Of a stretch of 64,000 bases of DNA, positions 1-64,000 are shown one piece after another. The DNA comes from a virus. The DNA is taken from positions 62,001 to 126,000 of IMG/VR virus record IMGVR_UViG_3300042367_000228, one strand, 5' to 3'. The notes under the pieces are model-generated. The model saw only the letters and a program-made list of their open reading frames with translations, searched no databases and was not told where the DNA came from. The stretch's first letter is position 1. The number at the start of each line of letters is the position of its first letter. Position numbers and translations under genes: made by a program.

Positions 1-2560
1 TTGACTCCAGTTAGATAGCGTGCCAACTTGTACTGGACTTGATCTATTTGTTTGATCAGATAATCCTAATGTACCGTATTGATTATTACCCCAAATCCAT
101 AATGCGCCTGCCGAATTAATCGCTGCTGTATAATAATAGCCACCGGAAATCTGACTCCAGTTAGATAGCGTGCCAACTTGTACTGGGCTCAATCTATCGG
201 TTGTATCAGATAATCCTAATTGACCACTATTGTTGGACCCCCAAACCCATAACGTTCCGTCTGTTTTAATCGCTGCTGTATGCCTCCACCCGCAAGCAAC
301 TTTACTCCAGTTAGATAACGCGCCAACTTGTACTGGACTATATCTATGAGTTTGATTAGATAACCCTAGTTGGCCATTAGAATTTAAACCCCAAGACCAT
401 AATGTTCCATCCGTTTTAATCGATGTCATATTATAATACCCGCAAGCAATTTTACTCCAGTTTGATAGCGCACCAACTTGTACTGGGCTCGATCTATCGG
501 TTGTATCAGATAATCCTAAGCAACCATAACCGTTATACCCCCAAGACCATAATGTTCCATCTGTCTTGAGTGCTGCTTTGTATTGGCCTATCCCAGCAAC
601 TTGACTCCAGTTAGATGCAGTACCAACTTGCGTTGGGCTTGATCTATGAGTTAAATCTCCTAATCCTAATGCACCATAAATACTGTTCCGACCCCAACTC
701 CATAATGTTCCGTCTGTCTTAACAGATACTGTATGATCATATCCAGCAACAATTTGACTCCAGTTACTTAAAGCTCCAACTTGTACTGGGCTTGATCTAG
801 TTGCAGTATCCCCTAATCCTAATTGTCCGGAACTATTTAAACCGCAGGACCACAACGTTCCATCTGCCTTGATTGCTGCTGTATGTTGATATCCACCACA
901 AGCAACTTTACTCCAGTTAGATGCAGTTCCAACTTGTACTGGGCTATATTTATGGGCTTGTCCATCCGGAAAATAGCTCGTATTATATCTACCAGCTTCC
1001 CATATATCATTAGTTGTATTGACTATCCATATGTTAGTATCATCCATACTAGCAGTAGATATTGATATACTGCCTATTTGTACCGGACTACTTCTATGAG
1101 TTTGATCTGATAATCCTAGCTGACCATAATCGTTTTTACCAAATACATATCCACCGTAACTATTATCTACTAACATTGCTCCATAATCTGAACAATACAC
1201 TTTAGTCCAATCGCTACGAGTTCCAATTTGAACTAAACTTGAACGATAAGTTGTATCTGATATGCCTAATTGACCATAAGAATTATTACCTACAGACCAA
1301 GCTGTACCGTTAGTTTTAATTCCAACAAAATGATTTCTACCAACATCAAATGTATTCCAAGTAGATGTATAATCGCTCCAAGGTATATCTAACAATAAAC
1401 CTTCCGGATATATATTACTGTTAACATCTAAACAAAAAATATCATTATTACTTGCGGCAATTTGTTTGTATGCTCTAGAAGTTGCTTTAATAGGGAAAGT
1501 TGAAATTGGAATATAATTAATTCCTAATTGACCCCAACTATTATTACCCCAAGTCCATAATGTATTATCTGTCTTAAGTGCTGCTGTATGATAAATTCCG
1601 CAAGCAACTTTACTCCAGTTACTTAAAGTTCCAACTTGTACTGGACTTGATCTATGAGTTAAATCAGATAACCCTAATTGTCCGGCAGAATTTAAACCCC
1701 AAGTCCATAATGTACTATCTGTTTTAATTGCTGCTGTTTGATAATATCCGCAAGCAACTTGACTCCAGTTTGATAGCGCACCAACTTGTACTGGGCTCGA
1801 TCTATCGGTTGTATTAGATAATCCTAGTTGACCTCGATTATTAAAACCCCAAGTCCATAATGTCCCGTCTGTCTTAATTGCTGCTGTATGATAGGGTCCG
1901 GCAGCAACTTTACTCCAGTTACTTAAAGCTCCAACTTGTACTGGGCTATATCTATCTGTTATATTAGATAATCCTAATTGACCACTATTGTTGGACCCCC
2001 AAACCCATAATGTTCCGTCTGTTTTAACTACTGATGCATGATACCGCCCACAAGCAACTTGACTCCAGTTACTTAAAGTTCCAACTTGTACTGGGCTCGA
2101 TCTAGAGGCTGTATCAGATAATCCTAATTGACCATAAAGATTATATCCCCAACTCCATAATGTTCCGTCTGTCTTAACAGATACTGTATGATCATATCCG
2201 GCAGCAACTTTACTCCAGTCAGATAGAGCACCAACTTGCACTGGGCTTGATCTATTGGTTAGATCTAATAATCCTAATTTACCATAAAGATTATTTCCCC
2301 AAGTCCATAATGTTCCATCTGTTTTAATCGATGCAGTATAATAAGCTCCGCCTGCAACTTGACTCCAGTTGGTTAAAGTTCCAACTTGCACTGGACTCGA
2401 TCTATGAGTTAGATCAGATAAACCTAATCCACCAAAACTATTATTACCCCAAGTCCATAATGTATTATCTGTCTTAAGTGCTGCTGTATGATAATACCCA
2501 TCAGCAACTTGACTCCAGTTAGATAAAGTTCCAACTTGCACTGGAATACTTCTATTAATT
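1..2560 (-). repeat. Tandem ~153-bp repeats encoding RCC1 blades
   Basis: Imperfect tandem repeats with a period of about 51 codons. Phrases such as ccaacttgtactgggct and cataatgttccgtctgt recur many times on the plus strand. Conservation is at both DNA and protein level, which suggests recent expansion or gene conversion within the array. A divergent stretch near 1140-1560 separates two more uniform blocks. Confidence 0.85.
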
Positions 2561-2829
2561 AAATTAATTAAAGCTCCAGATGTAAATAATTGATTTCTTT
2601 CATTTAAGAATGCTGTAGCCACACCGCTACGAACTATACTAACGCTAGTCCAATTGTATCCACTTGATACAACAACAGGACTAGAATAATTTGTCAAATT
2701 GTTAGTTCCTAATTGCCCAACATTATTATAACCAAAAACTTGCACTCCGCCTAACGGTAGATATGCAGCATAATCTAAAACTTTTGCTAGATACTGAAAT
2801 GGATCATTTCCGCCTTCTTTGAATGCCAT
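1..2829 (-). CDS. RCC1-repeat (beta-propeller) tail fibre or adhesin, 3' end outside window
   Basis: The frame is open for 943 codons from ATG at 2829 to the window edge, so the C-terminus is missing. After an N-terminal leader of about 30 residues it is built from about 17 repeats of roughly 51 residues. The repeat core reads SPVQVGxLSNWSxVAxG, then HTAAIKTDGTLWxWG, then GQLGLSDxTxRSS, which is the RCC1 / alpha-tubulin-suppressor signature. Repeats 1-7 are near identical, then come two or three degenerate ones around 1140-1560, then another near-identical set. RCC1 repeats form seven-bladed propellers, so more than one propeller is likely. The start overlaps the stop of the preceding fibre gene (TAATG), so translation is probably coupled. 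Its place at the end of the fibre cluster suggests a virion-surface receptor-binding role (inference). Confidence 0.85.
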   Translation of the reverse strand, partial: MAFKEGGNDPFQYLAKVLDYAAYLPLGGVQVFGYNNVGQLGTNNLTNYSSPVVVSSGYNWTSVSIVRSGVATAFLNERNQLFTSGALINLINRSIPVQVGTLSNWSQVADGYYHTAALKTDNTLWTWGNNSFGGLGLSDLTHRSSPVQVGTLTNWSQVAGGAYYTASIKTDGTLWTWGNNLYGKLGLLDLTNRSSPVQVGALSDWSKVAAGYDHTVSVKTDGTLWSWGYNLYGQLGLSDTASRSSPVQVGTLSNWSQVACGRYHASVVKTDGTLWVWGSNNSGQLGLSNITDRYSPVQVGALSNWSKVAAGPYHTAAIKTDGTLWTWGFNNRGQLGLSNTTDRSSPVQVGALSNWSQVACGYYQTAAIKTDSTLWTWGLNSAGQLGLSDLTHRSSPVQVGTLSNWSKVACGIYHTAALKTDNTLWTWGNNSWGQLGINYIPISTFPIKATSRAYKQIAASNNDIFCLDVNSNIYPEGLLLDIPWSDYTSTWNTFDVGRNHFVGIKTNGTAWSVGNNSYGQLGISDTTYRSSLVQIGTRSDWTKVYCSDYGAMLVDNSYGGYVFGKNDYGQLGLSDQTHRSSPVQIGSISISTASMDDTNIWIVNTTNDIWEAGRYNTSYFPDGQAHKYSPVQVGTASNWSKVACGGYQHTAAIKADGTLWSCGLNSSGQLGLGDTATRSSPVQVGALSNWSQIVAGYDHTVSVKTDGTLWSWGRNSIYGALGLGDLTHRSSPTQVGTASNWSQVAGIGQYKAALKTDGTLWSWGYNGYGCLGLSDTTDRSSPVQVGALSNWSKIACGYYNMTSIKTDGTLWSWGLNSNGQLGLSNQTHRYSPVQVGALSNWSKVACGWRHTAAIKTDGTLWVWGSNNSGQLGLSDTTDRLSPVQVGTLSNWSQISGGYYYTAAINSAGALWIWGNNQYGTLGLSDQTNRSSPVQVGTLSNWSQ

Positions 2830-3977
2830 TACTTATTCTCCAACTTCTCATTTAACTCTTTAATAGCTTCTAATAAAATTCCTATTAATGCAGTATAAGC
2901 AATAGATTTAACCCCATCAACTGTATTAACTAATTCCGGCAATACGGTTTCTAATTCCTGCGCAATTAAACCGTAACTTTTATTTCCAGTAGATTTCCAA
3001 TTAAAACTTACACCTTGCAATTTAGTTAAAATATCCAAAGAATTATCAATTTTTTGAATATTCTCTTTTAAATTTATATCAGAAGCAGTGTTAAAATTAG
3101 TTGCATATAATGTATTATCCCCTGAAGTATAATATAAATTTACAGTATCTACTCTAGCATCTGTCCATGTACTTGTTGAATAAGGCGAAAGACCGATATA
3201 ATATGTCGTAGATGCTGCTACACTAGATAACGTAGCACCGCCGCCACCGCCACCGCTTACTATCCAACTACATGCACCAGTTGATGAATTATATGTACTA
3301 CTTGGTGGAATATTAACTTGTCCAGGTAGCCATTTAAATGAGCTGTCGTCACCGTTTCTTACAACGATACAAATCCATCCAGGTCCTGGAACCCAAGTTG
3401 AGTTTTGATAATTTACAACTCTAAACTTTGTTTGGTCATATGTTGCTGACTGGCCTTCAGTGATTTGATAATAAATTGCTTCCCAACCATTTAACGGAAT
3501 ACCATTTGCATCGCATGTGAGTGTTGTAGTAACATTACTTGCATTATAATAAGTAACTGTGCCAGAAATTGGACAATTTATGTCAAAAAAACCACTTGCG
3601 CTTTCTTCTGGCATTTCAACCGGAATAGCAATAACCCTAGCACTCCACAAAATTCCAGTTGTTCCGGTAGTAACAGTTCCGCCACCATGTAATGAGTATT
3701 GTGCAGTTACATTTTTCCAATCAACTACTAAACTGCCACTAGCTGTAGCAAACGATGTTGCACGCAAGGTACCAGTACTCGGAGTATATGTTAATTTTGA
3801 TAATGACGTTTTAACCAATGCACCGTTAGTTGGATCTGTAAACAACGGATAACACGACGAAGTAGTTGCATTATCATCAGTAAGAGATAATGCATCTTGA
3901 AATGCCATTTTGCCTAAATCAGAATTTGTTGGTATTTGATTGGGCTTAGTGCCAAGCAAATTTAACAATTTAGACAT
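2829..3977 (-). CDS. Tail fibre with C-terminal S74 intramolecular chaperone
   Basis: 382 residues. The N-terminus carries the NQIPTNSDLG motif shared with two other fibres in this cluster. The last 85 residues (298-382) match the Peptidase S74 / endosialidase-type chaperone: ASDINLKENI at the cleavage region with Ser299 and a nearby Lys, then GVSFNWK, YGLIAQELE, and a helical tail ending in ELNEKLENK. In this family the chaperone folds the trimeric fibre and then cuts itself off before the conserved Ser. A Gly-rich run (GGGGGG) lies near residue 245. The start overlaps the stop of the upstream 107-residue gene (TAATG). The S74 call is firm; the receptor target is unknown. Confidence 0.88.
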   Translation of the reverse strand: MSKLLNLLGTKPNQIPTNSDLGKMAFQDALSLTDDNATTSSCYPLFTDPTNGALVKTSLSKLTYTPSTGTLRATSFATASGSLVVDWKNVTAQYSLHGGGTVTTGTTGILWSARVIAIPVEMPEESASGFFDINCPISGTVTYYNASNVTTTLTCDANGIPLNGWEAIYYQITEGQSATYDQTKFRVVNYQNSTWVPGPGWICIVVRNGDDSSFKWLPGQVNIPPSSTYNSSTGACSWIVSGGGGGGATLSSVAASTTYYIGLSPYSTSTWTDARVDTVNLYYTSGDNTLYATNFNTASDINLKENIQKIDNSLDILTKLQGVSFNWKSTGNKSYGLIAQELETVLPELVNTVDGVKSIAYTALIGILLEAIKELNEKLENK

Positions 3978-4300
3978 TATTCACCTGCCCATTTTCTATG
4001 TGGAGTAGTCGGGGCATCTATAAGTGGTAACGCTGCTTCTTGTTCTGCAGTTAATTCTGCTTTTGCATTTGCATGCCATCCATCGATTGGTAACATTTCT
4101 GGATATTGTAATCCATCTTCTGAAAGCAACGTTTCTCCAGTTGGTTTGTAAATTAAACCAATAACGTCTAAAATGATATTTGGTACAAACTGTGTATCAC
4201 TTTTAGTACCATAAACAGGTTGAATTGATCCTAATCCTAAGTTAATAAATGTTTCTTCTAACTCAGCTTGATCAGTAAATTTTAAATAATAATTTTTCAT
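3977..4300 (-). CDS. Small protein between fibre genes, unknown function
   Basis: 107 residues, preceded by a good ribosome site (AAAGG, 8 nt before ATG). It contains LDVIGLIYKPTG, similar to VVGYATKPT in the 97-residue protein at 8401-8694, which also sits between two fibre genes. The C-terminus is rich in Ala, Pro and Glu. It has no membrane segment or signal peptide. The position suggests a fibre-associated or fibre-assembly protein, but no family was recognised with certainty. Confidence 0.7.
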   Translation of the reverse strand: MKNYYLKFTDQAELEETFINLGLGSIQPVYGTKSDTQFVPNIILDVIGLIYKPTGETLLSEDGLQYPEMLPIDGWHANAKAELTAEQEAALPLIDAPTTPHRKWAGE

Positions 4301-4311
4301 GTTGTATTCCT

Positions 4312-6396
4312 TTAAAGTGTAATTGTTTGTAATTCAGTGTTACTTAGCCGTTTTGGAAAGTAGGCAATTTTTGCAATTTGTCCATTTAGCACACCGTAAA
4401 TAGTTGTTGAATAACCAATTGTTAATTTATGAACAACAGGCGGAATTTGTCCAGCACTATCAGTAACTATATCGTAGTTATTTAACGAATGTGCAAAATT
4501 ATCAGTTTTATAACCATACGCAGTTTTATTTACCGAAGTTAGTGATATAGTACCAACCGGATACATATCTGCATTTGTTATACCACCTGGGCTATGTGTT
4601 CCGCATGTTACATAATTTGCGCTAGTCTGAAGTAATTGATAATGATTGTAGTTCCAGTCATCTAAATAATTTAGTTCAGTAATAGTTGGGTAATTTGCAG
4701 TTGCAGTAATAGCGTATGGACGACTAAATGACGTTACAATAGTTCCTTCAGATTGTTTATACCAGCTAGAAAAGTTAGTACCTGATATTAATGGTTGATC
4801 TGCGATACGAGTAACTGACGTAGTTGCAATTACTGTATCAGCAACTCTCGACGAAGTGCCAGTTGATACATTTGGAATATAACTTGATGCACGATATGAA
4901 TTTTCTTCAAATTGCGCACCCCATGCATACACATAATCAGATGTAGTATTACTTGTTCCTTGGTCTCTTACATATATTCTGCATGCAACACTAGTCGATG
5001 CATTACCGGCTAATGATGTACTAAGCCTAACCCAACCGTTAACAGATGGGATTGCAGAATATGCAAAACAACCGGTAGAATCTATAACTGTATTAGTATC
5101 AAAATTATACGTTAGTACTGATTGGGTAAATGGAGATCCATTATATAAATTTAAAGTAACGACAGGCACACTGCCTCTTTTTACATAAGCTGACCAAGTA
5201 TTTGAAGTACGATTTGCAGTTACAGTTATGGTTTGATGTATAAACCCAGTATTTACAGTACTAGCTAAAGTAGTTTGTATTTTATCAGCAGTTTGAGAGC
5301 CATCAGGTGATATAATTTGATTTGCAGTTACTGAGACATTAGCTCCGCCTGTAGTCCATGCACCGTTAGAAAAATCTTCACTATACGTAGCTGAATTTGT
5401 ACTAGCCGCTTCTGTTAATAATCTAGATCCTAAACTTAAATTATTAGGATTATAATCGTACCGCGCTGCTCCAGATGCAGCAGTTGTCATATATCCATTC
5501 GATCCAAAATACGTTGCAGTAGAAGCTCTTGATGAAAATGTCAAATAATTTGGTATATAACTAGTTGCAAATGAATTAACTTCTACTTGAGCACCCCAAA
5601 TGTAAATACTAGATATGTTATCACCAGTATAAGAATTAGTGAAATCTTTAATTACTGAAATCTGCATAGTGTTAGTAGTGTTCACTGCTGCTTTAGTGGT
5701 AGTAATCGAGCATCTATACCACCCATTTCCTACTGATGTAATAGTTGATGTTGGTGCAGTATAATCTGTACTTGCTGCATCTGCATTTAATATAGTACCG
5801 GTTTGTAAGTCAAATCTTACACCAGTCGAAGCACTAACAAAATTGCTCATTCGTATTTCAAATTGAGGTCTAGAAGATGCTACTAATTTAGCATACACTG
5901 ACGCAGTAACAGTTTCGTTTGATCCGGATCTAGTAAGGTAAATAAAATGGCCAGCTGACGCAGTGCTATCTTCAACTAACATATCAGCTGTCCAAAATCC
6001 ATCAGGCGCTAATGCAGCATTAGGAATAACTCGTGAGTTAGCAGTAGTCCACGCGTTAAAGTCTTCACTTATAGTTACTACATTAGTACGCTGTTCTTCA
6101 ACTAATAGTCCAAGAGATTCACCGGTAACTGGATTATGATCAAAACGAGGAATTCCGCTTGCAGCTATTTTTAAAATACCATCCTCGTCATAATATGATC
6201 CTATAGATGCTCTAGTAAACGTAATCCTAGGATCAAGAGTTTTAGAATTTGCAAAGTCTAAATTTAATGTTGGAATAACAGACGAGCGTGTTATGTCTCC
6301 TAAATCAGGGACATAATTATCAGCATCTTCATATGCCATTGTTCCTAAATCAGCATTTGTTGGTATTTGATTTGGATTTGTTCCTATTAATCCCAT
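4312..6396 (-). CDS. Tail fibre with repeated lectin-like (concanavalin/LamG-type) modules
   Basis: 694 residues, ribosome site AAGGA before ATG at 6396. It starts with the shared motif NQIPTNADLG. Two or more copies of a module follow: LDFANSKTLDPRITFTRAS, then PRFDHNPVTGESLGLLVEE, then a jelly-roll-like stretch ending in YIWGAQVEVNSFATSYIPN. The second copy begins near residue 285 (SRASTATYFGSNGY). The C-terminus ends in KIAYFPKRLSNTELQTITL, a pattern common at the end of phage concanavalin-like lectin domains. The same architecture occurs in the 663-residue neighbour and in the C-terminal third of the 2158-residue fibre. A glycan-binding role is inferred from the fold type and the location. 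Confidence 0.8.
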   Translation of the reverse strand: MGLIGTNPNQIPTNADLGTMAYEDADNYVPDLGDITRSSVIPTLNLDFANSKTLDPRITFTRASIGSYYDEDGILKIAASGIPRFDHNPVTGESLGLLVEEQRTNVVTISEDFNAWTTANSRVIPNAALAPDGFWTADMLVEDSTASAGHFIYLTRSGSNETVTASVYAKLVASSRPQFEIRMSNFVSASTGVRFDLQTGTILNADAASTDYTAPTSTITSVGNGWYRCSITTTKAAVNTTNTMQISVIKDFTNSYTGDNISSIYIWGAQVEVNSFATSYIPNYLTFSSRASTATYFGSNGYMTTAASGAARYDYNPNNLSLGSRLLTEAASTNSATYSEDFSNGAWTTGGANVSVTANQIISPDGSQTADKIQTTLASTVNTGFIHQTITVTANRTSNTWSAYVKRGSVPVVTLNLYNGSPFTQSVLTYNFDTNTVIDSTGCFAYSAIPSVNGWVRLSTSLAGNASTSVACRIYVRDQGTSNTTSDYVYAWGAQFEENSYRASSYIPNVSTGTSSRVADTVIATTSVTRIADQPLISGTNFSSWYKQSEGTIVTSFSRPYAITATANYPTITELNYLDDWNYNHYQLLQTSANYVTCGTHSPGGITNADMYPVGTISLTSVNKTAYGYKTDNFAHSLNNYDIVTDSAGQIPPVVHKLTIGYSTTIYGVLNGQIAKIAYFPKRLSNTELQTITL

Positions 6397-6405
6397 ATAT
6401 TTTCC

Positions 6406-8397
6406 TTAAGTTGACATTGCTTGCAATTCAGCATTTGTTAAGCGTTTTGGGTAGTATGCTAGTTTGAGTATGTGTAAGTTTTGATAAGGTCCGATTAACA
6501 TTCTACTCATACCTTGTCCAACTGCAGCAGACGTATCAGTTTCAGTTGTGCTACCGGAAACTGAAAGTGCAATATCATTAGTTGCGTATGCAAGTGCGCA
6601 TGATATTACAGTTTGTGATGTAACAGCAGGTCCATTTAAATCCCATTGAGAAACACTGTTATTAAATCCGTACGAATCAATAACTGCGCTGCCACTACCG
6701 CTCACATATCTTAATGAAATAAGTGTTGGTGAACCGCCTGTTGCATTGTCTACCCATGCCATAGTTGGAACCGATACTGCAGTAGTAGTTGACATTAATC
6801 TTGAAGTTGCATGCAATGTGCCTTCATCTTGTCTGTACCAATTTAAAAAGTTAGTGCCTGTCATTGCAGCAAATTCACCAATTCTAGTATTCTGTGAAGA
6901 AGTGCAAATATCAGAAGATCGAGTAACAGTACTGGAAGCAGTGTTAATATACGAAGTTGCCGAGGATCCGGATTCTACTTGTGCGCCCCAGATATACACA
7001 CCGTAATTAAGTGTTCCTAGGTATGAATTAGTTCCATTCCATACTATATAATAAAACACGCCGGCTGTATTAGTTTTAGTAAATGTTGCAGTACATCTAA
7101 ACCAACCGTTACCAACTGGAATTATTGTTGCATTGTTTGAACCTTGTTGTATCACCGTTCCTGTAACTAAATCAAATGCTACATATGCTTCGCCATTACT
7201 TGTAAGAGATAATTGAGTCCGATCAGCAGCTTTTGCATAAACGCTCATAGTGTAAACAGCTCCGCTTGATACTGTACCTAAGCTTTGTGCAACAAAATGT
7301 TGATCAGTTGTTGCAGTTTCATTTAGTTTATAAGCAGTAGTACGGTTATTGGGAGCAGTTGTTACATTAGCAGATACTGTTGCAGTATTAACCGTCCAGT
7401 ATGAAGTATTATCAAATTGTTCACTATAATAAAATAAGTTTGTAGAGGCAGGTTCTATCAATAATGTTGGAGCTAATTTTAAATTAGCTGGATTATAGGT
7501 ATAACGTGCAACATTTGTTGATGCATATTTAATTAATCCAGTTGAATCATAATATGAGCCAAAACTTGCACGCGATGTAAATGTATCATTAGATGGAATA
7601 TAGCTAGTCATAAATTCGCCAGTTTCTACTTGTGCACCCCATACATAACAAGAACCAGTGCTTGCAGCTGCTGGATAAACTACAACTTGAATTCTAGTAT
7701 TTGCACCACCTGAGTTACTTCCAGTTATAGAAACTCTATACCACCCGTTACCTACATTTTGAGGTTGGGTAAATGTTGAATTACCTGCAGTTTGCACTAC
7801 AGCAGTAACAACCATAGTACCCCAAGTTAACTTTGCTTGCATGTAATTACTAGTCCCACTGCTATAATACGCTAGATAAAAATCAGTTGTAGCCGCAGAA
7901 CCTTGTTTAAGATATACAGAAAATGTCCTAATAGTTGTGTCGCCTGCGGTTATTACTAGATCTTGCGCAATAACTCCGCTATTTGACGTTGCATTTAAAA
8001 GTACTCCAGATAATGACCCATCTGGAGCAATACATGCGGCACCTCTAGTAGATAAACTTGTTTGAACCCATACACTTGTATCAAACAACATATTGTTAGA
8101 ATATTTTAATAAATTTGTTTTCTGTTCTTCCATTAACAACCCAAGTGATTGTTTAGTACTTGGGTCATGATCAAATCTTGGTTGATTAGCAGCTACTATT
8201 TCAATTAATCCATCTTGATTATAGCGTGTTGCAATGCTAGCTCTAGCAAATGAAATTCTTTTATCTAATCTTTTAGTATTAGCAAAATTTAATAACAACG
8301 ATGGTCTAATAGTTGCGCCGGGATAGTTTGCAGCTACATTAAAATTACCAGTAGATGTACTAATTGTATCAGTGGCATGATTAAAATTTATTGCCAT
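6406..8397 (-). CDS. Tail fibre with repeated lectin-like modules (paralogue)
   Basis: 663 residues. The ribosome site GGAG lies inside the last codons of the upstream 97-residue gene. It lacks the NQIPTNADLG leader and instead starts MAINFNHATDTIS, then GATIRPSLLLNFAN, which is nearly identical to a stretch in the 2158-residue fibre (32 identical bases, 8290-8321 versus 12676-12707). Two modules follow, each with a TRAS-type start, a PRFDHDPSTKQ-type strand and a YVWGAQVE or YIWGAQVE end. The terminal motif is KLAYYPKRLTNAELQAMST. It is probably an exchangeable receptor-binding fibre or a second adhesin acting with its neighbours. Confidence 0.8.
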   Translation of the reverse strand: MAINFNHATDTISTSTGNFNVAANYPGATIRPSLLLNFANTKRLDKRISFARASIATRYNQDGLIEIVAANQPRFDHDPSTKQSLGLLMEEQKTNLLKYSNNMLFDTSVWVQTSLSTRGAACIAPDGSLSGVLLNATSNSGVIAQDLVITAGDTTIRTFSVYLKQGSAATTDFYLAYYSSGTSNYMQAKLTWGTMVVTAVVQTAGNSTFTQPQNVGNGWYRVSITGSNSGGANTRIQVVVYPAAASTGSCYVWGAQVETGEFMTSYIPSNDTFTSRASFGSYYDSTGLIKYASTNVARYTYNPANLKLAPTLLIEPASTNLFYYSEQFDNTSYWTVNTATVSANVTTAPNNRTTAYKLNETATTDQHFVAQSLGTVSSGAVYTMSVYAKAADRTQLSLTSNGEAYVAFDLVTGTVIQQGSNNATIIPVGNGWFRCTATFTKTNTAGVFYYIVWNGTNSYLGTLNYGVYIWGAQVESGSSATSYINTASSTVTRSSDICTSSQNTRIGEFAAMTGTNFLNWYRQDEGTLHATSRLMSTTTAVSVPTMAWVDNATGGSPTLISLRYVSGSGSAVIDSYGFNNSVSQWDLNGPAVTSQTVISCALAYATNDIALSVSGSTTETDTSAAVGQGMSRMLIGPYQNLHILKLAYYPKRLTNAELQAMST

Positions 8398-8400
8398 TTG

Positions 8401-8694
8401 TTAAACTCCAGTAGAGCCTGCCATATCATCTTGCAATGCTACCCAGTTATACACTTTTTCTAAAAATGCAGTACCGTCTTGTTCTTCAATTTGATCTAAA
8501 GGTGCATGATATCTACGAAAATCAATGTCTTTTGTATCGTCATTTGTTGGTTTAGTAGCATATCCAACTACGTCAATCATTACTGAAAATGTTGCACTAC
8601 GTTGTCTTGTTACTGACGCGGTTACTACTCTAAAATATGCACCTTCAAATGGTACACCGTAGTTTGATGTTGCTAAATCTAATTGTATTGCCAT
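8401..8694 (-). CDS. Small protein between fibre genes, unknown function
   Basis: 97 residues with ribosome site AAGGA before ATG at 8694. It contains MIDVVGYATKPT, similar to LDVIGLIYKPTG of the 107-residue protein at 3977-4300. It has no membrane segment and is acidic towards the C-terminus (DQIEEQDG). A late-type motif (CATAAATA, 8716-8723) lies about 20 bases upstream, overlapping the stop of the previous fibre. It is probably a virion or fibre-assembly component; the family was not recognised. Confidence 0.7.
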   Translation of the reverse strand: MAIQLDLATSNYGVPFEGAYFRVVTASVTRQRSATFSVMIDVVGYATKPTNDDTKDIDFRRYHAPLDQIEEQDGTAFLEKVYNWVALQDDMAGSTGV

Positions 8695-8718
8695 AATAAT
8701 TCCTTGTAATGTTTATAT

Positions 8719-10734
8719 TTATGCGTATGTTACTTCAACAGAATCTATATTACAGACCCATCTTATATTTGTTGCTGCTTTTGCACCACTTGTTACAGCT
8801 AACGCTTTATTAGTAGTATCTGCAGTAAATGTTGGTCCTGATGCTAATCCAATATTATCAATCATTGTGTCAACAGATATAGTCGATAATGTTATTGTAC
8901 CTGCATGATTAACTATTGCACCTTTGAATATATAACTTGCAATTGTTCCAGATCCAGGTTGTTTTCCTATTAGCATTCCTTGGAATGTCATTGCTTGTCC
9001 TGTTGCTACAATAAGTTGGTTGTTTGTGCTTGCAGCTGCGCCATCTGAAGTTAATACTACGGCTGTTGTGGTTGATGTAGCTGCACGAAGAACAATTTTA
9101 CCGTATTGGGCATCCCCGTTGGATAAAAACATTCCCGACGCAAATGCAAATTTACCAATTTGACTACTGGTTGACCATCCACCGAGAGCTACTGAATAAT
9201 TACCAACAGAAGATGTCGAATATCCGCAGGCAACACTTCTTGCACCGCTAGCGGTTCCTCCTATGATTGCCAATGCTTCTTGCCCAGAACTATTAGCATA
9301 AGACCCTATCGCTACTGAAGATAATCCATTACTTATGCCTAAGTAACCTATAGCAATACTATGCGTGCTAGTCGCCCCATAACTACTCGTATTGTTAGCA
9401 ATAGCCGCTGCAAAACTGTCTGTGCCAGAAGCATAAGAACCGCCTAGTGCCATTGCTCCTGAGCCAGTTGCAGTAACTGAACCTGTTGCCCCTGAATTAC
9501 TTCCTATAGCAGTTGTTTGAGCACCAGACGCGCTGGCATTAGACCCTATAGCAGTTGTGTAAGAACCAGTTGCAGAGCAACTATTTCCTATGGCAGCTGT
9601 GTAAGTACCTGATGATGACATAGATCTGCCAATAGCTATCCCTCCATATGCTGAAGTAGTACATGAAGTACCTATTGCTATTGAAAATAACCCTGAGGAT
9701 GTAGCTCCTTGTAATGCTATGCTGTCGCTGCCTGACGCAATTGATCTTGTACTTGATGAAGCTATATTCTCAGCATATCCACGCATTGTCTTTTTACTAC
9801 CAGTTTGCCAATTTGTGTTATCGCACACAATGTCTAAACCTTCTCCTTGTCTTAGGGTAAGTGTAGCAACGCCATCAATCGTTTCAGTTAAGTTAGGGTC
9901 AATGGTAATTATTCCAGTACCGGTGTTCCAAATCGTACAAGTAAATCCACTGCCTAATGTTGCTGCTGCTGTTAAACTAACAGTAAACGTATTAGCGGTA
10001 CAGTTAATAATCTTACCTAAGTCACCTGCTACAACTGTATATGCACCTGTTATATTTGAAATTGTTTTAGTTGCACTAGCAGATGCACTAATTACACCAC
10101 TACCGTTAACGGTAATAGTAGTACCATCAACTTTTACTAAACCTAATACAGATGTACTTGCAATTGTATTATATGGACTTGATGGATTTGGTGTACTTTC
10201 TATTTTCCAGTTATTAGTTGCTGAAATGTATATAAGAGATACAAATGTACCACTAACATCTAATATTAATGATGTACTATCACTTTCAATAGTTTTACCA
10301 TTTGGTAACACTGTTAAGTTATAAGTTGTAAATGTATTATACGCATCGATAATTCCGACTAAATCACCATCAGTCGGTGATGCAGGCAGTGTTACACTAA
10401 ATGCACCTGCTGTTGTATTACACCTAACTAATTCATTAGCTGCAGCCGTATATGCTGATGTTTTAATAGCAGTTGCAGTTAATCCACTACCGCCACCGCC
10501 TGCAATGGCACCCCATAGAGTACCATTATAACCTTCAAATTTTAAAGTCGTAGTATTAAACCGTAAATTACCTTGTGCAGGAGTTACAGGCAATGTTGAC
10601 GTAGTCGGAACAACAAGTGAACTACTTATAGATAATGAAGCAGTAGTAGGTGGCAATGTATTTAAAAATGCTAATCTACCTAAATCAGCGTTTGTAGGGA
10701 TTTGATTAGGTCTATTACCTATTAAGCTACTCAT
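8719..10734 (-). CDS. Tail fibre with YadA-like head repeats
   Basis: 671 residues, strong ribosome site AAAGGAG before ATG at 10734. The N-terminus carries NQIPTNADLG. Residues about 333-523 are a run of repeats of the type SIAIGxxxxxSGxxTxAIG, the left-handed beta-roll pattern of the YadA head in trimeric autotransporter adhesins. Examples are TAAIGNSCSATGSYTTAIG and SVAIGSYANSSGQEALAI. The C-terminal part (about 560-671) is a different globular domain. YadA heads bind matrix or surface ligands as trimers, and phage fibres are also trimers, so a fibre shaft or adhesin head is the natural reading. The binding partner is unknown. Confidence 0.82.
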   Translation of the reverse strand: MSSLIGNRPNQIPTNADLGRLAFLNTLPPTTASLSISSSLVVPTTSTLPVTPAQGNLRFNTTTLKFEGYNGTLWGAIAGGGGSGLTATAIKTSAYTAAANELVRCNTTAGAFSVTLPASPTDGDLVGIIDAYNTFTTYNLTVLPNGKTIESDSTSLILDVSGTFVSLIYISATNNWKIESTPNPSSPYNTIASTSVLGLVKVDGTTITVNGSGVISASASATKTISNITGAYTVVAGDLGKIINCTANTFTVSLTAAATLGSGFTCTIWNTGTGIITIDPNLTETIDGVATLTLRQGEGLDIVCDNTNWQTGSKKTMRGYAENIASSSTRSIASGSDSIALQGATSSGLFSIAIGTSCTTSAYGGIAIGRSMSSSGTYTAAIGNSCSATGSYTTAIGSNASASGAQTTAIGSNSGATGSVTATGSGAMALGGSYASGTDSFAAAIANNTSSYGATSTHSIAIGYLGISNGLSSVAIGSYANSSGQEALAIIGGTASGARSVACGYSTSSVGNYSVALGGWSTSSQIGKFAFASGMFLSNGDAQYGKIVLRAATSTTTAVVLTSDGAAASTNNQLIVATGQAMTFQGMLIGKQPGSGTIASYIFKGAIVNHAGTITLSTISVDTMIDNIGLASGPTFTADTTNKALAVTSGAKAATNIRWVCNIDSVEVTYA

Positions 10735-10764
10735 TAATATTCTCCTTTGTTAATTTTCATATTA

Positions 10765-13700
10765 TTAACCTGTTGTAATTGATTGTAATTCTGCATTTGA
10801 TAACCGTTTTGGGTAATAGGCTAATTTAGAGATGTGACCGTTTTGTTCTGAATTAGTAAACCCGCCAATGTACAGTTTTACCACATCGGTGGGTATTACT
10901 GCCGTAGTGTTAGTTGCTACAGTAGCACCATTAGTTGACATTGCGCAATCATTAGTTTTATATGATGCTGCAATCAAATGCATAGTATTAGCTGCAACTG
11001 TAGTTGCACTGCTAAGTTCGGATTGAACTACGTCGCTATTATTCCATATTGTATATCCAGTAAGACTTGACGGGCGGCAATTTTTTATAACAATTTTACT
11101 ATAATCTATAGAATTAGCAAACATAACTGTATGTTTTGGGCTAGTTGGAGTTGCGTACACTGTATCAGATTTGACAAAAATCGATCCTTCATCCTGTCTA
11201 TACCATGAACTAAAGTTAGTTCCAGTCATTACCGCAATGTCTACTGTGCGGGTTGCTTGAGCTGAACTAGATACATCCGCTGATCTGGTTGCTGTTGTCG
11301 AAGTTGTTGAGATATAACTAGTTGCCGATGTGCTGGTTTCTAATTGTGCGCCCCATACATAAATACCTGATGTGCCGTTGCCGGTATATGACTCAACACC
11401 TGAATCATTTATTATTCCTATATACAGTGTTCCTGCAGCAGTTGCACTTGCAGTTTGAGTTATCGAACATCTATACCAACCGCTACTATGAGGTATAACT
11501 GAATATGCAATTTGGTTTCCGCTAACACTAAATGCTCCTGAGATAAGATCAATTGTAAGTCCAGTTAGCGGAAACGCGCTATTATTGGTCCAAAATACAA
11601 GATTTGCTTTAAATCTTTCTGCAGCTTTAATATAGCACGACACTGTATAAGTTGTTCCGGATGTTACGTTAACTGACTGTGCTATATTATGAGAGTTAGT
11701 TGTTGAGTTTTCAATTATTTTATCAGCAGTTGCATTTCCATCTGGAGCAGTTGTTGCGTTCGCAGTTGTAGTATTCAACTGCCATCCGCTCCACATATTA
11801 AATTGCTCACTATAAGTCAGCAAATTTGTTGAAGCAGGTTCAAGGAGCAACTTAGGTGATAACGCTAAATTCAATGGGTTGTAGTTATATCTAGCTACAT
11901 TAGTCGCAGCAGATTGAATTAAACCGTTTGAACCAATGAACGTACCAGTTGATGCCCGTGAGGTAAAGCTATCGGCAGAGGGAATATAGCTTGTAGGGAA
12001 TGCACCTACTTCTAATTGAGCACCCCAGATGTATAAGCCAGATGTGCCGTTGCCGGTATAGTTATTCGCGCCAGCGCCAGATGTTGCTGAATCTAAATAT
12101 GGGAATATTTGTAATATCGTAGATGCTATAGCTCTAGCGGCAGAACATCTATACCAACCATTGCCTACATTTGTAATGGATGCAGTGCCAACCGCGCCTG
12201 CTACATCAACAACGCCAGTTAACAAATTAAATACCCAGTCTGTACCTAATGTACCATCCCATGAACCTAAAGTAAGTCGCGTTCTTTCGCCTGCTTTAGC
12301 ATAAAATGAATAGGTATAATAACTAGTTGCTGTTAGTCCCGATAAGTTTATACCTAAATAATGAGTGCTAGATGTTGTATTCTCTACAAATTTATCAGCA
12401 GTGAAAGTCCCGTCTGGTGCGGTAGTGGCATTAGCAGTTATTGTAGAATTACCTTTAGTCCAAGCCGCATTGTCAAAATTCTCACTATACGTCAGCAAAT
12501 TAGTACGTTGTTCTTCAATTAATAATCCTAAACTTTCTTTAGTTACTGGATCATGATCAAAACGCGGTTCACCACTTGCTGCAATTTTTAATAATCCATC
12601 GTAACCTATATAAGTTGCTGCAGATGATCTAGTAAATGTAATACCTTGATCCAAAAACTTACTATTAGCAAAGTCTAATAACAACGATGGTCTAATAGTT
12701 GCGCCGGTATAAGTAAGTCCGGTTGCATCACCTATAAACGCAGTTGCTTTTACTGTCCCAGTTACTTGTAATTTGCTAGTAGTATCATCTGTAGTTGTAC
12801 CAATTAACACATTTCCACTAGAATTAATTCGCATACGTTCTGTTATAGTAGCCGAGCCATCGGGCGTAGTGCTGAACACCAATCTACTAGGCATATCATT
12901 AGTACCAGGTACACCGTCCACTACTGCTTCGATACGTGCTGTGATAATAGTTGCGGTAGGTAAGGTAGACGAGCCATCATGGCCGGAAAATCCAATGTAA
13001 CCTAAAGAATCTCCATTTTGTACAATCGCAGATGTTGTTGCATCACCCCGACCTTTAAAGAGATTAATTGATGCTCCGGCAGCGTCATTTGAGTAGCGTC
13101 GAATATGTTGTTGTGCCGCTGCATCAATACCCCATAATTGTAATCCTGCAACGCCGGCGGCAGTGGAATTGCCAATTAATACGCGACCACTAGAATCGAT
13201 ACGCATACTTTCAGTAGCACCGGCAGATGAACCAAATGCCAGATAATCTGTGCCATATACCCCAGCTTCAATCCATGCTTTTGGAGTAGCAGGATCAAAA
13301 CTAAACTGAATACGAGCATTACCATTTCCAGTAGTAACATTATTATTTTGGATGTGTAATGCAGTACGAGAATTTATAGTTCCGTTTGATGCCCCAGTAG
13401 CAAGAACATGTAGTTTAGATACTGGAGTAGTTGTTCCAATCCCTAAATTGCCAGCTAGATAGTTATCAGCAGTACCACCCATATATAAGTTAAAACAGGT
13501 CTTACCAGAAGTTACCGGAATGCCGCCGTAAAAACCATAGTTAGATGTTGCACCTATTAAGCTAGATTCTGCTGCAAACCCTATTTGAGACGTTACTACT
13601 GAGCCAGCACCAAATGTGTCTTGATTTGCATAAAAATGTCTAATACTGCCAAGTGTAAATATAGCAGCTTGAGTTGATGGCTGTGACTGGAATATATTTG

Positions 13701-16700
13701 CATTCGTAGTAACATCAGATTGTATTTGAGCATAATTTAATATCCCATAACTGTTTACTGCACCGGTTATGTTTTTTCTAACACTTACAGTTGCACCTGC
13801 TACTGGAGTATTTCCAATACCAACATTACCAACAGAATCAATACGCATTCTTTCAATAGCACCACCGGTTCTGAATATTAACGTTTGATTTGCAATATCG
13901 CCAGCAATACCTGCAAGAGTAGTACCTACTGTAGATGAAAAATTAAGTGCAGATATACCAGTTGAACTACTGCATAGCTCGACTACTGCATTCCTGTTAA
14001 CACTTTGTACATTAATATAAGAGTTTGATGCTACTGTACCTGTATTTTGATTATTATATAACTGAAGACTTAACCCAAACCCGGTATTTGGAGTAGTTGT
14101 ACCAATGCCAACATTACCAACAGAATCAATACGCATACGTTCTGTATTAGATGTATCAAATTCTATAACGCCCGCTTCAACTGCACCAATAATAAGATTA
14201 CCGGTCCCTCGATGTGATAATATCGTGTTACTGTTTGCACCTGCATTACGTAAAAATCTAGCACTATAGTCTGCATACGTAGTATCTGATGTTAAATCAA
14301 TATAAGAAATACCGCTACCTGTTCTGCCGCCACCGACTTCGATGCCAGCTGTTGCAGTTGATAATGCCGTTGCGCCGCCTACGTATAACACGTTATTATT
14401 AATAAATGCGTTTCCGCTATTCGATGCACCTAAATTAAGTGTAGTTGCATAACTACCAACTGACACGGTAGTTTGAGTTGAATCATTAAGCACTGCAGAT
14501 GACGTTAGTACATTAACATTATTAATTTTATAAGTTTTACCTGTAGCAATGTTCCAATTTTCACTAGATGTCCAGTTAGTATTAGTAGAATCCCATGTAA
14601 TAGTTTTATCAGTTGCTCCTCGCAATGTAATACCGCCGCCATCTGCAGTTGTATTTGTTGGAGTAGCAACTGATCCTAATTCAATGTTTTTGTCGTCAAC
14701 TGTTACTGTGGTTGAATTTACAGTAGTAGTTGTTCCGTTAACGGTTAAATTTCCGGTTACGGTTAAGTCAGAACCGATCGTAGCTGTGCTAGTAGTAGTT
14801 AATGTAGTAAACGCACCTGTGTTAGCTGTAGTGTTACCAATAGCTGGAGGACTTGAAAGATATGTACTAAAACCAGTACCGCTTACTGTACTTGATGCAG
14901 ATAAAGTGGTAAATTTACCAATTGCAGCAGTAGTATTACCGATATTCATATTATCAATATTACCAGTAGCACCTGAACTAATTGTAATTGTACCAGTGCT
15001 AGTAGTAGTGTATGTTTGATTATTAGTAGTAGTATTAGCAGTAATTACACCGGTTGCAGTTAACGATGGTACAGAGACAGTATATGCACCACTAAAAGAT
15101 AAATTACCTCCTAATGTCCATGTTTGTGCAGCTACGTTAGTAATATTACCAGAATTCATATACAATGCGTAGTTATTAATAGAACTGTTTGATGCATCTG
15201 CATATAAACCAATATTCATACCGCCGGCGTGTGTATCGTTAGCATAACCGCGGACACCGATTGCACTTCCGGTATCACCTGTAGCAGATACATGACCTTC
15301 ACCTACTACACCGCCTGATCTTGTAGCAGCATTAGTATAGCCAACACCGTATACACCGATACCGTAAATACCGGTATTAGTTGGGTGTGCAGTTCCTTCT
15401 GCAATTAAACCGATATTATGCGTTTCACTTTGTTGAAGTCCTGCAGCAGTATCCGAAATAGCAACTTTTGCATTTGGGAATCTAGCTGAAGTAGCTGCAC
15501 TTCCAATTAATGCAGATGTACCTATTAGTTTACCAATTTGTAAAGAATCGTATGTTGCATTTGAAAAATCAACGGTTGTATCTGGTTCTGGAATAATATT
15601 GCTATAAAATTTCCAAACACCGTCAGTTGCATCTCTTACTAAACCTGTATGTAAATGTGTACCAGCTGGGTTGTATGCTCCAACCCAACCTATATCTAAT
15701 ATGTCTGCGGCGTTGTTTACTGCTAAGTAGATCAACGAATCGTTAACACTTAAATTTGTGGCACTAAGTTGGTTAGCAGTACCATTAAAATAAATGTCGC
15801 CGTCTACTTGCAAATCATGTTGCATATGAATAGTACTAGTATTAGAACCCATTGTAATTGTAGTAGCTGCTCTACCAAAGTTAATAGTAGTTGCAGTTGT
15901 ATCAAGTAAATCAAAACTAGTACTTGTAGTAGTAATTGCGGTGGTAAGTGACGGACTAGATGATAATACAACATTACCTGTACCAGTTTTAGTTGTAACA
16001 CCTGTTCCGCCCGAAGTAACAGGTAATGGATTTGATAATGTTAATGATGTAGCAGATGCTGCTCCTAAAACTGGAGCTATAAATGTTGGTGCATTGTTAA
16101 AAACAAGTAACCCAGTACCGGTTTCGTCTGACATAATTGCAGCTAGTGCTGACGATAGTGTTGACGACGCAGTAAATTGGCTTAAGCCTGCAGCTGCATA
16201 AACAACTGTACCGCCTGTTCCAAAAGAAACAGATGATGCATCAGTACCTGTAAATGATAAAGTATTGTTAACAGTTAATGTTTTACCGTCAATAAGAGTT
16301 AATGTTGCGCTATTAGCAGGAGCAGTAATTGTAACTTTATTAATAGTAGTAGCAGTAGCATTACCTAATGTAGGAGTTACTAATGTTGGATTGTTTGATA
16401 AAACAACATTACCGGTACCGGTTGAAGTTGTAACACCTGTTCCTCCTGAAGTAACAGGTAACGCATTAGTTAATGCAAGTGTTGGAATTGTGATGCTATA
16501 TGCACCGTTAAATGTTAAGTTACCGTTTAGATACCAAGTTTTAGCACCTGCAGAATAGATATCCCCACTGTTTAAGTATAAGGAATAATTTGCATTACCG
16601 TTGGTTGCGTCGCCGTATAAACCAACGTTTATCCCGCCAGCATGTGTATCATTAGCGTAACCACGAACACCAACTGCAGGAGCAGTATCTCCAGTAGCAG

Positions 16701-17241
16701 ATACATGTGATTCACCTACTACGCCTTGTCCAGTAAATGAACCTGCAGTATAACCTACACCATATACGCCTGCATTTCTTGTAGCCCCTGCACCGACAGC
16801 TTCAGCAACAATACCAATATTACCATTTTCGTTTTGTTGAATACCTGCAGCAGTTTCTGAAATAGCAACTTTTGCATTTGGGAATCTAGTTGTAGTAGCA
16901 GAACTTCCAATTAATACTTTATTATTACTGACTAAATTTGAAGAAAGAATAATGTTATTAGACACTGCTGAGATTGTTAAATCTCCAATACTAGTAAGTG
17001 TATTGTTCGTAACGTTAAGATTTCCAATATCAACATTAGTACTTTTAAAGTTTGTTGTTCGAGTAGTTCCACTAACGTCAAGCAAATATGCCGGTGAATC
17101 AGTATTAATACCAATTTTATAGTTAGTAGGGTTTGCATCTGATACACTAAAATACAACAAGTTTGTTTCGAATGAAAGATCTACATTATTACGTATTAAA
17201 TTCGAAGACAACATGTGTCCGGATATTTTACCAAGTGCCAT
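10765..17241 (-). CDS. Giant tail fibre (2158 residues)
   Basis: Starts MALGKISGHMLSSNLIRNNVDL after ribosome site AAAGG. Segments seen: an N-terminal IGINTDSP strand; two copies of a block with GVRGYANDTHAGG (near residues 190 and 665); repeats of SGGTGVTT then GTGNVVLS; a block with VDDKNIELGSVATP then WTSSENWNIATGKTYKIN near residue 870; several ERMRIDSVGNVGIG shaft motifs; and from about residue 1512 two lectin-like modules (TFTRSSAAT, PRFDHDPVTKESLGLLIEE) ending KLAYYPKRLSNAELQSITT. These are typical of long phage fibres with a repetitive shaft and a C-terminal binding tip. The tip is a paralogue of the fibres at 4312-8397. It is likely the main long fibre or part of one. Confidence 0.82.
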   Translation of the reverse strand: MALGKISGHMLSSNLIRNNVDLSFETNLLYFSVSDANPTNYKIGINTDSPAYLLDVSGTTRTTNFKSTNVDIGNLNVTNNTLTSIGDLTISAVSNNIILSSNLVSNNKVLIGSSATTTRFPNAKVAISETAAGIQQNENGNIGIVAEAVGAGATRNAGVYGVGYTAGSFTGQGVVGESHVSATGDTAPAVGVRGYANDTHAGGINVGLYGDATNGNANYSLYLNSGDIYSAGAKTWYLNGNLTFNGAYSITIPTLALTNALPVTSGGTGVTTSTGTGNVVLSNNPTLVTPTLGNATATTINKVTITAPANSATLTLIDGKTLTVNNTLSFTGTDASSVSFGTGGTVVYAAAGLSQFTASSTLSSALAAIMSDETGTGLLVFNNAPTFIAPVLGAASATSLTLSNPLPVTSGGTGVTTKTGTGNVVLSSSPSLTTAITTTSTSFDLLDTTATTINFGRAATTITMGSNTSTIHMQHDLQVDGDIYFNGTANQLSATNLSVNDSLIYLAVNNAADILDIGWVGAYNPAGTHLHTGLVRDATDGVWKFYSNIIPEPDTTVDFSNATYDSLQIGKLIGTSALIGSAATSARFPNAKVAISDTAAGLQQSETHNIGLIAEGTAHPTNTGIYGIGVYGVGYTNAATRSGGVVGEGHVSATGDTGSAIGVRGYANDTHAGGMNIGLYADASNSSINNYALYMNSGNITNVAAQTWTLGGNLSFSGAYTVSVPSLTATGVITANTTTNNQTYTTTSTGTITISSGATGNIDNMNIGNTTAAIGKFTTLSASSTVSGTGFSTYLSSPPAIGNTTANTGAFTTLTTTSTATIGSDLTVTGNLTVNGTTTTVNSTTVTVDDKNIELGSVATPTNTTADGGGITLRGATDKTITWDSTNTNWTSSENWNIATGKTYKINNVNVLTSSAVLNDSTQTTVSVGSYATTLNLGASNSGNAFINNNVLYVGGATALSTATAGIEVGGGRTGSGISYIDLTSDTTYADYSARFLRNAGANSNTILSHRGTGNLIIGAVEAGVIEFDTSNTERMRIDSVGNVGIGTTTPNTGFGLSLQLYNNQNTGTVASNSYINVQSVNRNAVVELCSSSTGISALNFSSTVGTTLAGIAGDIANQTLIFRTGGAIERMRIDSVGNVGIGNTPVAGATVSVRKNITGAVNSYGILNYAQIQSDVTTNANIFQSQPSTQAAIFTLGSIRHFYANQDTFGAGSVVTSQIGFAAESSLIGATSNYGFYGGIPVTSGKTCFNLYMGGTADNYLAGNLGIGTTTPVSKLHVLATGASNGTINSRTALHIQNNNVTTGNGNARIQFSFDPATPKAWIEAGVYGTDYLAFGSSAGATESMRIDSSGRVLIGNSTAAGVAGLQLWGIDAAAQQHIRRYSNDAAGASINLFKGRGDATTSAIVQNGDSLGYIGFSGHDGSSTLPTATIITARIEAVVDGVPGTNDMPSRLVFSTTPDGSATITERMRINSSGNVLIGTTTDDTTSKLQVTGTVKATAFIGDATGLTYTGATIRPSLLLDFANSKFLDQGITFTRSSAATYIGYDGLLKIAASGEPRFDHDPVTKESLGLLIEEQRTNLLTYSENFDNAAWTKGNSTITANATTAPDGTFTADKFVENTTSSTHYLGINLSGLTATSYYTYSFYAKAGERTRLTLGSWDGTLGTDWVFNLLTGVVDVAGAVGTASITNVGNGWYRCSAARAIASTILQIFPYLDSATSGAGANNYTGNGTSGLYIWGAQLEVGAFPTSYIPSADSFTSRASTGTFIGSNGLIQSAATNVARYNYNPLNLALSPKLLLEPASTNLLTYSEQFNMWSGWQLNTTTANATTAPDGNATADKIIENSTTNSHNIAQSVNVTSGTTYTVSCYIKAAERFKANLVFWTNNSAFPLTGLTIDLISGAFSVSGNQIAYSVIPHSSGWYRCSITQTASATAAGTLYIGIINDSGVESYTGNGTSGIYVWGAQLETSTSATSYISTTSTTATRSADVSSSAQATRTVDIAVMTGTNFSSWYRQDEGSIFVKSDTVYATPTSPKHTVMFANSIDYSKIVIKNCRPSSLTGYTIWNNSDVVQSELSSATTVAANTMHLIAASYKTNDCAMSTNGATVATNTTAVIPTDVVKLYIGGFTNSEQNGHISKLAYYPKRLSNAELQSITTG

Positions 17242-17267
17242 TTATATTCCTTTATCTAAATTTTATT

Positions 17268-18284
17268 TTATTTGTCAAACCCATGAAGCACAGTTACCAT
17301 TTTTCCAAATGGTACAGGCGAACCAAATTTTAAATAGTATCCAGTCGGTGCTTGTGTTCCCGTAATAGTAAGTTGAGTGTTTACTGCAATAGTACTTGTA
17401 ATAGTTGGTTTACTAATTACTACACTGATCAATGCATCAGTGTCTGGGTCAGATATTGCTGATACAACGGTTGTACTACTTTGAATATTAGCATGGCCGT
17501 TAATGGTTGCACCGGTAATATCAACTGATGTATAAATTGCATCAGCACTTTTAATTTGGCCAGCAACTGTCATTGTACCGGTACCTGCACCGGTAAAACT
17601 AACTGAACTATTAGTCGATGCAGTAACAGTAAACGTACCGTTATACCCTGTTGGTATAAATCCAGATACAACAATCGATGATCCAACAGCAAATGGTGTT
17701 TGCGTTAATGTAGTAAATGTTAATGTTACAGTACCTGCAGATGCGCTTGCGCCTGTACCTAAAACGTGACTATTAAAGTATAAAGTAGTTGCTCCGGTAG
17801 TTGCAGCATAACTTAATTTTGGTGTATATGCTGCATTCGTAATTGCAGTATCTTGAACAATTGTATAGTTAGTTATTGCTAGTTGAAGAACGTTCTCGAC
17901 TATAACTAAAATATTTTTAGCTTTCTGTGTTAAATCCCAAGTAACACCACTTTGGGCAAGTGTTACGGGTACCGGAAATAACGGACCAAAATACAAATTA
18001 TTACCGTCGCCGGCTCCTAAACTTTGTTGTGTAATAAGTCCAGGTTCTTTAAATCTTAAACTACGCCAGTTGTTAGATTGATAAACTTCAATTTCGTCAA
18101 GTGTTGTGTTGTAACGAATCATACCGTTAACTGAAATTGCAGATACTGGACGTTGTGCTGTAGTACCCGACGGAAGTGTTAAGTTATTTGGTGTATTCAT
18201 AACTACAGCATTATTAATGTCAACTGAAAGTCTTTGATCGTATGGTGCTCTGCGATTTAAAACTTGTTTACGTAAATATCTCAT
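17268..18284 (-). CDS. Virion structural protein, fibre-associated
   Basis: 338 residues. The basic N-terminus (MRYLRKQVLNRRAPYDQR) is followed by a strand-rich domain with GMIRYNTTLDEIEVYQSNNW, a motif common in phage fibre and neck-fibre proteins where a description of model data is wrapped by beta strands. The middle is Thr/Ser/Gly rich. The start lies one base after the stop of the 114-residue gene, so the two are co-translated. The function is probably structural in the fibre or neck; no exact T4 counterpart was identified. Confidence 0.65.
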   Translation of the reverse strand: MRYLRKQVLNRRAPYDQRLSVDINNAVVMNTPNNLTLPSGTTAQRPVSAISVNGMIRYNTTLDEIEVYQSNNWRSLRFKEPGLITQQSLGAGDGNNLYFGPLFPVPVTLAQSGVTWDLTQKAKNILVIVENVLQLAITNYTIVQDTAITNAAYTPKLSYAATTGATTLYFNSHVLGTGASASAGTVTLTFTTLTQTPFAVGSSIVVSGFIPTGYNGTFTVTASTNSSVSFTGAGTGTMTVAGQIKSADAIYTSVDITGATINGHANIQSSTTVVSAISDPDTDALISVVISKPTITSTIAVNTQLTITGTQAPTGYYLKFGSPVPFGKMVTVLHGFDK

Positions 18285-18285
18285 G

Positions 18286-18630
18286 TTATACCGCCAATGT
18301 GCTTACAGTTACTACTAAATTAGCTGGACTATCGCTTTTTGCAAATAATTTATCACCATTTGCTAATACCATTTTTTCTTGATCAAAACTTACTGTTTCG
18401 CCAGCTGGAATAGGTAAACCATTTACAATTGTATGTTTAGATGCAGTCGTTGTGCCTGATACATCAGCCGACGGAACTGCGTATAAATACAAGTTTGTTT
18501 GTCCTGTTAGCGGATTATTTGAATCAAACGTTGCAGTATTACACACAATAATTGTAGTAATGGCATTGTTACCAGAACTAGAATAAATTGCTGTATTTGT
18601 TGATCCAATTGCTATGTTTGAAATTGCCAT
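18286..18630 (-). CDS. Small virion structural protein
   Basis: 114 residues with ribosome site AAGGA before ATG at 18630. It is beta-rich (IIVCNTATFDSNN, LYLYAVPSAD, NGLPIPAGETVSFDQEKMV, GDKLFAKSDSPANLVVTVS). The phrase GETVSFDQEKMVLANGDKL resembles small phage tail-completion or coat-like proteins that describe a one-domain beta-sandwich. It lies between two fibre-like genes in the same transcript. No specific family is claimed. Confidence 0.65.
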   Translation of the reverse strand: MAISNIAIGSTNTAIYSSSGNNAITTIIVCNTATFDSNNPLTGQTNLYLYAVPSADVSGTTTASKHTIVNGLPIPAGETVSFDQEKMVLANGDKLFAKSDSPANLVVTVSTLAV

Positions 18631-18639
18631 ATGTTATCC

Positions 18640-19698
18640 TTAAAAAAGCATACTAAAAAGTAATGCCCTGTTTGTTGCTACTAGCTCGTCAGATGTTGTG
18701 TTATTTCTAAAAAATAGTCCACTTTTTCCTGGTCCTGCTGTCGCAATTGAATATATTTTTGTTTTCCCTGAAGATATTGCAGGAGTAGAACTTTGATCGT
18801 CTAATGCTAAGACTGAATTTATTTCTACTAAACTAATATCTGATTGTAAAATTAATGGATTTGAACCTGTATTTTTAAGAGTAGTACCAAATAAGTTAAG
18901 TGTATCAACACTTAAACCAGTAGCAGTTATAACTGCACGTTGTGAATCATTAATTGTAAATTGTAACTGTGATGTGCTTGTTGCTAAAATTTCTGATTTC
19001 ATTATGTTATTAACAAAATCTTTATAATAAATTTTATCAACATCTGCCATACCAGCGGTTAATTTACCAGATACTACATACGTATTCACATATTTTTTAG
19101 TAGTAAGACTGTTGTTAGTTGCATGATTAGCATCAGAGTTTCCAGCTATTAATCGATCTTCGTAAGTAGTACTGCCGTATGTTGAGTTTACTAGTGACAA
19201 ATATGTGTCAGTGTTATGTAAATTAAATTGTATACTATCAGAGCCGTTACTTGATACAGATTTAACTTCAACACCGTATAATTTCATACTTGCAACTGAT
19301 ACAATTGAATCACTTTTTGTACTTAGTACAAACGTACCGCTATCATATGTTGTAGTTGCTGTATTATAATGCAGTGCCTCTTCGTCGAATAATAATGAAG
19401 CAGACGATACTAGTGAATTAATCTGTCCCCTATCAATTAATATTCCAGAAGTACGTGAAGCAACTCCATTTTCAGTACGTGAAGAAATCCCGCTTAATCC
19501 CGGTTCGCCACTATTTAATACAATTACATTATCTTTAACAGTAGCATTTACTGATTCAATAGTAGTAGTTTGTCCTTGTATGTCAAGGTTTCCGTTAATG
19601 TATACAGTGCCAGAGAGACCGGTATCTAATGTAATATTATTACCAGATTCAACTATAATTCTATAATTACCTTCATTAACTCTTAATACTTTTGACAT
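18640..19698 (-). CDS. Virion structural / fibre-like protein
   Basis: 352 residues, ribosome site AAAGGA before ATG at 19698. An early segment, NGNLDIQGQTTTIESVNATV then KDNVIVLNSGEPG, matches the fibre-shaft block NLTVNGTTTTVNSTTVTVDD of the giant fibre, so it shares a shaft or collar module. The middle contains TKKYVNTYVVSGKLTAG, also common in fibre proteins. It is probably a short fibre, whisker or collar component. An upstream GC-rich hairpin (19715-19732) lies immediately before its ribosome site. Confidence 0.65.
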   Translation of the reverse strand: MSKVLRVNEGNYRIIVESGNNITLDTGLSGTVYINGNLDIQGQTTTIESVNATVKDNVIVLNSGEPGLSGISSRTENGVASRTSGILIDRGQINSLVSSASLLFDEEALHYNTATTTYDSGTFVLSTKSDSIVSVASMKLYGVEVKSVSSNGSDSIQFNLHNTDTYLSLVNSTYGSTTYEDRLIAGNSDANHATNNSLTTKKYVNTYVVSGKLTAGMADVDKIYYKDFVNNIMKSEILATSTSQLQFTINDSQRAVITATGLSVDTLNLFGTTLKNTGSNPLILQSDISLVEINSVLALDDQSSTPAISSGKTKIYSIATAGPGKSGLFFRNNTTSDELVATNRALLFSMLF

Positions 19699-19714
19699 TT
19701 ATATTCCTTTAAAG

Positions 19715-19732
19715 GAGGGCCTTGCGGCCCTC
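19715..19732 (-). terminator. Perfect 7-bp hairpin with GNRA (GCAA) loop, terminator-like or RNA-stabilising
   Basis: On the minus strand the stem GAGGGCC pairs with GGCCCTC around a GCAA tetraloop. It follows the stop of the 318-residue gene by about 13 bases and is followed by CTTTAAAGG, not a run of T. It is therefore a weak intrinsic terminator at best. It could instead mark an RNA end or protect the mRNA of the next gene, whose ribosome site begins right after it. Confidence 0.6.
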
Positions 19733-19745
19733 AACTGTTGCATAA

Positions 19746-20702
19746 TTACGCGTTTTCAATTTGTACAGTAGTACTTGTTGCAGCACTAAGTGTCCATGGT
19801 ACTTGTTGAGCTTCGCCGTTAATTAAAGGAAAAAGATGTCCGGTATCAGAAAGATCTGGAACAATTACAGCTTTGTGTGCTGTTAATTTTTTAACAAAAT
19901 ATTTTTTAGCTGCACTATCAAATGCTGTAATTGTCATTTCACCAACTGCGGCTGCAGTTACTGTTGTTAATGCAGCAACGATAGGTGTACCAGAGGTATC
20001 AGATGTATTAATTCTGTAACGATTTTTTGAAACTTGTTTAACAATATCAGCTTGTTTAACACTAGAACCAGTAAATGCTTTAGCAATAATACCTGCATCT
20101 GGATTAGATGCTGTACCAGTTGCTGAAGTATTTCCAACTGGGCTTGTCATAACAACAGTACCTAAAGTTACAGATTGTGTTGCAGCAGCAGTTGGTACAG
20201 TTGTTGAGTAACCTGAACCAGCATCAGTGATTAAAACTTCTTTAGCATTATATGTTAATGTAACAGTTGCTCCGGTAGCTAACGGGTTAGCTGAATTAAT
20301 AATAGTAGTTGCACGAGCACCGGTAACTAATGCACCGTCTGCATATGGGAATGAACCACGTTCAGTAGTAGTAATTGTTTGAATTACACCAGAACCGTTA
20401 ACTGTACCAACTGTAAATACAGTGCCGTTACCGATAGTAAATGTATCACCTGTAGTATAGTTAGTACCGCCTACAAATGAACTAATTATATTAACTTGTG
20501 ATGTAATTGTTGCAGTAGCAGCTACTCCGCTTAACAAGTTAGGTGCACCTGTTAATGTAACAACAGGGCGAACGGTATACGAACCAGCCGATGTTACAGG
20601 AATACTAGCCACACCTTTACCGCCGATGCCGTCATCTGCAGTAGTAGTTGTTGAACCGGTGTTACGGTTACCAAAATATTTTTTATTTAATGGACGTCCC
20701 AT
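19746..20702 (-). CDS. Virion structural protein (MGRPLNKKYFG family)
   Basis: 318 residues if started at ATG 20702. This start is chosen because AAAGGAG lies 6-7 bases before it and because the protein then begins MGRPLNKKYFGNRN. A longer frame to 20768 has no ribosome site. The protein is rich in Thr, Gly and Val with beta-strand periodicity (SIPVTSAGSYTVRPVVTLTG, TDAGSGYSTTVPTAAAT). Similar basic N-termini followed by repetitive strands occur in structural proteins encoded near gp23 in environmental T4-like phages (recollection of the family, not verified here). A late-type motif GATAAATA at 20782-20789 lies upstream. Confidence 0.68.
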   Translation of the reverse strand: MGRPLNKKYFGNRNTGSTTTTADDGIGGKGVASIPVTSAGSYTVRPVVTLTGAPNLLSGVAATATITSQVNIISSFVGGTNYTTGDTFTIGNGTVFTVGTVNGSGVIQTITTTERGSFPYADGALVTGARATTIINSANPLATGATVTLTYNAKEVLITDAGSGYSTTVPTAAATQSVTLGTVVMTSPVGNTSATGTASNPDAGIIAKAFTGSSVKQADIVKQVSKNRYRINTSDTSGTPIVAALTTVTAAAVGEMTITAFDSAAKKYFVKKLTAHKAVIVPDLSDTGHLFPLINGEAQQVPWTLSAATSTTVQIENA

Positions 20703-20781
20703 TTGATTTCTCCTTTGACGTTTTATGTCATACGCAGTGGGTACTGCATAAGTTTGCAAGTGCAACACTTATTTGACAAAG

Positions 20782-20789
20782 TATTTATC
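20782..20789 (-). promoter_or_regulatory. Late-type promoter motif GATAAATA
   Basis: GATAAATAC on the minus strand overlaps the TAA stop of the 190-residue gene (GGA TAA ATA) and lies 80 bases before the MGRPLNKKYFG start. T4 late promoters are TATAAATA at -10 with no -35, so this differs by one base. The support is the recurrence of NATAAATA before several late genes in the window. Confidence 0.5.
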
Positions 20790-21357
20790 CGTAGGTGATG
20801 CCTATACCGATTTGATTTATAATAACTAGATCACGATGAGGATATACTTGATTACTTCTAAAACTAATTGCAATTCCGAATGAATTAGACGAAACATCTG
20901 CACTAGTTAATGCAGTTCCCCACATTTCTGCAGGTCCTCCGTATACATTTACATCTCCGATAATAGGAAGTAATGGACTATTTTCACCTGTATACATATT
21001 GCTTTGAACAGGGTTAATTGGACTAGCCATGTCAACACCGATATAATTGTTATTATGTATAAGTTGAATACGTAAATCTTCTATTCTTGAAAATCGATGC
21101 ATATCTAAATAAAATTCTATACCAGTTATTGATTGTTCTTCATCTGGTATATTAAGATTAGTACACCGTAATTCAGCAGTGTTGCTAAGAAATTTTTCCA
21201 TCCACAAACCGCTAATAGTATACAAAGGTTGTTTACTAGTAACGCAGTTAGTTGGTGTTATTAATCCGTTAATATCCCATCTAATTATAGGTTGTATTAA
21301 ATCTGTTTGTTCGATATATTCAACGATTGATGTAGGATTATAAAATTGTGTGTTCAT
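20785..21357 (-). CDS. Probable virion structural protein, unknown
   Basis: 190 residues. Begins MNTQFYNPTSIVEYIEQTDL, then a single beta-rich domain (ISGLWMEKFLSNTAELRCTN, ITGIEFYLDMHRFSRIEDLR, INQIGIGITYG at the C-terminus). It has no signal peptide or membrane segment. No ribosome site precedes ATG at 21357; a late-type motif (21362-21369) lies only five bases upstream, so the mRNA may be leaderless or the true promoter may lie elsewhere. It lies between the homing endonuclease and the MGRPLNKKYFG structural gene. The family was not recognised. Confidence 0.65.
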   Translation of the reverse strand: MNTQFYNPTSIVEYIEQTDLIQPIIRWDINGLITPTNCVTSKQPLYTISGLWMEKFLSNTAELRCTNLNIPDEEQSITGIEFYLDMHRFSRIEDLRIQLIHNNNYIGVDMASPINPVQSNMYTGENSPLLPIIGDVNVYGGPAEMWGTALTSADVSSNSFGIAISFRSNQVYPHRDLVIINQIGIGITYG

Positions 21358-21361
21358 AATG

Positions 21362-21369
21362 TATTTATC
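21362..21369 (-). promoter_or_regulatory. Late-type promoter motif GATAAATA
   Basis: GATAAATAC on the minus strand lies between the terminator of the homing endonuclease and the start of the 190-residue gene. If used as a T4-type late -10 element, transcription would begin about at the ATG. Confidence 0.45.
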
Positions 21370-21376
21370 ATAAAAA

Positions 21377-21394
21377 AAGGCGCAATTGCGCCTT
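21377..21394 (-). terminator. Rho-independent terminator of the homing endonuclease gene
   Basis: On the minus strand an 18-base palindrome, AAGGCGCAATTGCGCCTT, is followed at once by a run of T (TTTTTTT). It overlaps the stop codon of the endonuclease gene at 21393. This is a textbook intrinsic terminator. Confidence 0.88.
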
Positions 21395-22829
21395 AAATTT
21401 TAAAAACATAATTGCCACAATCCCATAGTCGTCGGTATTTGTTTGCAAACATGTTTTCAGTTTGAGATAACATATTATTATAATTAGGTAACCATTTTTT
21501 TAAATTCTGTTTTTGACATTTATATCTAGATATAATAGTATTTCCGTCAGTCCAGCAAAAACCAGGTCCGGTAGTTCTTTCTAAATAGAACCCAATTGAA
21601 GTATACCCAGTACCATTTGATTTATTCCTATCACAATACGAAACAATAGTTGCATTATTAATTTGACGTTTTGCGTACGAAATTAATTTACTTGCGCCAC
21701 CAACTACAGTTACATTAAGTATAGTAGCCATTCTTATTAATTCGTATGATTCTGATATTTTTGAAAATCGATCTCTTCCAATTGAAATTGCCATTTGAAG
21801 TTGGTTATTATACAATAATCCATAATAATATTTTGCAGGAGCAAATCCGTGTAAATGGTTAGTATTAAAAAAATCTTTAGCTTGAATAGTATCTAACTCA
21901 ATAATTTTGCATTTTCTAGCATAAAGTTTAGTAGTTAACTGTAGCTTTGATCTTAATATTGATTTAATAATAGATTGTTTATTATTCCATTCCCAATCAC
22001 TAATATGAATTAAATTAATTCCTTTTGAATTTGCAAGATTAGTTTTGTCCATATGGCGATTTTTATATTCAATTTGGGTAGACATTGGATTAAACGAATG
22101 CCAATATAATCCGTTAATCTCTATTCCTAAATTATGTGATGGAATTAAAATATCAATCTCTTTACCATCTAAAATAGTTCTATCATGCGGAATAGATTTA
22201 ACATGTAATGTGTTAATATAAGATTCAATTTGTTTTTCAATAAGAGAATAGTTACTGTTTGACCGTATAGTAAAATTATGTTTTTTACAATATTCAATTA
22301 CTGTTGAATAATATACATCTAACTCATCTGCAATATCAACTGCGCTGCGTTTATTAATGTTATATTCATTATCTAACCAATTATAATCTGTTAAACAAGC
22401 ATGTGAATATTCTGAAATTTTAGGTTTAGACAACATAGGTTTTACATCATTACGTTGAGAATTAAATTCAACTCCGTATTTGTTAATCATTGTGTTAGAT
22501 CGTTTTTTGTTTATCTCAGATTGTAATGTAGTAGAAACTTGTTCTTTTGTTTTTTTTACGCTACTACAAATGTTTTCACGGGTACAAGTACACGATGATG
22601 CTGGACCGCATCCGTAAAATCCTCTATTAAATCGTTTGAACTTTTGATTATTACCGTATTTACAGACACCATTTTGTTGATATATTGCACTATATGCATG
22701 TTCGCTTAATGAGTTTGAAGTTACAAGTGAATTTTTATAGATCCAATTTAACATTTCTAAATTTTTTTTAAAAATAGAAGGATATGATGTTGGGTTTTCT
22801 AAAATTATTTGAAGTATTTGTGTTTTCAT
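21393..22829 (-). CDS. Vsr-like (EDxHD-type) free-standing homing endonuclease
   Basis: 478 residues. A Cys-rich N-terminal segment (C56, C74, C80, C82, C88) suggests a zinc knuckle. One NTMINKYGVEFNSQ repeat follows near 112-125, then a helix-turn-helix-like stretch (AVDIADELDVYYSTVIEY, 163-180). The nuclease core has E224 and D226 in KEIDILIP, E237 in GIEINGLYWHS, then H244, H259 and K262. This is the PD-(D/E)XK arrangement of Vsr-like homing endonucleases. The C-terminal region (about 300-478) has VVGGASKLI, VSYCDRNKSNGTGYTSIGF and a GNAT-like look. The gene sits just after gp23, has its own promoter (22836-22864) and terminator, and is a paralogue of the enzyme at 42280-44031. Confidence 0.83.
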   Translation of the reverse strand: MKTQILQIILENPTSYPSIFKKNLEMLNWIYKNSLVTSNSLSEHAYSAIYQQNGVCKYGNNQKFKRFNRGFYGCGPASSCTCTRENICSSVKKTKEQVSTTLQSEINKKRSNTMINKYGVEFNSQRNDVKPMLSKPKISEYSHACLTDYNWLDNEYNINKRSAVDIADELDVYYSTVIEYCKKHNFTIRSNSNYSLIEKQIESYINTLHVKSIPHDRTILDGKEIDILIPSHNLGIEINGLYWHSFNPMSTQIEYKNRHMDKTNLANSKGINLIHISDWEWNNKQSIIKSILRSKLQLTTKLYARKCKIIELDTIQAKDFFNTNHLHGFAPAKYYYGLLYNNQLQMAISIGRDRFSKISESYELIRMATILNVTVVGGASKLISYAKRQINNATIVSYCDRNKSNGTGYTSIGFYLERTTGPGFCWTDGNTIISRYKCQKQNLKKWLPNYNNMLSQTENMFANKYRRLWDCGNYVFKI

Positions 22830-22835
22830 ATTAAC

Positions 22836-22864
22836 AGTATAGCATGTATTTTGTTGTAAGTCAA
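22836..22864 (-). promoter_or_regulatory. Sigma70-type promoter TTGACT-N17-TATACT
   Basis: On the minus strand TTGACT (22864-22859) and TATACT (22841-22836) are separated by exactly 17 bases. The predicted start of transcription falls near 22829, the first base of the endonuclease ATG, which implies a leaderless or nearly leaderless mRNA. The promoter begins right after the gp23 terminator. Confidence 0.75.
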
Positions 22865-22868
22865 TAAA

Positions 22869-22890
22869 AAAGGGCTCCTAAGAGCCCTTT
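22869..22890 (-). terminator. Rho-independent terminator of gp23
   Basis: A perfect 9-bp stem (AAAGGGCTC pairing with GAGCCCTTT) with a 4-nt loop, followed on the minus strand by TTTTTTATT. It lies 25 bases after the gp23 stop, as expected for an abundant late transcript. Confidence 0.9.
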
Positions 22891-22915
22891 AGTATAAAAT
22901 AAAGTTAAGAAAATC

Positions 22916-24091
22916 TTAGCTAAATTTAACGTTTGCGTATGTGATACCAACACGACCTAAGTAGTCAGCTGCATTACCTAAAGATGATGCAGTATTTGAT
23001 AATTCAACATAACCATAACGTGTCATAAACGATACAACTGGTTCAAATGTAGATGGATCAAGTACAACACCTGACGACATCAACGGAATGTATGGGCAGT
23101 AAAACGCAGGAGCGTCTGATTCTGAACCACCTTTGTAACCAATTAAGATTGAAGTGTTGTCAGTAGCATAGCTATTAACATAAACTTTCAATGAATTGTT
23201 TAATGTACCAACAAATTTTGTGTTAGTAGGAGCTTCGAAAGTACCTTCAGTTGTACGAGCAAATGCTGAAGTTGTAGCTGATTGCAAAATTGTTAATGCA
23301 AATGGAGATACAACAGCATAGTTACCAGCACCACGACGTGTACGTTGTGCAATCAAGTTGCTTACACGGTTGATTTGAACAGCTAAAGCAGCGTGTTCGT
23401 CACCTACGAAAGTAGCTGTACCTGATACTGCAGCTTGGTTGTATGTTTCAACATCTGAACCAGCTAATGTTAACAATGAAGCGATAATTTCTTGATCGAT
23501 CTCAGCAGTGATTTCTTGAGCTAAAGCAGCCATAATTTCTGCTTCAACGTCAATACCTTGTTGTGCTTGAGCGTCTTGAGCAGATTCAAATGTCCAGCGA
23601 GCTGACAACTTACGTGTTTTAGCTTCAACTGTTTGTTTCAAGATTTGAATGCTCATTTTTTTGCCTGCTTGTCCTTCTAAAGTTGCAGTTGAAGCAGCTT
23701 TAGCAGCTCCTGTTAAAGCTACGTCATTACCTGAATAGCTTTCTGCAATTTTGAATGGACTTAATGCTTCTTCACCAGCTACTGTGCTGTTTGAACTATC
23801 AGCATAACGAACACGCAATGTATGAATTTGTCCAACTGGACCAGTCATTGGTTGTACACCAACTAATTCGTTAGCAATAACGGTTGGCATAACACGACGG
23901 ATTACTGGTAAAATCACGCGGTTTAAAGTTGCAACGTTGCCAGCAGATGTAGCACCAGCAGTAGGAGATTCCATCAAATACTTACGTGTATTTTCAAGTG
24001 TTACGCCCATTACTGATTTTTTTGTACCTGTCAAGCCTTCTAAAAGTGCTTGTTTTGTTTCTGCCCAACGGCCATTAAGTAGTTCTGACAT
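22916..24091 (-). CDS. 23: Major capsid protein gp23
   Basis: 391 residues, shorter than the 521 of T4 gp23. Ribosome site AGGAG before ATG at 24091. The N-terminus (MSELLNGRWAETKQALLEGL) and the strand LRVRYADSSNSTVAGEEALS are gp23-like; the C-terminal part has IPLMSSGVVLDPSTFEPVVS and MTRYGYVELSN, a familiar gp23 ending. A likely prohead-protease site lies at YLME/SPTA (cut after E41), fitting the (L/I)-x-E rule of gp21. The gene follows gp22 and gp21 as in T4. It forms the hexamers of the head shell. Confidence 0.93.
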   Translation of the reverse strand: MSELLNGRWAETKQALLEGLTGTKKSVMGVTLENTRKYLMESPTAGATSAGNVATLNRVILPVIRRVMPTVIANELVGVQPMTGPVGQIHTLRVRYADSSNSTVAGEEALSPFKIAESYSGNDVALTGAAKAASTATLEGQAGKKMSIQILKQTVEAKTRKLSARWTFESAQDAQAQQGIDVEAEIMAALAQEITAEIDQEIIASLLTLAGSDVETYNQAAVSGTATFVGDEHAALAVQINRVSNLIAQRTRRGAGNYAVVSPFALTILQSATTSAFARTTEGTFEAPTNTKFVGTLNNSLKVYVNSYATDNTSILIGYKGGSESDAPAFYCPYIPLMSSGVVLDPSTFEPVVSFMTRYGYVELSNTASSLGNAADYLGRVGITYANVKFS

Positions 24092-24109
24092 TTAAATTCT
24101 CCTAAATTT

Positions 24110-25204
24110 TTATAGTCCAGCGAGGCGGCGGATATCGATGATATTCGATTCATCTTCGCTGCTACGGGTGGTGTTGGAAATTTGTTTATTTCCGGTTATT
24201 TCTTTAGCTTCTACAAGAGCTTGTCTTTTTTGTGGTGCTGCTTTACCAGACATTACTGCTGGTAAATATCTTTCAAAACTTTCGTTAAGTTTTGAAGTTT
24301 TTACACTCGTCATCAATTCACCCATGATAGAACGTTGTTCTGCACTTAGCGGAGCTAACAATTCGCTCATGATTGCTTTTCTTTCTTGCGACTCTTTCAG
24401 CGCACGAATCTCTGCTTGTTTACTTTCTAATATTTTTTCAGCTTTGATAACTGCATGTGCAGCTTCATTGATGGCTAAATCTTTCATGTCTATGACTTTG
24501 AGTAATTTTGCAGTTTCGGATTTCTCATTCAAGTAACTTGATTGGTATTCAGCAGCAAACGCTTCGAATAGCTTACGACCAAAGTCTGTACGACGAGCTG
24601 ACTCAATGTCTTCTTTTAATGAAGTAATTTCAGCGTTTAAGGTTTGACCTACAACACTTTCAACCATTGTAGCTGCGCGTTTTACAAATTCTTGTTTTAC
24701 TCGTTTGATTTCTTGACGACCTTCACGAATTAGACGAACTTTTGATTCGGCTAAATCCTGTTTGTCTTTATAAAATTCTGTAATCTCTTGAGCTAAAGCT
24801 TCAACAACAAAATGTTCTAATGTGCTAAATTTATTAGCCATTGACATTTGATCTTCGTGGAGTTCTTTAACTTCAGAAGCCAATTGGCGTGTTACGAATT
24901 TATTCATAACTGTTGCACTTTCGGTCATTTTTCTAGCAAATTTAACTTTCATTTCTGCTAGCTGTTTGCGATCAGAAACAAACTCGTTAAGTTCACTTGA
25001 TAGTTGTTCAGAGATCATACGATCAACTGCTTCAACCATTGTGTTCTTATCATGTTCATATTTCTGTGCAAACTCTTCGCGGAGTTGTTGAGCTACTACC
25101 TCACGGTTTTCAACGATACGTTGTTCCCATGCTTGCTCAATAGACTCTTTGATTTCTGCCGAAACCACATTGTTTTCAAATAACGTTTTTAATGCATCCA
25201 ACAT
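24110..25204 (-). CDS. 22: Prohead core scaffolding protein gp22
   Basis: 364 residues, highly charged and almost entirely helical, with long coiled-coil stretches (EIKESIEQAWEQRIVENREV, KVRLIREGRQEIKRVKQEF). The C-terminus becomes Ser/Asn rich. It sits between gp21 and gp23, the conserved place of the T4 scaffold. It assembles the inner core of the prohead and is degraded by gp21 during maturation. Its stop lies 18 bases before gp23, and the gap holds the gp23 ribosome site. Confidence 0.9.
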   Translation of the reverse strand: MLDALKTLFENNVVSAEIKESIEQAWEQRIVENREVVAQQLREEFAQKYEHDKNTMVEAVDRMISEQLSSELNEFVSDRKQLAEMKVKFARKMTESATVMNKFVTRQLASEVKELHEDQMSMANKFSTLEHFVVEALAQEITEFYKDKQDLAESKVRLIREGRQEIKRVKQEFVKRAATMVESVVGQTLNAEITSLKEDIESARRTDFGRKLFEAFAAEYQSSYLNEKSETAKLLKVIDMKDLAINEAAHAVIKAEKILESKQAEIRALKESQERKAIMSELLAPLSAEQRSIMGELMTSVKTSKLNESFERYLPAVMSGKAAPQKRQALVEAKEITGNKQISNTTRSSEDESNIIDIRRLAGL

Positions 25205-25219
25205 ATGTGATTCTCCTTT

Positions 25220-25846
25220 CTATTGGAGTCCGTTTATTATATTTAATAAACTTTCTTTGAGGTATTTTTGCGCCTTTGCATCACCCCGTACCTCTTCCGC
25301 TAAACGGATTGAACTAAGACCACCTTTTGAATTCATAAGGTGTTCATAGATTGGTGTAGGATATGCTCCCGGTGCGCTTGGTTGAGCTACCATGTCTACT
25401 GTGATAATCTCAAAATCTGACACTTCACCGGATCCGCTATCGCTAACGTTACCAGATCCGCGTGAACTTACGCCTAGTTTCACTCCGCTCTCTAACATAG
25501 TGCGTATAAGTTGTCCCATTGGAGTAGGTAAAATTTTAAGTTTACCATACCCGTTTGGTCCTTCCATCCACATGTTAGTTATCATATGTGATACTCGGTC
25601 TAAATTTATTTTTAGATCATCTGGATGATCTACTTCTCCAAGCACAGAATAACCATTTTGAATCTGATCGTTAAGGGTTTTAACAGCCTTGCTAATCTCA
25701 CTTACAGGATAGACACGTTGGTTAGCATTACGAATGCCACCTTGTATACAGATACCACTCATATACAAACTTTTACCGTCCCGCTCGTCAGATTCAACGA
25801 TCATTTGTGCTTCGTTGAAGCTAAGGTTTTCTCGGAGATGTAACAT
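25220..25846 (-). CDS. 21: Prohead core protease gp21
   Basis: 208 residues. Shows the herpesvirus/T4-type serine protease signature: GEVDHPDD with His74, then GVSSRGSG with catalytic Ser at 127 or 128, and the TVDMVAQPSAPGA strand. The N-terminal SLYMSGICIQGGIRNANQRV is also typical. It processes gp23, the scaffold and internal proteins at (L/I)-x-E sites once the shell is complete. It lies three bases after the acidic core gene and upstream of gp22, the T4 order. Confidence 0.93.
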   Translation of the reverse strand: MLHLRENLSFNEAQMIVESDERDGKSLYMSGICIQGGIRNANQRVYPVSEISKAVKTLNDQIQNGYSVLGEVDHPDDLKINLDRVSHMITNMWMEGPNGYGKLKILPTPMGQLIRTMLESGVKLGVSSRGSGNVSDSGSGEVSDFEIITVDMVAQPSAPGAYPTPIYEHLMNSKGGLSSIRLAEEVRGDAKAQKYLKESLLNIINGLQ

Positions 25847-25849
25847 AAA

Positions 25850-26716
25850 TTACTTTCTGCCTGGGATTAAACTTCTTTTGTTAATACCATTGTCACCTGA
25901 AGATTTTTTCTCTGCGCCGTGACCTTTTGGAACTGGTTTCAACTTAGGTGCTTTTGTATTTCCAGGAACGTTTTGGTTTCCGCCATCCATTTTAGATGTA
26001 GATGGGTTTAACAATCCGCCTTTTGTACCTTCGCCTGATGCAGTTTTACCAAATTTAGGAGCTACACCACCCATGTCATTGTATTTAGGTTTGTTAAAAA
26101 TACTTTTGTTATTAACACCGTTGTCACCGTGTTTAGGTAATGCAACTTTGTTTACGTATTCAAACATACTTTGGAATTCGTTTTCTTCTTCGCCTTCTTC
26201 GTCGTCAAATCCGCCTAGGTCGCCGCCTAATTCGTCATCACCGAACATGTCTTTGTGTTCTGGTTCGTTTTCTTCACCAGCTAAAAGTTGTTCAAATTCT
26301 GATTTTAATTCGTCTAATGCATCTTCTAAATCAAGAACGCGGTCTTCTAGTTCGCTGTCGCTTTCTTCGTCGCCAAACTCGTCTCCGCCAAATTCGTCAT
26401 CGCCACCGATGTCGTCATCGCTTTCTTCGTCGTCTGCACCAAATTCGTCATCGCCTTCTTCGTCATCGCTGCCAAATTCGTCATCGCTTTCTTCGTCGTC
26501 TGCACCAAAGTTATCGGCTTCTTCATCATCGTCGCTTTCTTCATCATCGTCGCCGAACGCTTCTTCAAATTCTTCTTCGGCTTCTTCAGATAATAAATTT
26601 TCATAAATTTCGCGAGATTTTGCTACTACAATATTGTGAAATATGTCTTTTGCTGCTTCATGATCTTCATTGATCAATGCCTCAAGCATGGCTTCAAATT
26701 TTTTACGGTCAGTCAT
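25850..26716 (-). CDS. Acidic prohead core-type protein
   Basis: 288 residues. The N-terminal helix (KKFEAMLEALINEDHEAAKD) is followed at about 46-155 by very acidic repeats of the form DDEESDDEFGxDDEE, then a Gly/Lys-rich basic tail ending INKRSLIPGRK. Small acidic core proteins (gp67, gp68) stand between gp20 and gp21 in T4, and this gene has the same place, charge pattern and neighbours. It is therefore probably a core component; which T4 protein it replaces cannot be told. Ribosome site AGGAG before ATG at 26716. Confidence 0.7.
   Translation of the reverse strand: MTDRKKFEAMLEALINEDHEAAKDIFHNIVVAKSREIYENLLSEEAEEEFEEAFGDDDEESDDDEEADNFGADDEESDDEFGSDDEEGDDEFGADDEESDDDIGGDDEFGGDEFGDEESDSELEDRVLDLEDALDELKSEFEQLLAGEENEPEHKDMFGDDELGGDLGGFDDEEGEEENEFQSMFEYVNKVALPKHGDNGVNNKSIFNKPKYNDMGGVAPKFGKTASGEGTKGGLLNPSTSKMDGGNQNVPGNTKAPKLKPVPKGHGAEKKSSGDNGINKRSLIPGRK
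26380..26570 (-). repeat. Acidic-codon tandem repeat in the core protein gene
   Basis: Imperfect repeats of about 33-60 bases with recurring phrases such as tcgtcatcgctttcttcgtc and tctgcaccaaattcg on the plus strand. They encode the DDEESDDEFG units. They are slippage-prone and likely vary in number between relatives. Confidence 0.75.
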
Positions 26717-26761
26717 GTTTATCTCCTGAATAGTTTCGTTTTCTACAAGGCTGTCTTATAT

Positions 26762-26788
26762 TTACACTACTTATTAAAAATAGTGTAA
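26762..26788 (-). other. 8-bp hairpin in the leader of the acidic core gene
   Basis: TTACACTA pairs with TAGTGTAA around an 11-base AT loop, within the 116-base gap between the portal-linked small gene and the core gene. There is no T run directly after the stem on the minus strand, so it is not a clear terminator; it may be an RNA processing or stability element. Confidence 0.4.
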
Positions 26789-26829
26789 AAACAGGGTCAA
26801 ACCGGTGTTTTTTTTAATATTTTAAAATT

Positions 26830-26837
26830 TATTTATG
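26830..26837 (-). promoter_or_regulatory. Late-type promoter motif CATAAATA
   Basis: CATAAATA on the minus strand overlaps the TAA stop of the 83-residue gene (GCA TAA ATA). It would transcribe the acidic core gene and gp21-gp22-gp23 downstream. It is one base away from T4 TATAAATA. Confidence 0.45.
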
Positions 26838-27084
26838 CAGCAGGTGCTGGTGTTGAATACATTGTGTTAATAAATTGTAATTCAACTTCTTGTTCTAAAA
26901 TATGAGCTTCACTGCTCTTACGTAATTCGTTAATTTGCCTAAGTGACAGTCTAGTTTTACGAGTATCTGAACGATGTAAACTTCCATTATCGTTATCAGC
27001 ATCATATCGTAACTCACTTGCAACATGCCGAGTGTTAGGATCAATATAAAAAAGTTCTCTTAATATCATATATCTATTTATCAC
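26833..27084 (-). CDS. Small conserved protein next to portal
   Basis: 83 residues from GTG 27084, overlapping the gp20 stop as GTGA; an inner ATG at 27069 (MILRELFYIDP) is an alternative start and would give 78 residues. It contains SDTRKTRLSLRQINELRKSS, then EQEVELQFINTMYSTPAPA. This pattern is familiar from a small protein next to the portal in environmental T4-like phages (recollection). Position and size resemble T4 gp67 (prohead core), but this is inference. A GATAAATA motif overlaps its first codons. Confidence 0.65.
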   Translation of the reverse strand: MINRYMILRELFYIDPNTRHVASELRYDADNDNGSLHRSDTRKTRLSLRQINELRKSSEAHILEQEVELQFINTMYSTPAPAA

Positions 27085-28829
27085 ATTGGGGCTGCAGCAC
27101 CGCCCATTGGTGCTGCTGGCGGCATACCTGAACCCATACCGCCCATACTTGCATCTAAATCCATCCCCATATCGGCAGGTGCAGAAAGATTTCCTGCCAT
27201 TCCTAAATCGCCTTCCATCCCTGCGGCAGATAAACCTGCGCTACGAAGTTCTCCAGCAGCATCTGTATGTGTAGGTTGTCCTTTACCTTGCTCTTCGCCC
27301 CATAATCTTTCGTTTTCGGCTATTTCGTCTTCGTTTAAACCTAAGAATCGTTTAAGGGCAAAGCGTTTACTCATATACGGAACTGTTTGAATAGTGTTAA
27401 ATGTATTAATTCTTTCTGAATCTAATCCTGCTTGGCGTGCGCTTGCAAAATTTAAAGGAGGATTAAATGATAATTCAAATAAATTAGAGTCAATATTTGT
27501 TCCTCTTGAGTACATATACATTTTAAATTCGTCTGTAAACACTTCTGTAATTAAACTTTGTAATCGTTCGCAGTATTTGTTAAAGCGTAACTCTTGAATA
27601 TATGCTGTACCAACACGTCCATCATTAAAACTTGCTTGACTATCGTCTGCACCTGTTGGCAAGTAACTACTTGGAATACGTAAACCACGGAATAATTTGT
27701 TTGTAAAGAATTTTAAGTCATCAATTTCGCCTAAATTAGTGCCACCTGGTAGGGTTTCGACTTTAGAACCACGACCTTCTGCAGTTTGAGGAAAGAAATA
27801 GTCTTCATTGATTGATAAAGGGTTGTACGCACTGTCAATTACATTCTGTCCGCCACCACTTTGACTTGGAATTCTACGCTGATGAATCTCATTTTTAACT
27901 CTTTCTACAAACGCCATGGCTAAATGACTCGGCATATTACCTACGTCAATATGAAATACTCGTCTTTCTGGTGCTCGTTGTATACGATAAATTAAAATAG
28001 CATCTTCTAAAAGCTCTTTTTGTTTGTAAACTTTGAAAATATTCTCTAATAAACTATTACCAAATGGGTAATTGTTATCTAAACCTTCAGAAAGTGATAA
28101 GTGAACAATGTGTTCAGCATTAATTGCGTGTTCGGTTTCAGCTAAACCAAATCTAGATCCGCTACTTGAACTAGGAAACGGCCCAGAAGACCCACGTTGA
28201 GCACCAGGTGCGCCCATATATCCTGCACCGGATGTCATACCTCCGCCTGCTTGTCTTGGATTAATGTTAGGTGTAATCTGCGTAACAACTAAGTTTTCAA
28301 AGTTAGGGGCTAAGTCTTTAATAATATATTGTTCTGGTTTCTTCCCATCGCTTTCATTTGCAATGATTTTAATTATTTTACTGTTATCAATCCAGTTCCA
28401 TTTTTGAGTTTCTGGGTCTCTAATAAAGAAAGCGTCACCGTATTTGAATACATTACGAACAATACGGAAGATTTTGGTATCAAATTGCTGTAATTTATTC
28501 CATTGTTGTAAGTATTCGCCTAAAATTCGTATTTCTGAGTTAGTACCTTTGCTATTCCATCTAACAGTAAATGGACTTTTACCATCTTTTAGCTTTTGTG
28601 TACAAAATTCAGCAAGAATATCTAGTGCTGCATTAATTTCTGGATCACTATCCATTACTTCATATTGCTGATAACGCTCTACACGGTTAGGACTACCTGT
28701 ATAAACGTCAGGTAGGTAACTAGAATAGTTAGTTCTAGCTGGACCTGCTTTAGAATTTTGAGTTGTATTCGAAGAACGATTATGTTCATAGTTAACATCA
28801 ACCGGTGAAAAGTGTTTTCGCCATGTCAT
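27081..28829 (-). CDS. 20: Portal vertex protein gp20
   Basis: 582 residues with ribosome site AAAGGA. The signature begins YQQYEVMDSDPEINAALDIL, then SPFTVRW, FKYGDAFFIRD and the central YRIQRAPERRVFHIDVGNMP and PSSYLPTGADDSQASFNDGR, all hallmark gp20 stretches. The C-terminal tail from about residue 535 is unusually rich in Gly, Met, Ala and Pro. The dodecameric portal starts head assembly, is the channel for DNA packaging and joins the neck. It is the first gene of the head block 20-21-22-23. Confidence 0.95.
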   Translation of the reverse strand: MTWRKHFSPVDVNYEHNRSSNTTQNSKAGPARTNYSSYLPDVYTGSPNRVERYQQYEVMDSDPEINAALDILAEFCTQKLKDGKSPFTVRWNSKGTNSEIRILGEYLQQWNKLQQFDTKIFRIVRNVFKYGDAFFIRDPETQKWNWIDNSKIIKIIANESDGKKPEQYIIKDLAPNFENLVVTQITPNINPRQAGGGMTSGAGYMGAPGAQRGSSGPFPSSSSGSRFGLAETEHAINAEHIVHLSLSEGLDNNYPFGNSLLENIFKVYKQKELLEDAILIYRIQRAPERRVFHIDVGNMPSHLAMAFVERVKNEIHQRRIPSQSGGGQNVIDSAYNPLSINEDYFFPQTAEGRGSKVETLPGGTNLGEIDDLKFFTNKLFRGLRIPSSYLPTGADDSQASFNDGRVGTAYIQELRFNKYCERLQSLITEVFTDEFKMYMYSRGTNIDSNLFELSFNPPLNFASARQAGLDSERINTFNTIQTVPYMSKRFALKRFLGLNEDEIAENERLWGEEQGKGQPTHTDAAGELRSAGLSAAGMEGDLGMAGNLSAPADMGMDLDASMGGMGSGMPPAAPMGGAAAPM

Positions 28830-28852
28830 ATATATTTTCCTTTGTTTTTATC

Positions 28853-31800
28853 TTATCCCAACAAATTACCCGATAAACTTTTAGTTGCTCTAACTTGTTT
28901 ATGACTATTACTGCTAATAGTATCGGCATGTTGAACCATCTGTATCATAGTCTTATTTAACTGTAATAGTGAATCATGTAAATCTTTTAATGTTGTCTCG
29001 TGTGCTACCGGTGCAGGTGTTGCAGGTGGCGGCGTAACTGGTTTTTCTGGTTCTGGTTGTTTAACAGGTTGTGTAGGTTTAGGTGGTTCTACATCTTTCT
29101 TTGTTAATACTGCATGATCTGATTTTACGTCTTTAATTGATGCATGCGATTGTTTTACTTCTGCTGAAACTCTAGAATTATAGTCATTAAACGTTTCTAA
29201 TCCAAACTTTTTGTACATTTCTTTAATATGCGCTTGCTCTTTTGTTTCTGCAGGCTTCTTAAGTTCAGGTTTAGGAGGTTCAACTTTAGAGTTATCGTTA
29301 ATATTAGCAGGTTCTGCAGGTTTTTCACTTTCGACTTTAGGTTTTTGTTTGTAATAACTTGAATGTTGTCTATTAAGCTCTGCAATACGAGCTGCAGTTG
29401 CTTCTGGACTATGATCTATTTTACCTATTCCTTCTTGAGACCGTTTTTCTGAAGCAGCTAGTTCTTCTGGTGAAATTTCTTCGTATTTTACATTACCTTT
29501 AGCAAATGATGGCTTGTTATCACTCTTAAATAATCCAGATATAGACGAACCTACATCACTAAACGTGTCTGTTATACTATCAAAGAACCCTTTTTCTTTA
29601 GGTTCTTCTTTAGTTGGTTCATACCTTATAGCAGTATCTTCTAATTTTGGAATACTTGCAGGTTTAATAGTAGCATCTAACGATTTAAAAGAACTTCCAA
29701 GCTGATTACTTAATTCTTCAAATGCTTTAGGTTTAACATCAGGTTTTATACTTTCAGTGGACGGTAGTTCTTTTTTAGATCCACTGCTATAAATCACCAT
29801 TTCTTTCTCAGCAGTTGTCATTTCTTTAATAGACTTATCAGTTACTTTAGATTTATCAGTTTTTTCAGGTTCTTTTGCACCGTGCTCCTTCATAAACTTC
29901 TTTTCGGCTTCTAATGCTTGCGCAACTTGGTTTGCATGAGCTTCTTGAGCGGTTTTATTTTTAATTTCAGCATGTTTAGCTTCTTCTTCAGCATGAAGTT
30001 TTAATTTACCTTTAGTTTTGATTAAATCATCTTCGTAACTGAGTGCTATTTTTGCAACTTCTTCTTTTTTCTTAGCTAAACGTTCTGCAGCTTCGGCATT
30101 TGGCTTAGTATTAGCTGCTTTCATTTGTTCGTAGTCAAAAGATGCGTTTTCTAATGCTTCTCTTTTCTTTTGTAACGCCATTCTTGCAGCAGATGGGCCT
30201 AATTTGTCTTCAGCAGCTTTACCTGAGTCACTAAGATCCATCTGTGACATACCAATTTTAGAAATATCACCAGAATTCATTGATTGTTTAAACTTAGCTA
30301 AGTTTATTAAGCTTTCGTCTAACTTTGAAACATCTGGAGCTTTAGGTTTAGGTAGTGGAGCAATTGTAGTTTTAGGTTTTTCAGCATTTGCTATTTTAAC
30401 TTCAGTTAATGACCCTGATACTGCTTTGCCTAGGTGTTCAAAATTCTGATGTAATGCAGTAATAGCCGATTCTTCTAGAGACTTAGGTAGTTTAATTGCA
30501 TCTAGATTAGGAGTAGTAATTTTTGGTGGTTCTTTAGGGGTAGCTGGTTTAATAAGTTTGTTAAATTGTTCTCCTAATTGTGCAATAGATTGTTGTTCTA
30601 CAAACTTAAATTGATTTTCAGCTGGTTTTACTTCTGCTTTAGGTGGCTCAGCAGGTTTTACTTCAGCTTTAACCTCTGCTTTAGGTGGCTCAGCAGGTTT
30701 TACTTCGGCTTTAACCTCTGCTTTAGGTGGCTCAGCAGGTTTTACTTCGGCTGGCTTAGTTTGAGGAGTTGCTTTTTCAATTGCTTTAGTAACAGTTTCG
30801 TGCATTTCTTTTGCTTGTGGAGCAAATGTAATATTTTTAAATTTTTCAGCAATATCAGTAAACTGTTTAGCAACATTTTTCATTTCAGTATTAATATCTG
30901 TAAATGTTTTACCTAATTCAGTTAATTGCGGAGCAGCAGGTACTGTTTCCGATGTGGTTGTAGGAATTTTAATATCAGTAGTACTTGGAGATGGTGTTTT
31001 TGCTTGTTTTTGATCAGCTGATGCTACACCAGGTGGCATCATTTGCTGTACAAACCGTTTCATTTGATCTTCATTAGCTACAATTTCGTTACCATGAAGT
31101 TCTGCAAGCTCACCTTTTGGATCAAAGTGCGTAAACATGTCTTTAAATCCGCCACCACCTGATAAGAATTTTTCAAAGTCAGGAGTTCCGTCAGCAAAAT
31201 GATACTTAACTGGAGATGCACCTGTTTGTTCTGGAGTTAATGTTGGAGTGTTTTTATGTGCTTCAATAGCTTTTTGATGAGCAGTAGATAACGGAAGTGA
31301 TGCTTTAAATCCATCAGTAATTTCCTTAGCCATGTTACCAGGTGTAGCTTGTTCCTGTGTTCTAGGTCTAAGTGCATTATTAATACCATCAAAAGTTCCA
31401 ATTAGTTTATTACCACTGTCAACTAGCCCACCAAACATTTTAGATGCACCTGCAGACATGTCTTTTAATGTGCGATCGGCTTTGTTTAGTGTAGTATCAA
31501 GCTCTGCACCTTTAAATTTTTCACCTTTTTCGTCTAATCCTTTTTGTGCATTATGAGCTTCTTCACGAATCATTCGTCTAGCAGTAGCTTCGTCGATATT
31601 ATTACCTTTATTTCTCTCTTCATCAATTTTTGTTTGAATCTGAGGTAATTCTCTATTGTTTGTTTGTGCTTCGATTGCTCGTTGTGTAACACCGCCTGAG
31701 CCATATTGCACCATATCTTTAAAGCCATCAGAATTTTGCCATCTATCAACAGCTTCTAATGCTTTTTGCATTTGGATCTGTGCTGCAGCTTTTTGTTCTG

Positions 31801-32788
31801 GAGTGTTTGCAGATTTCATTGCTTCTGCAGCTTTTTGCAATTCTGGACCAGCGTCGCCCATTGCAGCCATAGATTCTGCGCCTTCTTTAGTACGCAAACC
31901 GCCTGTGAACGTTTCTTGGAATACTCGTTTAGCAGCTTCTGGCATGCCTGCCATGTCTTGCATGGATTCATTAAATCTATTACGAGCATCTTTGTCTAAT
32001 CTTGATAATGCAACTTGGACAACTGCATCTTCATTACGTTTTCTTAAATCATCTTCTTGCGCTTTCCTACTTAAACCAGTTATTCGAGTAGTTTCATCCA
32101 TTGCTGCGGTCATTCGAATAGCAGAATCGATTGCAGCATTTTTAGATTCAATATCTGACATGTCAATACCGCGTTGACTGCCCATTGCTGCTTTAGCTAC
32201 CTCAGTAACGTCTTCAGTTTGAAGTCCAAATTCTTTTAATTTGTCAACTACATCAGATTCTTGTAAACCTTTAGTAAATTCTAAGAAGTTTACTTGTGAT
32301 CGGTTCATAGTTGAACCTAAACCATTTAGTTCAGTTGCATTTCTTTTAAGAATATCACCGTATTCTTCATGTGTTAACCTTGCACCTTTAACTAACCGAT
32401 CCATGTCAGCTAAATTATTATTAAAGTTAGATCCGTATTCACCAAATTCAGTATTCTTTTTATGTGCATCAAGTACAGAGTCGCCAACTTTTTTGGTTAA
32501 ATCACCTAAAGTTTTACCTAACAAGCCCCCATTGTTCTGTAATGCACCGGTAAGTACATGAAATCCGTCTGCTACTTTTGCACTACCTTCCCATACATTT
32601 TTAAGAGCACCGGTTGTTGCGCCTACCATGTCTACAAATCTATCAACTACGCCTGAGCCAGAGTTTGAACCTTGCGAGATTGGTGTTCGAGGTGCAGAGC
32701 TAATTCCGCCACTACCGCCTCGACCGTTAAGTTGTCTAGTAAGTCCTTCTATCGCTTCAGTAAGTCGTTCTGTTTCTGTTTGAGCCAT
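28853..32788 (-). CDS. Candidate tape measure or large virion protein, 1311 residues
   Basis: The first 500 residues are helical with a Gly-rich start (GRGGSGGISS), hydrophobic stretches (VVDRFVDMVGATTGALKNVW, LVDSGNKLIGTFDGINNALR) and many charged helices. Then come Pro/Lys/Glu repeats (KPAEPPKAEVKAEV, about residues 680-725), more coiled coil, and a Pro-rich C-terminus ending in a helix (SSNSHKQVRATKSLSGNLLG). Length, helicity and the divergent neighbour (a gp26-type baseplate gene with a frameshift extension, as tail chaperones beside tape measures) suggest the tape measure that sets tail length. T4 gp29 is only 590 residues, so this is an inference; an internal virion protein is the alternative. 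Confidence 0.55.
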   Translation of the reverse strand: MAQTETERLTEAIEGLTRQLNGRGGSGGISSAPRTPISQGSNSGSGVVDRFVDMVGATTGALKNVWEGSAKVADGFHVLTGALQNNGGLLGKTLGDLTKKVGDSVLDAHKKNTEFGEYGSNFNNNLADMDRLVKGARLTHEEYGDILKRNATELNGLGSTMNRSQVNFLEFTKGLQESDVVDKLKEFGLQTEDVTEVAKAAMGSQRGIDMSDIESKNAAIDSAIRMTAAMDETTRITGLSRKAQEDDLRKRNEDAVVQVALSRLDKDARNRFNESMQDMAGMPEAAKRVFQETFTGGLRTKEGAESMAAMGDAGPELQKAAEAMKSANTPEQKAAAQIQMQKALEAVDRWQNSDGFKDMVQYGSGGVTQRAIEAQTNNRELPQIQTKIDEERNKGNNIDEATARRMIREEAHNAQKGLDEKGEKFKGAELDTTLNKADRTLKDMSAGASKMFGGLVDSGNKLIGTFDGINNALRPRTQEQATPGNMAKEITDGFKASLPLSTAHQKAIEAHKNTPTLTPEQTGASPVKYHFADGTPDFEKFLSGGGGFKDMFTHFDPKGELAELHGNEIVANEDQMKRFVQQMMPPGVASADQKQAKTPSPSTTDIKIPTTTSETVPAAPQLTELGKTFTDINTEMKNVAKQFTDIAEKFKNITFAPQAKEMHETVTKAIEKATPQTKPAEVKPAEPPKAEVKAEVKPAEPPKAEVKAEVKPAEPPKAEVKPAENQFKFVEQQSIAQLGEQFNKLIKPATPKEPPKITTPNLDAIKLPKSLEESAITALHQNFEHLGKAVSGSLTEVKIANAEKPKTTIAPLPKPKAPDVSKLDESLINLAKFKQSMNSGDISKIGMSQMDLSDSGKAAEDKLGPSAARMALQKKREALENASFDYEQMKAANTKPNAEAAERLAKKKEEVAKIALSYEDDLIKTKGKLKLHAEEEAKHAEIKNKTAQEAHANQVAQALEAEKKFMKEHGAKEPEKTDKSKVTDKSIKEMTTAEKEMVIYSSGSKKELPSTESIKPDVKPKAFEELSNQLGSSFKSLDATIKPASIPKLEDTAIRYEPTKEEPKEKGFFDSITDTFSDVGSSISGLFKSDNKPSFAKGNVKYEEISPEELAASEKRSQEGIGKIDHSPEATAARIAELNRQHSSYYKQKPKVESEKPAEPANINDNSKVEPPKPELKKPAETKEQAHIKEMYKKFGLETFNDYNSRVSAEVKQSHASIKDVKSDHAVLTKKDVEPPKPTQPVKQPEPEKPVTPPPATPAPVAHETTLKDLHDSLLQLNKTMIQMVQHADTISSNSHKQVRATKSLSGNLLG
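30619..30744 (-). repeat. 42-bp tandem repeat (about 2.7 units)
   Basis: Two adjacent 42-base units, 30661-30702 and 30703-30744, differ at one base, with a partial third unit before them. They encode KPAEPPKAEVKAEV in the Pro/Lys/Glu linker of the 1311-residue protein. They are likely length-variable. Confidence 0.85.
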
Positions 32789-32813
32789 TTTAAAATTCCT
32801 AAAATTTTGAGTA

Positions 32814-32821
32814 TATAAATA
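32814..32821 (+). promoter_or_regulatory. Late promoter, exact T4 consensus TATAAATA
   Basis: TATAAATA lies 31 bases before the ATG of the gp26-family gene and matches the T4 late -10 element exactly. A minus-strand GATAAATA lies 12 bases downstream, so the two would fire towards each other across a short overlap. Confidence 0.65.
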
Positions 32822-32833
32822 CGGTTAATTATA

Positions 32834-32841
32834 TATTTATC
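32834..32841 (-). promoter_or_regulatory. Late-type promoter motif GATAAATA
   Basis: GATAAATATA on the minus strand, about 45 bases before the 1311-residue gene. It is paired face to face with TATAAATA at 32814-32821. Confidence 0.5.
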
Positions 32842-32852
32842 CGGAGATAAAC

Positions 32853-33677
32853 ATGGCACAAAATCCTTTACAACAATATTACAGACAACCAAAAATTTAT
32901 ATTCCATTGCCTTCAGGCGGCATTTATAATAAACTTGGAAGTTTATCAGGTGATGCAACCCACATGCCAATTTATAGCATGACTGGTATGGATGAAATTA
33001 TTGTTAAAACACCTGATGCATTAGTATCGGGGAAAAGTACAGTATCGATTATTGAAAGCTGTTGCCCAAATGTTAAAAACGGTTGGGAAGTAACATCATT
33101 AGATACTGATTTATTGTTAGTTGCAATTCGTATTGCAACATTTGGGAATATTTTAGAAATTACAAATGTATGTGATAAATGTGGAACAGAACACGACTAC
33201 GATGTAGACTTAACTACAGTAGTTAATCATTTTGCACAGTGCAAATATGATAGTGTTATTGAGTATAATGGATTGATTATTAAATTACAACCGTTAACTT
33301 ATAAACAAACTACTGATTTTTCAATTCGTAACATGCGTTTACAGCAACACTTATCAGCAGCTGCAGCTCAATCAGCTGATGAACAGAAAAAGATTATTGA
33401 GGAGTTATTTAAAGACTTAGGCGCATTACAAAACGACATTTATTCTGCTAGTGTTGAGTCAGTTGATACTGGAACAGTTGTTGTAACCGAACCTAATTTT
33501 ATTTACGATTGGTTAACAAACTGCGACAAAGATGTATTTGATAAAATCCGCGAGCAATTTAATAAAAATAAAGACGTTTGGAGAGTTCCAGATGTTAAAG
33601 TTAAATGTTCGTCATGTGGTCACGCTGCTGAATTGTCAATCGATTTAGATCAATCAAATTTTTTCGCAGCCGCCTAA
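32853..33677 (+). CDS. 26: Baseplate hub protein, gp26 / T4_baseplate family
   Basis: 274 residues, ribosome site CGGAG before ATG. The N-terminus (YYRQPKIYIPLPSGGIYNK) and DALVSGKSTVSIIESCCPNV are characteristic of the T4 baseplate family. Two CxxC pairs (C107/C110 and C252/C255) suggest a zinc site. In T4, gp26 takes part in hub assembly. The last codons read N-F-F-A-A-A-stop, and the two Phe codons (270-271) form the slippery sequence TTTTTTC, so a fraction of ribosomes should shift into the next ORF to give a product of 348 residues. The pairing with a divergent candidate tape-measure gene resembles lambda gpG/gpGT. Confidence 0.85.
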   Translation: MAQNPLQQYYRQPKIYIPLPSGGIYNKLGSLSGDATHMPIYSMTGMDEIIVKTPDALVSGKSTVSIIESCCPNVKNGWEVTSLDTDLLLVAIRIATFGNILEITNVCDKCGTEHDYDVDLTTVVNHFAQCKYDSVIEYNGLIIKLQPLTYKQTTDFSIRNMRLQQHLSAAAAQSADEQKKIIEELFKDLGALQNDIYSASVESVDTGTVVVTEPNFIYDWLTNCDKDVFDKIREQFNKNKDVWRVPDVKVKCSSCGHAAELSIDLDQSNFFAAA

Positions 33678-33719
33678 TTAGAATGTCATATAACGAAATT
33701 GTTAATTATCTAGTTAGGC
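33659..33719 (+). promoter_or_regulatory. Predicted programmed -1 ribosomal frameshift signal
   Basis: The heptamer T TTT TTC (33659-33665) is in the phase needed for a -1 slip. After a 6-nt spacer (33666-33671) comes a 10-bp stem: GCCTAATTAG (33672-33681) pairs with CTAGTTAGGC (33710-33719), with one G-U pair and a 28-nt loop. The -1 frame stays open (Arg-Ser-Arg-Leu-Ile-Arg) straight into the ATG of the 71-codon ORF. The overlapping heptamer AAATTTT (33656-33662) is also slippery. Zero-frame termination occurs 9 bases after the heptamer. Confidence 0.75.
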
Positions 33720-33898
33720 TTGTAAACGAAATTAAACAATTTAAACTTGAACTTTATAGGTTATGTTGGTATATGCGAGGTGGTGTTAATATTAACGATC
33801 TTCTGTATACTCTAGGATCAGAAGATCGCGATATTATGTATGATATTGTTAAAGACAACATTGAATTAACTAAAGTATCAAGGATGCCGCTACTTTAA
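33683..33898 (+). CDS. 71-codon ORF, gpT-like C-terminal extension of gp26 by frameshift
   Basis: Encodes an all-helical small domain: NEIKQFKLELYRLCWYMRGG, then LGSEDRDIMYDIVKDNIEL, ending in RMPLL. The pattern LCWYMRGG followed by a helix recurs in small genes after the gp26-type gene in T4-like phages (recollection). The ATG has no ribosome site (preceding bases TTAG), while the -1 frame of the gp26 gene leads directly into it, so it is probably made mainly as the tail of a fusion. Its stop overlaps the stop of the convergent 282-residue gene by 9 bases. Confidence 0.72.
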   Translation: MSYNEIVNYLVRLVNEIKQFKLELYRLCWYMRGGVNINDLLYTLGSEDRDIMYDIVKDNIELTKVSRMPLL

Positions 33899-34738
33899 GT
33901 GCAATTGGCCATCTGGACCTCTTACAACTCTATCTAAAGAAGTATACGCACTATCATCTGTTGATGCTACAATTTGTTTCATTTGAGATGGGTCGAGTTT
34001 TTTCTTTGGAGGTTCAGTTGGTGTTTTCGGTTTAATAGTCCATGGATCGTTTGGATCTGTTGCAGACGGATCAACTGCATCGTTTGTAGATGGTTTTGCA
34101 TTTGGGTCTGCAGGAGTAGTTATATCATGATAACCTTGTTCTACATGTTGTTTTGCCCATTCAAATCCTTTCTTAAACATTTCAATTATATCTGATCCGT
34201 AACCAGGAATATCTTCCATGTGTATGTTTATTAGTGGACTTGCTAATAAATTTGCGATAGCAATTCTTCCTGCATCTGATGATAACCATAACATAGCAGC
34301 AGATTGTACAGCTGGCCCTAGGACTTTAAATAATCTTCCAATTAATGGACCTATTATAGGTATAAATCCAAATAGCTCAGATAATAAAAATATACCAACT
34401 TCGCCCATGGATAATGTTCCAGCAATTGCTGCTAATTCGGTAATTAAGTAACCACGTTCTATCTGTCTTCTTTGTTCAAGCTCATCTGGTTTATCTTTTA
34501 ATTTACTTTCCCATTGTTCCATATTTAAAAAATAATCAGCAATTGGTTTAACAAAGATCACACTGTATGTTGATTTTTTTAACAGGTTCATGTATCTATC
34601 AACTGTGCTAAGTGCAGATCCTGTTCCGGTTGCATTCCTTAAACGACTTGCTCCAGCTGCTAATGCGCTATCGAGTGATTGACCAAATGTAGGTGCTTCA
34701 TAAAGATTTGCTGGTGTTATAATTTCTCGAATTTTCAT
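33890..34738 (-). CDS. Candidate internal head protein with capsid-targeting leader and membrane-like segments
   Basis: 282 residues, ribosome site AAAGGA. The N-terminus MKIREIITPANLYEA resembles the T4 capsid-targeting sequence MKTYQEFIAEA. It contains LYE/A (cut after E14), which fits the (L/I)-x-E rule of the gp21 protease. Residues about 95-165 hold long apolar helices (ELAAIAGTLSMGEVGIFLLS, FIPIIGPLIGRLFKVLGPAV, MLWLSSDAGRIAIANLLASP), enough for one or two membrane spans. The C-terminus is a Pro/Asp/Thr linker and a short end, VVRGPDGQLHLK. Together these suggest a protein packaged in the head and ejected with the DNA (inference). A late-type AATAAATA lies at 34775-34782. Confidence 0.6.
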   Translation of the reverse strand: MKIREIITPANLYEAPTFGQSLDSALAAGASRLRNATGTGSALSTVDRYMNLLKKSTYSVIFVKPIADYFLNMEQWESKLKDKPDELEQRRQIERGYLITELAAIAGTLSMGEVGIFLLSELFGFIPIIGPLIGRLFKVLGPAVQSAAMLWLSSDAGRIAIANLLASPLINIHMEDIPGYGSDIIEMFKKGFEWAKQHVEQGYHDITTPADPNAKPSTNDAVDPSATDPNDPWTIKPKTPTEPPKKKLDPSQMKQIVASTDDSAYTSLDRVVRGPDGQLHLK

Positions 34739-34774
34739 AATATTCCTTTCAGGATATCCCTTATATAATATGAA

Positions 34775-34782
34775 TATTTATT
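34775..34782 (-). promoter_or_regulatory. Late-type promoter motif AATAAATA
   Basis: AATAAATATTC on the minus strand, 37 bases before the 282-residue gene. It has the same core as the motifs before gp6 and gp48. Confidence 0.5.
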
Positions 34783-34805
34783 AAAAAATAAATCTCATAT
34801 TAAAA

Positions 34806-34823
34806 GATGAACTATCGTTCATC
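34806..34823 (-). terminator. Hairpin with short T run, possible terminator
   Basis: GATGAAC pairs with GTTCATC around a 4-nt loop, and on the minus strand it is followed by TTTTAA. It would stop transcripts from RNase HI or the gap region before the 282-residue gene. The stem is short and AT-rich. Confidence 0.5.
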
Positions 34824-34949
34824 TATATTTCGCTTTCGCTCAATATTGTTTTCTCTAAAAGCTATAATGAAAAAAATTAAATTATAACTGAAATATTATA
34901 ATTTAATTATTTTATTTAAAGAGATATCACTTTTGAAGTCAGATGCACC

Positions 34950-35096
34950 CTAATAAAACTGGATGCAAGAAATCACCCCATCGCCATGGAATCGCAGTAA
35001 GAATTTATCTGACTGTAGACTCTTGTTATCGGCTACCTCCCAACCGCCACTTACAGGTATTTTTAAGATATAACTTTCAGGTGCTTCGTATATCAT
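34950..35096 (-). CDS. Possible 48-residue protein, unknown
   Basis: ATG at 35096, stop TAG at 34950. Begins MIYEAPESYILKIPVSGG and ends GDGVISCIQFY. The composition looks protein-like (mixed charged and apolar residues, beta-strand pattern), but no ribosome site precedes the ATG. It might be a small gene, or with the 34-codon ORF a decayed larger one. Confidence 0.3.
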   Translation of the reverse strand: MIYEAPESYILKIPVSGGWEVADNKSLQSDKFLLRFHGDGVISCIQFY

Positions 35097-35115
35097 TGCA
35101 AGATTGTTACTATTA

Positions 35116-35220
35116 CTAGTATTCTACAGATTTAAGAACTATGTATTCTGTTTCAAATACAGCTAGTCCACCATTCCGATTAAACAAAGCATTGACATCA
35201 ATGGATGTTGCTTTTGGCAT
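35116..35220 (-). CDS. Possible 34-residue protein, unknown
   Basis: ATG at 35220, stop TAG at 35116. Begins MPKATSIDVNALFNRNGG and ends VFETEYIVLKSVEY. A GAGAGG lies directly before the ATG, too close for a normal ribosome site. The next mini-ORF starts 19 bases further on, so both could be pieces of one broken gene. Confidence 0.25.
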   Translation of the reverse strand: MPKATSIDVNALFNRNGGLAVFETEYIVLKSVEY

Positions 35221-35248
35221 CCTCTCGCGTGAGGGTAGTGTTTAAAAG

Positions 35249-35266
35249 CCGTTGCACAATCAACGG
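35249..35266 (-). terminator. Hairpin with four T, possible terminator
   Basis: CCGTTG pairs with CAACGG around a 6-nt loop; on the minus strand CTTTTAAA follows. It lies about 145 bases after the RNase HI stop and may end that transcript. Confidence 0.4.
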
Positions 35267-35410
35267 TTTGAGCAGCGGTTCTCCTTCCAGAACTTAACTC
35301 AGCAGTATTACAAACTGGCCTGCCAACCTTATGTTAGTGTTAAAATAAAAGTGTTTTGTGTGTTTTGTTCAGTATTTACAAATGTGTTTTGAACAAGGGA
35401 TTAAAAGTGG

Positions 35411-35827
35411 CTAAATGCGAGCAGCAGCTTCTGCTAAATCATTTGCGCGTTCGTTACCAGGATTACCTGCATGGGCTTTAACCCATTGCCAATCTATAGT
35501 GTGTGCAGCAGCAACGGTTTCTAATTTAAGCCATAGATCACGATTTAAGTAATCAGTGCGCCCTTTCTTTTTCCAATTAGGAAACCATTGTGTAAAACCG
35601 TCAACAAGATATTTTGAATCAGAATAAATCCTAACTTTGCATGGTCTTTTTAAACGCGATAGTGCTTCAATAGCAGCTTGCATTTCCATGCGATTGTTAG
35701 TAGTTTGTGGTTCTGTTCCAGAAAATTCTTTAATGACGTCTCTGTATTGCATAGTAGCACCCCATCCGCCTTTACCTGGATTTGGTACACATGCGCCGTC
35801 TGTATAAATTATTACGAGTTCTTCCAT
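35411..35827 (-). CDS. rnhA: Ribonuclease HI, cellular type
   Basis: 138 residues. Carries the complete RNase HI active site: D10 (YTDGACVPNPGKGGWG), E48 (NNRMEMQAAIEAL), D70 (IYSDSKYLVDG), H119 and D130 (WVKAHAGNPGNERANDLA). It cuts the RNA strand of RNA-DNA hybrids, probably removing replication primers and R-loops. T4 Rnh is an unrelated FEN-type 5' nuclease, so this is a bacterial-type enzyme. ATG at 35827 has no clear ribosome site. A sigma70-type promoter lies at 35908-35936 and a GATAAATA at 35871-35878. Confidence 0.95.
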   Translation of the reverse strand: MEELVIIYTDGACVPNPGKGGWGATMQYRDVIKEFSGTEPQTTNNRMEMQAAIEALSRLKRPCKVRIYSDSKYLVDGFTQWFPNWKKKGRTDYLNRDLWLKLETVAAAHTIDWQWVKAHAGNPGNERANDLAEAAARI

Positions 35828-35870
35828 AGTGTTTTGTTAGATTATATTGTGTTTAGTATTTTTAAACAAA

Positions 35871-35878
35871 TATTTATC
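35871..35878 (-). promoter_or_regulatory. Late-type motif GATAAATA
   Basis: GATAAATAT on the minus strand, 44 bases before RNase HI. It lies within the leader of the sigma70-type transcript and could add late expression; it may also be chance in an AT-rich gap. Confidence 0.35.
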
Positions 35879-35907
35879 TGAACAACTTCTCCACCTTGTT
35901 AGAAACG

Positions 35908-35936
35908 ATTATACAGTCATTAGTATCAAAAGTCAA
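35908..35936 (-). promoter_or_regulatory. Sigma70-type promoter TTGACT-N17-TATAAT
   Basis: On the minus strand TTGACT (35936-35931) and a perfect TATAAT (35913-35908) are separated by 17 bases. The predicted start is near 35901, giving a leader of about 74 bases to RNase HI. The same hexamers and spacing occur before gp55. Confidence 0.78.
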
Positions 35937-35981
35937 CTGCTATTATTACCAATGGTAAATATACACAATATAGGAACACAT

Positions 35982-37667
35982 ATGAAAGTTACTGACATTT
36001 TAAAAGAAGAGTCTGAAGAAGAAATTAATCAAAATCGCGATAAAATTTTAGGACAGATACCTGCTGAATATACTAGTAAAAATTCACTTTATCAAAGCTG
36101 GAGGAAAGTAGTTGCAGGAGCACACAGACGATGTTGGTTTGCTAACGCTAAATCTGTTCAAGAAAGAACTCCATTAAAACTAAGTCGTGAATTTAATGTA
36201 ACATATCAATATCTATGGGATTTAGTTAAGGTGCAACAATGGAAATGTGCAATTACTGGTGAACCATTAGCTCCGATCGGTAATAAAGATGATAATAATC
36301 GAATAAGTATTGATCGTATTGATTCAACTAAAGGATACATACCTGGTAACATTCAATTTATTACAGCAAGAAGTAATTTAATGAAATGGACACATGATCA
36401 AAATGACTTTGTTAAGTATTGTCAGCAAATTGTTAGTTACACTAATAAGAATGGAATACCGTATGATCCTGCAGATCAATCGACTAAATTAAAAGAAGCA
36501 TACATTAAACAACCACCGAGCATTTTAAGAACATGGAAAAACAAAAGTGGTCCATTACATTATTTTTTAACTTCACCTACTAATGAACCATTATATGCAG
36601 ATTTAGCTGCTAAAATACCGTGGCGTAGTAAAACTGGATCTACTTTTGAAAAGATGTTTCTAACACCGCAAACTGCAGCTACTTTGCTTAATTGGGTTAA
36701 ATTAGGAGATGCTGCTTACAGAGAACAAAATATTCCTGAGTTAAAAGAAATTAATTCTAGATTACTTATAGTAATGGGAAAATGTATCTCATCGGCTAGT
36801 AGTCAACTAGAACAAGGAAAGTATCCCGAAGAGCTAGGTGTACCAAAATCTGTATTAGCATCTCTTAAGAATTTTAAAATTGCATTGCAAGATCTACATG
36901 ATGGCAAAAAAATGATTCTTACAAAAAAAGCAGGCGAATCACAAACTGATGGTAGATACATGACACAAATAGAACGTAAACAGTTTGAAGATTACATGTT
37001 ACAAATTGATCAGTATTTACAAAACCGCCCTTCTTATGAGCAAGCAAAAGCTCTTTATGATCAAGTAAGACATCATATTGATAAAATTACACGACGTACC
37101 CTACAGAATACTGCACAAGGTATAACTCCTGCACAATTTCTTGCAAATCAACTAGCGTCATCAAAATTTGATGTAGTAGATGATGATCGATTTACATCTA
37201 GTGATTTTGCAGCGTTAGATCCTCAACTTCAAAAACGCATTACCGCACAGCAACAACGAGGAGCAATGCCAGATGAATGGGATAGATCAAAACCGGAACA
37301 TAGATCGTGGAAAAAGGTTTTAAATAATGCTTTTACACGTATTTTGTCACGCTCAAAAAAACGTGAAGAAACTGGTAAAACCGCGTTAGATCAACATAAG
37401 TTTAATGCTAGTAATGAAGAATTATGGAAAGTAATAAATGACCAAAATTGGACATGTCCGTATACTGGAAACAAACTAGAAGCTACTGGAGAAGGTTCTG
37501 ATAACCAACTTAGTCCAGATCGTATTAACTCAAGTTTAGGATATGTTTCGGGTAACATACGATTTGTTACTTACAGAGTTAACATTATGAAAGGGGATCG
37601 ATCATCGGCGGATTTTGTAAACAGTTGTAGACAAATAGTAGCTAATCAAAAATCTAAGAAACCTTAG
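35982..37667 (+). CDS. Double HNH-like protein with capsid-targeting-like N-terminus
   Basis: 561 residues from ATG 35982, chosen over an upstream in-frame ATG (35847) because AGGA stands before it and the upstream codons look non-coding. Begins MKVTDILKEESEEE, similar to the leader of the 282-residue protein and to the T4 capsid-targeting sequence. HNH-like domain 1 (about 80-150) has CAITGEP, ISIDRIDSTKGY, GNIQFITARSNLMK; domain 2 (about 480-550) has CPYTGNK, LSPDRINSSLGY, GNIRFVTYRVNIMK. Both lack the usual DH pair and use DRI(D/N). The middle is helical with no recognised domain. It could be a homing-type nuclease or an injected nuclease. Its 3' end overlaps the convergent 173-residue gene by 14 bases. 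Confidence 0.72.
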   Translation: MKVTDILKEESEEEINQNRDKILGQIPAEYTSKNSLYQSWRKVVAGAHRRCWFANAKSVQERTPLKLSREFNVTYQYLWDLVKVQQWKCAITGEPLAPIGNKDDNNRISIDRIDSTKGYIPGNIQFITARSNLMKWTHDQNDFVKYCQQIVSYTNKNGIPYDPADQSTKLKEAYIKQPPSILRTWKNKSGPLHYFLTSPTNEPLYADLAAKIPWRSKTGSTFEKMFLTPQTAATLLNWVKLGDAAYREQNIPELKEINSRLLIVMGKCISSASSQLEQGKYPEELGVPKSVLASLKNFKIALQDLHDGKKMILTKKAGESQTDGRYMTQIERKQFEDYMLQIDQYLQNRPSYEQAKALYDQVRHHIDKITRRTLQNTAQGITPAQFLANQLASSKFDVVDDDRFTSSDFAALDPQLQKRITAQQQRGAMPDEWDRSKPEHRSWKKVLNNAFTRILSRSKKREETGKTALDQHKFNASNEELWKVINDQNWTCPYTGNKLEATGEGSDNQLSPDRINSSLGYVSGNIRFVTYRVNIMKGDRSSADFVNSCRQIVANQKSKKP

Positions 37668-38175
37668 AAAGCTTTTCAACAACATCTTTATTTTCACTCC
37701 AAAAAGAATCGTAATCAGTAAACACCCATTTACCGTTCTTTTTGGAGTAATAGTCTACACTTTTTTGTAGTTTGAATTTTTTGATATGTTTATGCTCAAT
37801 CGCAACATAAGATCCTTTACGATTAAACTTCATCATAATGATATTAAAATCATCCTTATCAGCAACTTCTAAAGTTTGCTCAATCCAAGTATCTAAAATC
37901 TTAATTTCACCTGCAGTAAACAATTGATGAAATGGAAAATCAGCATAAGATTTACATTCGGCATTAAAGTGCTTCCAATTTAATGGCGGTACAATATCAC
38001 CTTTCATAGCACGGATTTGTCCTTCATGTAAGAACTCTTTACGTACTGCATTCTTACCTCCGATGTATGCACCGCTGCCCGGCACCCGCATGAAAGATGC
38101 ATTATACAGTGAGCTTAAATGTTTTGATACTGTGTTTTCCCAACTGTTCCCTTTTGTTTTAGATTTACTTGGCAT
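37654..38175 (-). CDS. PD-(D/E)XK nuclease, Holliday-junction-resolvase-like
   Basis: 173 residues. The N-terminal helix GNSWENTVSKHLSSLYNASF carries E13; RVPGSGAYIGGKN follows; D60 in KGDIVPP and E73/K75 in NAECKSYADF complete an E...D...ExK active site like that of archaeal-type resolvases and related nucleases. The gene ends the operon with gp46/gp47, so a role in branch resolution or DNA degradation during recombination is likely (inference). T4 uses endonuclease VII (gp49) for this; no such gene is seen here. Confidence 0.7.
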   Translation of the reverse strand: MPSKSKTKGNSWENTVSKHLSSLYNASFMRVPGSGAYIGGKNAVRKEFLHEGQIRAMKGDIVPPLNWKHFNAECKSYADFPFHQLFTAGEIKILDTWIEQTLEVADKDDFNIIMMKFNRKGSYVAIEHKHIKKFKLQKSVDYYSKKNGKWVFTDYDSFWSENKDVVEKLSKVS

Positions 38176-38190
38176 AAATTCCTTTTTACT

Positions 38191-38490
38191 TTAATTATCT
38201 TGATCATTCTTAGCGTCAATTGCATTTTGATTACGTTCCTTAATCATAGCAATTGCACGTTTACTTGGTTGCTTAGGAGAGAATTTTGCGTATCTAAAAT
38301 CCTGTACAACTATGCGCTGTTGATCACACAGCTGTCTTAACTTAAGACTAACTCTTTTTAGTTCTTGTAAACATTTACGAACTTGAACACAACTAATATC
38401 AGTTTGATTAGTAGCCCATCTTTGATTTGCTCTAAAGTACTCGTCAAATGCTTTCATTATTTCTTCATGTAGTTCTTCATTTGGTAACAT
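38191..38490 (-). CDS. Small helical protein in the recombination operon, unknown
   Basis: 99 residues from ATG 38490, which has AGGAG five bases before it; a longer frame to 38532 would start upstream of a late-type AATAAATA (38508-38515). Helical and basic (EEIMKAFDEYFRANQRWATN, LQELKRVSLKLRQLCDQQR) with SPKQPSKRAIAMIKER near the end. No family recognised. It lies between the GIY-YIG endonuclease and the PD-(D/E)XK nuclease. Confidence 0.65.
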   Translation of the reverse strand: MLPNEELHEEIMKAFDEYFRANQRWATNQTDISCVQVRKCLQELKRVSLKLRQLCDQQRIVVQDFRYAKFSPKQPSKRAIAMIKERNQNAIDAKNDQDN

Positions 38491-38507
38491 AATTACTCCT
38501 ATATCTA

Positions 38508-38515
38508 TATTTATT
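38508..38515 (-). promoter_or_regulatory. Late-type promoter motif AATAAATA
   Basis: AATAAATATAG on the minus strand, 18 bases before ATG 38490. It supports the shorter start of the 99-residue gene. Confidence 0.45.
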
Positions 38516-38555
38516 AGTCGTGAGAATGCCACTCTAAAAATAAAGTGGCATGAAA

Positions 38556-39284
38556 TTACAATTTTAATTTACAGTTGTCGCCGTGAAACAGAGTATAATG
38601 ATTTTTTGCAATCGTCTTGTTACAATGCTCGCATGTTCGTTGATGTTTAGGTTGTTTCATCGGATTGTTATCTCCTGAATTTTTTAACTTGGACATTTGT
38701 TTATTATATTCAGATGCAGATTTTCCATACATTGGATTTTTTTCGCCTTTTAATCCTACTTTAGGATTTCCTTTTAATGATTTACTTATATTTTCATTAT
38801 GGGTCGCCGGGCGAAATTCTGCATAATTTTTAACACCATTGCTTTGTTTTTGTTTAACTTCTGAAGAGTGCTTTTTTCCAAAGTGTGGACTTAATTCACC
38901 TCTTTTACCGTACATAGGATTTTTATCTCCTTGCCTTGCTAAACCTTTCTTTGCACGAGTTATTTCTGACTCAATTCTACCTAATCTATTTCCTGGATCA
39001 ATTTTAGCATTTGATTGATTAAAACTCATAGGATCGTTTTTAGCATCTAAAATTGTAAGGTAATCAGATTCTAATTTTCTTATATATGATGCAGGACCAA
39101 TTGCTAAGATTTCATATCTCCAGTCATTTCTATTTTCTAAAATTAACGGCTTTACTATTTTACTTGAACACAGGTAATTCTCATGGCAAGCTGGATTCCA
39201 CCCAGCTTGCGTTTTTGATCCTATATACCATTTATTAGTAGGTATGTGAATCCACTTGTAAAGGTACGGTATTGACTGTTTCAT
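38556..39284 (-). CDS. GIY-YIG homing endonuclease (Seg-like)
   Basis: 242 residues. N-terminal GIY-YIG domain: YLYKWIH, then WYIGSK (Tyr20-Ile-Gly22), an Arg-containing helix (NDWRYEILAIG) and the catalytic Glu in RKLESDYLTIL. Two NUMOD3 motifs follow (DKNPMYGKRGELSPHFGKKH and EKNPMYGKSASEYNKQMS). The end holds a zinc finger with C218, C221, H234 and C238. The first position of GIY is degenerate. The start overlaps the gp46 stop as ATGA, so it has inserted at the end of gp46 and is translated with it. Free-standing Seg enzymes of T4 behave this way. Confidence 0.88.
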   Translation of the reverse strand: MKQSIPYLYKWIHIPTNKWYIGSKTQAGWNPACHENYLCSSKIVKPLILENRNDWRYEILAIGPASYIRKLESDYLTILDAKNDPMSFNQSNAKIDPGNRLGRIESEITRAKKGLARQGDKNPMYGKRGELSPHFGKKHSSEVKQKQSNGVKNYAEFRPATHNENISKSLKGNPKVGLKGEKNPMYGKSASEYNKQMSKLKNSGDNNPMKQPKHQRTCEHCNKTIAKNHYTLFHGDNCKLKL

Positions 39285-41044
39285 TGTATAGTTGGATAAT
39301 CGTAATTCGTAAAACCGTTTTCTTTGTAAACTCGCAATATGTTGTCTACTCGTCCAATTAATTCTTCTTTATGACTAATTAACCAAATTGACGAATCTGA
39401 TTGTCTAGCTTTAGCTTTTAAGATTGACAACGCACACTCAATGCCGTTCGAATCAAGCCCGTTGTCTAACAATTCGTCAACAAACAGTAGGTTAATTTTT
39501 TGATATAAGCTTTCCCATACATCTCGAAAAGCTAAACTTAACGAAATAATAACTCTATTCATTTCTCCTCTTGAAAGATTATGAAAATCTAAGTCTTGTC
39601 CTAATTGTGTGATTTCAACACTTAAATCGTTTTGGAATACAACATTATGCGGCAATCCCATCTTATCTAAGTAGTGAGTTAATCGGTTATTTAAGTATGC
39701 TAAGTTTTGATCTATAATCTTTTTACGGATAAAACTGTCTTTGTTTGTTAGTAATTTAAGCAAAAACTCCTGATGATCTTTGAGTGCATTTGCTTCATTA
39801 ATAGTGTCCCAAACAATTTCTTGCAATGCAGCATTGCGTAATTCGTCAACTTGTTCTTGATATGGATCAGTCTCGACTGCTTTAATTTCTAATTGTTGTT
39901 CTAATGATTTAAAGTTAGTTTGATGTTTTAATGCGTCTTCTAGTGTTTCGTAATAGGTGTCCGGACGCTTTTCAATTACTACAAACTTACTTAATTCTTC
40001 ACAGATTTTAGTGTGATCTGCTAGTACTTTATCATAATATTTCTGTGCTTCGAGCAAATGTTGTGTAGCAGTTTCTAATAATTCTTCATGTTTATGATCA
40101 TGCAAATCTTGGTCACAAGCATGACATTTTTTATTATCTAATGAATCGATTTCTCTAACATATTTGTCTCTTGTTTTAAGAGCTTGAGTAGTTGCAGATT
40201 CTAATGTTGCTCTTTCTTTGTTAAGACTCGTCATTGTTGCACGTTGATCTAAGTATTCTTTTAACAATGCATGATTGGCAATTTCAGCTTCGATATCTAC
40301 ACCTTCCATCTCTACGATAGCACGAGCGAGTTTTTCTAAGTCAGTTTCTTGTTGACTATACCATGCTTTTTGTCTTAATAATAACGTATCAATGCTCTGT
40401 TGAATCTTCTCATTTGACTTTTTAGCAGCTTCAATGTTAGCAGTTTCTTGATAAATTGTATCTTTAGTTTGTCTAATTAGTTCTTTAAGTGCTTCAGCTT
40501 TTTCACTTAGTAATGTAATACCTAGCAGTTGTTCAATGATCTCACGTTGATCATTTGCTCTCATTGATAAGAACGGTTCTGTATAAGTGTTTAATGCGAC
40601 AATATGTTTAAACATATCATGACTCATACCAAATAAATGATGTAAGTCTTTCTGTGTCTCACGCATATCGCCTTGTGCATCATCGGCTAAAACTTGAGAT
40701 TCTTCGTTAACAAAAAACTTAAGAACAGTTGGTTTACGACCACGTTCAATGCGATAAGTGTTACCGTCCTTTTCAAAAGTTAAGGTAACTAGCATGTTTT
40801 TATTGTTAATTTTATTGATTAAATTGTCTTTTTTAATGTTAGTAAGAGCAGTACCGTAAAGCGCATAACTCAATGCGTTTACGATAGTTGTCTTGCCTGT
40901 ACCGTTTCTAGATCCAGCGTCATCACCGCCTTGATCTAAGTTTTCTCCTAGTACAAGTGTTAAGTTTTCTTTCTCAAAATCTACAGCTTGAGTTTGATTC
41001 CCTACACTCATAAAATTCTTTACAGTTAAATTTTGTATTTTCAT
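39281..41044 (-). CDS. 46: Recombination endonuclease subunit gp46 (Rad50-like ATPase)
   Basis: 587 residues. Walker A RNGTGKTT with Lys51; zinc hook CHAC at C307-C310 at the tip of a coiled coil; ABC signature LSRGE from residue 490; Walker B LLFVDE with D523/E524; H-loop His558 in WLISHKEE. With gp47 it forms the SbcCD/Mre11-Rad50-type complex that resects DNA ends for recombination-dependent replication and degrades host DNA. The start overlaps the gp47 stop as ATGA. Confidence 0.95.
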   Translation of the reverse strand: MKIQNLTVKNFMSVGNQTQAVDFEKENLTLVLGENLDQGGDDAGSRNGTGKTTIVNALSYALYGTALTNIKKDNLINKINNKNMLVTLTFEKDGNTYRIERGRKPTVLKFFVNEESQVLADDAQGDMRETQKDLHHLFGMSHDMFKHIVALNTYTEPFLSMRANDQREIIEQLLGITLLSEKAEALKELIRQTKDTIYQETANIEAAKKSNEKIQQSIDTLLLRQKAWYSQQETDLEKLARAIVEMEGVDIEAEIANHALLKEYLDQRATMTSLNKERATLESATTQALKTRDKYVREIDSLDNKKCHACDQDLHDHKHEELLETATQHLLEAQKYYDKVLADHTKICEELSKFVVIEKRPDTYYETLEDALKHQTNFKSLEQQLEIKAVETDPYQEQVDELRNAALQEIVWDTINEANALKDHQEFLLKLLTNKDSFIRKKIIDQNLAYLNNRLTHYLDKMGLPHNVVFQNDLSVEITQLGQDLDFHNLSRGEMNRVIISLSLAFRDVWESLYQKINLLFVDELLDNGLDSNGIECALSILKAKARQSDSSIWLISHKEELIGRVDNILRVYKENGFTNYDYPTIQ

Positions 41045-42054
41045 AGGTTGCTATAGATTGATAATAATGTGTTTTTGTTATAAGTTTCAGAGTCAATGTT
41101 TACAATTTGAGTAGCTACAATTTCGTCTATACTTTCAAATGCTTCAATGTCTACGTTACTAGTTACATCTATTGATTTACGTTCTTCAATTACTTTAAGT
41201 TCTCTTAGTTTGTAATCTCCAATGAACTTTTCTTTAATAAAGCTGGCTTCTTCAAAGCTAATATCAATGTCTAATGCTACACGTAAGTGTTGATTTGGTT
41301 TAAGAATCTTATCAGCATCGTCTAAAAGTTGACTTAATTTAACAGTTCTAAATGTAGGTTGATTTGGCCAAGTAAAGAATTCTGGTTGTCCTCCCCACTC
41401 TAAAGTCATCATACCTCTTGCATCATCCCATGCATCTGCATAGTTATGAGGAAATGCATTACCGATGTAATGCATGTTTTCACGTTGTTGTCTTTTGTGA
41501 AAATGACCACTAAAACCAAGTTCGTAACTGCTAAAAGAGTCTAAACTAATCTCACCGTGATCAGGCATTTGTACCATTGCGTTCATAAAAAAATGAGGTA
41601 ATTCGAAGTGTCCAAAGATATATTTCGCACCTTTCTTACCAATTTCTTTCCATTCATCATGTACTAACCAAGGACATAATGTAACATTTCCAACAGTAGT
41701 AGGATGATGAACTACGGTAATTCCAGGGATATATTTGCCAAATTCAACGCTGTGTATGTCACGTTTATCTTTATAATATAGGTCGTGATTACCTGGAAAA
41801 AAATAAAAAGCATCAAACGCTTGGCCTAATTTTTCCAAGCATCTTAAGCTATAATCCATTGTTGTAATGTTTAAACTGTTGCGATTGTGATGCCAATCTC
41901 CCATGAAGATACCAACGTCGCACCCTTCTTCTTTTGCTTTCGCAATGTACCAATCTACAAATTCTTCACAATCTTGATTGTGTACACTGCTGTTTGACTT
42001 AAGACCATAATGGATGTCGGTGAAAACGGCAGCTTTTTTAAATAAATTATTCAT
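41041..42054 (-). CDS. 47: Recombination endonuclease subunit gp47 (Mre11-like)
   Basis: 337 residues. All metallophosphoesterase motifs are present: D13 and H15 in FTDIHYG, D53 in GDWHHNRN, N89-H90-D91 in PGNHDLYY, H149 in FGHFELP, H184 and H186 in SGHFHKRQ. It is the nuclease partner of gp46. The start overlaps the end of the 77-residue gene by 8 bases. Confidence 0.95.
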   Translation of the reverse strand: MNNLFKKAAVFTDIHYGLKSNSSVHNQDCEEFVDWYIAKAKEEGCDVGIFMGDWHHNRNSLNITTMDYSLRCLEKLGQAFDAFYFFPGNHDLYYKDKRDIHSVEFGKYIPGITVVHHPTTVGNVTLCPWLVHDEWKEIGKKGAKYIFGHFELPHFFMNAMVQMPDHGEISLDSFSSYELGFSGHFHKRQQRENMHYIGNAFPHNYADAWDDARGMMTLEWGGQPEFFTWPNQPTFRTVKLSQLLDDADKILKPNQHLRVALDIDISFEEASFIKEKFIGDYKLRELKVIEERKSIDVTSNVDIEAFESIDEIVATQIVNIDSETYNKNTLLSIYSNL

Positions 42055-42280
42055 TATTTCCTGTTGATTCGTGTTTTAATAAAAACCAAACTAAATCTTT
42101 GTTTGTGTTAAATGTAACTGTACCGCTAGACATGCTATCAAACTTTATATTGCATTTGTAAGTTTCTTCAAATAGTTTTTCAATATGTGTATAGTCGGTG
42201 TTAGGGTGTTCTTCTTTAAGTTTTTTATATGCATCATCGAGTGCAGGATGTGCTATATCCAGTGTATTATTCATAGTCAT
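42047..42280 (-). CDS. Small protein before gp47, unknown
   Basis: 77 residues; a second ATG at codon 3 (42274) is an equally good start. Acidic N-terminal helix (ALDDAYKKLKEEHPN) and a C-terminal beta/helix stretch (GTVTFNTNKDLVWFLLKHES). Start overlaps the stop of the endonuclease (TAATG) and its end overlaps gp47. Before the endonuclease inserted, it would have followed gp55 directly. No family recognised. Confidence 0.65.
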   Translation of the reverse strand: MTMNNTLDIAHPALDDAYKKLKEEHPNTDYTHIEKLFEETYKCNIKFDSMSSGTVTFNTNKDLVWFLLKHESTGNNE

Positions 42281-44031
42281 TATTTTTTTAATTTAAATAC
42301 TAGTTGTCCGCAGTCCCAAACTTTAAAAAACCCGTTGTTTTCCATATTTTGTGATGCAGTTAATGTGTTATCAAATGTTAATAGTTTGTGTTTCATTAAG
42401 TGTTTTTGCCATTGATACCGTGAACCTGCATACTTTCCGGATTTATCAATATAAAAAAATCCTGGTGGTGATGTAGATTCTAACGTAAATCCTAATTTGT
42501 AATAAACATTACCAGTGCTATAACGACGATTGCAATACGACAGTAATACATCATTGGGTTCCATATAACATTTAACAAAATGTTTAATAAGTTTACTTGC
42601 GCCGCCTACTACTTGCAACCCCGAGAATGAACATAATCGTAATAGTTCAAATGTATTAGTGGCTTTAGTAAATCTTGGCTTACCAAACGTTGCAACCATA
42701 ATTAATCTATTAGTAGTATCGTACAGACCTAGGTTAATTAAACTGTTAACGTCTCCCTGCAGGTGATGAGTTGATATAAACTGTGCCTTCTCAGCTGAAT
42801 TAACTACTTGCAGGTTAGTGTGCCTTGCGTATAATTTAGAATGTAGCCCTAATCTGCTATCAATTAAATTAATAGTTTGTTCCCATTTTTCATTAATTTC
42901 TGTATCCCAAAATTGTAATAATGCAATGTTTTGTGATATACATGCATTAGTTTTTTGTAAATGATACATCTGTGTTTTGTTATACTGTTCTGAATGAAAA
43001 TAACATCCGTTAATTTCTATTGCTAAATTATAGTCTGGAAAATATAAATCTAATTCTTTAGGTGAAATTATAGTTCTATTATTCGTAATTATTTTAACAC
43101 CTTTTTGATCATAATGCAAGTATAATCTTCGTTCTAATTCACTTGCAGAATGCCGGACGATATTAATATTTAATGAATGAAAAATTTTGCATAGTTGACT
43201 AGAACTAATACCTATATCATTAGCAATCTCGTGTACAGTTTTACCTGAATGCTGTTCATTTTCTAGCCAAGATGCGTTTGTAAGTTTTTCTAATGTATCT
43301 GCAGAAAAATAGTGTTCTCGTTTAGTAGCAACGCTTTTTTCTCGTATACTTGCATTACTTAGAGGATTAATATAACCGTATTTAATAATGTTAGTATCTT
43401 TAATTTGTTGTTGAATATCTAAATTTAGTAACGGATTAGTGCAGCCGTATCTAATAAGATTCGTTTCTTTAATTTTAGATTGAACATTATAATTTTTTGC
43501 AGGATTATCAAAGCCGTATTTAATTAAATTAGTATTTTTAATTTTTTGCTTAGTCTCTGATAAGTGCATAACATGTGATACATTATATTTTTCTAAATTA
43601 GAAGTAATAACACGTTGTTTGTATTCGTCAGTTTGAGAATAATGGTCAACACCGTATTTTTCTAAACTAGTAGATTTTACTTTAGTTTTCCAATCGTTGG
43701 TTTGAGTGTGCCATTCGACACCAAGAAGTTCTAAATTCTTTTTCTTTTTTATAACAGTAGAATAAGTTGCAGTGCATTTTGGACTGCAATATGCTCGGTA
43801 TTGTTGTAAATCTAAATGCCAACTTAACTGGTTACTGCATTCACAACACGGAATTACAAGTGATTGTTGTTTAATATGATAAATTATTTGTCTAGCATTT
43901 GTACTAGACAATAATGTAGAAATTTGTGATATTTGTTCAGCATACGGTGTTTTTAATAATGCTGTGTAAGACAGGCGAGGTCGCCTGTCTAAATCCGTTA
44001 ATGTAGTTAAAATTTTTTGATATTCAATCAC
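42280..44031 (-). CDS. Vsr-like (EDxHD-type) homing endonuclease with KYG repeats
   Basis: 583 residues from GTG 44031, overlapping the gp55 stop as GTGA. N-terminal zinc knuckle (C62, C63, C65, C82, C86). Residues about 119-231 are five repeats of about 24 residues with the core TNLxKYGxxNP, a DNA-binding array. A helix-turn-helix-like stretch (TVHEIANDIGISSSQLCKIF, 265-284) follows. The Vsr-like core has E326/D328 in KELDLYFP, E339 and H346 in AIEINGCYFHS, H357 and K360. The C-terminal part (VVGGASKLIKHF, LSYCNRRYSTGNVYYKLGF) is GNAT-like, as in the paralogue at 21393-22829. It interrupts the gp55 to gp47 operon. Confidence 0.85.
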   Translation of the reverse strand: MIEYQKILTTLTDLDRRPRLSYTALLKTPYAEQISQISTLLSSTNARQIIYHIKQQSLVIPCCECSNQLSWHLDLQQYRAYCSPKCTATYSTVIKKKKNLELLGVEWHTQTNDWKTKVKSTSLEKYGVDHYSQTDEYKQRVITSNLEKYNVSHVMHLSETKQKIKNTNLIKYGFDNPAKNYNVQSKIKETNLIRYGCTNPLLNLDIQQQIKDTNIIKYGYINPLSNASIREKSVATKREHYFSADTLEKLTNASWLENEQHSGKTVHEIANDIGISSSQLCKIFHSLNINIVRHSASELERRLYLHYDQKGVKIITNNRTIISPKELDLYFPDYNLAIEINGCYFHSEQYNKTQMYHLQKTNACISQNIALLQFWDTEINEKWEQTINLIDSRLGLHSKLYARHTNLQVVNSAEKAQFISTHHLQGDVNSLINLGLYDTTNRLIMVATFGKPRFTKATNTFELLRLCSFSGLQVVGGASKLIKHFVKCYMEPNDVLLSYCNRRYSTGNVYYKLGFTLESTSPPGFFYIDKSGKYAGSRYQWQKHLMKHKLLTFDNTLTASQNMENNGFFKVWDCGQLVFKLKK

Positions 44032-44852
44032 TCGTAATCCTCTGATCTTCGCATTGCTACCTCATATTCTTCTGAACCTGTTCTAGTATACGACGGATTC
44101 ATTCCATTCATTTCTAAAATATCGTCTCTAATATTCTGATTGCGCTTCTCTATATTTATAACTCTTACGAACGAATTGGTAACTGCAGCAGTAAAGTATG
44201 CAAATGGATTATCTGATTTAGATTCGTCAAATTGTAATCCAATTTGTGTTAGTTGTAATATTGCCTGTCCACGCATTTCATCGTTGTAGGTATAACCTCT
44301 AACATTACCTCTAGTAGCATAACGTTCACAAAGTTTAATCATCATACGAGCTAACGTATCAGTAATTTGTCCTGCATTTTTATCAAAATGCCCAGTTTCT
44401 AAGTCTCCCCTCCAGTGGCTTTTACCTACACATACAAGTTCGTCATCTATAAATTTCCAATGTTGAAACGGCGGAAAATTAACTTTTTCTCTTCTATCTG
44501 CTTCTGTTTTTGGATTTTTCTTTCTTACTGAATTAAGAGGAATATGATCGTAAGTCATAATTCTAAAAACTACATTTTCTTTTGCAATTTTTTTATAATC
44601 AACTTCGCAGTCAGCTTGTTTAATCTTTTCGCCGCTGCTTTTTCGAATAGCGTAGTCTAAATCGCCTATTCTTTTTGCTTGATTTCGTTTAGCTTCTGCG
44701 ATAGTGCGGATGTTTATCTTATCTAAGCTAGGTAAAATTATATCATATTGGTGAAAAGATTTATCTGTAAACACACAGTAAGAGCTTTTTGATCTGTGTA
44801 TTTCTAACAGCATATCCTTGTTGTTTAAGTAATTTACTTTTGGTGTAAGCAT
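44028..44852 (-). CDS. 55: Late sigma factor gp55
   Basis: 274 residues from ATG 44852, chosen because GGAG stands 9 bases before it; an ATG at 44867 lies only about 4 bases after the predicted transcription start. NYLNNKDMLLEIHRSK matches the T4 gp55 start. The conserved core is CVGKSHWRGDLETGHFDK, RYATRGNVRGYTYNDEMRGQ, then FDESKSDNPFAYFTAAVTNS and NIEKRNQNIRDDILEMNG. A middle insertion of about 70 residues makes it longer than T4's 185. It directs host polymerase to late promoters (TATAAATA-type) together with the sliding clamp. Promoter at 44879-44907. Confidence 0.93.
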   Translation of the reverse strand: MLTPKVNYLNNKDMLLEIHRSKSSYCVFTDKSFHQYDIILPSLDKINIRTIAEAKRNQAKRIGDLDYAIRKSSGEKIKQADCEVDYKKIAKENVVFRIMTYDHIPLNSVRKKNPKTEADRREKVNFPPFQHWKFIDDELVCVGKSHWRGDLETGHFDKNAGQITDTLARMMIKLCERYATRGNVRGYTYNDEMRGQAILQLTQIGLQFDESKSDNPFAYFTAAVTNSFVRVINIEKRNQNIRDDILEMNGMNPSYTRTGSEEYEVAMRRSEDYE

Positions 44853-44878
44853 TGTTCGTATCTCCATGTACTGTATAT

Positions 44879-44907
44879 ATTATAAACTCTATACTTAATA
44901 AAGTCAA
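44879..44907 (-). promoter_or_regulatory. Sigma70-type promoter TTGACT-N17-TATAAT
   Basis: On the minus strand TTGACT (44907-44902) and TATAAT (44884-44879) are 17 bases apart. The predicted start is near 44872. It drives gp55 and the operon gp55-endonuclease-77aa-gp47-gp46 and beyond. It overlaps a plus-strand late-type AATAAATA at 44907-44914. Confidence 0.8.
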
Positions 44908-44914
44908 ATAAATA
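44907..44914 (+). promoter_or_regulatory. Late-type promoter motif AATAAATA
   Basis: AATAAATAATG lies 24 bases before the gp48 ATG at 44938. It shares its first base with the -35 of the minus-strand gp55 promoter, so early and late transcription may exclude each other here. Confidence 0.5.
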
Positions 44915-44937
44915 ATGTTATATAAGAGGATTTATTT

Positions 44938-45873
44938 ATGGCAATGAATATGGCAGGCGCAGCTGCTGGCGTAGGAATGGGCGCAACTGCATTAGGCGGT
45001 GCATTTAGTTTTTTGAGTGACTCGAGATCAATGACATTGCCTAGAGCAGGTGAAGTAATCGGCGATACAATGAGTGTTGCACCGTATTTTGATGATTTAA
45101 AAATTGATGATTGGAGAGTTCGATTATCGTTACCGTTATGGCCGAGTTTTAGGTATACAAATGCAGTATTACAACCATTGCTTGATGCTGGAGGAATGAT
45201 TTTTCCGTACACACCTAGTATTACTATTCATTCAAATGCATCGTACACAGCAATGCAACCAGTACATTCAAACTACAAGTTTAATGCATATCAGCATAGT
45301 GATCCGGGTACAATTACAATTACCGCACCAATGAATGTTGAAGATCAAGAACAAGCATTATATTGGATTGCGGCACTGCATTACTTTCGATCAGTAACAA
45401 AAATGTTTTCAGGTAATGATCCAAAAGCTGGTAATCCGCCACCGATTGTAAAATTAAATGCATACGGAAGTTATGTGTTTAACAATGTACCAGTCGCAGT
45501 TACATCGTTTCAAACAACATTAGATGCACAATGTGATTATATTCCAGTTGCTACACACACTAGTATGGTAGGAAAAGTTAATTCGTTAGCAGAAGGTATT
45601 GGCGGATTAGCTGGAGCACTAGGTGGAGCATTTGGCATGCAAAAAGCTACAAGCAAACTTACAGATATAACAGAAGGAGTTAGTAAAGTAGCAACACTAG
45701 CTAATGCTATGGGATTAGGTTTTGATGCTGAAGGAGGTATTGCATATGTACCAACTAGGAGCCAGTTTACAGTAAATTTAACACCTATGTATAGCAGAAC
45801 AACTGCCCGTAAGTTTAGTTTAGATAACTTTGTTACCGGATCATATCTTAACAATAACACAGGATATATTTAA
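44938..45873 (+). CDS. 48: Baseplate tail-tube cap gp48
   Basis: 311 residues, ribosome site AGAGGA before ATG. A Gly/Ala-rich start (GAAAGVGMGATALGGAF) is followed by WRVRLSLPLW, VLQPLLDAGGMIFPYTPSIT, PGTITITAPMNVEDQEQALY, LHYFRSVTKMFSGND and PPPIVKLNAYGSYVFNNVPV, a signature known from gp48 of environmental T4-like phages. gp48 caps the hub and starts tube polymerisation. It heads the plus-strand baseplate operon. Confidence 0.85.
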   Translation: MAMNMAGAAAGVGMGATALGGAFSFLSDSRSMTLPRAGEVIGDTMSVAPYFDDLKIDDWRVRLSLPLWPSFRYTNAVLQPLLDAGGMIFPYTPSITIHSNASYTAMQPVHSNYKFNAYQHSDPGTITITAPMNVEDQEQALYWIAALHYFRSVTKMFSGNDPKAGNPPPIVKLNAYGSYVFNNVPVAVTSFQTTLDAQCDYIPVATHTSMVGKVNSLAEGIGGLAGALGGAFGMQKATSKLTDITEGVSKVATLANAMGLGFDAEGGIAYVPTRSQFTVNLTPMYSRTTARKFSLDNFVTGSYLNNNTGYI

Positions 45874-45875
45874 AC

Positions 45876-46178
45876 ATGATAGCAAAATACAAAAATACAA
45901 GTCCGTGGTATAAAACTTCGGTTACACAGGATTACTTAGATATTTTAAAAATTCGTCCAGTTGCAGCAGAAGTAGTTGACTTTTTGTATACAATTGAAAT
46001 ACAATACAAGCATCGTCCAGATTTATTAGCATTTGATTTATACGGTGATGCAGCATTATGGTGGGTGTTTACACAGCGTAATCTTGATGTAATTCAAGAT
46101 CCAATTTTTGATTTTGTGCCAGGAACACAAATATATATTCCGCAAATGAGTAAATTAAAAGTATCATTAGGGATATAA
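45876..46178 (+). CDS. 53: Baseplate wedge protein gp53
   Basis: 100 residues, about half of T4 gp53 (196). It contains WYKTSVTQDYLDIL, then LLAFDLYGDAALWWVFTQRN and IPQMSKLKVSLG. The YGDxxLWWVFxQRN block is the gp53 hallmark. The C-terminal LysM-like part of T4 is absent. It is needed to join wedges. It starts two bases after gp48. Confidence 0.85.
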   Translation: MIAKYKNTSPWYKTSVTQDYLDILKIRPVAAEVVDFLYTIEIQYKHRPDLLAFDLYGDAALWWVFTQRNLDVIQDPIFDFVPGTQIYIPQMSKLKVSLGI

Positions 46179-46181
46179 ATT

Positions 46182-48482
46182 ATGACAGATTCAGCAACAA
46201 CATTGTTTAATAGTGCAACGTCGTCAGATGTAGTAACTAGCATTTCGGCCTTTGCAAAAAGCATTACAACCAAATATCAAAAAATTGGTGATATTCCGCT
46301 ACCGATACCAAATGTGTTACATGATTATGCATCTTACAATTATATTATAGGATTTGCAGTAATAACAAATGATGATTTAGCAAATCCAGATTCAACATAT
46401 ATGTCGAACAAGTCAGTATTAAAAGATAAAAAAACAGGTGATTCAAAAACATCAGACTTGCGATATATATTTAAAGCTGGTAATGCAGATCCTGATAATA
46501 GAATTTTAACAGCATATGGAAAGTTTGATTTCTTTATAGATGACTTGAATATTGAAAGTGTTATCGGTCTTGAAAGAAGTAACAATACAAATACAACTAA
46601 TATAACATTTAGTGTAACTGAGCCGTATAGCATGGGGTTGTTTTCAATAGCATGCCAACAAGCTGCATGGGATGCTGGACATAAAAATTGGAGAGAAGCA
46701 CCGTTTTTAATAACTATCGAGTTTCGTGGCAACGATGAAATGGGTGTAATGTCGCAAATACCTACAACACAACGACATATTCTTGTTAAGTTTCAAGAGA
46801 TGAGTATGACAGTTAATCATACTGGTTCTGTTTATCAGTGTAGTGTATTTGCATGGAATAACTCGGCGTTAACTGCAAAAAATGCAACGTTAAAGAATGA
46901 TATGTCGGTTAAAGGGTCGTCGGTACAAGAAGTATTGCAAACTGGTGAAAACAGTCTTCAAGCTGTATGGAATAGACGATTACAACAACTTAAAGAAGAT
47001 AAAGTTCTTGAAGTACCAGATGAAATAATAATTTTATTTCCTGATGCAGTATACAGTGAAAACGATGAAGATAATAAAGGCAATACTGAAGAAGTATCGA
47101 GTGCAACTACTGGTTCAGCAGCTCCTCAGGATGCAATTTATAAAAAATTAGGTGTAATGAAAGATGAAAAAAATAATAATCAAGTACAAGATCCTAAAAA
47201 TTGTAATATAATCGGGCAAGCATTAATTGGAGTAGGGCAGGATAAGAAAGCAGACGCGCCTTTTGGTAAAGATCAAGAAGTGTACAACGAGCAAGCAAAA
47301 GTAAATGTGCGTCAGAATAATACACCTACAACAACTGAAACTGATTTTAGGTTTAGACAAGATATGTCAATACCAAATGTTATTAATCAAGTAATTTTGC
47401 AAAGTAATTTCCCACAAGAAGCGTTAGATCCAAACGCGTTATCACCAGAAGGATATGTAAAATGGTGGAGGATTGATACACAAGTTTATAATGTGTCAAC
47501 TGATGCAAATTATAAATCAACTGGTACACAACCTAAAATTTTAGTGTATAGAGTAATTCCGTATAATGCACATAATAGTTCAGGACCGGGCGCTGCAGGT
47601 GCTAAACCACAAGGATATGCCGAATTATACAAAAAAGCTGTGAAAAAATATGATTATATCTATACTGGTAAAAATGTTGATGTATTAAATTTTGAAATTA
47701 AAATTGAAAATAGTTTTGCAGTGTCCATGGCAGCAGATGCAGGCGCAAGATCTCAAGATGTTGTAACAGCCGAAAAGCAAGGTTCGGCTCCTGTTGAAAC
47801 TAACGTAATTAATCTACAAGGTGAAGAACCTGAAGAAAATACAACTCATAATTCAGTATCGTATAATAACACAAAATCAAAAACTGATAAGTTAGGCGGT
47901 AGTGGAGTTGACACTAACATAACCCGAGCAGCTAGATTATTTCACGATTCAATAACTGAAGGTCAAGATATGATAATGTTGGATTTAAAAATCGTAGGAG
48001 ATCCGTTTTTTATTGCACAAAGTGGAATAGGAAATTATACATCAAAACCAACAGAGCATTCGAATCTAAATTTAGACGGAACTGTTAATTGGCAAAATGG
48101 TGAAGTGCATATTATTGTTAATTTTAGAACTCCAATTGAAATTAATCAGTATACTGGTTTGTATCAATTTCAAGGAGAAACCCAACCACATGCAAAGGAA
48201 ACTACTCCAGTTATGCAATATAGCGGATTATATAGAATAAATCGAGTCACTAGTACATTTAAGAGTGGACAATTTGAACAACGATTACTTGGACAACGTT
48301 TAAGACTGCAAGAGAAAGAAAAAGAATCACAATCGTCATTTGGCACTGGTAATTTAACAGCTTCGGCTGAGAACATAATGAAAAAAATAAGCAATTTACC
48401 TGGTGACCTTGTAGATACGGTGAGTGATGTTGCAAGTTCGATAGGCAAGAATATTGTTACATTTATCACACCTGGAGATTAA
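46182..48482 (+). CDS. Large baseplate protein, possible gp27-type hub
   Basis: 766 residues. Starts DSATTLFNSATSSDVV, then YIIGFAVITNDDLANPDSTY. A mid region carries long acidic/polar linkers (SENDEDNKGNTEEVSSATTG). The C-terminus (QYSGLYRINRVTSTFKSGQF, then EQRLLGQRLRL) matches the closing strand of phage hub proteins of the gp27 class. It sits between gp53 and gp5, where environmental T4-like phages carry a large virion protein. The hub reading is an inference; no lysozyme or protease motif is seen. Confidence 0.6.
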   Translation: MTDSATTLFNSATSSDVVTSISAFAKSITTKYQKIGDIPLPIPNVLHDYASYNYIIGFAVITNDDLANPDSTYMSNKSVLKDKKTGDSKTSDLRYIFKAGNADPDNRILTAYGKFDFFIDDLNIESVIGLERSNNTNTTNITFSVTEPYSMGLFSIACQQAAWDAGHKNWREAPFLITIEFRGNDEMGVMSQIPTTQRHILVKFQEMSMTVNHTGSVYQCSVFAWNNSALTAKNATLKNDMSVKGSSVQEVLQTGENSLQAVWNRRLQQLKEDKVLEVPDEIIILFPDAVYSENDEDNKGNTEEVSSATTGSAAPQDAIYKKLGVMKDEKNNNQVQDPKNCNIIGQALIGVGQDKKADAPFGKDQEVYNEQAKVNVRQNNTPTTTETDFRFRQDMSIPNVINQVILQSNFPQEALDPNALSPEGYVKWWRIDTQVYNVSTDANYKSTGTQPKILVYRVIPYNAHNSSGPGAAGAKPQGYAELYKKAVKKYDYIYTGKNVDVLNFEIKIENSFAVSMAADAGARSQDVVTAEKQGSAPVETNVINLQGEEPEENTTHNSVSYNNTKSKTDKLGGSGVDTNITRAARLFHDSITEGQDMIMLDLKIVGDPFFIAQSGIGNYTSKPTEHSNLNLDGTVNWQNGEVHIIVNFRTPIEINQYTGLYQFQGETQPHAKETTPVMQYSGLYRINRVTSTFKSGQFEQRLLGQRLRLQEKEKESQSSFGTGNLTASAENIMKKISNLPGDLVDTVSDVASSIGKNIVTFITPGD

Positions 48483-48485
48483 TAT

Positions 48486-49847
48486 ATGAGTGAAACAACA
48501 GATACAATACCAGCATCGTACGGCGAATCAAAACCAGGTCCATTTTTAGCTAAAGTAATTAGCCATTTAGATTCGTCTTATATGGGCGGCTTAGAAGTTG
48601 AAATATTAAGAAGTGTAGGTAATGATGGGTCGTCAGGGCAAACACATCAAGTAAAATATATGAGTCCATTTTACGGAGTTACTAGTGCCGATTTTACAAC
48701 TGGTAAAGAAAATGATTTTCAAAATACACAAAAGAGTTACGGCATGTGGATGGTTCCGCCCGATCCAGGAACAACTGTAATCGTTGTTTTTATTGACGGA
48801 GATCCAAAACGAGGATATTGGATCGGCTGTGTACAAGATGAAAGTATGAATTTTATGGTTCCTGGATTAGCAGCTACTGCAAATATAGTAGATCCATCAG
48901 GTGATAGATTGCCGGTAGCTGAATTTAATAGAACTTTGAATAAAAACAATACGTTACCTGATCCTACTAAAGTTCCAAAACCAGTACATCCGTTTGCAGC
49001 AGTGTTGCAAAAAAGTGGGTTAGATAAGGATGATATTCGTGGTATAACAACAAGCAGCGCACGCCGTGAAACTCCTAGCTCAGTATTTGGAATTTCCACA
49101 CCTGGACCGTTAGATAAAAGTGATGGTGCAAAACAAGGAACGATTGGTAAAAAAGATCACCCTATTAAAAATGCGTATGTAAGTCGACTAGGCGGATCGA
49201 CGTTTGTAATGGACGACGGTGACGATAAGTTTGTTAGATCAAAACCTGCATCAGCTGCTGGTCCGGAGTATATTGCAGTTGAGCAAGGAAAAGAGCCAGG
49301 CGATTCTGGCCATTCTATTCCACATAATGAATTAGTTCGTATTAGAACTAGAACCGGGCATCAGATTTTATTACATAATAGTGAAGATTTAATTTATATC
49401 TCGCATGGTAGCGGAAATTCATGGATTGAGATGACTGCTAATGGTAAAATTGACGTGTATGCAAAAGACAGCATTAGTTTTCATACCGAAAAAGATTTTA
49501 ACTTTACTGCAAACCGTGATATAAATTTTACCGCATCACGTAATATTAATACAAGTGCAGGCGGTTATATAAGAGAAACATCGGGTGGTGCAAATGAAAC
49601 TAGTGCAGGCGGAAACATAGTTGAATCTGCAGCTCAAATTCAAATGAATGGTCCGGCAGCACAAGCAGCACTTAAAGCAAATCGGATACCGCAACGTGAA
49701 CCATGGTTAGGCCACGAGAATTTAGACCCAACTGTCGAAACAGACGCAACTAAAGAACCAAAAGAACCTGCCGGAGCTCCGGCGTATACGCTCCCTAATG
49801 ACACGTTTGAAAAACTTAAAGGACCTGAAGACGAGCAACAAGGATAA
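48486..49847 (+). CDS. 5: Baseplate central spike gp5 without lysozyme
   Basis: 453 residues. N-terminal OB-fold (PGPFLAKVISHLDSSYMGGL, VPPDPGTTVIVVFIDGDPKR, GYWIGCVQD). A triple beta-helix-like segment at about 330-360 (DFNFTANRDINFTASRNINT) resembles the T4 gp5 C-terminal needle. The ending IPQREPWLGHENLDP is typical. The T4 lysozyme domain between OB-fold and needle is replaced by a linker. It forms the membrane-piercing needle of the hub. Confidence 0.87.
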   Translation: MSETTDTIPASYGESKPGPFLAKVISHLDSSYMGGLEVEILRSVGNDGSSGQTHQVKYMSPFYGVTSADFTTGKENDFQNTQKSYGMWMVPPDPGTTVIVVFIDGDPKRGYWIGCVQDESMNFMVPGLAATANIVDPSGDRLPVAEFNRTLNKNNTLPDPTKVPKPVHPFAAVLQKSGLDKDDIRGITTSSARRETPSSVFGISTPGPLDKSDGAKQGTIGKKDHPIKNAYVSRLGGSTFVMDDGDDKFVRSKPASAAGPEYIAVEQGKEPGDSGHSIPHNELVRIRTRTGHQILLHNSEDLIYISHGSGNSWIEMTANGKIDVYAKDSISFHTEKDFNFTANRDINFTASRNINTSAGGYIRETSGGANETSAGGNIVESAAQIQMNGPAAQAALKANRIPQREPWLGHENLDPTVETDATKEPKEPAGAPAYTLPNDTFEKLKGPEDEQQG

Positions 49848-49852
49848 TAAAA

Positions 49853-50290
49853 ATGAGTCAACAATACGACAGAATACAACTACCTGCAATTACAAAAAAA
49901 ACAGAAGTAATTGCACCAAAAACATATAAAGGATTTTCAACTTTAAATAGTAAAGCAGAGCATTATAGTTTATATGATTTTGAGTTAATCAAACAAGATA
50001 TTATAAATCATTTTCACATTAGACAAGGAGAACGTCTAATGCAACCAACATTTGGCACAATTATATGGGATATCTTGTTTGAACCGATTACAGAGCAGGT
50101 AAAATCTATAATTTTAGAAGATGTATCTAGAATTATTAATTATGATCCAAGAGTTAAGATAACTGATACGAATATTTCGGTATATGAATCCGGTATACAG
50201 ATTTTGTTTTCATTAACGTATACCGCATACAATATCACTGAGAGAATAACGTTACGATTTGACGAAGCAAACGGTTTAACTACAAGATAA
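49853..50290 (+). CDS. 25: Baseplate wedge protein gp25
   Basis: 145 residues. RQGERLMQPTFGTIIWDILF, then EPITEQVKSIILEDVSRIIN, is the gp25/T6SS TssE-type core. It connects wedge and sheath and triggers sheath contraction. It starts five bases after gp5. Confidence 0.9.
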   Translation: MSQQYDRIQLPAITKKTEVIAPKTYKGFSTLNSKAEHYSLYDFELIKQDIINHFHIRQGERLMQPTFGTIIWDILFEPITEQVKSIILEDVSRIINYDPRVKITDTNISVYESGIQILFSLTYTAYNITERITLRFDEANGLTTR

Positions 50291-50310
50291 ACTGCATGGT
50301 TAATATAAAC

Positions 50311-50318
50311 AATAAATA
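50311..50318 (+). promoter_or_regulatory. Late-type promoter motif AATAAATA
   Basis: AATAAATATC stands 20 bases before the ATG of gp6 in the only gap of the gp5-gp25-gp6 stretch. The same octamer plus T occurs before the 99- and 282-residue genes. Confidence 0.5.
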
Positions 50319-50337
50319 TCATTATTAGGACAACATC

Positions 50338-53300
50338 ATGAGTGCAACCGACAGACAAAATAGATTATTAGTAGCTGAAGATTGGAAAAAAGTATACCAA
50401 TCTTTTAAAAATGCAGATTTTCAAAGTTATGATTTTGAAAATTTAAGACGTACAATGGTCGATTATATTCGCCAAAATTATCCAGAAGATTTTAATGATT
50501 ATATTGAAAGTTCCGAATACCTAGCATTGCTTGATGTTATTGCATTTTTAGGACAAAGTGTAGCATTTCGAGTAGATTTAAATGCTCGTGAGAATTTTTT
50601 AGAATTAGCAGAGCGTCGTGATAGTGTATTGCGATTAGCAAGATTAATTAGCTATAATGCAAAAAGACATATACCTGCATATGGATTGTTAAAATTTACT
50701 TCAGTACAAACATCTCAAAATATCTTAGATAGCAACGGTCGTAATTTATCTGGACAATCGGTTGTTTGGAATGATTCATCAAATGCTAACTGGTACGATC
50801 AGTTTATTAAAATAATAAATGCAGTAATGGATCCTACTCAACAGTTTGGAAACCCATCTGATAAGGATACAATTTACGGAATCCCAACTGAAAAATATAC
50901 ATTAAACACGACAACATCCGGAGTACCGTTGTATTCTTTTACTAAAACTGTAGCAGGTCGTGTAATGAATTTTGAAGTTACAAGTTCGACATTTACAGGA
51001 CAGAATTACGTATACGAAGAAGCTCCAAAAGTAGGTAGAAAACTATCGTGTATTTTTAGAAATGACGGACAAGGATATGGAAGTGCAGGAACCGGATTCT
51101 TTTTAAATTTTACACAAGGAACATTAGCATCGTCTGAGTTTACAGTTACACAACCACGTAGTAATGAAATTGTTGATGTTGGTACAACTGGGATTAATAA
51201 TACCGATGTATGGATGTATCGATTAGATAAAACCGGTGCCGAGTTAGATGAAAATTTATGGACTAAAGTTTCAAATTTTGAAGGTAACAATATTATCTAT
51301 AATAGTGTTAATAAGAGTATTAGAAATATTTATAGTGTAACAACCCGAGCAAGCGATGCGATTAGTTTAAATTTTAGTGATGGAACTTTTGGAAATAAAC
51401 CGTTAGGTACATTTAAAGTTTATTATAGAACTAGCAATGGTATTTCGTATTCAATTAATCCGCGTGACATTAAAAATGTGTCAATATCTATCCCATATAC
51501 TTCTAATTTAGGAAAGAAGGAAACATTAACACTGTCTTTATCATTAGCAACTGCAGTAACTTCTGCGGAAGAGGCAGAAACTAATGCACATATTAAAGCA
51601 AATGCACCGTCTACATTTTATACACAAAATAGAATGATAACCGGAGAAGATTACAATATTGCGCCATTAAGTGTAAGTCAGCAAGTTTTAAAAGTAAAAG
51701 CTGTTAATCGATCATCGAGTGGTATTAGTAGATATTTTGATTTAGTAGATCCAACTGGGAAATATAGTTCTACAAATTTATTTGCCGACGATGGTGTAAT
51801 ATATACAGAAGATTATCAAATTACTGATTCGTTTTCATATTATAGTAAAACAGATATTGAAGGGGTTATCTATAATATAGTAAATTCTCTTCTTAAAAAA
51901 TCAGAGTTACGTAATTTTTATTATTCTCATTATCTTTCAGAATTCCCTCCGTTAGGATCAACGTTTTATTGGGAAGCTAATGTAACAACATTAGGATGTG
52001 TTAAACGAACTGGAATCGGGTCAATTGCACAAGTTGGGCCAACACAATCGATCCCTGATGACTTGAGATACATTAGAACAGGTGCATTAGTTAAATTTAT
52101 AAGTCCTGTAGGAAAGTATTTTAATACATTCTTAGATAATGCATTAACAGACATACCCGAAAATACAAATATGTCTGATATTCCTGGTGCAGTTGATTAC
52201 CTTTGGGCCGCAGTTGTAAGTGTAGACACTGCAATTGCAGGACAGTCATTAACTGGTATAACGTTAAACGTGAAGATACCATCTAATGCTTATGTTTATC
52301 AAATTATTCCTCAATTTAGAGCTGCATTAGAAACAAGTGTAATTTTAACAATGATAGATTTAATATTTGAAAATAAAGCTTTTGGTTTAAGTTACGATGC
52401 ATTAACACAAAGTTGGAAAATTATTTACGAATCTAACATAAATTATCTATCATCGTTTTCGTTAGGAAATCAAAGAGACGTAACAGCAACCCAACAAGAT
52501 GCAAGTTGGATGTTACTATTTACAACTAACAATGAAAAGTATATTTTAACAAGTCGAGAAACTAGATACATTTTTGAAAGTGATAAACAACTAAGATTTT
52601 TTTATGATAAAAATGATGTTATTTCAAAAACTATATCAAGTTCTGTAGTTCGAGATAAGATTAATGTATTAGGGATTAATCGGCATCCGTCTAGTACAAA
52701 ACCATTTACTACTGATTTTATGTGGGACATTGTGTCTGAATATATAGGGTTAGACGGGTACGTAGATAATAAAAAAATTGTTATTTCGTTTGCTGATATC
52801 GACGATAACGGTGTAGTTGACAATCCGGAAATGTTTAATGTAATTGTTGAACCGTTAAATTTAAACATTTTACCAAATAAGAAATATGTTATTCAAGAAA
52901 GATATTCGATATCAGTAGGTCAAGATGATTATCGATACTATGATAATTTTACAAATGATACTGTTAAAATTTTAAATTTAGAAACAGAAGTAGTTGATTA
53001 TCCTAATTATCAATATTATTATTTTATTGATACCGGAGTAGTAAAGAAAAGAACTACTAATTCTCTTATGCTGTCAACGGACTATAAAGTATATGCCGGT
53101 AGAGACAAATTAAAGTTTCAATATATACATAATGCTAATTATGATTCTAGAATAGATCCAGGTGCTAGCAATATAATCGATGTGTATATTTTAACTAAAT
53201 CATATGATACGTTATTTAGAAGATGGATTAACGGTTCGATTTCGTATAAACCATTACCACCGGGATCAGACGAGTTGTATAATGTTGTAGCACCGTCTTT

Positions 53301-53787
53301 AAATTTAATTAAATCAATTTCAGATGAGATAGTATACCATCCGGTGGTTTATAAAGTATTGTTTGGTGCTGACGCAGATCCGGAATTGCAAGCAACTTTT
53401 AAAATTACAAAAACACCTGGTCGGGTAATATCTGATAATGATGTTAAATCTCAAGTAATTGTTTCTATTAATGATTTCTTTTCGTTAGATAATTGGGACT
53501 TTGGCGACACGTTTTTCTTTACAGAGTTAGCAACATACGTTATGAATTCTGTATCGCCAAATATATCTAATTTTGTAATTGTGCCAAAACACTCTAATAT
53601 TAATTTTGGCGGATTATACGAAATTAAATCAGACAACAACGAAATTTTAATTAACGGCGCATCAGTATCTGATATTGAAATTATTTCAGGAATTACAGCA
53701 ACTAACATTAAATCGTCAAACGTAACAATTGACAATAACACAATAAATCGACAATTTATAACTAGCTCAATATATGGGAGTAACTAA
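50338..53787 (+). CDS. 6: Baseplate wedge protein gp6
   Basis: 1149 residues, nearly twice T4 gp6 (660). The N-terminus carries VDYIRQNYPEDFNDYIESSE, YLALLDVIAFLGQSVAFRVD, then ENFLELAERRDSVLRLARLI, the gp6/gpJ-family wedge core. The C-terminal half has the baseplate-J-like ring domain (ITKTPGRVISDNDVKSQVIV, FSLDNWDFGDTFFFTELATY). Ribosome site AGGA. gp6 makes the ring that links the wedges. Its stop overlaps the start of the next gene (TAATG). Confidence 0.92.
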   Translation: MSATDRQNRLLVAEDWKKVYQSFKNADFQSYDFENLRRTMVDYIRQNYPEDFNDYIESSEYLALLDVIAFLGQSVAFRVDLNARENFLELAERRDSVLRLARLISYNAKRHIPAYGLLKFTSVQTSQNILDSNGRNLSGQSVVWNDSSNANWYDQFIKIINAVMDPTQQFGNPSDKDTIYGIPTEKYTLNTTTSGVPLYSFTKTVAGRVMNFEVTSSTFTGQNYVYEEAPKVGRKLSCIFRNDGQGYGSAGTGFFLNFTQGTLASSEFTVTQPRSNEIVDVGTTGINNTDVWMYRLDKTGAELDENLWTKVSNFEGNNIIYNSVNKSIRNIYSVTTRASDAISLNFSDGTFGNKPLGTFKVYYRTSNGISYSINPRDIKNVSISIPYTSNLGKKETLTLSLSLATAVTSAEEAETNAHIKANAPSTFYTQNRMITGEDYNIAPLSVSQQVLKVKAVNRSSSGISRYFDLVDPTGKYSSTNLFADDGVIYTEDYQITDSFSYYSKTDIEGVIYNIVNSLLKKSELRNFYYSHYLSEFPPLGSTFYWEANVTTLGCVKRTGIGSIAQVGPTQSIPDDLRYIRTGALVKFISPVGKYFNTFLDNALTDIPENTNMSDIPGAVDYLWAAVVSVDTAIAGQSLTGITLNVKIPSNAYVYQIIPQFRAALETSVILTMIDLIFENKAFGLSYDALTQSWKIIYESNINYLSSFSLGNQRDVTATQQDASWMLLFTTNNEKYILTSRETRYIFESDKQLRFFYDKNDVISKTISSSVVRDKINVLGINRHPSSTKPFTTDFMWDIVSEYIGLDGYVDNKKIVISFADIDDNGVVDNPEMFNVIVEPLNLNILPNKKYVIQERYSISVGQDDYRYYDNFTNDTVKILNLETEVVDYPNYQYYYFIDTGVVKKRTTNSLMLSTDYKVYAGRDKLKFQYIHNANYDSRIDPGASNIIDVYILTKSYDTLFRRWINGSISYKPLPPGSDELYNVVAPSLNLIKSISDEIVYHPVVYKVLFGADADPELQATFKITKTPGRVISDNDVKSQVIVSINDFFSLDNWDFGDTFFFTELATYVMNSVSPNISNFVIVPKHSNINFGGLYEIKSDNNEILINGASVSDIEIISGITATNIKSSNVTIDNNTINRQFITSSIYGSN

Positions 53788-56700
53788 TGGCTAACAACAT
53801 CATCATACCTAGAACCGAATCAACTGACACGAGCGATGACGCAACGGTTGCATCGTTTTTACCTAGGCATTATAGATCTGATGCAAATAAAAAATTTTTG
53901 CATTCAACAATTACTCAATTAACACAGCCAGGACAAGTTAAAAAAGTTAGCGGATATATTGGAAGACAATATTCTAAGTCTACCGTTTCGGATGATGTAT
54001 TTGTTAATGCTCCTACTAGAAATAGACAAAATTATCAACTTGAACCCGGATTTGTTATTGATGATATGTTAGATAATACTGTATTTTTTAAGGATTATCA
54101 GGATTATATTAATCAACTACGAGTGTTTGGCGCAAATGTGTCGGATCACTCAAGATTAAACAAACAAGAATTTTATAGTTGGAATCCGCATATTAATTGG
54201 GATATGTTTGTTAATTTTCAAAATTATTATTGGATGCCACACGGTCCTGACACAATTACTATTAAGAACGTAGCTTCAACTATTGCAACTAGTACATATC
54301 AGGTAACTGTTGACACGTCAACAGCTGACAGCTCTTATATGTTTTCCCCTGACGGAATAACACGGAATCCTGTAATTGCATTATATAGAGGTCAAACTTA
54401 TAAGTTTATAATTGACAGTATTGAAAATACATTTAGTATTAAGACACAGAGAACTAACGGACCTTTAAATCGATATGTAAGCCCATTGCTGATTAACAAT
54501 TCTATTCAGTCTGGTGAAATTACATTTACAGTTCCGGATAATGCGCCTGATCAGTTATTTTATGTTAGCGAAAGTAATATAGATATGGGAGGGGTGTTTA
54601 ATATTTTAGATCTAAGCGATAACAGTTACATTAATGTTGATGCAGAAATTATCGGAAAGAAGACTTATAAATTTAATAATATTAATTTAAGTAATGGAAT
54701 GCGAGTTCAATTCGCAGGTAATGTATATCCTAAGACCTATGCAACTGGTAGATATTTTGTTGAAGGAGTAGGCACTAGCATACAATTAATAAATGAAAAA
54801 GATTTAGAAATTATAACATCGTATACTACATCAAAATCGATGCTGTTTGAAAATGATTTATTTGATACAACTCCATTTAGTGATTCTACATCGTATGTAA
54901 CTAATCCGGATTATATTGTAATTAATCGAGCAAGTAACGATAGAAATTTTTGGAGTAGAAACAATAAGTGGATTCACAAAGAGGTGATTGAGAAGAGTGC
55001 GTTAGCAAACGACATACCTGCAACTTACGATCAAGCTTTTAGAGCAGTTAGACCAATTATCGAATTTGAAAAAAATTTAAAATTATTTAATTTTGGAACT
55101 CGTGCAATCGTTGATGTTGATGTAATTGATACAGTTACTCGTGATGCATTTTCAACAATTGAAGGGTCGTTAGGATATAACATCGATGGCATTAATTTAA
55201 TCGAAGGACGACGAGTAATATTCACTGCAGATACCGATGTTCTTGTAACAAATAATGTATATCAAGTAGATTTTATTGATGTGTTGCATGAAGTTACTAC
55301 ACGAAAAATAAGCCAAACTGGAGTAATTGAGAAAGTTAACGCAATTAATTCAGGATGGACTGCAGTTGTTACAGGATTAACCTCAGTTGCAGGATTAACA
55401 GTCGGAGGGAATCTAATTGCAACTGCAGGAACCGGGCAATTATATAGCGGAACACTCGATCCTGATGTTATTAAAATAACTGCAATTCTTAGTTCTTCTA
55501 GCATTGCATATACTATCTTAGGTGGAGCAAAACCGATTGAAGGTACGATTACTAATATTTCTACTACAATGGATACTAGTCGTCAAATCCGACTAGTGAA
55601 AGTAGCCGAACCTGAACAAAACCAAGTTGTTTTAGTAAAACAAGGTACAACATATCAAGGTAACATATTTTGGTATAACGGAGTATCGTGGAACTTAGGT
55701 CAGCAAAAAACAAAATCAAATCAAACTCCTCTATTTGATATAGTAGATGTTAATTTAGTAAGTGTCGGTGATACAAGTTCATATCCAGGTACTACATTTA
55801 AAGGCACATCGATTTTTTCTTATAAAGTCGGAACTGGAACAACAGATTTAAATTTAGGGTTTGCATTATCGTATAAAAATATTAACAATATCGGTGATAT
55901 TGTTTTTAAATTTGCATTAATTAACGATGTATTCAAATACGAATTAAATGAAAAAACGATTACACAATCGATTGATACTGGATTCTTAGTTAAAACTAAT
56001 GATGATAACAGTGTACAATATGTTAACGGATGGGAAACATCTAAAATCAAAAATTCACAAGCTGCAATTCGATTATACAAGGATTCGGCTATAGTTAATA
56101 ACTTTGATATTGACATTTTTGATAGTCTTCCTGATATTAATGATATTGAAATTCGTGTATATGTGAATAATGACAGAATTATATCTGCAGATCAACAGCC
56201 TGCAGCATCTACAGAAAACAATTGGCAATTAGTTTCGACTAATTCAAAAAATGTTAAATTACCTTATTATCAAATAAAGTTTAAAAACGACGTTGAGTTA
56301 ACTGATATAGTATTAATTAAAGTAATTTCAATGATACCGATTAATTTAAACGGATACTATGAAATACCTATCAATGTTCAAAATAACCCGTTAAATAGTA
56401 TGTTGACAGAGTTTACATTAGGTGAAGTTCGCGACCATGTTAGCAGTATAATTGATAACATTTACACACTTGGGTATTTAGAATTGCAACCTAATGTTGG
56501 TAATCTAAGAGATTTAGGACCTGTGTCAGCTTACGGAACACGGTTTGTACAGCATAGTGGACCTGCAAGTTTGTCGTTATACCATATTACTTCTGATACT
56601 AGCAATGTAATTAGAGCAATAGAACAGTCAAGAGACGATTATTGTAAATTTAAAAAATCGTTTTTAACCGTATCTGAAACATTAGGTGTTGACACATCAC

Positions 56701-59700
56701 CGGTTCACCACGTAAATTTAATACTGCAAGAGTTGTTTATTAATTTTTCTAAAACATCACCGTATTATTTTAGTGATATGATACCGTATAATGCAAAAAC
56801 ACAAGTTGACTTTACCGTTTCGGCTCCTGAAGATAACATTTTTTCATTGTCGGCGGTTTTTGATTTACAATCACTGTCTAGTAAAGCAGTCGGCGTATAT
56901 TTAAATGATGTTCAATTAATTCACGGTAAAGAATATACATTTAATAATCAAGGATTTGTAGTAGTAACTGCATCAATAGTTGCAGGTGATGTTGTATCTG
57001 TGTACGAATATGATAGTACTGACGGATGCTTAGTGCCAGAAACTCCTACAAAATTAGGATTATGGCCAAAATATGAACCAAAACTATTTTTAGACACCTC
57101 ATTAATTACACCTAGGATGATGATACAAGGGCATGACGGTAGTCTAACATTAGCATATGATGATTTTCGTGATGAGTTATTGTTAGAATTAGAAAAACGA
57201 ATTTACAATAATATTAAAGTACAATACGATCCTCATATTTTTGATTTAACAGATATTATACCGTCTTATTCTCGTAAAACTGATTACAGTTTACATGAGT
57301 TCAATGATGTGTTAATGCCAAATTTTAATAAATGGGCAGTCGACGCAGGTGTTGATTTTTCAACATTGTTAAGTTATGATAAAACAAACTCTTTTACTTT
57401 TAATTATAATAATCACCGTGCTCCGGACGGTAGGATTGTTCCGGCATTTTGGAGAGGAATATACCAATGGATGCTAGATACTGATCGTCCGCATTTATGC
57501 CCATGGGAAATGCTAGGGTTTAGTGAAGAACCAGCATGGTGGATAGAAGTATACGGACCAGCACCGTATACAGGTAACAATTTAGTATTATGGGACGATA
57601 TTAGTAACGGTCTTATTAAAGAACCAAATAAATCGGTTGTTAGAGTTACAAAGTATATTAAACCATATCTATTAAACCATATTCCGGTCGACGAAGATGG
57701 GAATTTAATTAGCCCGTACTACAGCGGATTAGTATCTGGTGAAGAAGTTCGCAGTCTACAAGGTGATTTTACATTTGGCGACGGATCTCCAATTGAATCT
57801 GCATGGAGAAGAAGTTCTCATTACTCATTTAGTGTATTAAAAACTGCAATTTTGTTATATCCGGCTAACACAATAGGTAAATTAATTGATCGATCAAGGT
57901 TAGTTAGAAATAATGCAGGCCAGATCGTTTATGCTGATACAGGAGTAAGGATCACTCCTGCATCAGTTAAGTTTCCGAGTGTTTATTTAAGTAATACTCG
58001 TATTCAAACTGCAGGATTAATAAATTATTTAATTAACAATATCAATTGCGATACATTGGATGCATATACCGAATATAAAACTGAATTAGAAACTATTACT
58101 GCAAAATTATCTTATCGAGTTAGTGCATTTACATCTAAAGAAAAGTTTAACCTATTGCTAGATTCAAAATCTCCTACATCTGTAGGTAGTGTTTTTATCC
58201 CTCAAGAAGATTATAAAGTTATATTAAATACATCATCTCCTCTTACTACGTTAACATACAGTGGTGTAATTATAACCAAAGTAGCAAGCGGATACGAAAT
58301 TAAAGGTTATAGTCAAATACAACCATTTTTTAAATATTATACTCCAACTTCGTCTGCAGGTGCATATGTAAATATCGGAGGCATTTCTGAATCTTATATA
58401 GAATGGGGCATAGGCAATAGATATGTTGAAGGAAATATAGTTTCATATCAAGGAGGATTTTATCGTGTAACTGCATCGCATTTATCAACGGTTAATTTTG
58501 ACACTTCTATATATGTTAAACTTGATTCTTTGCCAATAGTCGGAGGAGTCGATGTAATCTTTAAAACAAACTGGAATTCAAATGCAAAAGTTATTCAATA
58601 CGGTACTCGAATTACAGATATTCAAGACGTTGTTGATTTCTTATTAGGATATGGTCAATGGTTATCTGCTCAAGGATTTAGATTTAATGAGTTTAGTTCT
58701 AGTTTAGAAACAGTATCAAACTGGGAAACTAGTGCTAAAGAATTTATGTTTTGGACTACACAAAACTGGACAGCACCGACAGTTATTTGGATAGAGTGGC
58801 AGCCTGAAGTTAGTATTAAATATGGTGACATTGTAAGATATAATGGAGAATTTTATAAAGCATTACTTACTATGAAACCTGGTTGGTTTAATGAAGATGA
58901 TTATTTGTTATTAAACGGGGTTGATTTAACTGGTAATTCAGTAATATCGTTAAGTCCTGCAGCAAATAAGTTGTCATTTAACACAGTGTTAACAGTAGTT
59001 GATGATATTAGTAATCCAAGTAATATCTACGAATTGTTTGATGCTAGTGGTAATCCTATTACTACACATTTTTTAAATACGTTCAGAGTAAACAATGAAG
59101 TATCGTATTCACCTCGAGGTGACGTAGGCATATATTGTGCAAGTTTTTATCTAATTCAACGTGAACATGTTGTAATTATCAACAATACCACAATGTTTAA
59201 TGATACAATATATAATTTGGAAAGTGGGTATAAACAGGATAAACTTAAAGTTTCTGGCTATGTTAGTATTAATTGGAACGGATCGTTAGCAGTTCCTGGT
59301 TTTGTAGTTGATAGAGCAATATTAACTGAATGGACACCGTGGAAGGCATATTCGATCGGTGACATTGTACGTCATAAATCATTCTATTATAGTGCTAATG
59401 AATCATATCAAGGCGAAGAACTATTTGACAATACAAAATGGGTAAAATTAGATAACAAACCAACAGCTAAACTATTGCCAAATTGGAATTACAAAGCAAG
59501 CCAGTTTAATGATTTTTATAGTTTAGATAGTGAAAATTTTGATATAGCACAACAACAAATGGCACAACATTTAGTTGGTTATCAAAAACGCCAATATCTT
59601 GAAAACATTATACAAGATGATGTAAGTGAATATAAATTTTATCAAGGTATGATTATTGAAAAAGGAACACAAAATGTTCTTAATAAATTATTTGACGTGT

Positions 59701-62700
59701 TAAGTGCATCAAACAAAGAAAGTTTAGAATTTTATGAAGAATGGGCAGTTCGCACTGGCCAATACGGGGCATGCTCGTCTTTTGAAAATATCGAGTTTGT
59801 ACTTCCTGAATCAAAATTTACAGTAAATCCTCAAGGATTTAATTTAGTTAGTGATCGTACTACCGAGTCTAATGTAGTTATTCAGTTAATCCCAACAGAC
59901 ATATATTTAAAACCAGCTGGATATAAACCTGCAATATGGCCAACTGCTAAATCATTAAAAACTGCAACAGTGTATGCAAGAACTGACGAAGTTGATGTTA
60001 ATTTTCAAACGTTGGATGATTTTTTAAACACAGCAGATATATCGTCTATTAGTTTTGGTCAATATATAATGTGTACATTTGCACCATTAGACTGGAATGT
60101 GTATCATTATGTTAGCAGATCATACACAATAACAGACATTTCTAATGATGCAGAAACAGTTAAATTTTCCATTGAAAATATTAACGATATTGTATTAGGA
60201 TCAATAATTAGCATTAATGATTCTACTGTTACTATAGCAGCCGAAGTTAGTAAAGTGTATGTTCAGTATACTAATATTATACCGACTATTACAACTAGTA
60301 GCGGCACAGGTGCAACATTTGTAGTTCTTCGAACAGAGTTAGCATACGAGGTATCTGTATCTAATGCAGGCGAAGGTTATGCAGTTAATGAAACTATTAC
60401 TATTTTAGGAAATAAGTTAGGCGGTGCTAAGATAGCAAATAATTTAGTCATTACAATTAAAGAAGTAACTACTACTGGTGAAATTAGTGTTATCGAGTGG
60501 AGTGGTGTAGGAACTGTTGTTACAGGTACTGCAGTTATTGAAATTTCATCAGTATCATCATTCTCGTTATCAGACACTTCGATAACTGGAATGTTTGTAT
60601 CTCGTAGAATTAAACAGTCAATTGATTATAACAATTACAAGGAAGATGATATTGTTAATGGTGTAAAATTATGGACTGATAACGACGACGATTCTAGTGA
60701 TTTTTATGATAATACTAGTAATTGGAAAGTATGGCAATACGATAAAATTTATAAGCTTAATGCATTACACAAAGCATTAACACCTAAAATAACTCAATTT
60801 GGTCGTTCGGTATCAACAACTGAGAATGGTAAAATTGTTGCTGTTTCTGCAATAACAACTGAAAATTTAGAAGCTGAAGGTTCAGTAATGATTTATAATA
60901 ATACTGTATTGCAAGGATGGGTATTAGCTCAAGTTCTTACAAGTCGTTTTCCAGTATATAATAAATCAAACTTTGCTACTGAAGTTGCTATTTCTAGAGA
61001 CGGAATTTGGATTGCACTCGGGTCACCGAGTGCAGATCAATATAGTAGAGGAGCTGTGTCGATATATAAAAGAGATTTAAGTAACGCATACAGTTTGTAT
61101 AGTACAATAGAGAACCTCAATCCTGATTCCGATACAACTAACTTAAACAATGAACAATTTGGTAAATCTTTAGCATTTGGTAATAATAAGTTAATTATCG
61201 GAACAGCAATCGGTAATGTGTATTGTGTAAATTATACATCTGTAGTATATGCTGCTCCAGTTTATATTTCAGCAGGAAGTAAAGGAACAACTGTAAAAGT
61301 GTCATCAGTTGAGAGTATAATACCTGGCATGATCGTTTCTGGTAAAGGGTTTACGAGTGGTCAAGTTGTTATGCTAGTAAATGAAGAAACCTCAACTATT
61401 GAAGTTAATAATCCGCCAACTGAAAAACCTGCAGGTATTATTAGTTTTTCATTATACGGATGGGATCAAAATTTAGATAATGTAGTGACACTTACCGGTT
61501 CTTTACAATTTGGAAAATCGATAGCAATTTCGTCTAAAAATACACTAGTTGTATCAGAGCCGTATATGTCAACTACTATCAGAACAGGTCGGGTTCATGT
61601 TTATTATGATAATGAAAATTACGCAGTATCGCATAATATTAATGCTCCGTATAACTCGGTAGTATTTGGAAAATATGTTGATATATCTAAAAACGATGAT
61701 TACATTGCAGTGTCGTCGTTAGTCGATGGTGATGTTTACGAAGGAAGAGTTGAAATATACGGTAAAACTGAAAATGGTTACATACTACCTGAACCGACTG
61801 CGTTAGTATCTCCAACAGTTGCAGTATCAGGAGAGTTTGGTAGTAACTTAAAATTTGCAAATGATTATACTACATTAGTAGTAGGTTACGAGATCGAGCC
61901 GTTATTAGTTGATGCTAATTTTACTGATGTATCGTTTAGTTCATTTTTTAATAATGCATATTCGTCATCGATTGCTGTATTTGATAGATATGAGTCTAAG
62001 TGGTTATTTAGCGAGCACTTAACACCGCCTGCACCGGTTAGTAATAATCGTACATTTGGAGCAGCAGTAGTAGCTACTCCAACTGGTGTTATTGTCGGTG
62101 CTCCTGGGTCTGATAATCAACTAGGAGTGGTATATGAATTTGTAAAACCGATTGTATCGCAATACACTTGGAATATTAAGAATAAACATATAGCTAAACC
62201 TGATATTACTAAAATTAAACAAGCATTTTTATATAATAAACGTACAAATAAGCTAGTAAAATATCTAGATATTGTCGATCCTATACAAGACAAGCATGTA
62301 AATGTTGCCGAACGTGAAATTAAATATAAATTTTCTTATGATCCGGCAGTTTACACAACCGGTAATACGTTAGTAACTGTCGATGCAGGAGTTGCATGGA
62401 CCACTGCGCAAGTCGGATCACTATGGTGGGACTTGCGTACTGCTAAATTTGTTGATAATTTTACCGATAATGTAATGTATAGAAATAGCATGTTAAGTAC
62501 GTTAGCATACGGTGCATCAGTTGACATTTATGAATGGGTAGCAAGTAGATATAAACCGTCCGAGTGGGACAAAAGAGCCGACACTGATGCTGGATTGTCT
62601 TTAAACATAAGTGGAAAATCGTTGTACGGCGATGATGTTTATTCGGAATTAAACCGATATGATACTATTAGCCAAACATTTTCGTCTATCTATTATTTTT

Positions 62701-64000
62701 GGGTTAAAAATAAAGAAGTTGCATCTACTGGAAGAAGTATTTCAGCAGCAACAATTTCTAAATTAATTAGTAATCCAAAAGGCCAAGGATATGAATACTT
62801 AGCATTAACTGGGTTAGATTCATTTAGTTTAGTTAATGTAAAATCGTTATTATCACATAATGATGTAGTGTTATCGGTTGAATATTGGACAGTTGATAAT
62901 ATTAATCAAAATATTCATACTCAATGGAAACTTATTAGTAATGCATTAACTACGACCTTACCAGGTAGTGTGGAAGAAAAATGGTTTGATAGCTTGTGCG
63001 GTAAAGATATTAACAATCGAATAGTACCAGATCAGTTATTGCCTATGAAACTTCGATATGGTATAGAAAATAGACCTCGTCAAAGTATGTTTGTTAATAG
63101 ATTTGAAGCATTAAAGCAATTAATTGAACAAACAAATATTATTTTAAAATCAAATTTAATTACTGATACACGTAATCTAACAAATTTAAAGAAATACGAT
63201 ATTGCACCAAGTGAAGTAACTCGATTATACGATACTACTGTTGATACGTATGAGGAATTAAGATTTTCAATTACCAAATATTATTCGTTACCGATATTAA
63301 CTCCAATAATCGTTAATGGTAACATTTCGTCTGTTGTCATTAATGATGCAGGGCGAGGATATTTGATTGCTCCGACCGTTATCATTTACGGTAACGGGTC
63401 TAATGCATCTATAAAAACAGTTATTAATGAAATTGGCCAAATTGTTAGTATTATTATTGAAAATAGCGGTTTTGGTTATGATGACAATACTGTCTTAAGT
63501 GTTAGAACGTTTTCGACGTTAGTTTTAAGTGATTCAACATCTAATGGAAATTGGAGTATTTACTCTTATAACACTAGTAATAATTTATGGTTTAAGATAT
63601 TAACAGCATCTTATGATGTGAATAAATATTGGAATTATGTAGATTGGTATGAAACAGGATATAATCAATTTACTATTATTCAACATTCGGTTAATACTTA
63701 CGCTGATTTATACCAACTCGATGCATCGATTGGTGATAATGTAAAAATTCGAATTACTAATTCGGGTAGATGGGTTTTATTAAAAAAATATCAAGAATCA
63801 ACATCGATCGATTGGACAGAATCATACAAGGTAATCGGTAGTGAAAACGGAACAATACAATTTAGTTCGTTATTGTATAATTTTAAAGATACTGTAATAG
63901 GGTATGATGGTGCAATTTACGATTCGATAGTATACGATAATTATGCAGATGTAGAGTTACGAATTATTTTAAATGCTATTAAAACTGATTTATTAATAGG
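53787..64000 (+). CDS. 7: Giant gp7-like baseplate wedge protein, 3' end outside window
   Basis: Open from ATG 53787 for at least 3404 codons to the window edge; T4 gp7 has 1032 residues. Start and order (after gp6) match gp7. Conserved stretches: FLPRHYRSDANKKFLHSTIT, NPHINWDMFVNFQNYYWMPH, and near residue 1240 DTDRPHLCPWEMLGFSEEPA. About residues 2337-2783 hold seven FG-GAP-like repeats (FGRSV, FGKSLA, FGKSIA, FGKYV, FGSNL, FGAAVV types with a loop such as VVATPTGVIVGAPGS), compatible with a seven-bladed integrin-like propeller. Another repeat family, GTGATFVVLRTELAYEVSVS with NAGEGY, stands before it. gp7 is the backbone of the wedge; the propeller may face outwards to bind the host (inference). 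Confidence 0.87.
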   Translation, partial: MANNIIIPRTESTDTSDDATVASFLPRHYRSDANKKFLHSTITQLTQPGQVKKVSGYIGRQYSKSTVSDDVFVNAPTRNRQNYQLEPGFVIDDMLDNTVFFKDYQDYINQLRVFGANVSDHSRLNKQEFYSWNPHINWDMFVNFQNYYWMPHGPDTITIKNVASTIATSTYQVTVDTSTADSSYMFSPDGITRNPVIALYRGQTYKFIIDSIENTFSIKTQRTNGPLNRYVSPLLINNSIQSGEITFTVPDNAPDQLFYVSESNIDMGGVFNILDLSDNSYINVDAEIIGKKTYKFNNINLSNGMRVQFAGNVYPKTYATGRYFVEGVGTSIQLINEKDLEIITSYTTSKSMLFENDLFDTTPFSDSTSYVTNPDYIVINRASNDRNFWSRNNKWIHKEVIEKSALANDIPATYDQAFRAVRPIIEFEKNLKLFNFGTRAIVDVDVIDTVTRDAFSTIEGSLGYNIDGINLIEGRRVIFTADTDVLVTNNVYQVDFIDVLHEVTTRKISQTGVIEKVNAINSGWTAVVTGLTSVAGLTVGGNLIATAGTGQLYSGTLDPDVIKITAILSSSSIAYTILGGAKPIEGTITNISTTMDTSRQIRLVKVAEPEQNQVVLVKQGTTYQGNIFWYNGVSWNLGQQKTKSNQTPLFDIVDVNLVSVGDTSSYPGTTFKGTSIFSYKVGTGTTDLNLGFALSYKNINNIGDIVFKFALINDVFKYELNEKTITQSIDTGFLVKTNDDNSVQYVNGWETSKIKNSQAAIRLYKDSAIVNNFDIDIFDSLPDINDIEIRVYVNNDRIISADQQPAASTENNWQLVSTNSKNVKLPYYQIKFKNDVELTDIVLIKVISMIPINLNGYYEIPINVQNNPLNSMLTEFTLGEVRDHVSSIIDNIYTLGYLELQPNVGNLRDLGPVSAYGTRFVQHSGPASLSLYHITSDTSNVIRAIEQSRDDYCKFKKSFLTVSETLGVDTSPVHHVNLILQELFINFSKTSPYYFSDMIPYNAKTQVDFTVSAPEDNIFSLSAVFDLQSLSSKAVGVYLNDVQLIHGKEYTFNNQGFVVVTASIVAGDVVSVYEYDSTDGCLVPETPTKLGLWPKYEPKLFLDTSLITPRMMIQGHDGSLTLAYDDFRDELLLELEKRIYNNIKVQYDPHIFDLTDIIPSYSRKTDYSLHEFNDVLMPNFNKWAVDAGVDFSTLLSYDKTNSFTFNYNNHRAPDGRIVPAFWRGIYQWMLDTDRPHLCPWEMLGFSEEPAWWIEVYGPAPYTGNNLVLWDDISNGLIKEPNKSVVRVTKYIKPYLLNHIPVDEDGNLISPYYSGLVSGEEVRSLQGDFTFGDGSPIESAWRRSSHYSFSVLKTAILLYPANTIGKLIDRSRLVRNNAGQIVYADTGVRITPASVKFPSVYLSNTRIQTAGLINYLINNINCDTLDAYTEYKTELETITAKLSYRVSAFTSKEKFNLLLDSKSPTSVGSVFIPQEDYKVILNTSSPLTTLTYSGVIITKVASGYEIKGYSQIQPFFKYYTPTSSAGAYVNIGGISESYIEWGIGNRYVEGNIVSYQGGFYRVTASHLSTVNFDTSIYVKLDSLPIVGGVDVIFKTNWNSNAKVIQYGTRITDIQDVVDFLLGYGQWLSAQGFRFNEFSSSLETVSNWETSAKEFMFWTTQNWTAPTVIWIEWQPEVSIKYGDIVRYNGEFYKALLTMKPGWFNEDDYLLLNGVDLTGNSVISLSPAANKLSFNTVLTVVDDISNPSNIYELFDASGNPITTHFLNTFRVNNEVSYSPRGDVGIYCASFYLIQREHVVIINNTTMFNDTIYNLESGYKQDKLKVSGYVSINWNGSLAVPGFVVDRAILTEWTPWKAYSIGDIVRHKSFYYSANESYQGEELFDNTKWVKLDNKPTAKLLPNWNYKASQFNDFYSLDSENFDIAQQQMAQHLVGYQKRQYLENIIQDDVSEYKFYQGMIIEKGTQNVLNKLFDVLSASNKESLEFYEEWAVRTGQYGACSSFENIEFVLPESKFTVNPQGFNLVSDRTTESNVVIQLIPTDIYLKPAGYKPAIWPTAKSLKTATVYARTDEVDVNFQTLDDFLNTADISSISFGQYIMCTFAPLDWNVYHYVSRSYTITDISNDAETVKFSIENINDIVLGSIISINDSTVTIAAEVSKVYVQYTNIIPTITTSSGTGATFVVLRTELAYEVSVSNAGEGYAVNETITILGNKLGGAKIANNLVITIKEVTTTGEISVIEWSGVGTVVTGTAVIEISSVSSFSLSDTSITGMFVSRRIKQSIDYNNYKEDDIVNGVKLWTDNDDDSSDFYDNTSNWKVWQYDKIYKLNALHKALTPKITQFGRSVSTTENGKIVAVSAITTENLEAEGSVMIYNNTVLQGWVLAQVLTSRFPVYNKSNFATEVAISRDGIWIALGSPSADQYSRGAVSIYKRDLSNAYSLYSTIENLNPDSDTTNLNNEQFGKSLAFGNNKLIIGTAIGNVYCVNYTSVVYAAPVYISAGSKGTTVKVSSVESIIPGMIVSGKGFTSGQVVMLVNEETSTIEVNNPPTEKPAGIISFSLYGWDQNLDNVVTLTGSLQFGKSIAISSKNTLVVSEPYMSTTIRTGRVHVYYDNENYAVSHNINAPYNSVVFGKYVDISKNDDYIAVSSLVDGDVYEGRVEIYGKTENGYILPEPTALVSPTVAVSGEFGSNLKFANDYTTLVVGYEIEPLLVDANFTDVSFSSFFNNAYSSSIAVFDRYESKWLFSEHLTPPAPVSNNRTFGAAVVATPTGVIVGAPGSDNQLGVVYEFVKPIVSQYTWNIKNKHIAKPDITKIKQAFLYNKRTNKLVKYLDIVDPIQDKHVNVAEREIKYKFSYDPAVYTTGNTLVTVDAGVAWTTAQVGSLWWDLRTAKFVDNFTDNVMYRNSMLSTLAYGASVDIYEWVASRYKPSEWDKRADTDAGLSLNISGKSLYGDDVYSELNRYDTISQTFSSIYYFWVKNKEVASTGRSISAATISKLISNPKGQGYEYLALTGLDSFSLVNVKSLLSHNDVVLSVEYWTVDNINQNIHTQWKLISNALTTTLPGSVEEKWFDSLCGKDINNRIVPDQLLPMKLRYGIENRPRQSMFVNRFEALKQLIEQTNIILKSNLITDTRNLTNLKKYDIAPSEVTRLYDTTVDTYEELRFSITKYYSLPILTPIIVNGNISSVVINDAGRGYLIAPTVIIYGNGSNASIKTVINEIGQIVSIIIENSGFGYDDNTVLSVRTFSTLVLSDSTSNGNWSIYSYNTSNNLWFKILTASYDVNKYWNYVDWYETGYNQFTIIQHSVNTYADLYQLDASIGDNVKIRITNSGRWVLLKKYQESTSIDWTESYKVIGSENGTIQFSSLLYNFKDTVIGYDGAIYDSIVYDNYADVELRIILNAIKTDLLI
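60790..62135 (+). other. FG-GAP-like seven-blade propeller domain in the gp7-like protein
   Basis: Seven repeats start near 60795 (QFGRSVSTTENGKIVAV), 60969 (ATEVAISRDGIWIALGSP), 61150 (QFGKSLAFGNNKLIIGT), 61505 (QFGKSIAISSKNTLVVSE), 61660 (VFGKYVDISKNDDYIAVS), 61830 (EFGSNLKFANDYTTLVVG) and 62050 (TFGAAVVATPTGVIVGAP). Each ends in a strand such as GAVSIYKR or GRVHVYYD. This is the FG-GAP pattern of integrin alpha propellers and related bacterial repeats. Confidence 0.72.

Follow-up and report, generated by a model that had tools for sequence, protein, structure and literature searches.

Frameshifted tail assembly chaperones are classical, and the heptamer used by lambda differs from the T TTT TTC found at the locus described here. 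A 2016 review considered tail-chaperone frameshifts to be widespread 'except T4' (PMC5009743). Tail assembly chaperone genes of T4-like phages were identified by Vladimirov, Gautam and Davidson (2022, Virology 566:9–15), as relayed by papers that cite their work: the PRFect paper states, with reference to them, that frameshifting is avoided in some T4-like phages, which have a short gene alongside a long, fused one, and the phage Adele paper invokes the same study for poly-T slippery signals in T4-like TAC-N genes. The tails of other phages, T4-like ones among them, already provide examples of this frameshift device, and the suggestion of an earlier note on this DNA that none had been described for the T4 gp26 family is not supported, given what the citing papers convey of Vladimirov et al. 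Our literature search, in which the 2022 study was known through its citing papers, returned nothing that describes such a frameshift in RaK2-like jumbo phages or the stem presented below; what is new, as far as searched, comprises the jumbo-phage clade, the covarying stem of its junctions and a C-terminal domain whose relation to that of gp51 is doubtful.

The gp26 and gp51 proteins of T4-like phages (PF12322) belong to the same N-terminal family as the protein studied here and comprise a short and a long form that share the N-terminal domain. T4 itself differs in having no slippery site (its gp26 ends FFELL, without the heptamer) and in that gp51 has an in-frame gene of its own; coverage of a T4-type gp51 reaches at least 80% in 1,334 phage records. 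Cyanophages, HTVC008M and KVP40 carry the same T TTT TTY site as the present locus, with a −1 ORF that is annotated as a small gp51, and the C-terminal domain measures 70–80 aa in the jumbo phages versus about 57–63 in the gp51 type. For lambda gpG/gpGT and P2 E/E+E′, no sequence or fold relation to the N-terminal protein was found, and the large candidate tape measure is divergent here rather than downstream in the same operon. The tail assembly chaperones of Vandenendeviridae and Andersonviridae (PMC12846349, 2025) are alike in their poly-T site at the end of TAC-N and in a −1 ORF that is often annotated separately, but they concern other phage families and the motif GTTTTT, and the available part of that paper mentions no covarying stem.

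A slippery heptamer and an open −1 frame at the end of the gp26-family gene

The window, i.e. the whole 64,000-nucleotide stretch of DNA analysed, covers positions 62001–126000 of the 372,016-base IMG/VR record IMGVR_UViG_3300042367_000228. Its gp26-family protein matches PF12322 (T4_baseplate; E 2e-15, 57.4 bits versus a curated cut-off of 24.5) and phrog_150 ('baseplate hub'; E 2e-18, profile 6–233 of 282), and its AlphaFold2 model has a pLDDT of 88.9; 89 phage records match the protein, 12 of which were examined. At the end of this gene the earlier note had placed a slippery site in the right phase, a 6-nt spacer and a 10-bp stem with one G-U pair and a 28-nt loop, all of which proved exact in their coordinates (Table 1), and its description of an open −1 frame that runs into a 71-codon ORF without a ribosome site was confirmed in the sequence. 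The first −1 codon is CGC at 33665 and the stop lies at 33896–33898, the residues read across the slip being F-F-R-S-R-L-I-R-M-S-Y. Counted from its own ATG, the small ORF (ORF2) occupies 33683–33898 (71 aa), and no Shine-Dalgarno-like sequence precedes that ATG. The predicted fusion is 348 aa long and would consist of gp26 residues 1–271 followed by a 77-aa helical domain, with CSSCGHAAELSIDLDQSNFFR as the predicted −1 junction peptide of the window phage; the AlphaFold model of ORF2 is all-helical with a pLDDT of 89.2.

For a chance estimate, confined to the window, a qualifying site was defined as an in-phase slippery heptamer within the last 20 codons from which the −1 frame stays open for more than 50 codons. 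The window has 59 open frames that are 100 codons or longer, and the end of gp26 is one of only two such sites among them, which is more than chance would suggest. The other, A AAA AAA close to where a homing endonuclease gene stops (Table 1), is possibly due to chance; a second homing endonuclease-like gene of phrog_3339 is present at 21396–22829 (−).

Table 1. Features of the frameshift locus and related genes, in window coordinates
Feature	Position	Strand	Remark
Divergent neighbour, 1311 aa, candidate tape measure	28853..32788	−	same divergent position in most jumbo relatives
gp26-family gene, 274 aa, frame 0	32853..33677	+	proposed short tail assembly chaperone (TAC-N)
Slippery site T TTT TTC at codons 270–271 (Phe-Phe), right phase	33659..33665	+	
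−1 frame extension, 77 codons after slip	33665..33898	+	proposed C-terminal domain of long chaperone (TAC-NC)
Spacer, 6 nt	33666..33671	+	
5′ arm of stimulatory stem, GCCTAATTAG	33672..33681	+	covariation
0-frame stop TAA of gp26	33675..33677	+	inside stem
3′ arm of stimulatory stem, CTAGTTAGGC	33710..33719	+	covariation
Homing endonuclease-like gene (phrog_3339)	42283–44031	−	A AAA AAA near 42288, 77-codon −1 extension

Conservation of the slip site and of the −1 phase

A search with the 71-aa ORF returned 28 loci, all of which have T TTT TTC and the −1 phase except one that is truncated. Retrieval solely by means of ORF2 peptides (two scans) gave 160 IMG/VR loci, in every one of which (160/160) ORF2 lies in the −1 phase, and the exact in-phase T TTT TTC is found at the gp26 end of 158. 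The exceptions are L206, where the heptamer is present and the upstream frame is broken, and L108, the sole locus of the 160 without the heptamer. In L108 the gp26 end appears rearranged or mis-assembled around 1880–1900. All 12 cultured jumbo phages examined (RaK2, 121Q, GAP32, CBB and others) possess the site, as T TTT TTC in 10 and T TTT TTT in 2 (XacN1 and RAS14), and have ORF2 in the −1 phase; annotations of these phages either list the extension of 70–80 codons as a hypothetical protein of its own or omit it. Outside the jumbo phages, ORF2 also lies in the −1 phase in the cyanophages S-PM2, P-SSM2 and S-CRM01 and in KVP40, each with T TTT TTC, and in the pelagiphage HTVC008M with T TTT TTT.

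Phe-Phe is invariant in the gp26 relatives, and the heptamer could in principle follow from these two residues. We rule this out because TTT-TTC is frozen at the slip codons as compared with the use of TTC elsewhere: with genes clustered at 90% nucleotide identity and the set restricted to those with either T TTT TTC or T TTT TTT (all but L108 and L206), TTT-TTC is used by 79/79 clusters of the window clade and by 76/76 and 75/76 of the cyanophage type, whereas TTC makes up 16% and 23% of the Phe codons elsewhere in gp26. Near-invariant two-fold columns of gp26, taken as a control, show a constancy of 0.50–0.96. The base that precedes the Phe codons is T whatever the residue it belongs to (Asn, Asp, Ser, Gly, Ala or Thr).

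A covarying stem downstream of the heptamer

The stem of the window can be extended to 11 bp with a 26-nt loop, and the junction RNA folds at −15.2 kcal/mol versus −7.8 ± 2.5 for shuffled sequences (z = −2.9). Across 60 ungapped window-clade junctions, picked from 81 for their common loop length, the 10-bp stem is 97.7% paired, and 5 of its 10 pairs show double changes (33 cells). None of 500 shuffles equalled the stem on percent paired, double-change cells or covariation score, a single one (1/500) matched its count of doubly changed pairs, and slid partners scored far below the real stem arms in the covariation test. When all 81 junctions are considered, each of the ten pairs forms in 62–77 sequences, and several of the remaining junctions have an equivalent stem with another loop length, e.g. 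GGCTAACGAG. The spacer measures 4–6 nt in 135 of 167 best stems. Among the cyanophage-type junctions listed, most have a different stem, often of 10–14 bp, at similar spacing. A simple search detected no stem in RAS14, L031 and L211; the stem is weak in some RaK2-group relatives and also less clear in L030. An Rfam search of the junction gave no match above the curated thresholds. A stimulatory RNA structure is accordingly found at suitable spacing, weaker in some relatives.

The alignment of the gp26 end and the following ORF over relatives, which the earlier note had proposed as a check, yielded a near-universal heptamer, the −1 phase throughout and a stem that covaries, and the sequence patterns that it had named as contrary are absent: no relative has ORF2 in another phase, and ORF2 starts are mostly lacking. 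Comparative sequence evidence shows the slippery site, the phase, the stem and the lack of independent initiation; this conservation is the decisive argument and, by the standards of comparative genomics, the conserved signal is a real programmed −1 ribosomal frameshift.

ORF2 could instead be a gene in its own right, with re-initiation or translational coupling at its ATG and no frameshift: in the window an ATG does stand 5 nt past the gp26 stop, and public annotations of several phages present the small ORF as a separate CDS. However, 63 of 79 clade loci have no ATG, GTG or TTG within the first 14 post-slip codons (the ATG is replaced by CTT, TTA, TCT and others in many of the 28 loci first retrieved), and independent initiation of ORF2 was rejected for want of these early start codons. 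The codons between the slip and the ATG are moreover conserved as protein in the −1 frame (R1, which is invariant in the clade, and L4 of the extension), and re-initiation would leave both the frozen heptamer and the constant −1 phase unexplained; a separate gene is thus very improbable. That RNA polymerase, and not the ribosome, changes the frame by slipping along the T run would fit a slip site that is a run of six T in the DNA, but six T are short for transcriptional slippage, the run is nearly always closed by C and not lengthened, and a covarying stem at 4–6 nt has the geometry of ribosomal −1 frameshifting. The closed T run and the stem at this spacing leave transcriptional slippage highly unlikely. 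A ribosomal frameshift that joins gp26 to a small helical ORF, as read in the earlier note, is supported by conservation, phase and stem alike.

Relationship to T4 gp26/gp51 and proposed chaperone function

A T4 review (PMC3004832) counts gp26 as well as gp51 of T4 among the hub assembly chaperones, and each of the two proteins matches PF12322. T4 gp26 spans positions 14–235 of phrog_150 and T4 gp51 spans 13–280, whereas the cyanophage −1 ORF matches 237–278 (E 2.5e-7) and aligns to the T4 gp51 C-terminus (hhalign E 2.5e-6). Since gp51 reaches position 280 and the cyanophage ORF2 matches 237–278, T4 gp51, a gp26-like part extended by a C-terminal piece, is organised like the frameshift product found elsewhere, and T4 has two genes for such a pair. 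The similarity of the jumbo ORF2 to the cyanophage ORF2 or T4 gp51 C-terminus is weak (hhalign score 20.2 versus a shuffled maximum of 19.3), and the C-terminal domains of jumbo phages and cyanophages may be analogous and not homologous because this similarity is marginal. Gene order is tail tube, gp26, small gp51, a 110-codon ORF and tape measure in HTVC008M, and tail tube, gp26 and small gp51 in KVP40, both of which resemble V-G-T-H of lambda. In the virion mass spectrometry of CBB, a single list from another phage, gp26 (CBB_250) and ORF2 (CBB_249) are both unlisted (PMC5259590). From the hub-chaperone listing, the organisation of gp51, the gene order and the CBB virion list, we infer a chaperone pair; judged by sequence, its short and long forms share the N-terminus as tail chaperones do.

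PDB sequence searches with both parts gave nothing significant, and PDB fold searches with both AlphaFold models (gp26 and ORF2) gave no match at E <= 0.001; they lend no support to homology with solved tail chaperones, which does not exclude a chaperone function. The best matches of ORF2 in a BFVD fold search are uncharacterised phage ORFs, none at E <= 0.001, and Pfam searches of 57 ORF2 relatives produced scattered weak matches only, which were taken as chance.

By analogy, gp26 most likely corresponds to gpG as the short tail assembly chaperone, and the fusion of 348 residues to gpGT as the long form. On sequence and analogy, we put the probability that the gp26 gene yields a short and a frameshifted long product, both tail assembly chaperones, at roughly 0.9. 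Slippage itself, its rate, the chaperone function and the partners are what we infer in the following scheme. Most ribosomes would terminate at the gp26 stop and release the 274-aa short chaperone, while the stem-loop 6 nt downstream of the heptamer would pause a minority, which slip back by one base on T TTT TTC and continue in the −1 frame to give the fusion. In analogy to lambda gpG/gpGT and T4 gp26/gp51, coating of the tape measure protein would fall to the short form and recruitment of tail-tube or hub partners to the long form, the rarer of the two, with the RNA signal fixing their ratio.

The frameshift may also be real with both proteins serving the assembly of the baseplate hub and not that of the tape measure or tube. 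T4 gp26 is classed as baseplate hub or hub assembly chaperone, and the baseplate genes gp5, gp25 and gp6 of the window lie ~15 kb away from the locus. A role confined to the hub is at odds with the placement of gp26 and small gp51 between tail tube and tape measure in HTVC008M, with the lambda-like two-form architecture and with the T4-like tail assembly chaperone genes that, according to the citing papers, were identified by Vladimirov et al. 2022, and we consider it unlikely. The two roles may not be exclusive, because T4 gp29 combines those of tape measure and hub protein. An ORF of at least 3404 codons (53787–64000, +), open at the window end, immediately follows the gp6-like baseplate wedge gene.

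The divergent neighbour and other genes of the window

The earlier note regarded the divergent 1311-aa neighbour of gp26 as a candidate tape measure, an identity that is not established by the data at hand. Proteins at this position in relatives are about 670–1370 aa long; that of CBB (CBB_251) is an abundant virion protein with 29 peptides (PMC5259590), and those of 121Q and RaK2 belong to phrog_14121 ('virion structural protein'). The window protein has no family match among Pfam and PHROG profiles, and similarity to the HTVC008M tape measure is marginal and restricted to the RaK2 group. PAEPPKAEVK repeats are present in the 1311-aa protein. Acidic repeats (DDEESDDEFG) occur in a 288-aa protein (25853–26716, −) encoded between the portal and a prohead-protease-like gene. 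A 606-aa protein (35847–37667, +) has two HNH/endonuclease VII-like regions and also matches PHROGs named Srd anti-sigma factor and decoy of host sigma70.

Ancestry and implications

In a midpoint-rooted tree with long branches, T4 gp26 groups with the N-terminal part of gp51, and frameshifting lineages fall on both sides of the deepest branch, a topology that tentatively fits an ancestral frameshift lost by duplication. We slightly favour a history in which the whole T4/jumbo myovirus supergroup inherited the frameshift from its ancestor and the T4 lineage lost it through the gp26/gp51 duplication, while the jumbo phages retain it with a covarying stem-loop of their own and perhaps with a C-terminal domain that has been replaced. 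The link that the earlier note drew between the T4 hub-chaperone genes and the lambda-type tail chaperone system is borne out by our comparisons, and the case for T4 gp26 and gp51 descending from a lambda-like frameshifting chaperone is strengthened. The locus also makes available a bacterial −1 frameshift element that is compact, deeply conserved and represented by natural compensatory variants. For RaK2-like jumbo phages and hundreds of uncultivated ones, the frameshift would explain the small hypothetical ORF beside gp26 as half of a frameshifted tail chaperone, and gp26 and ORF2 should therefore be annotated as one joined CDS.
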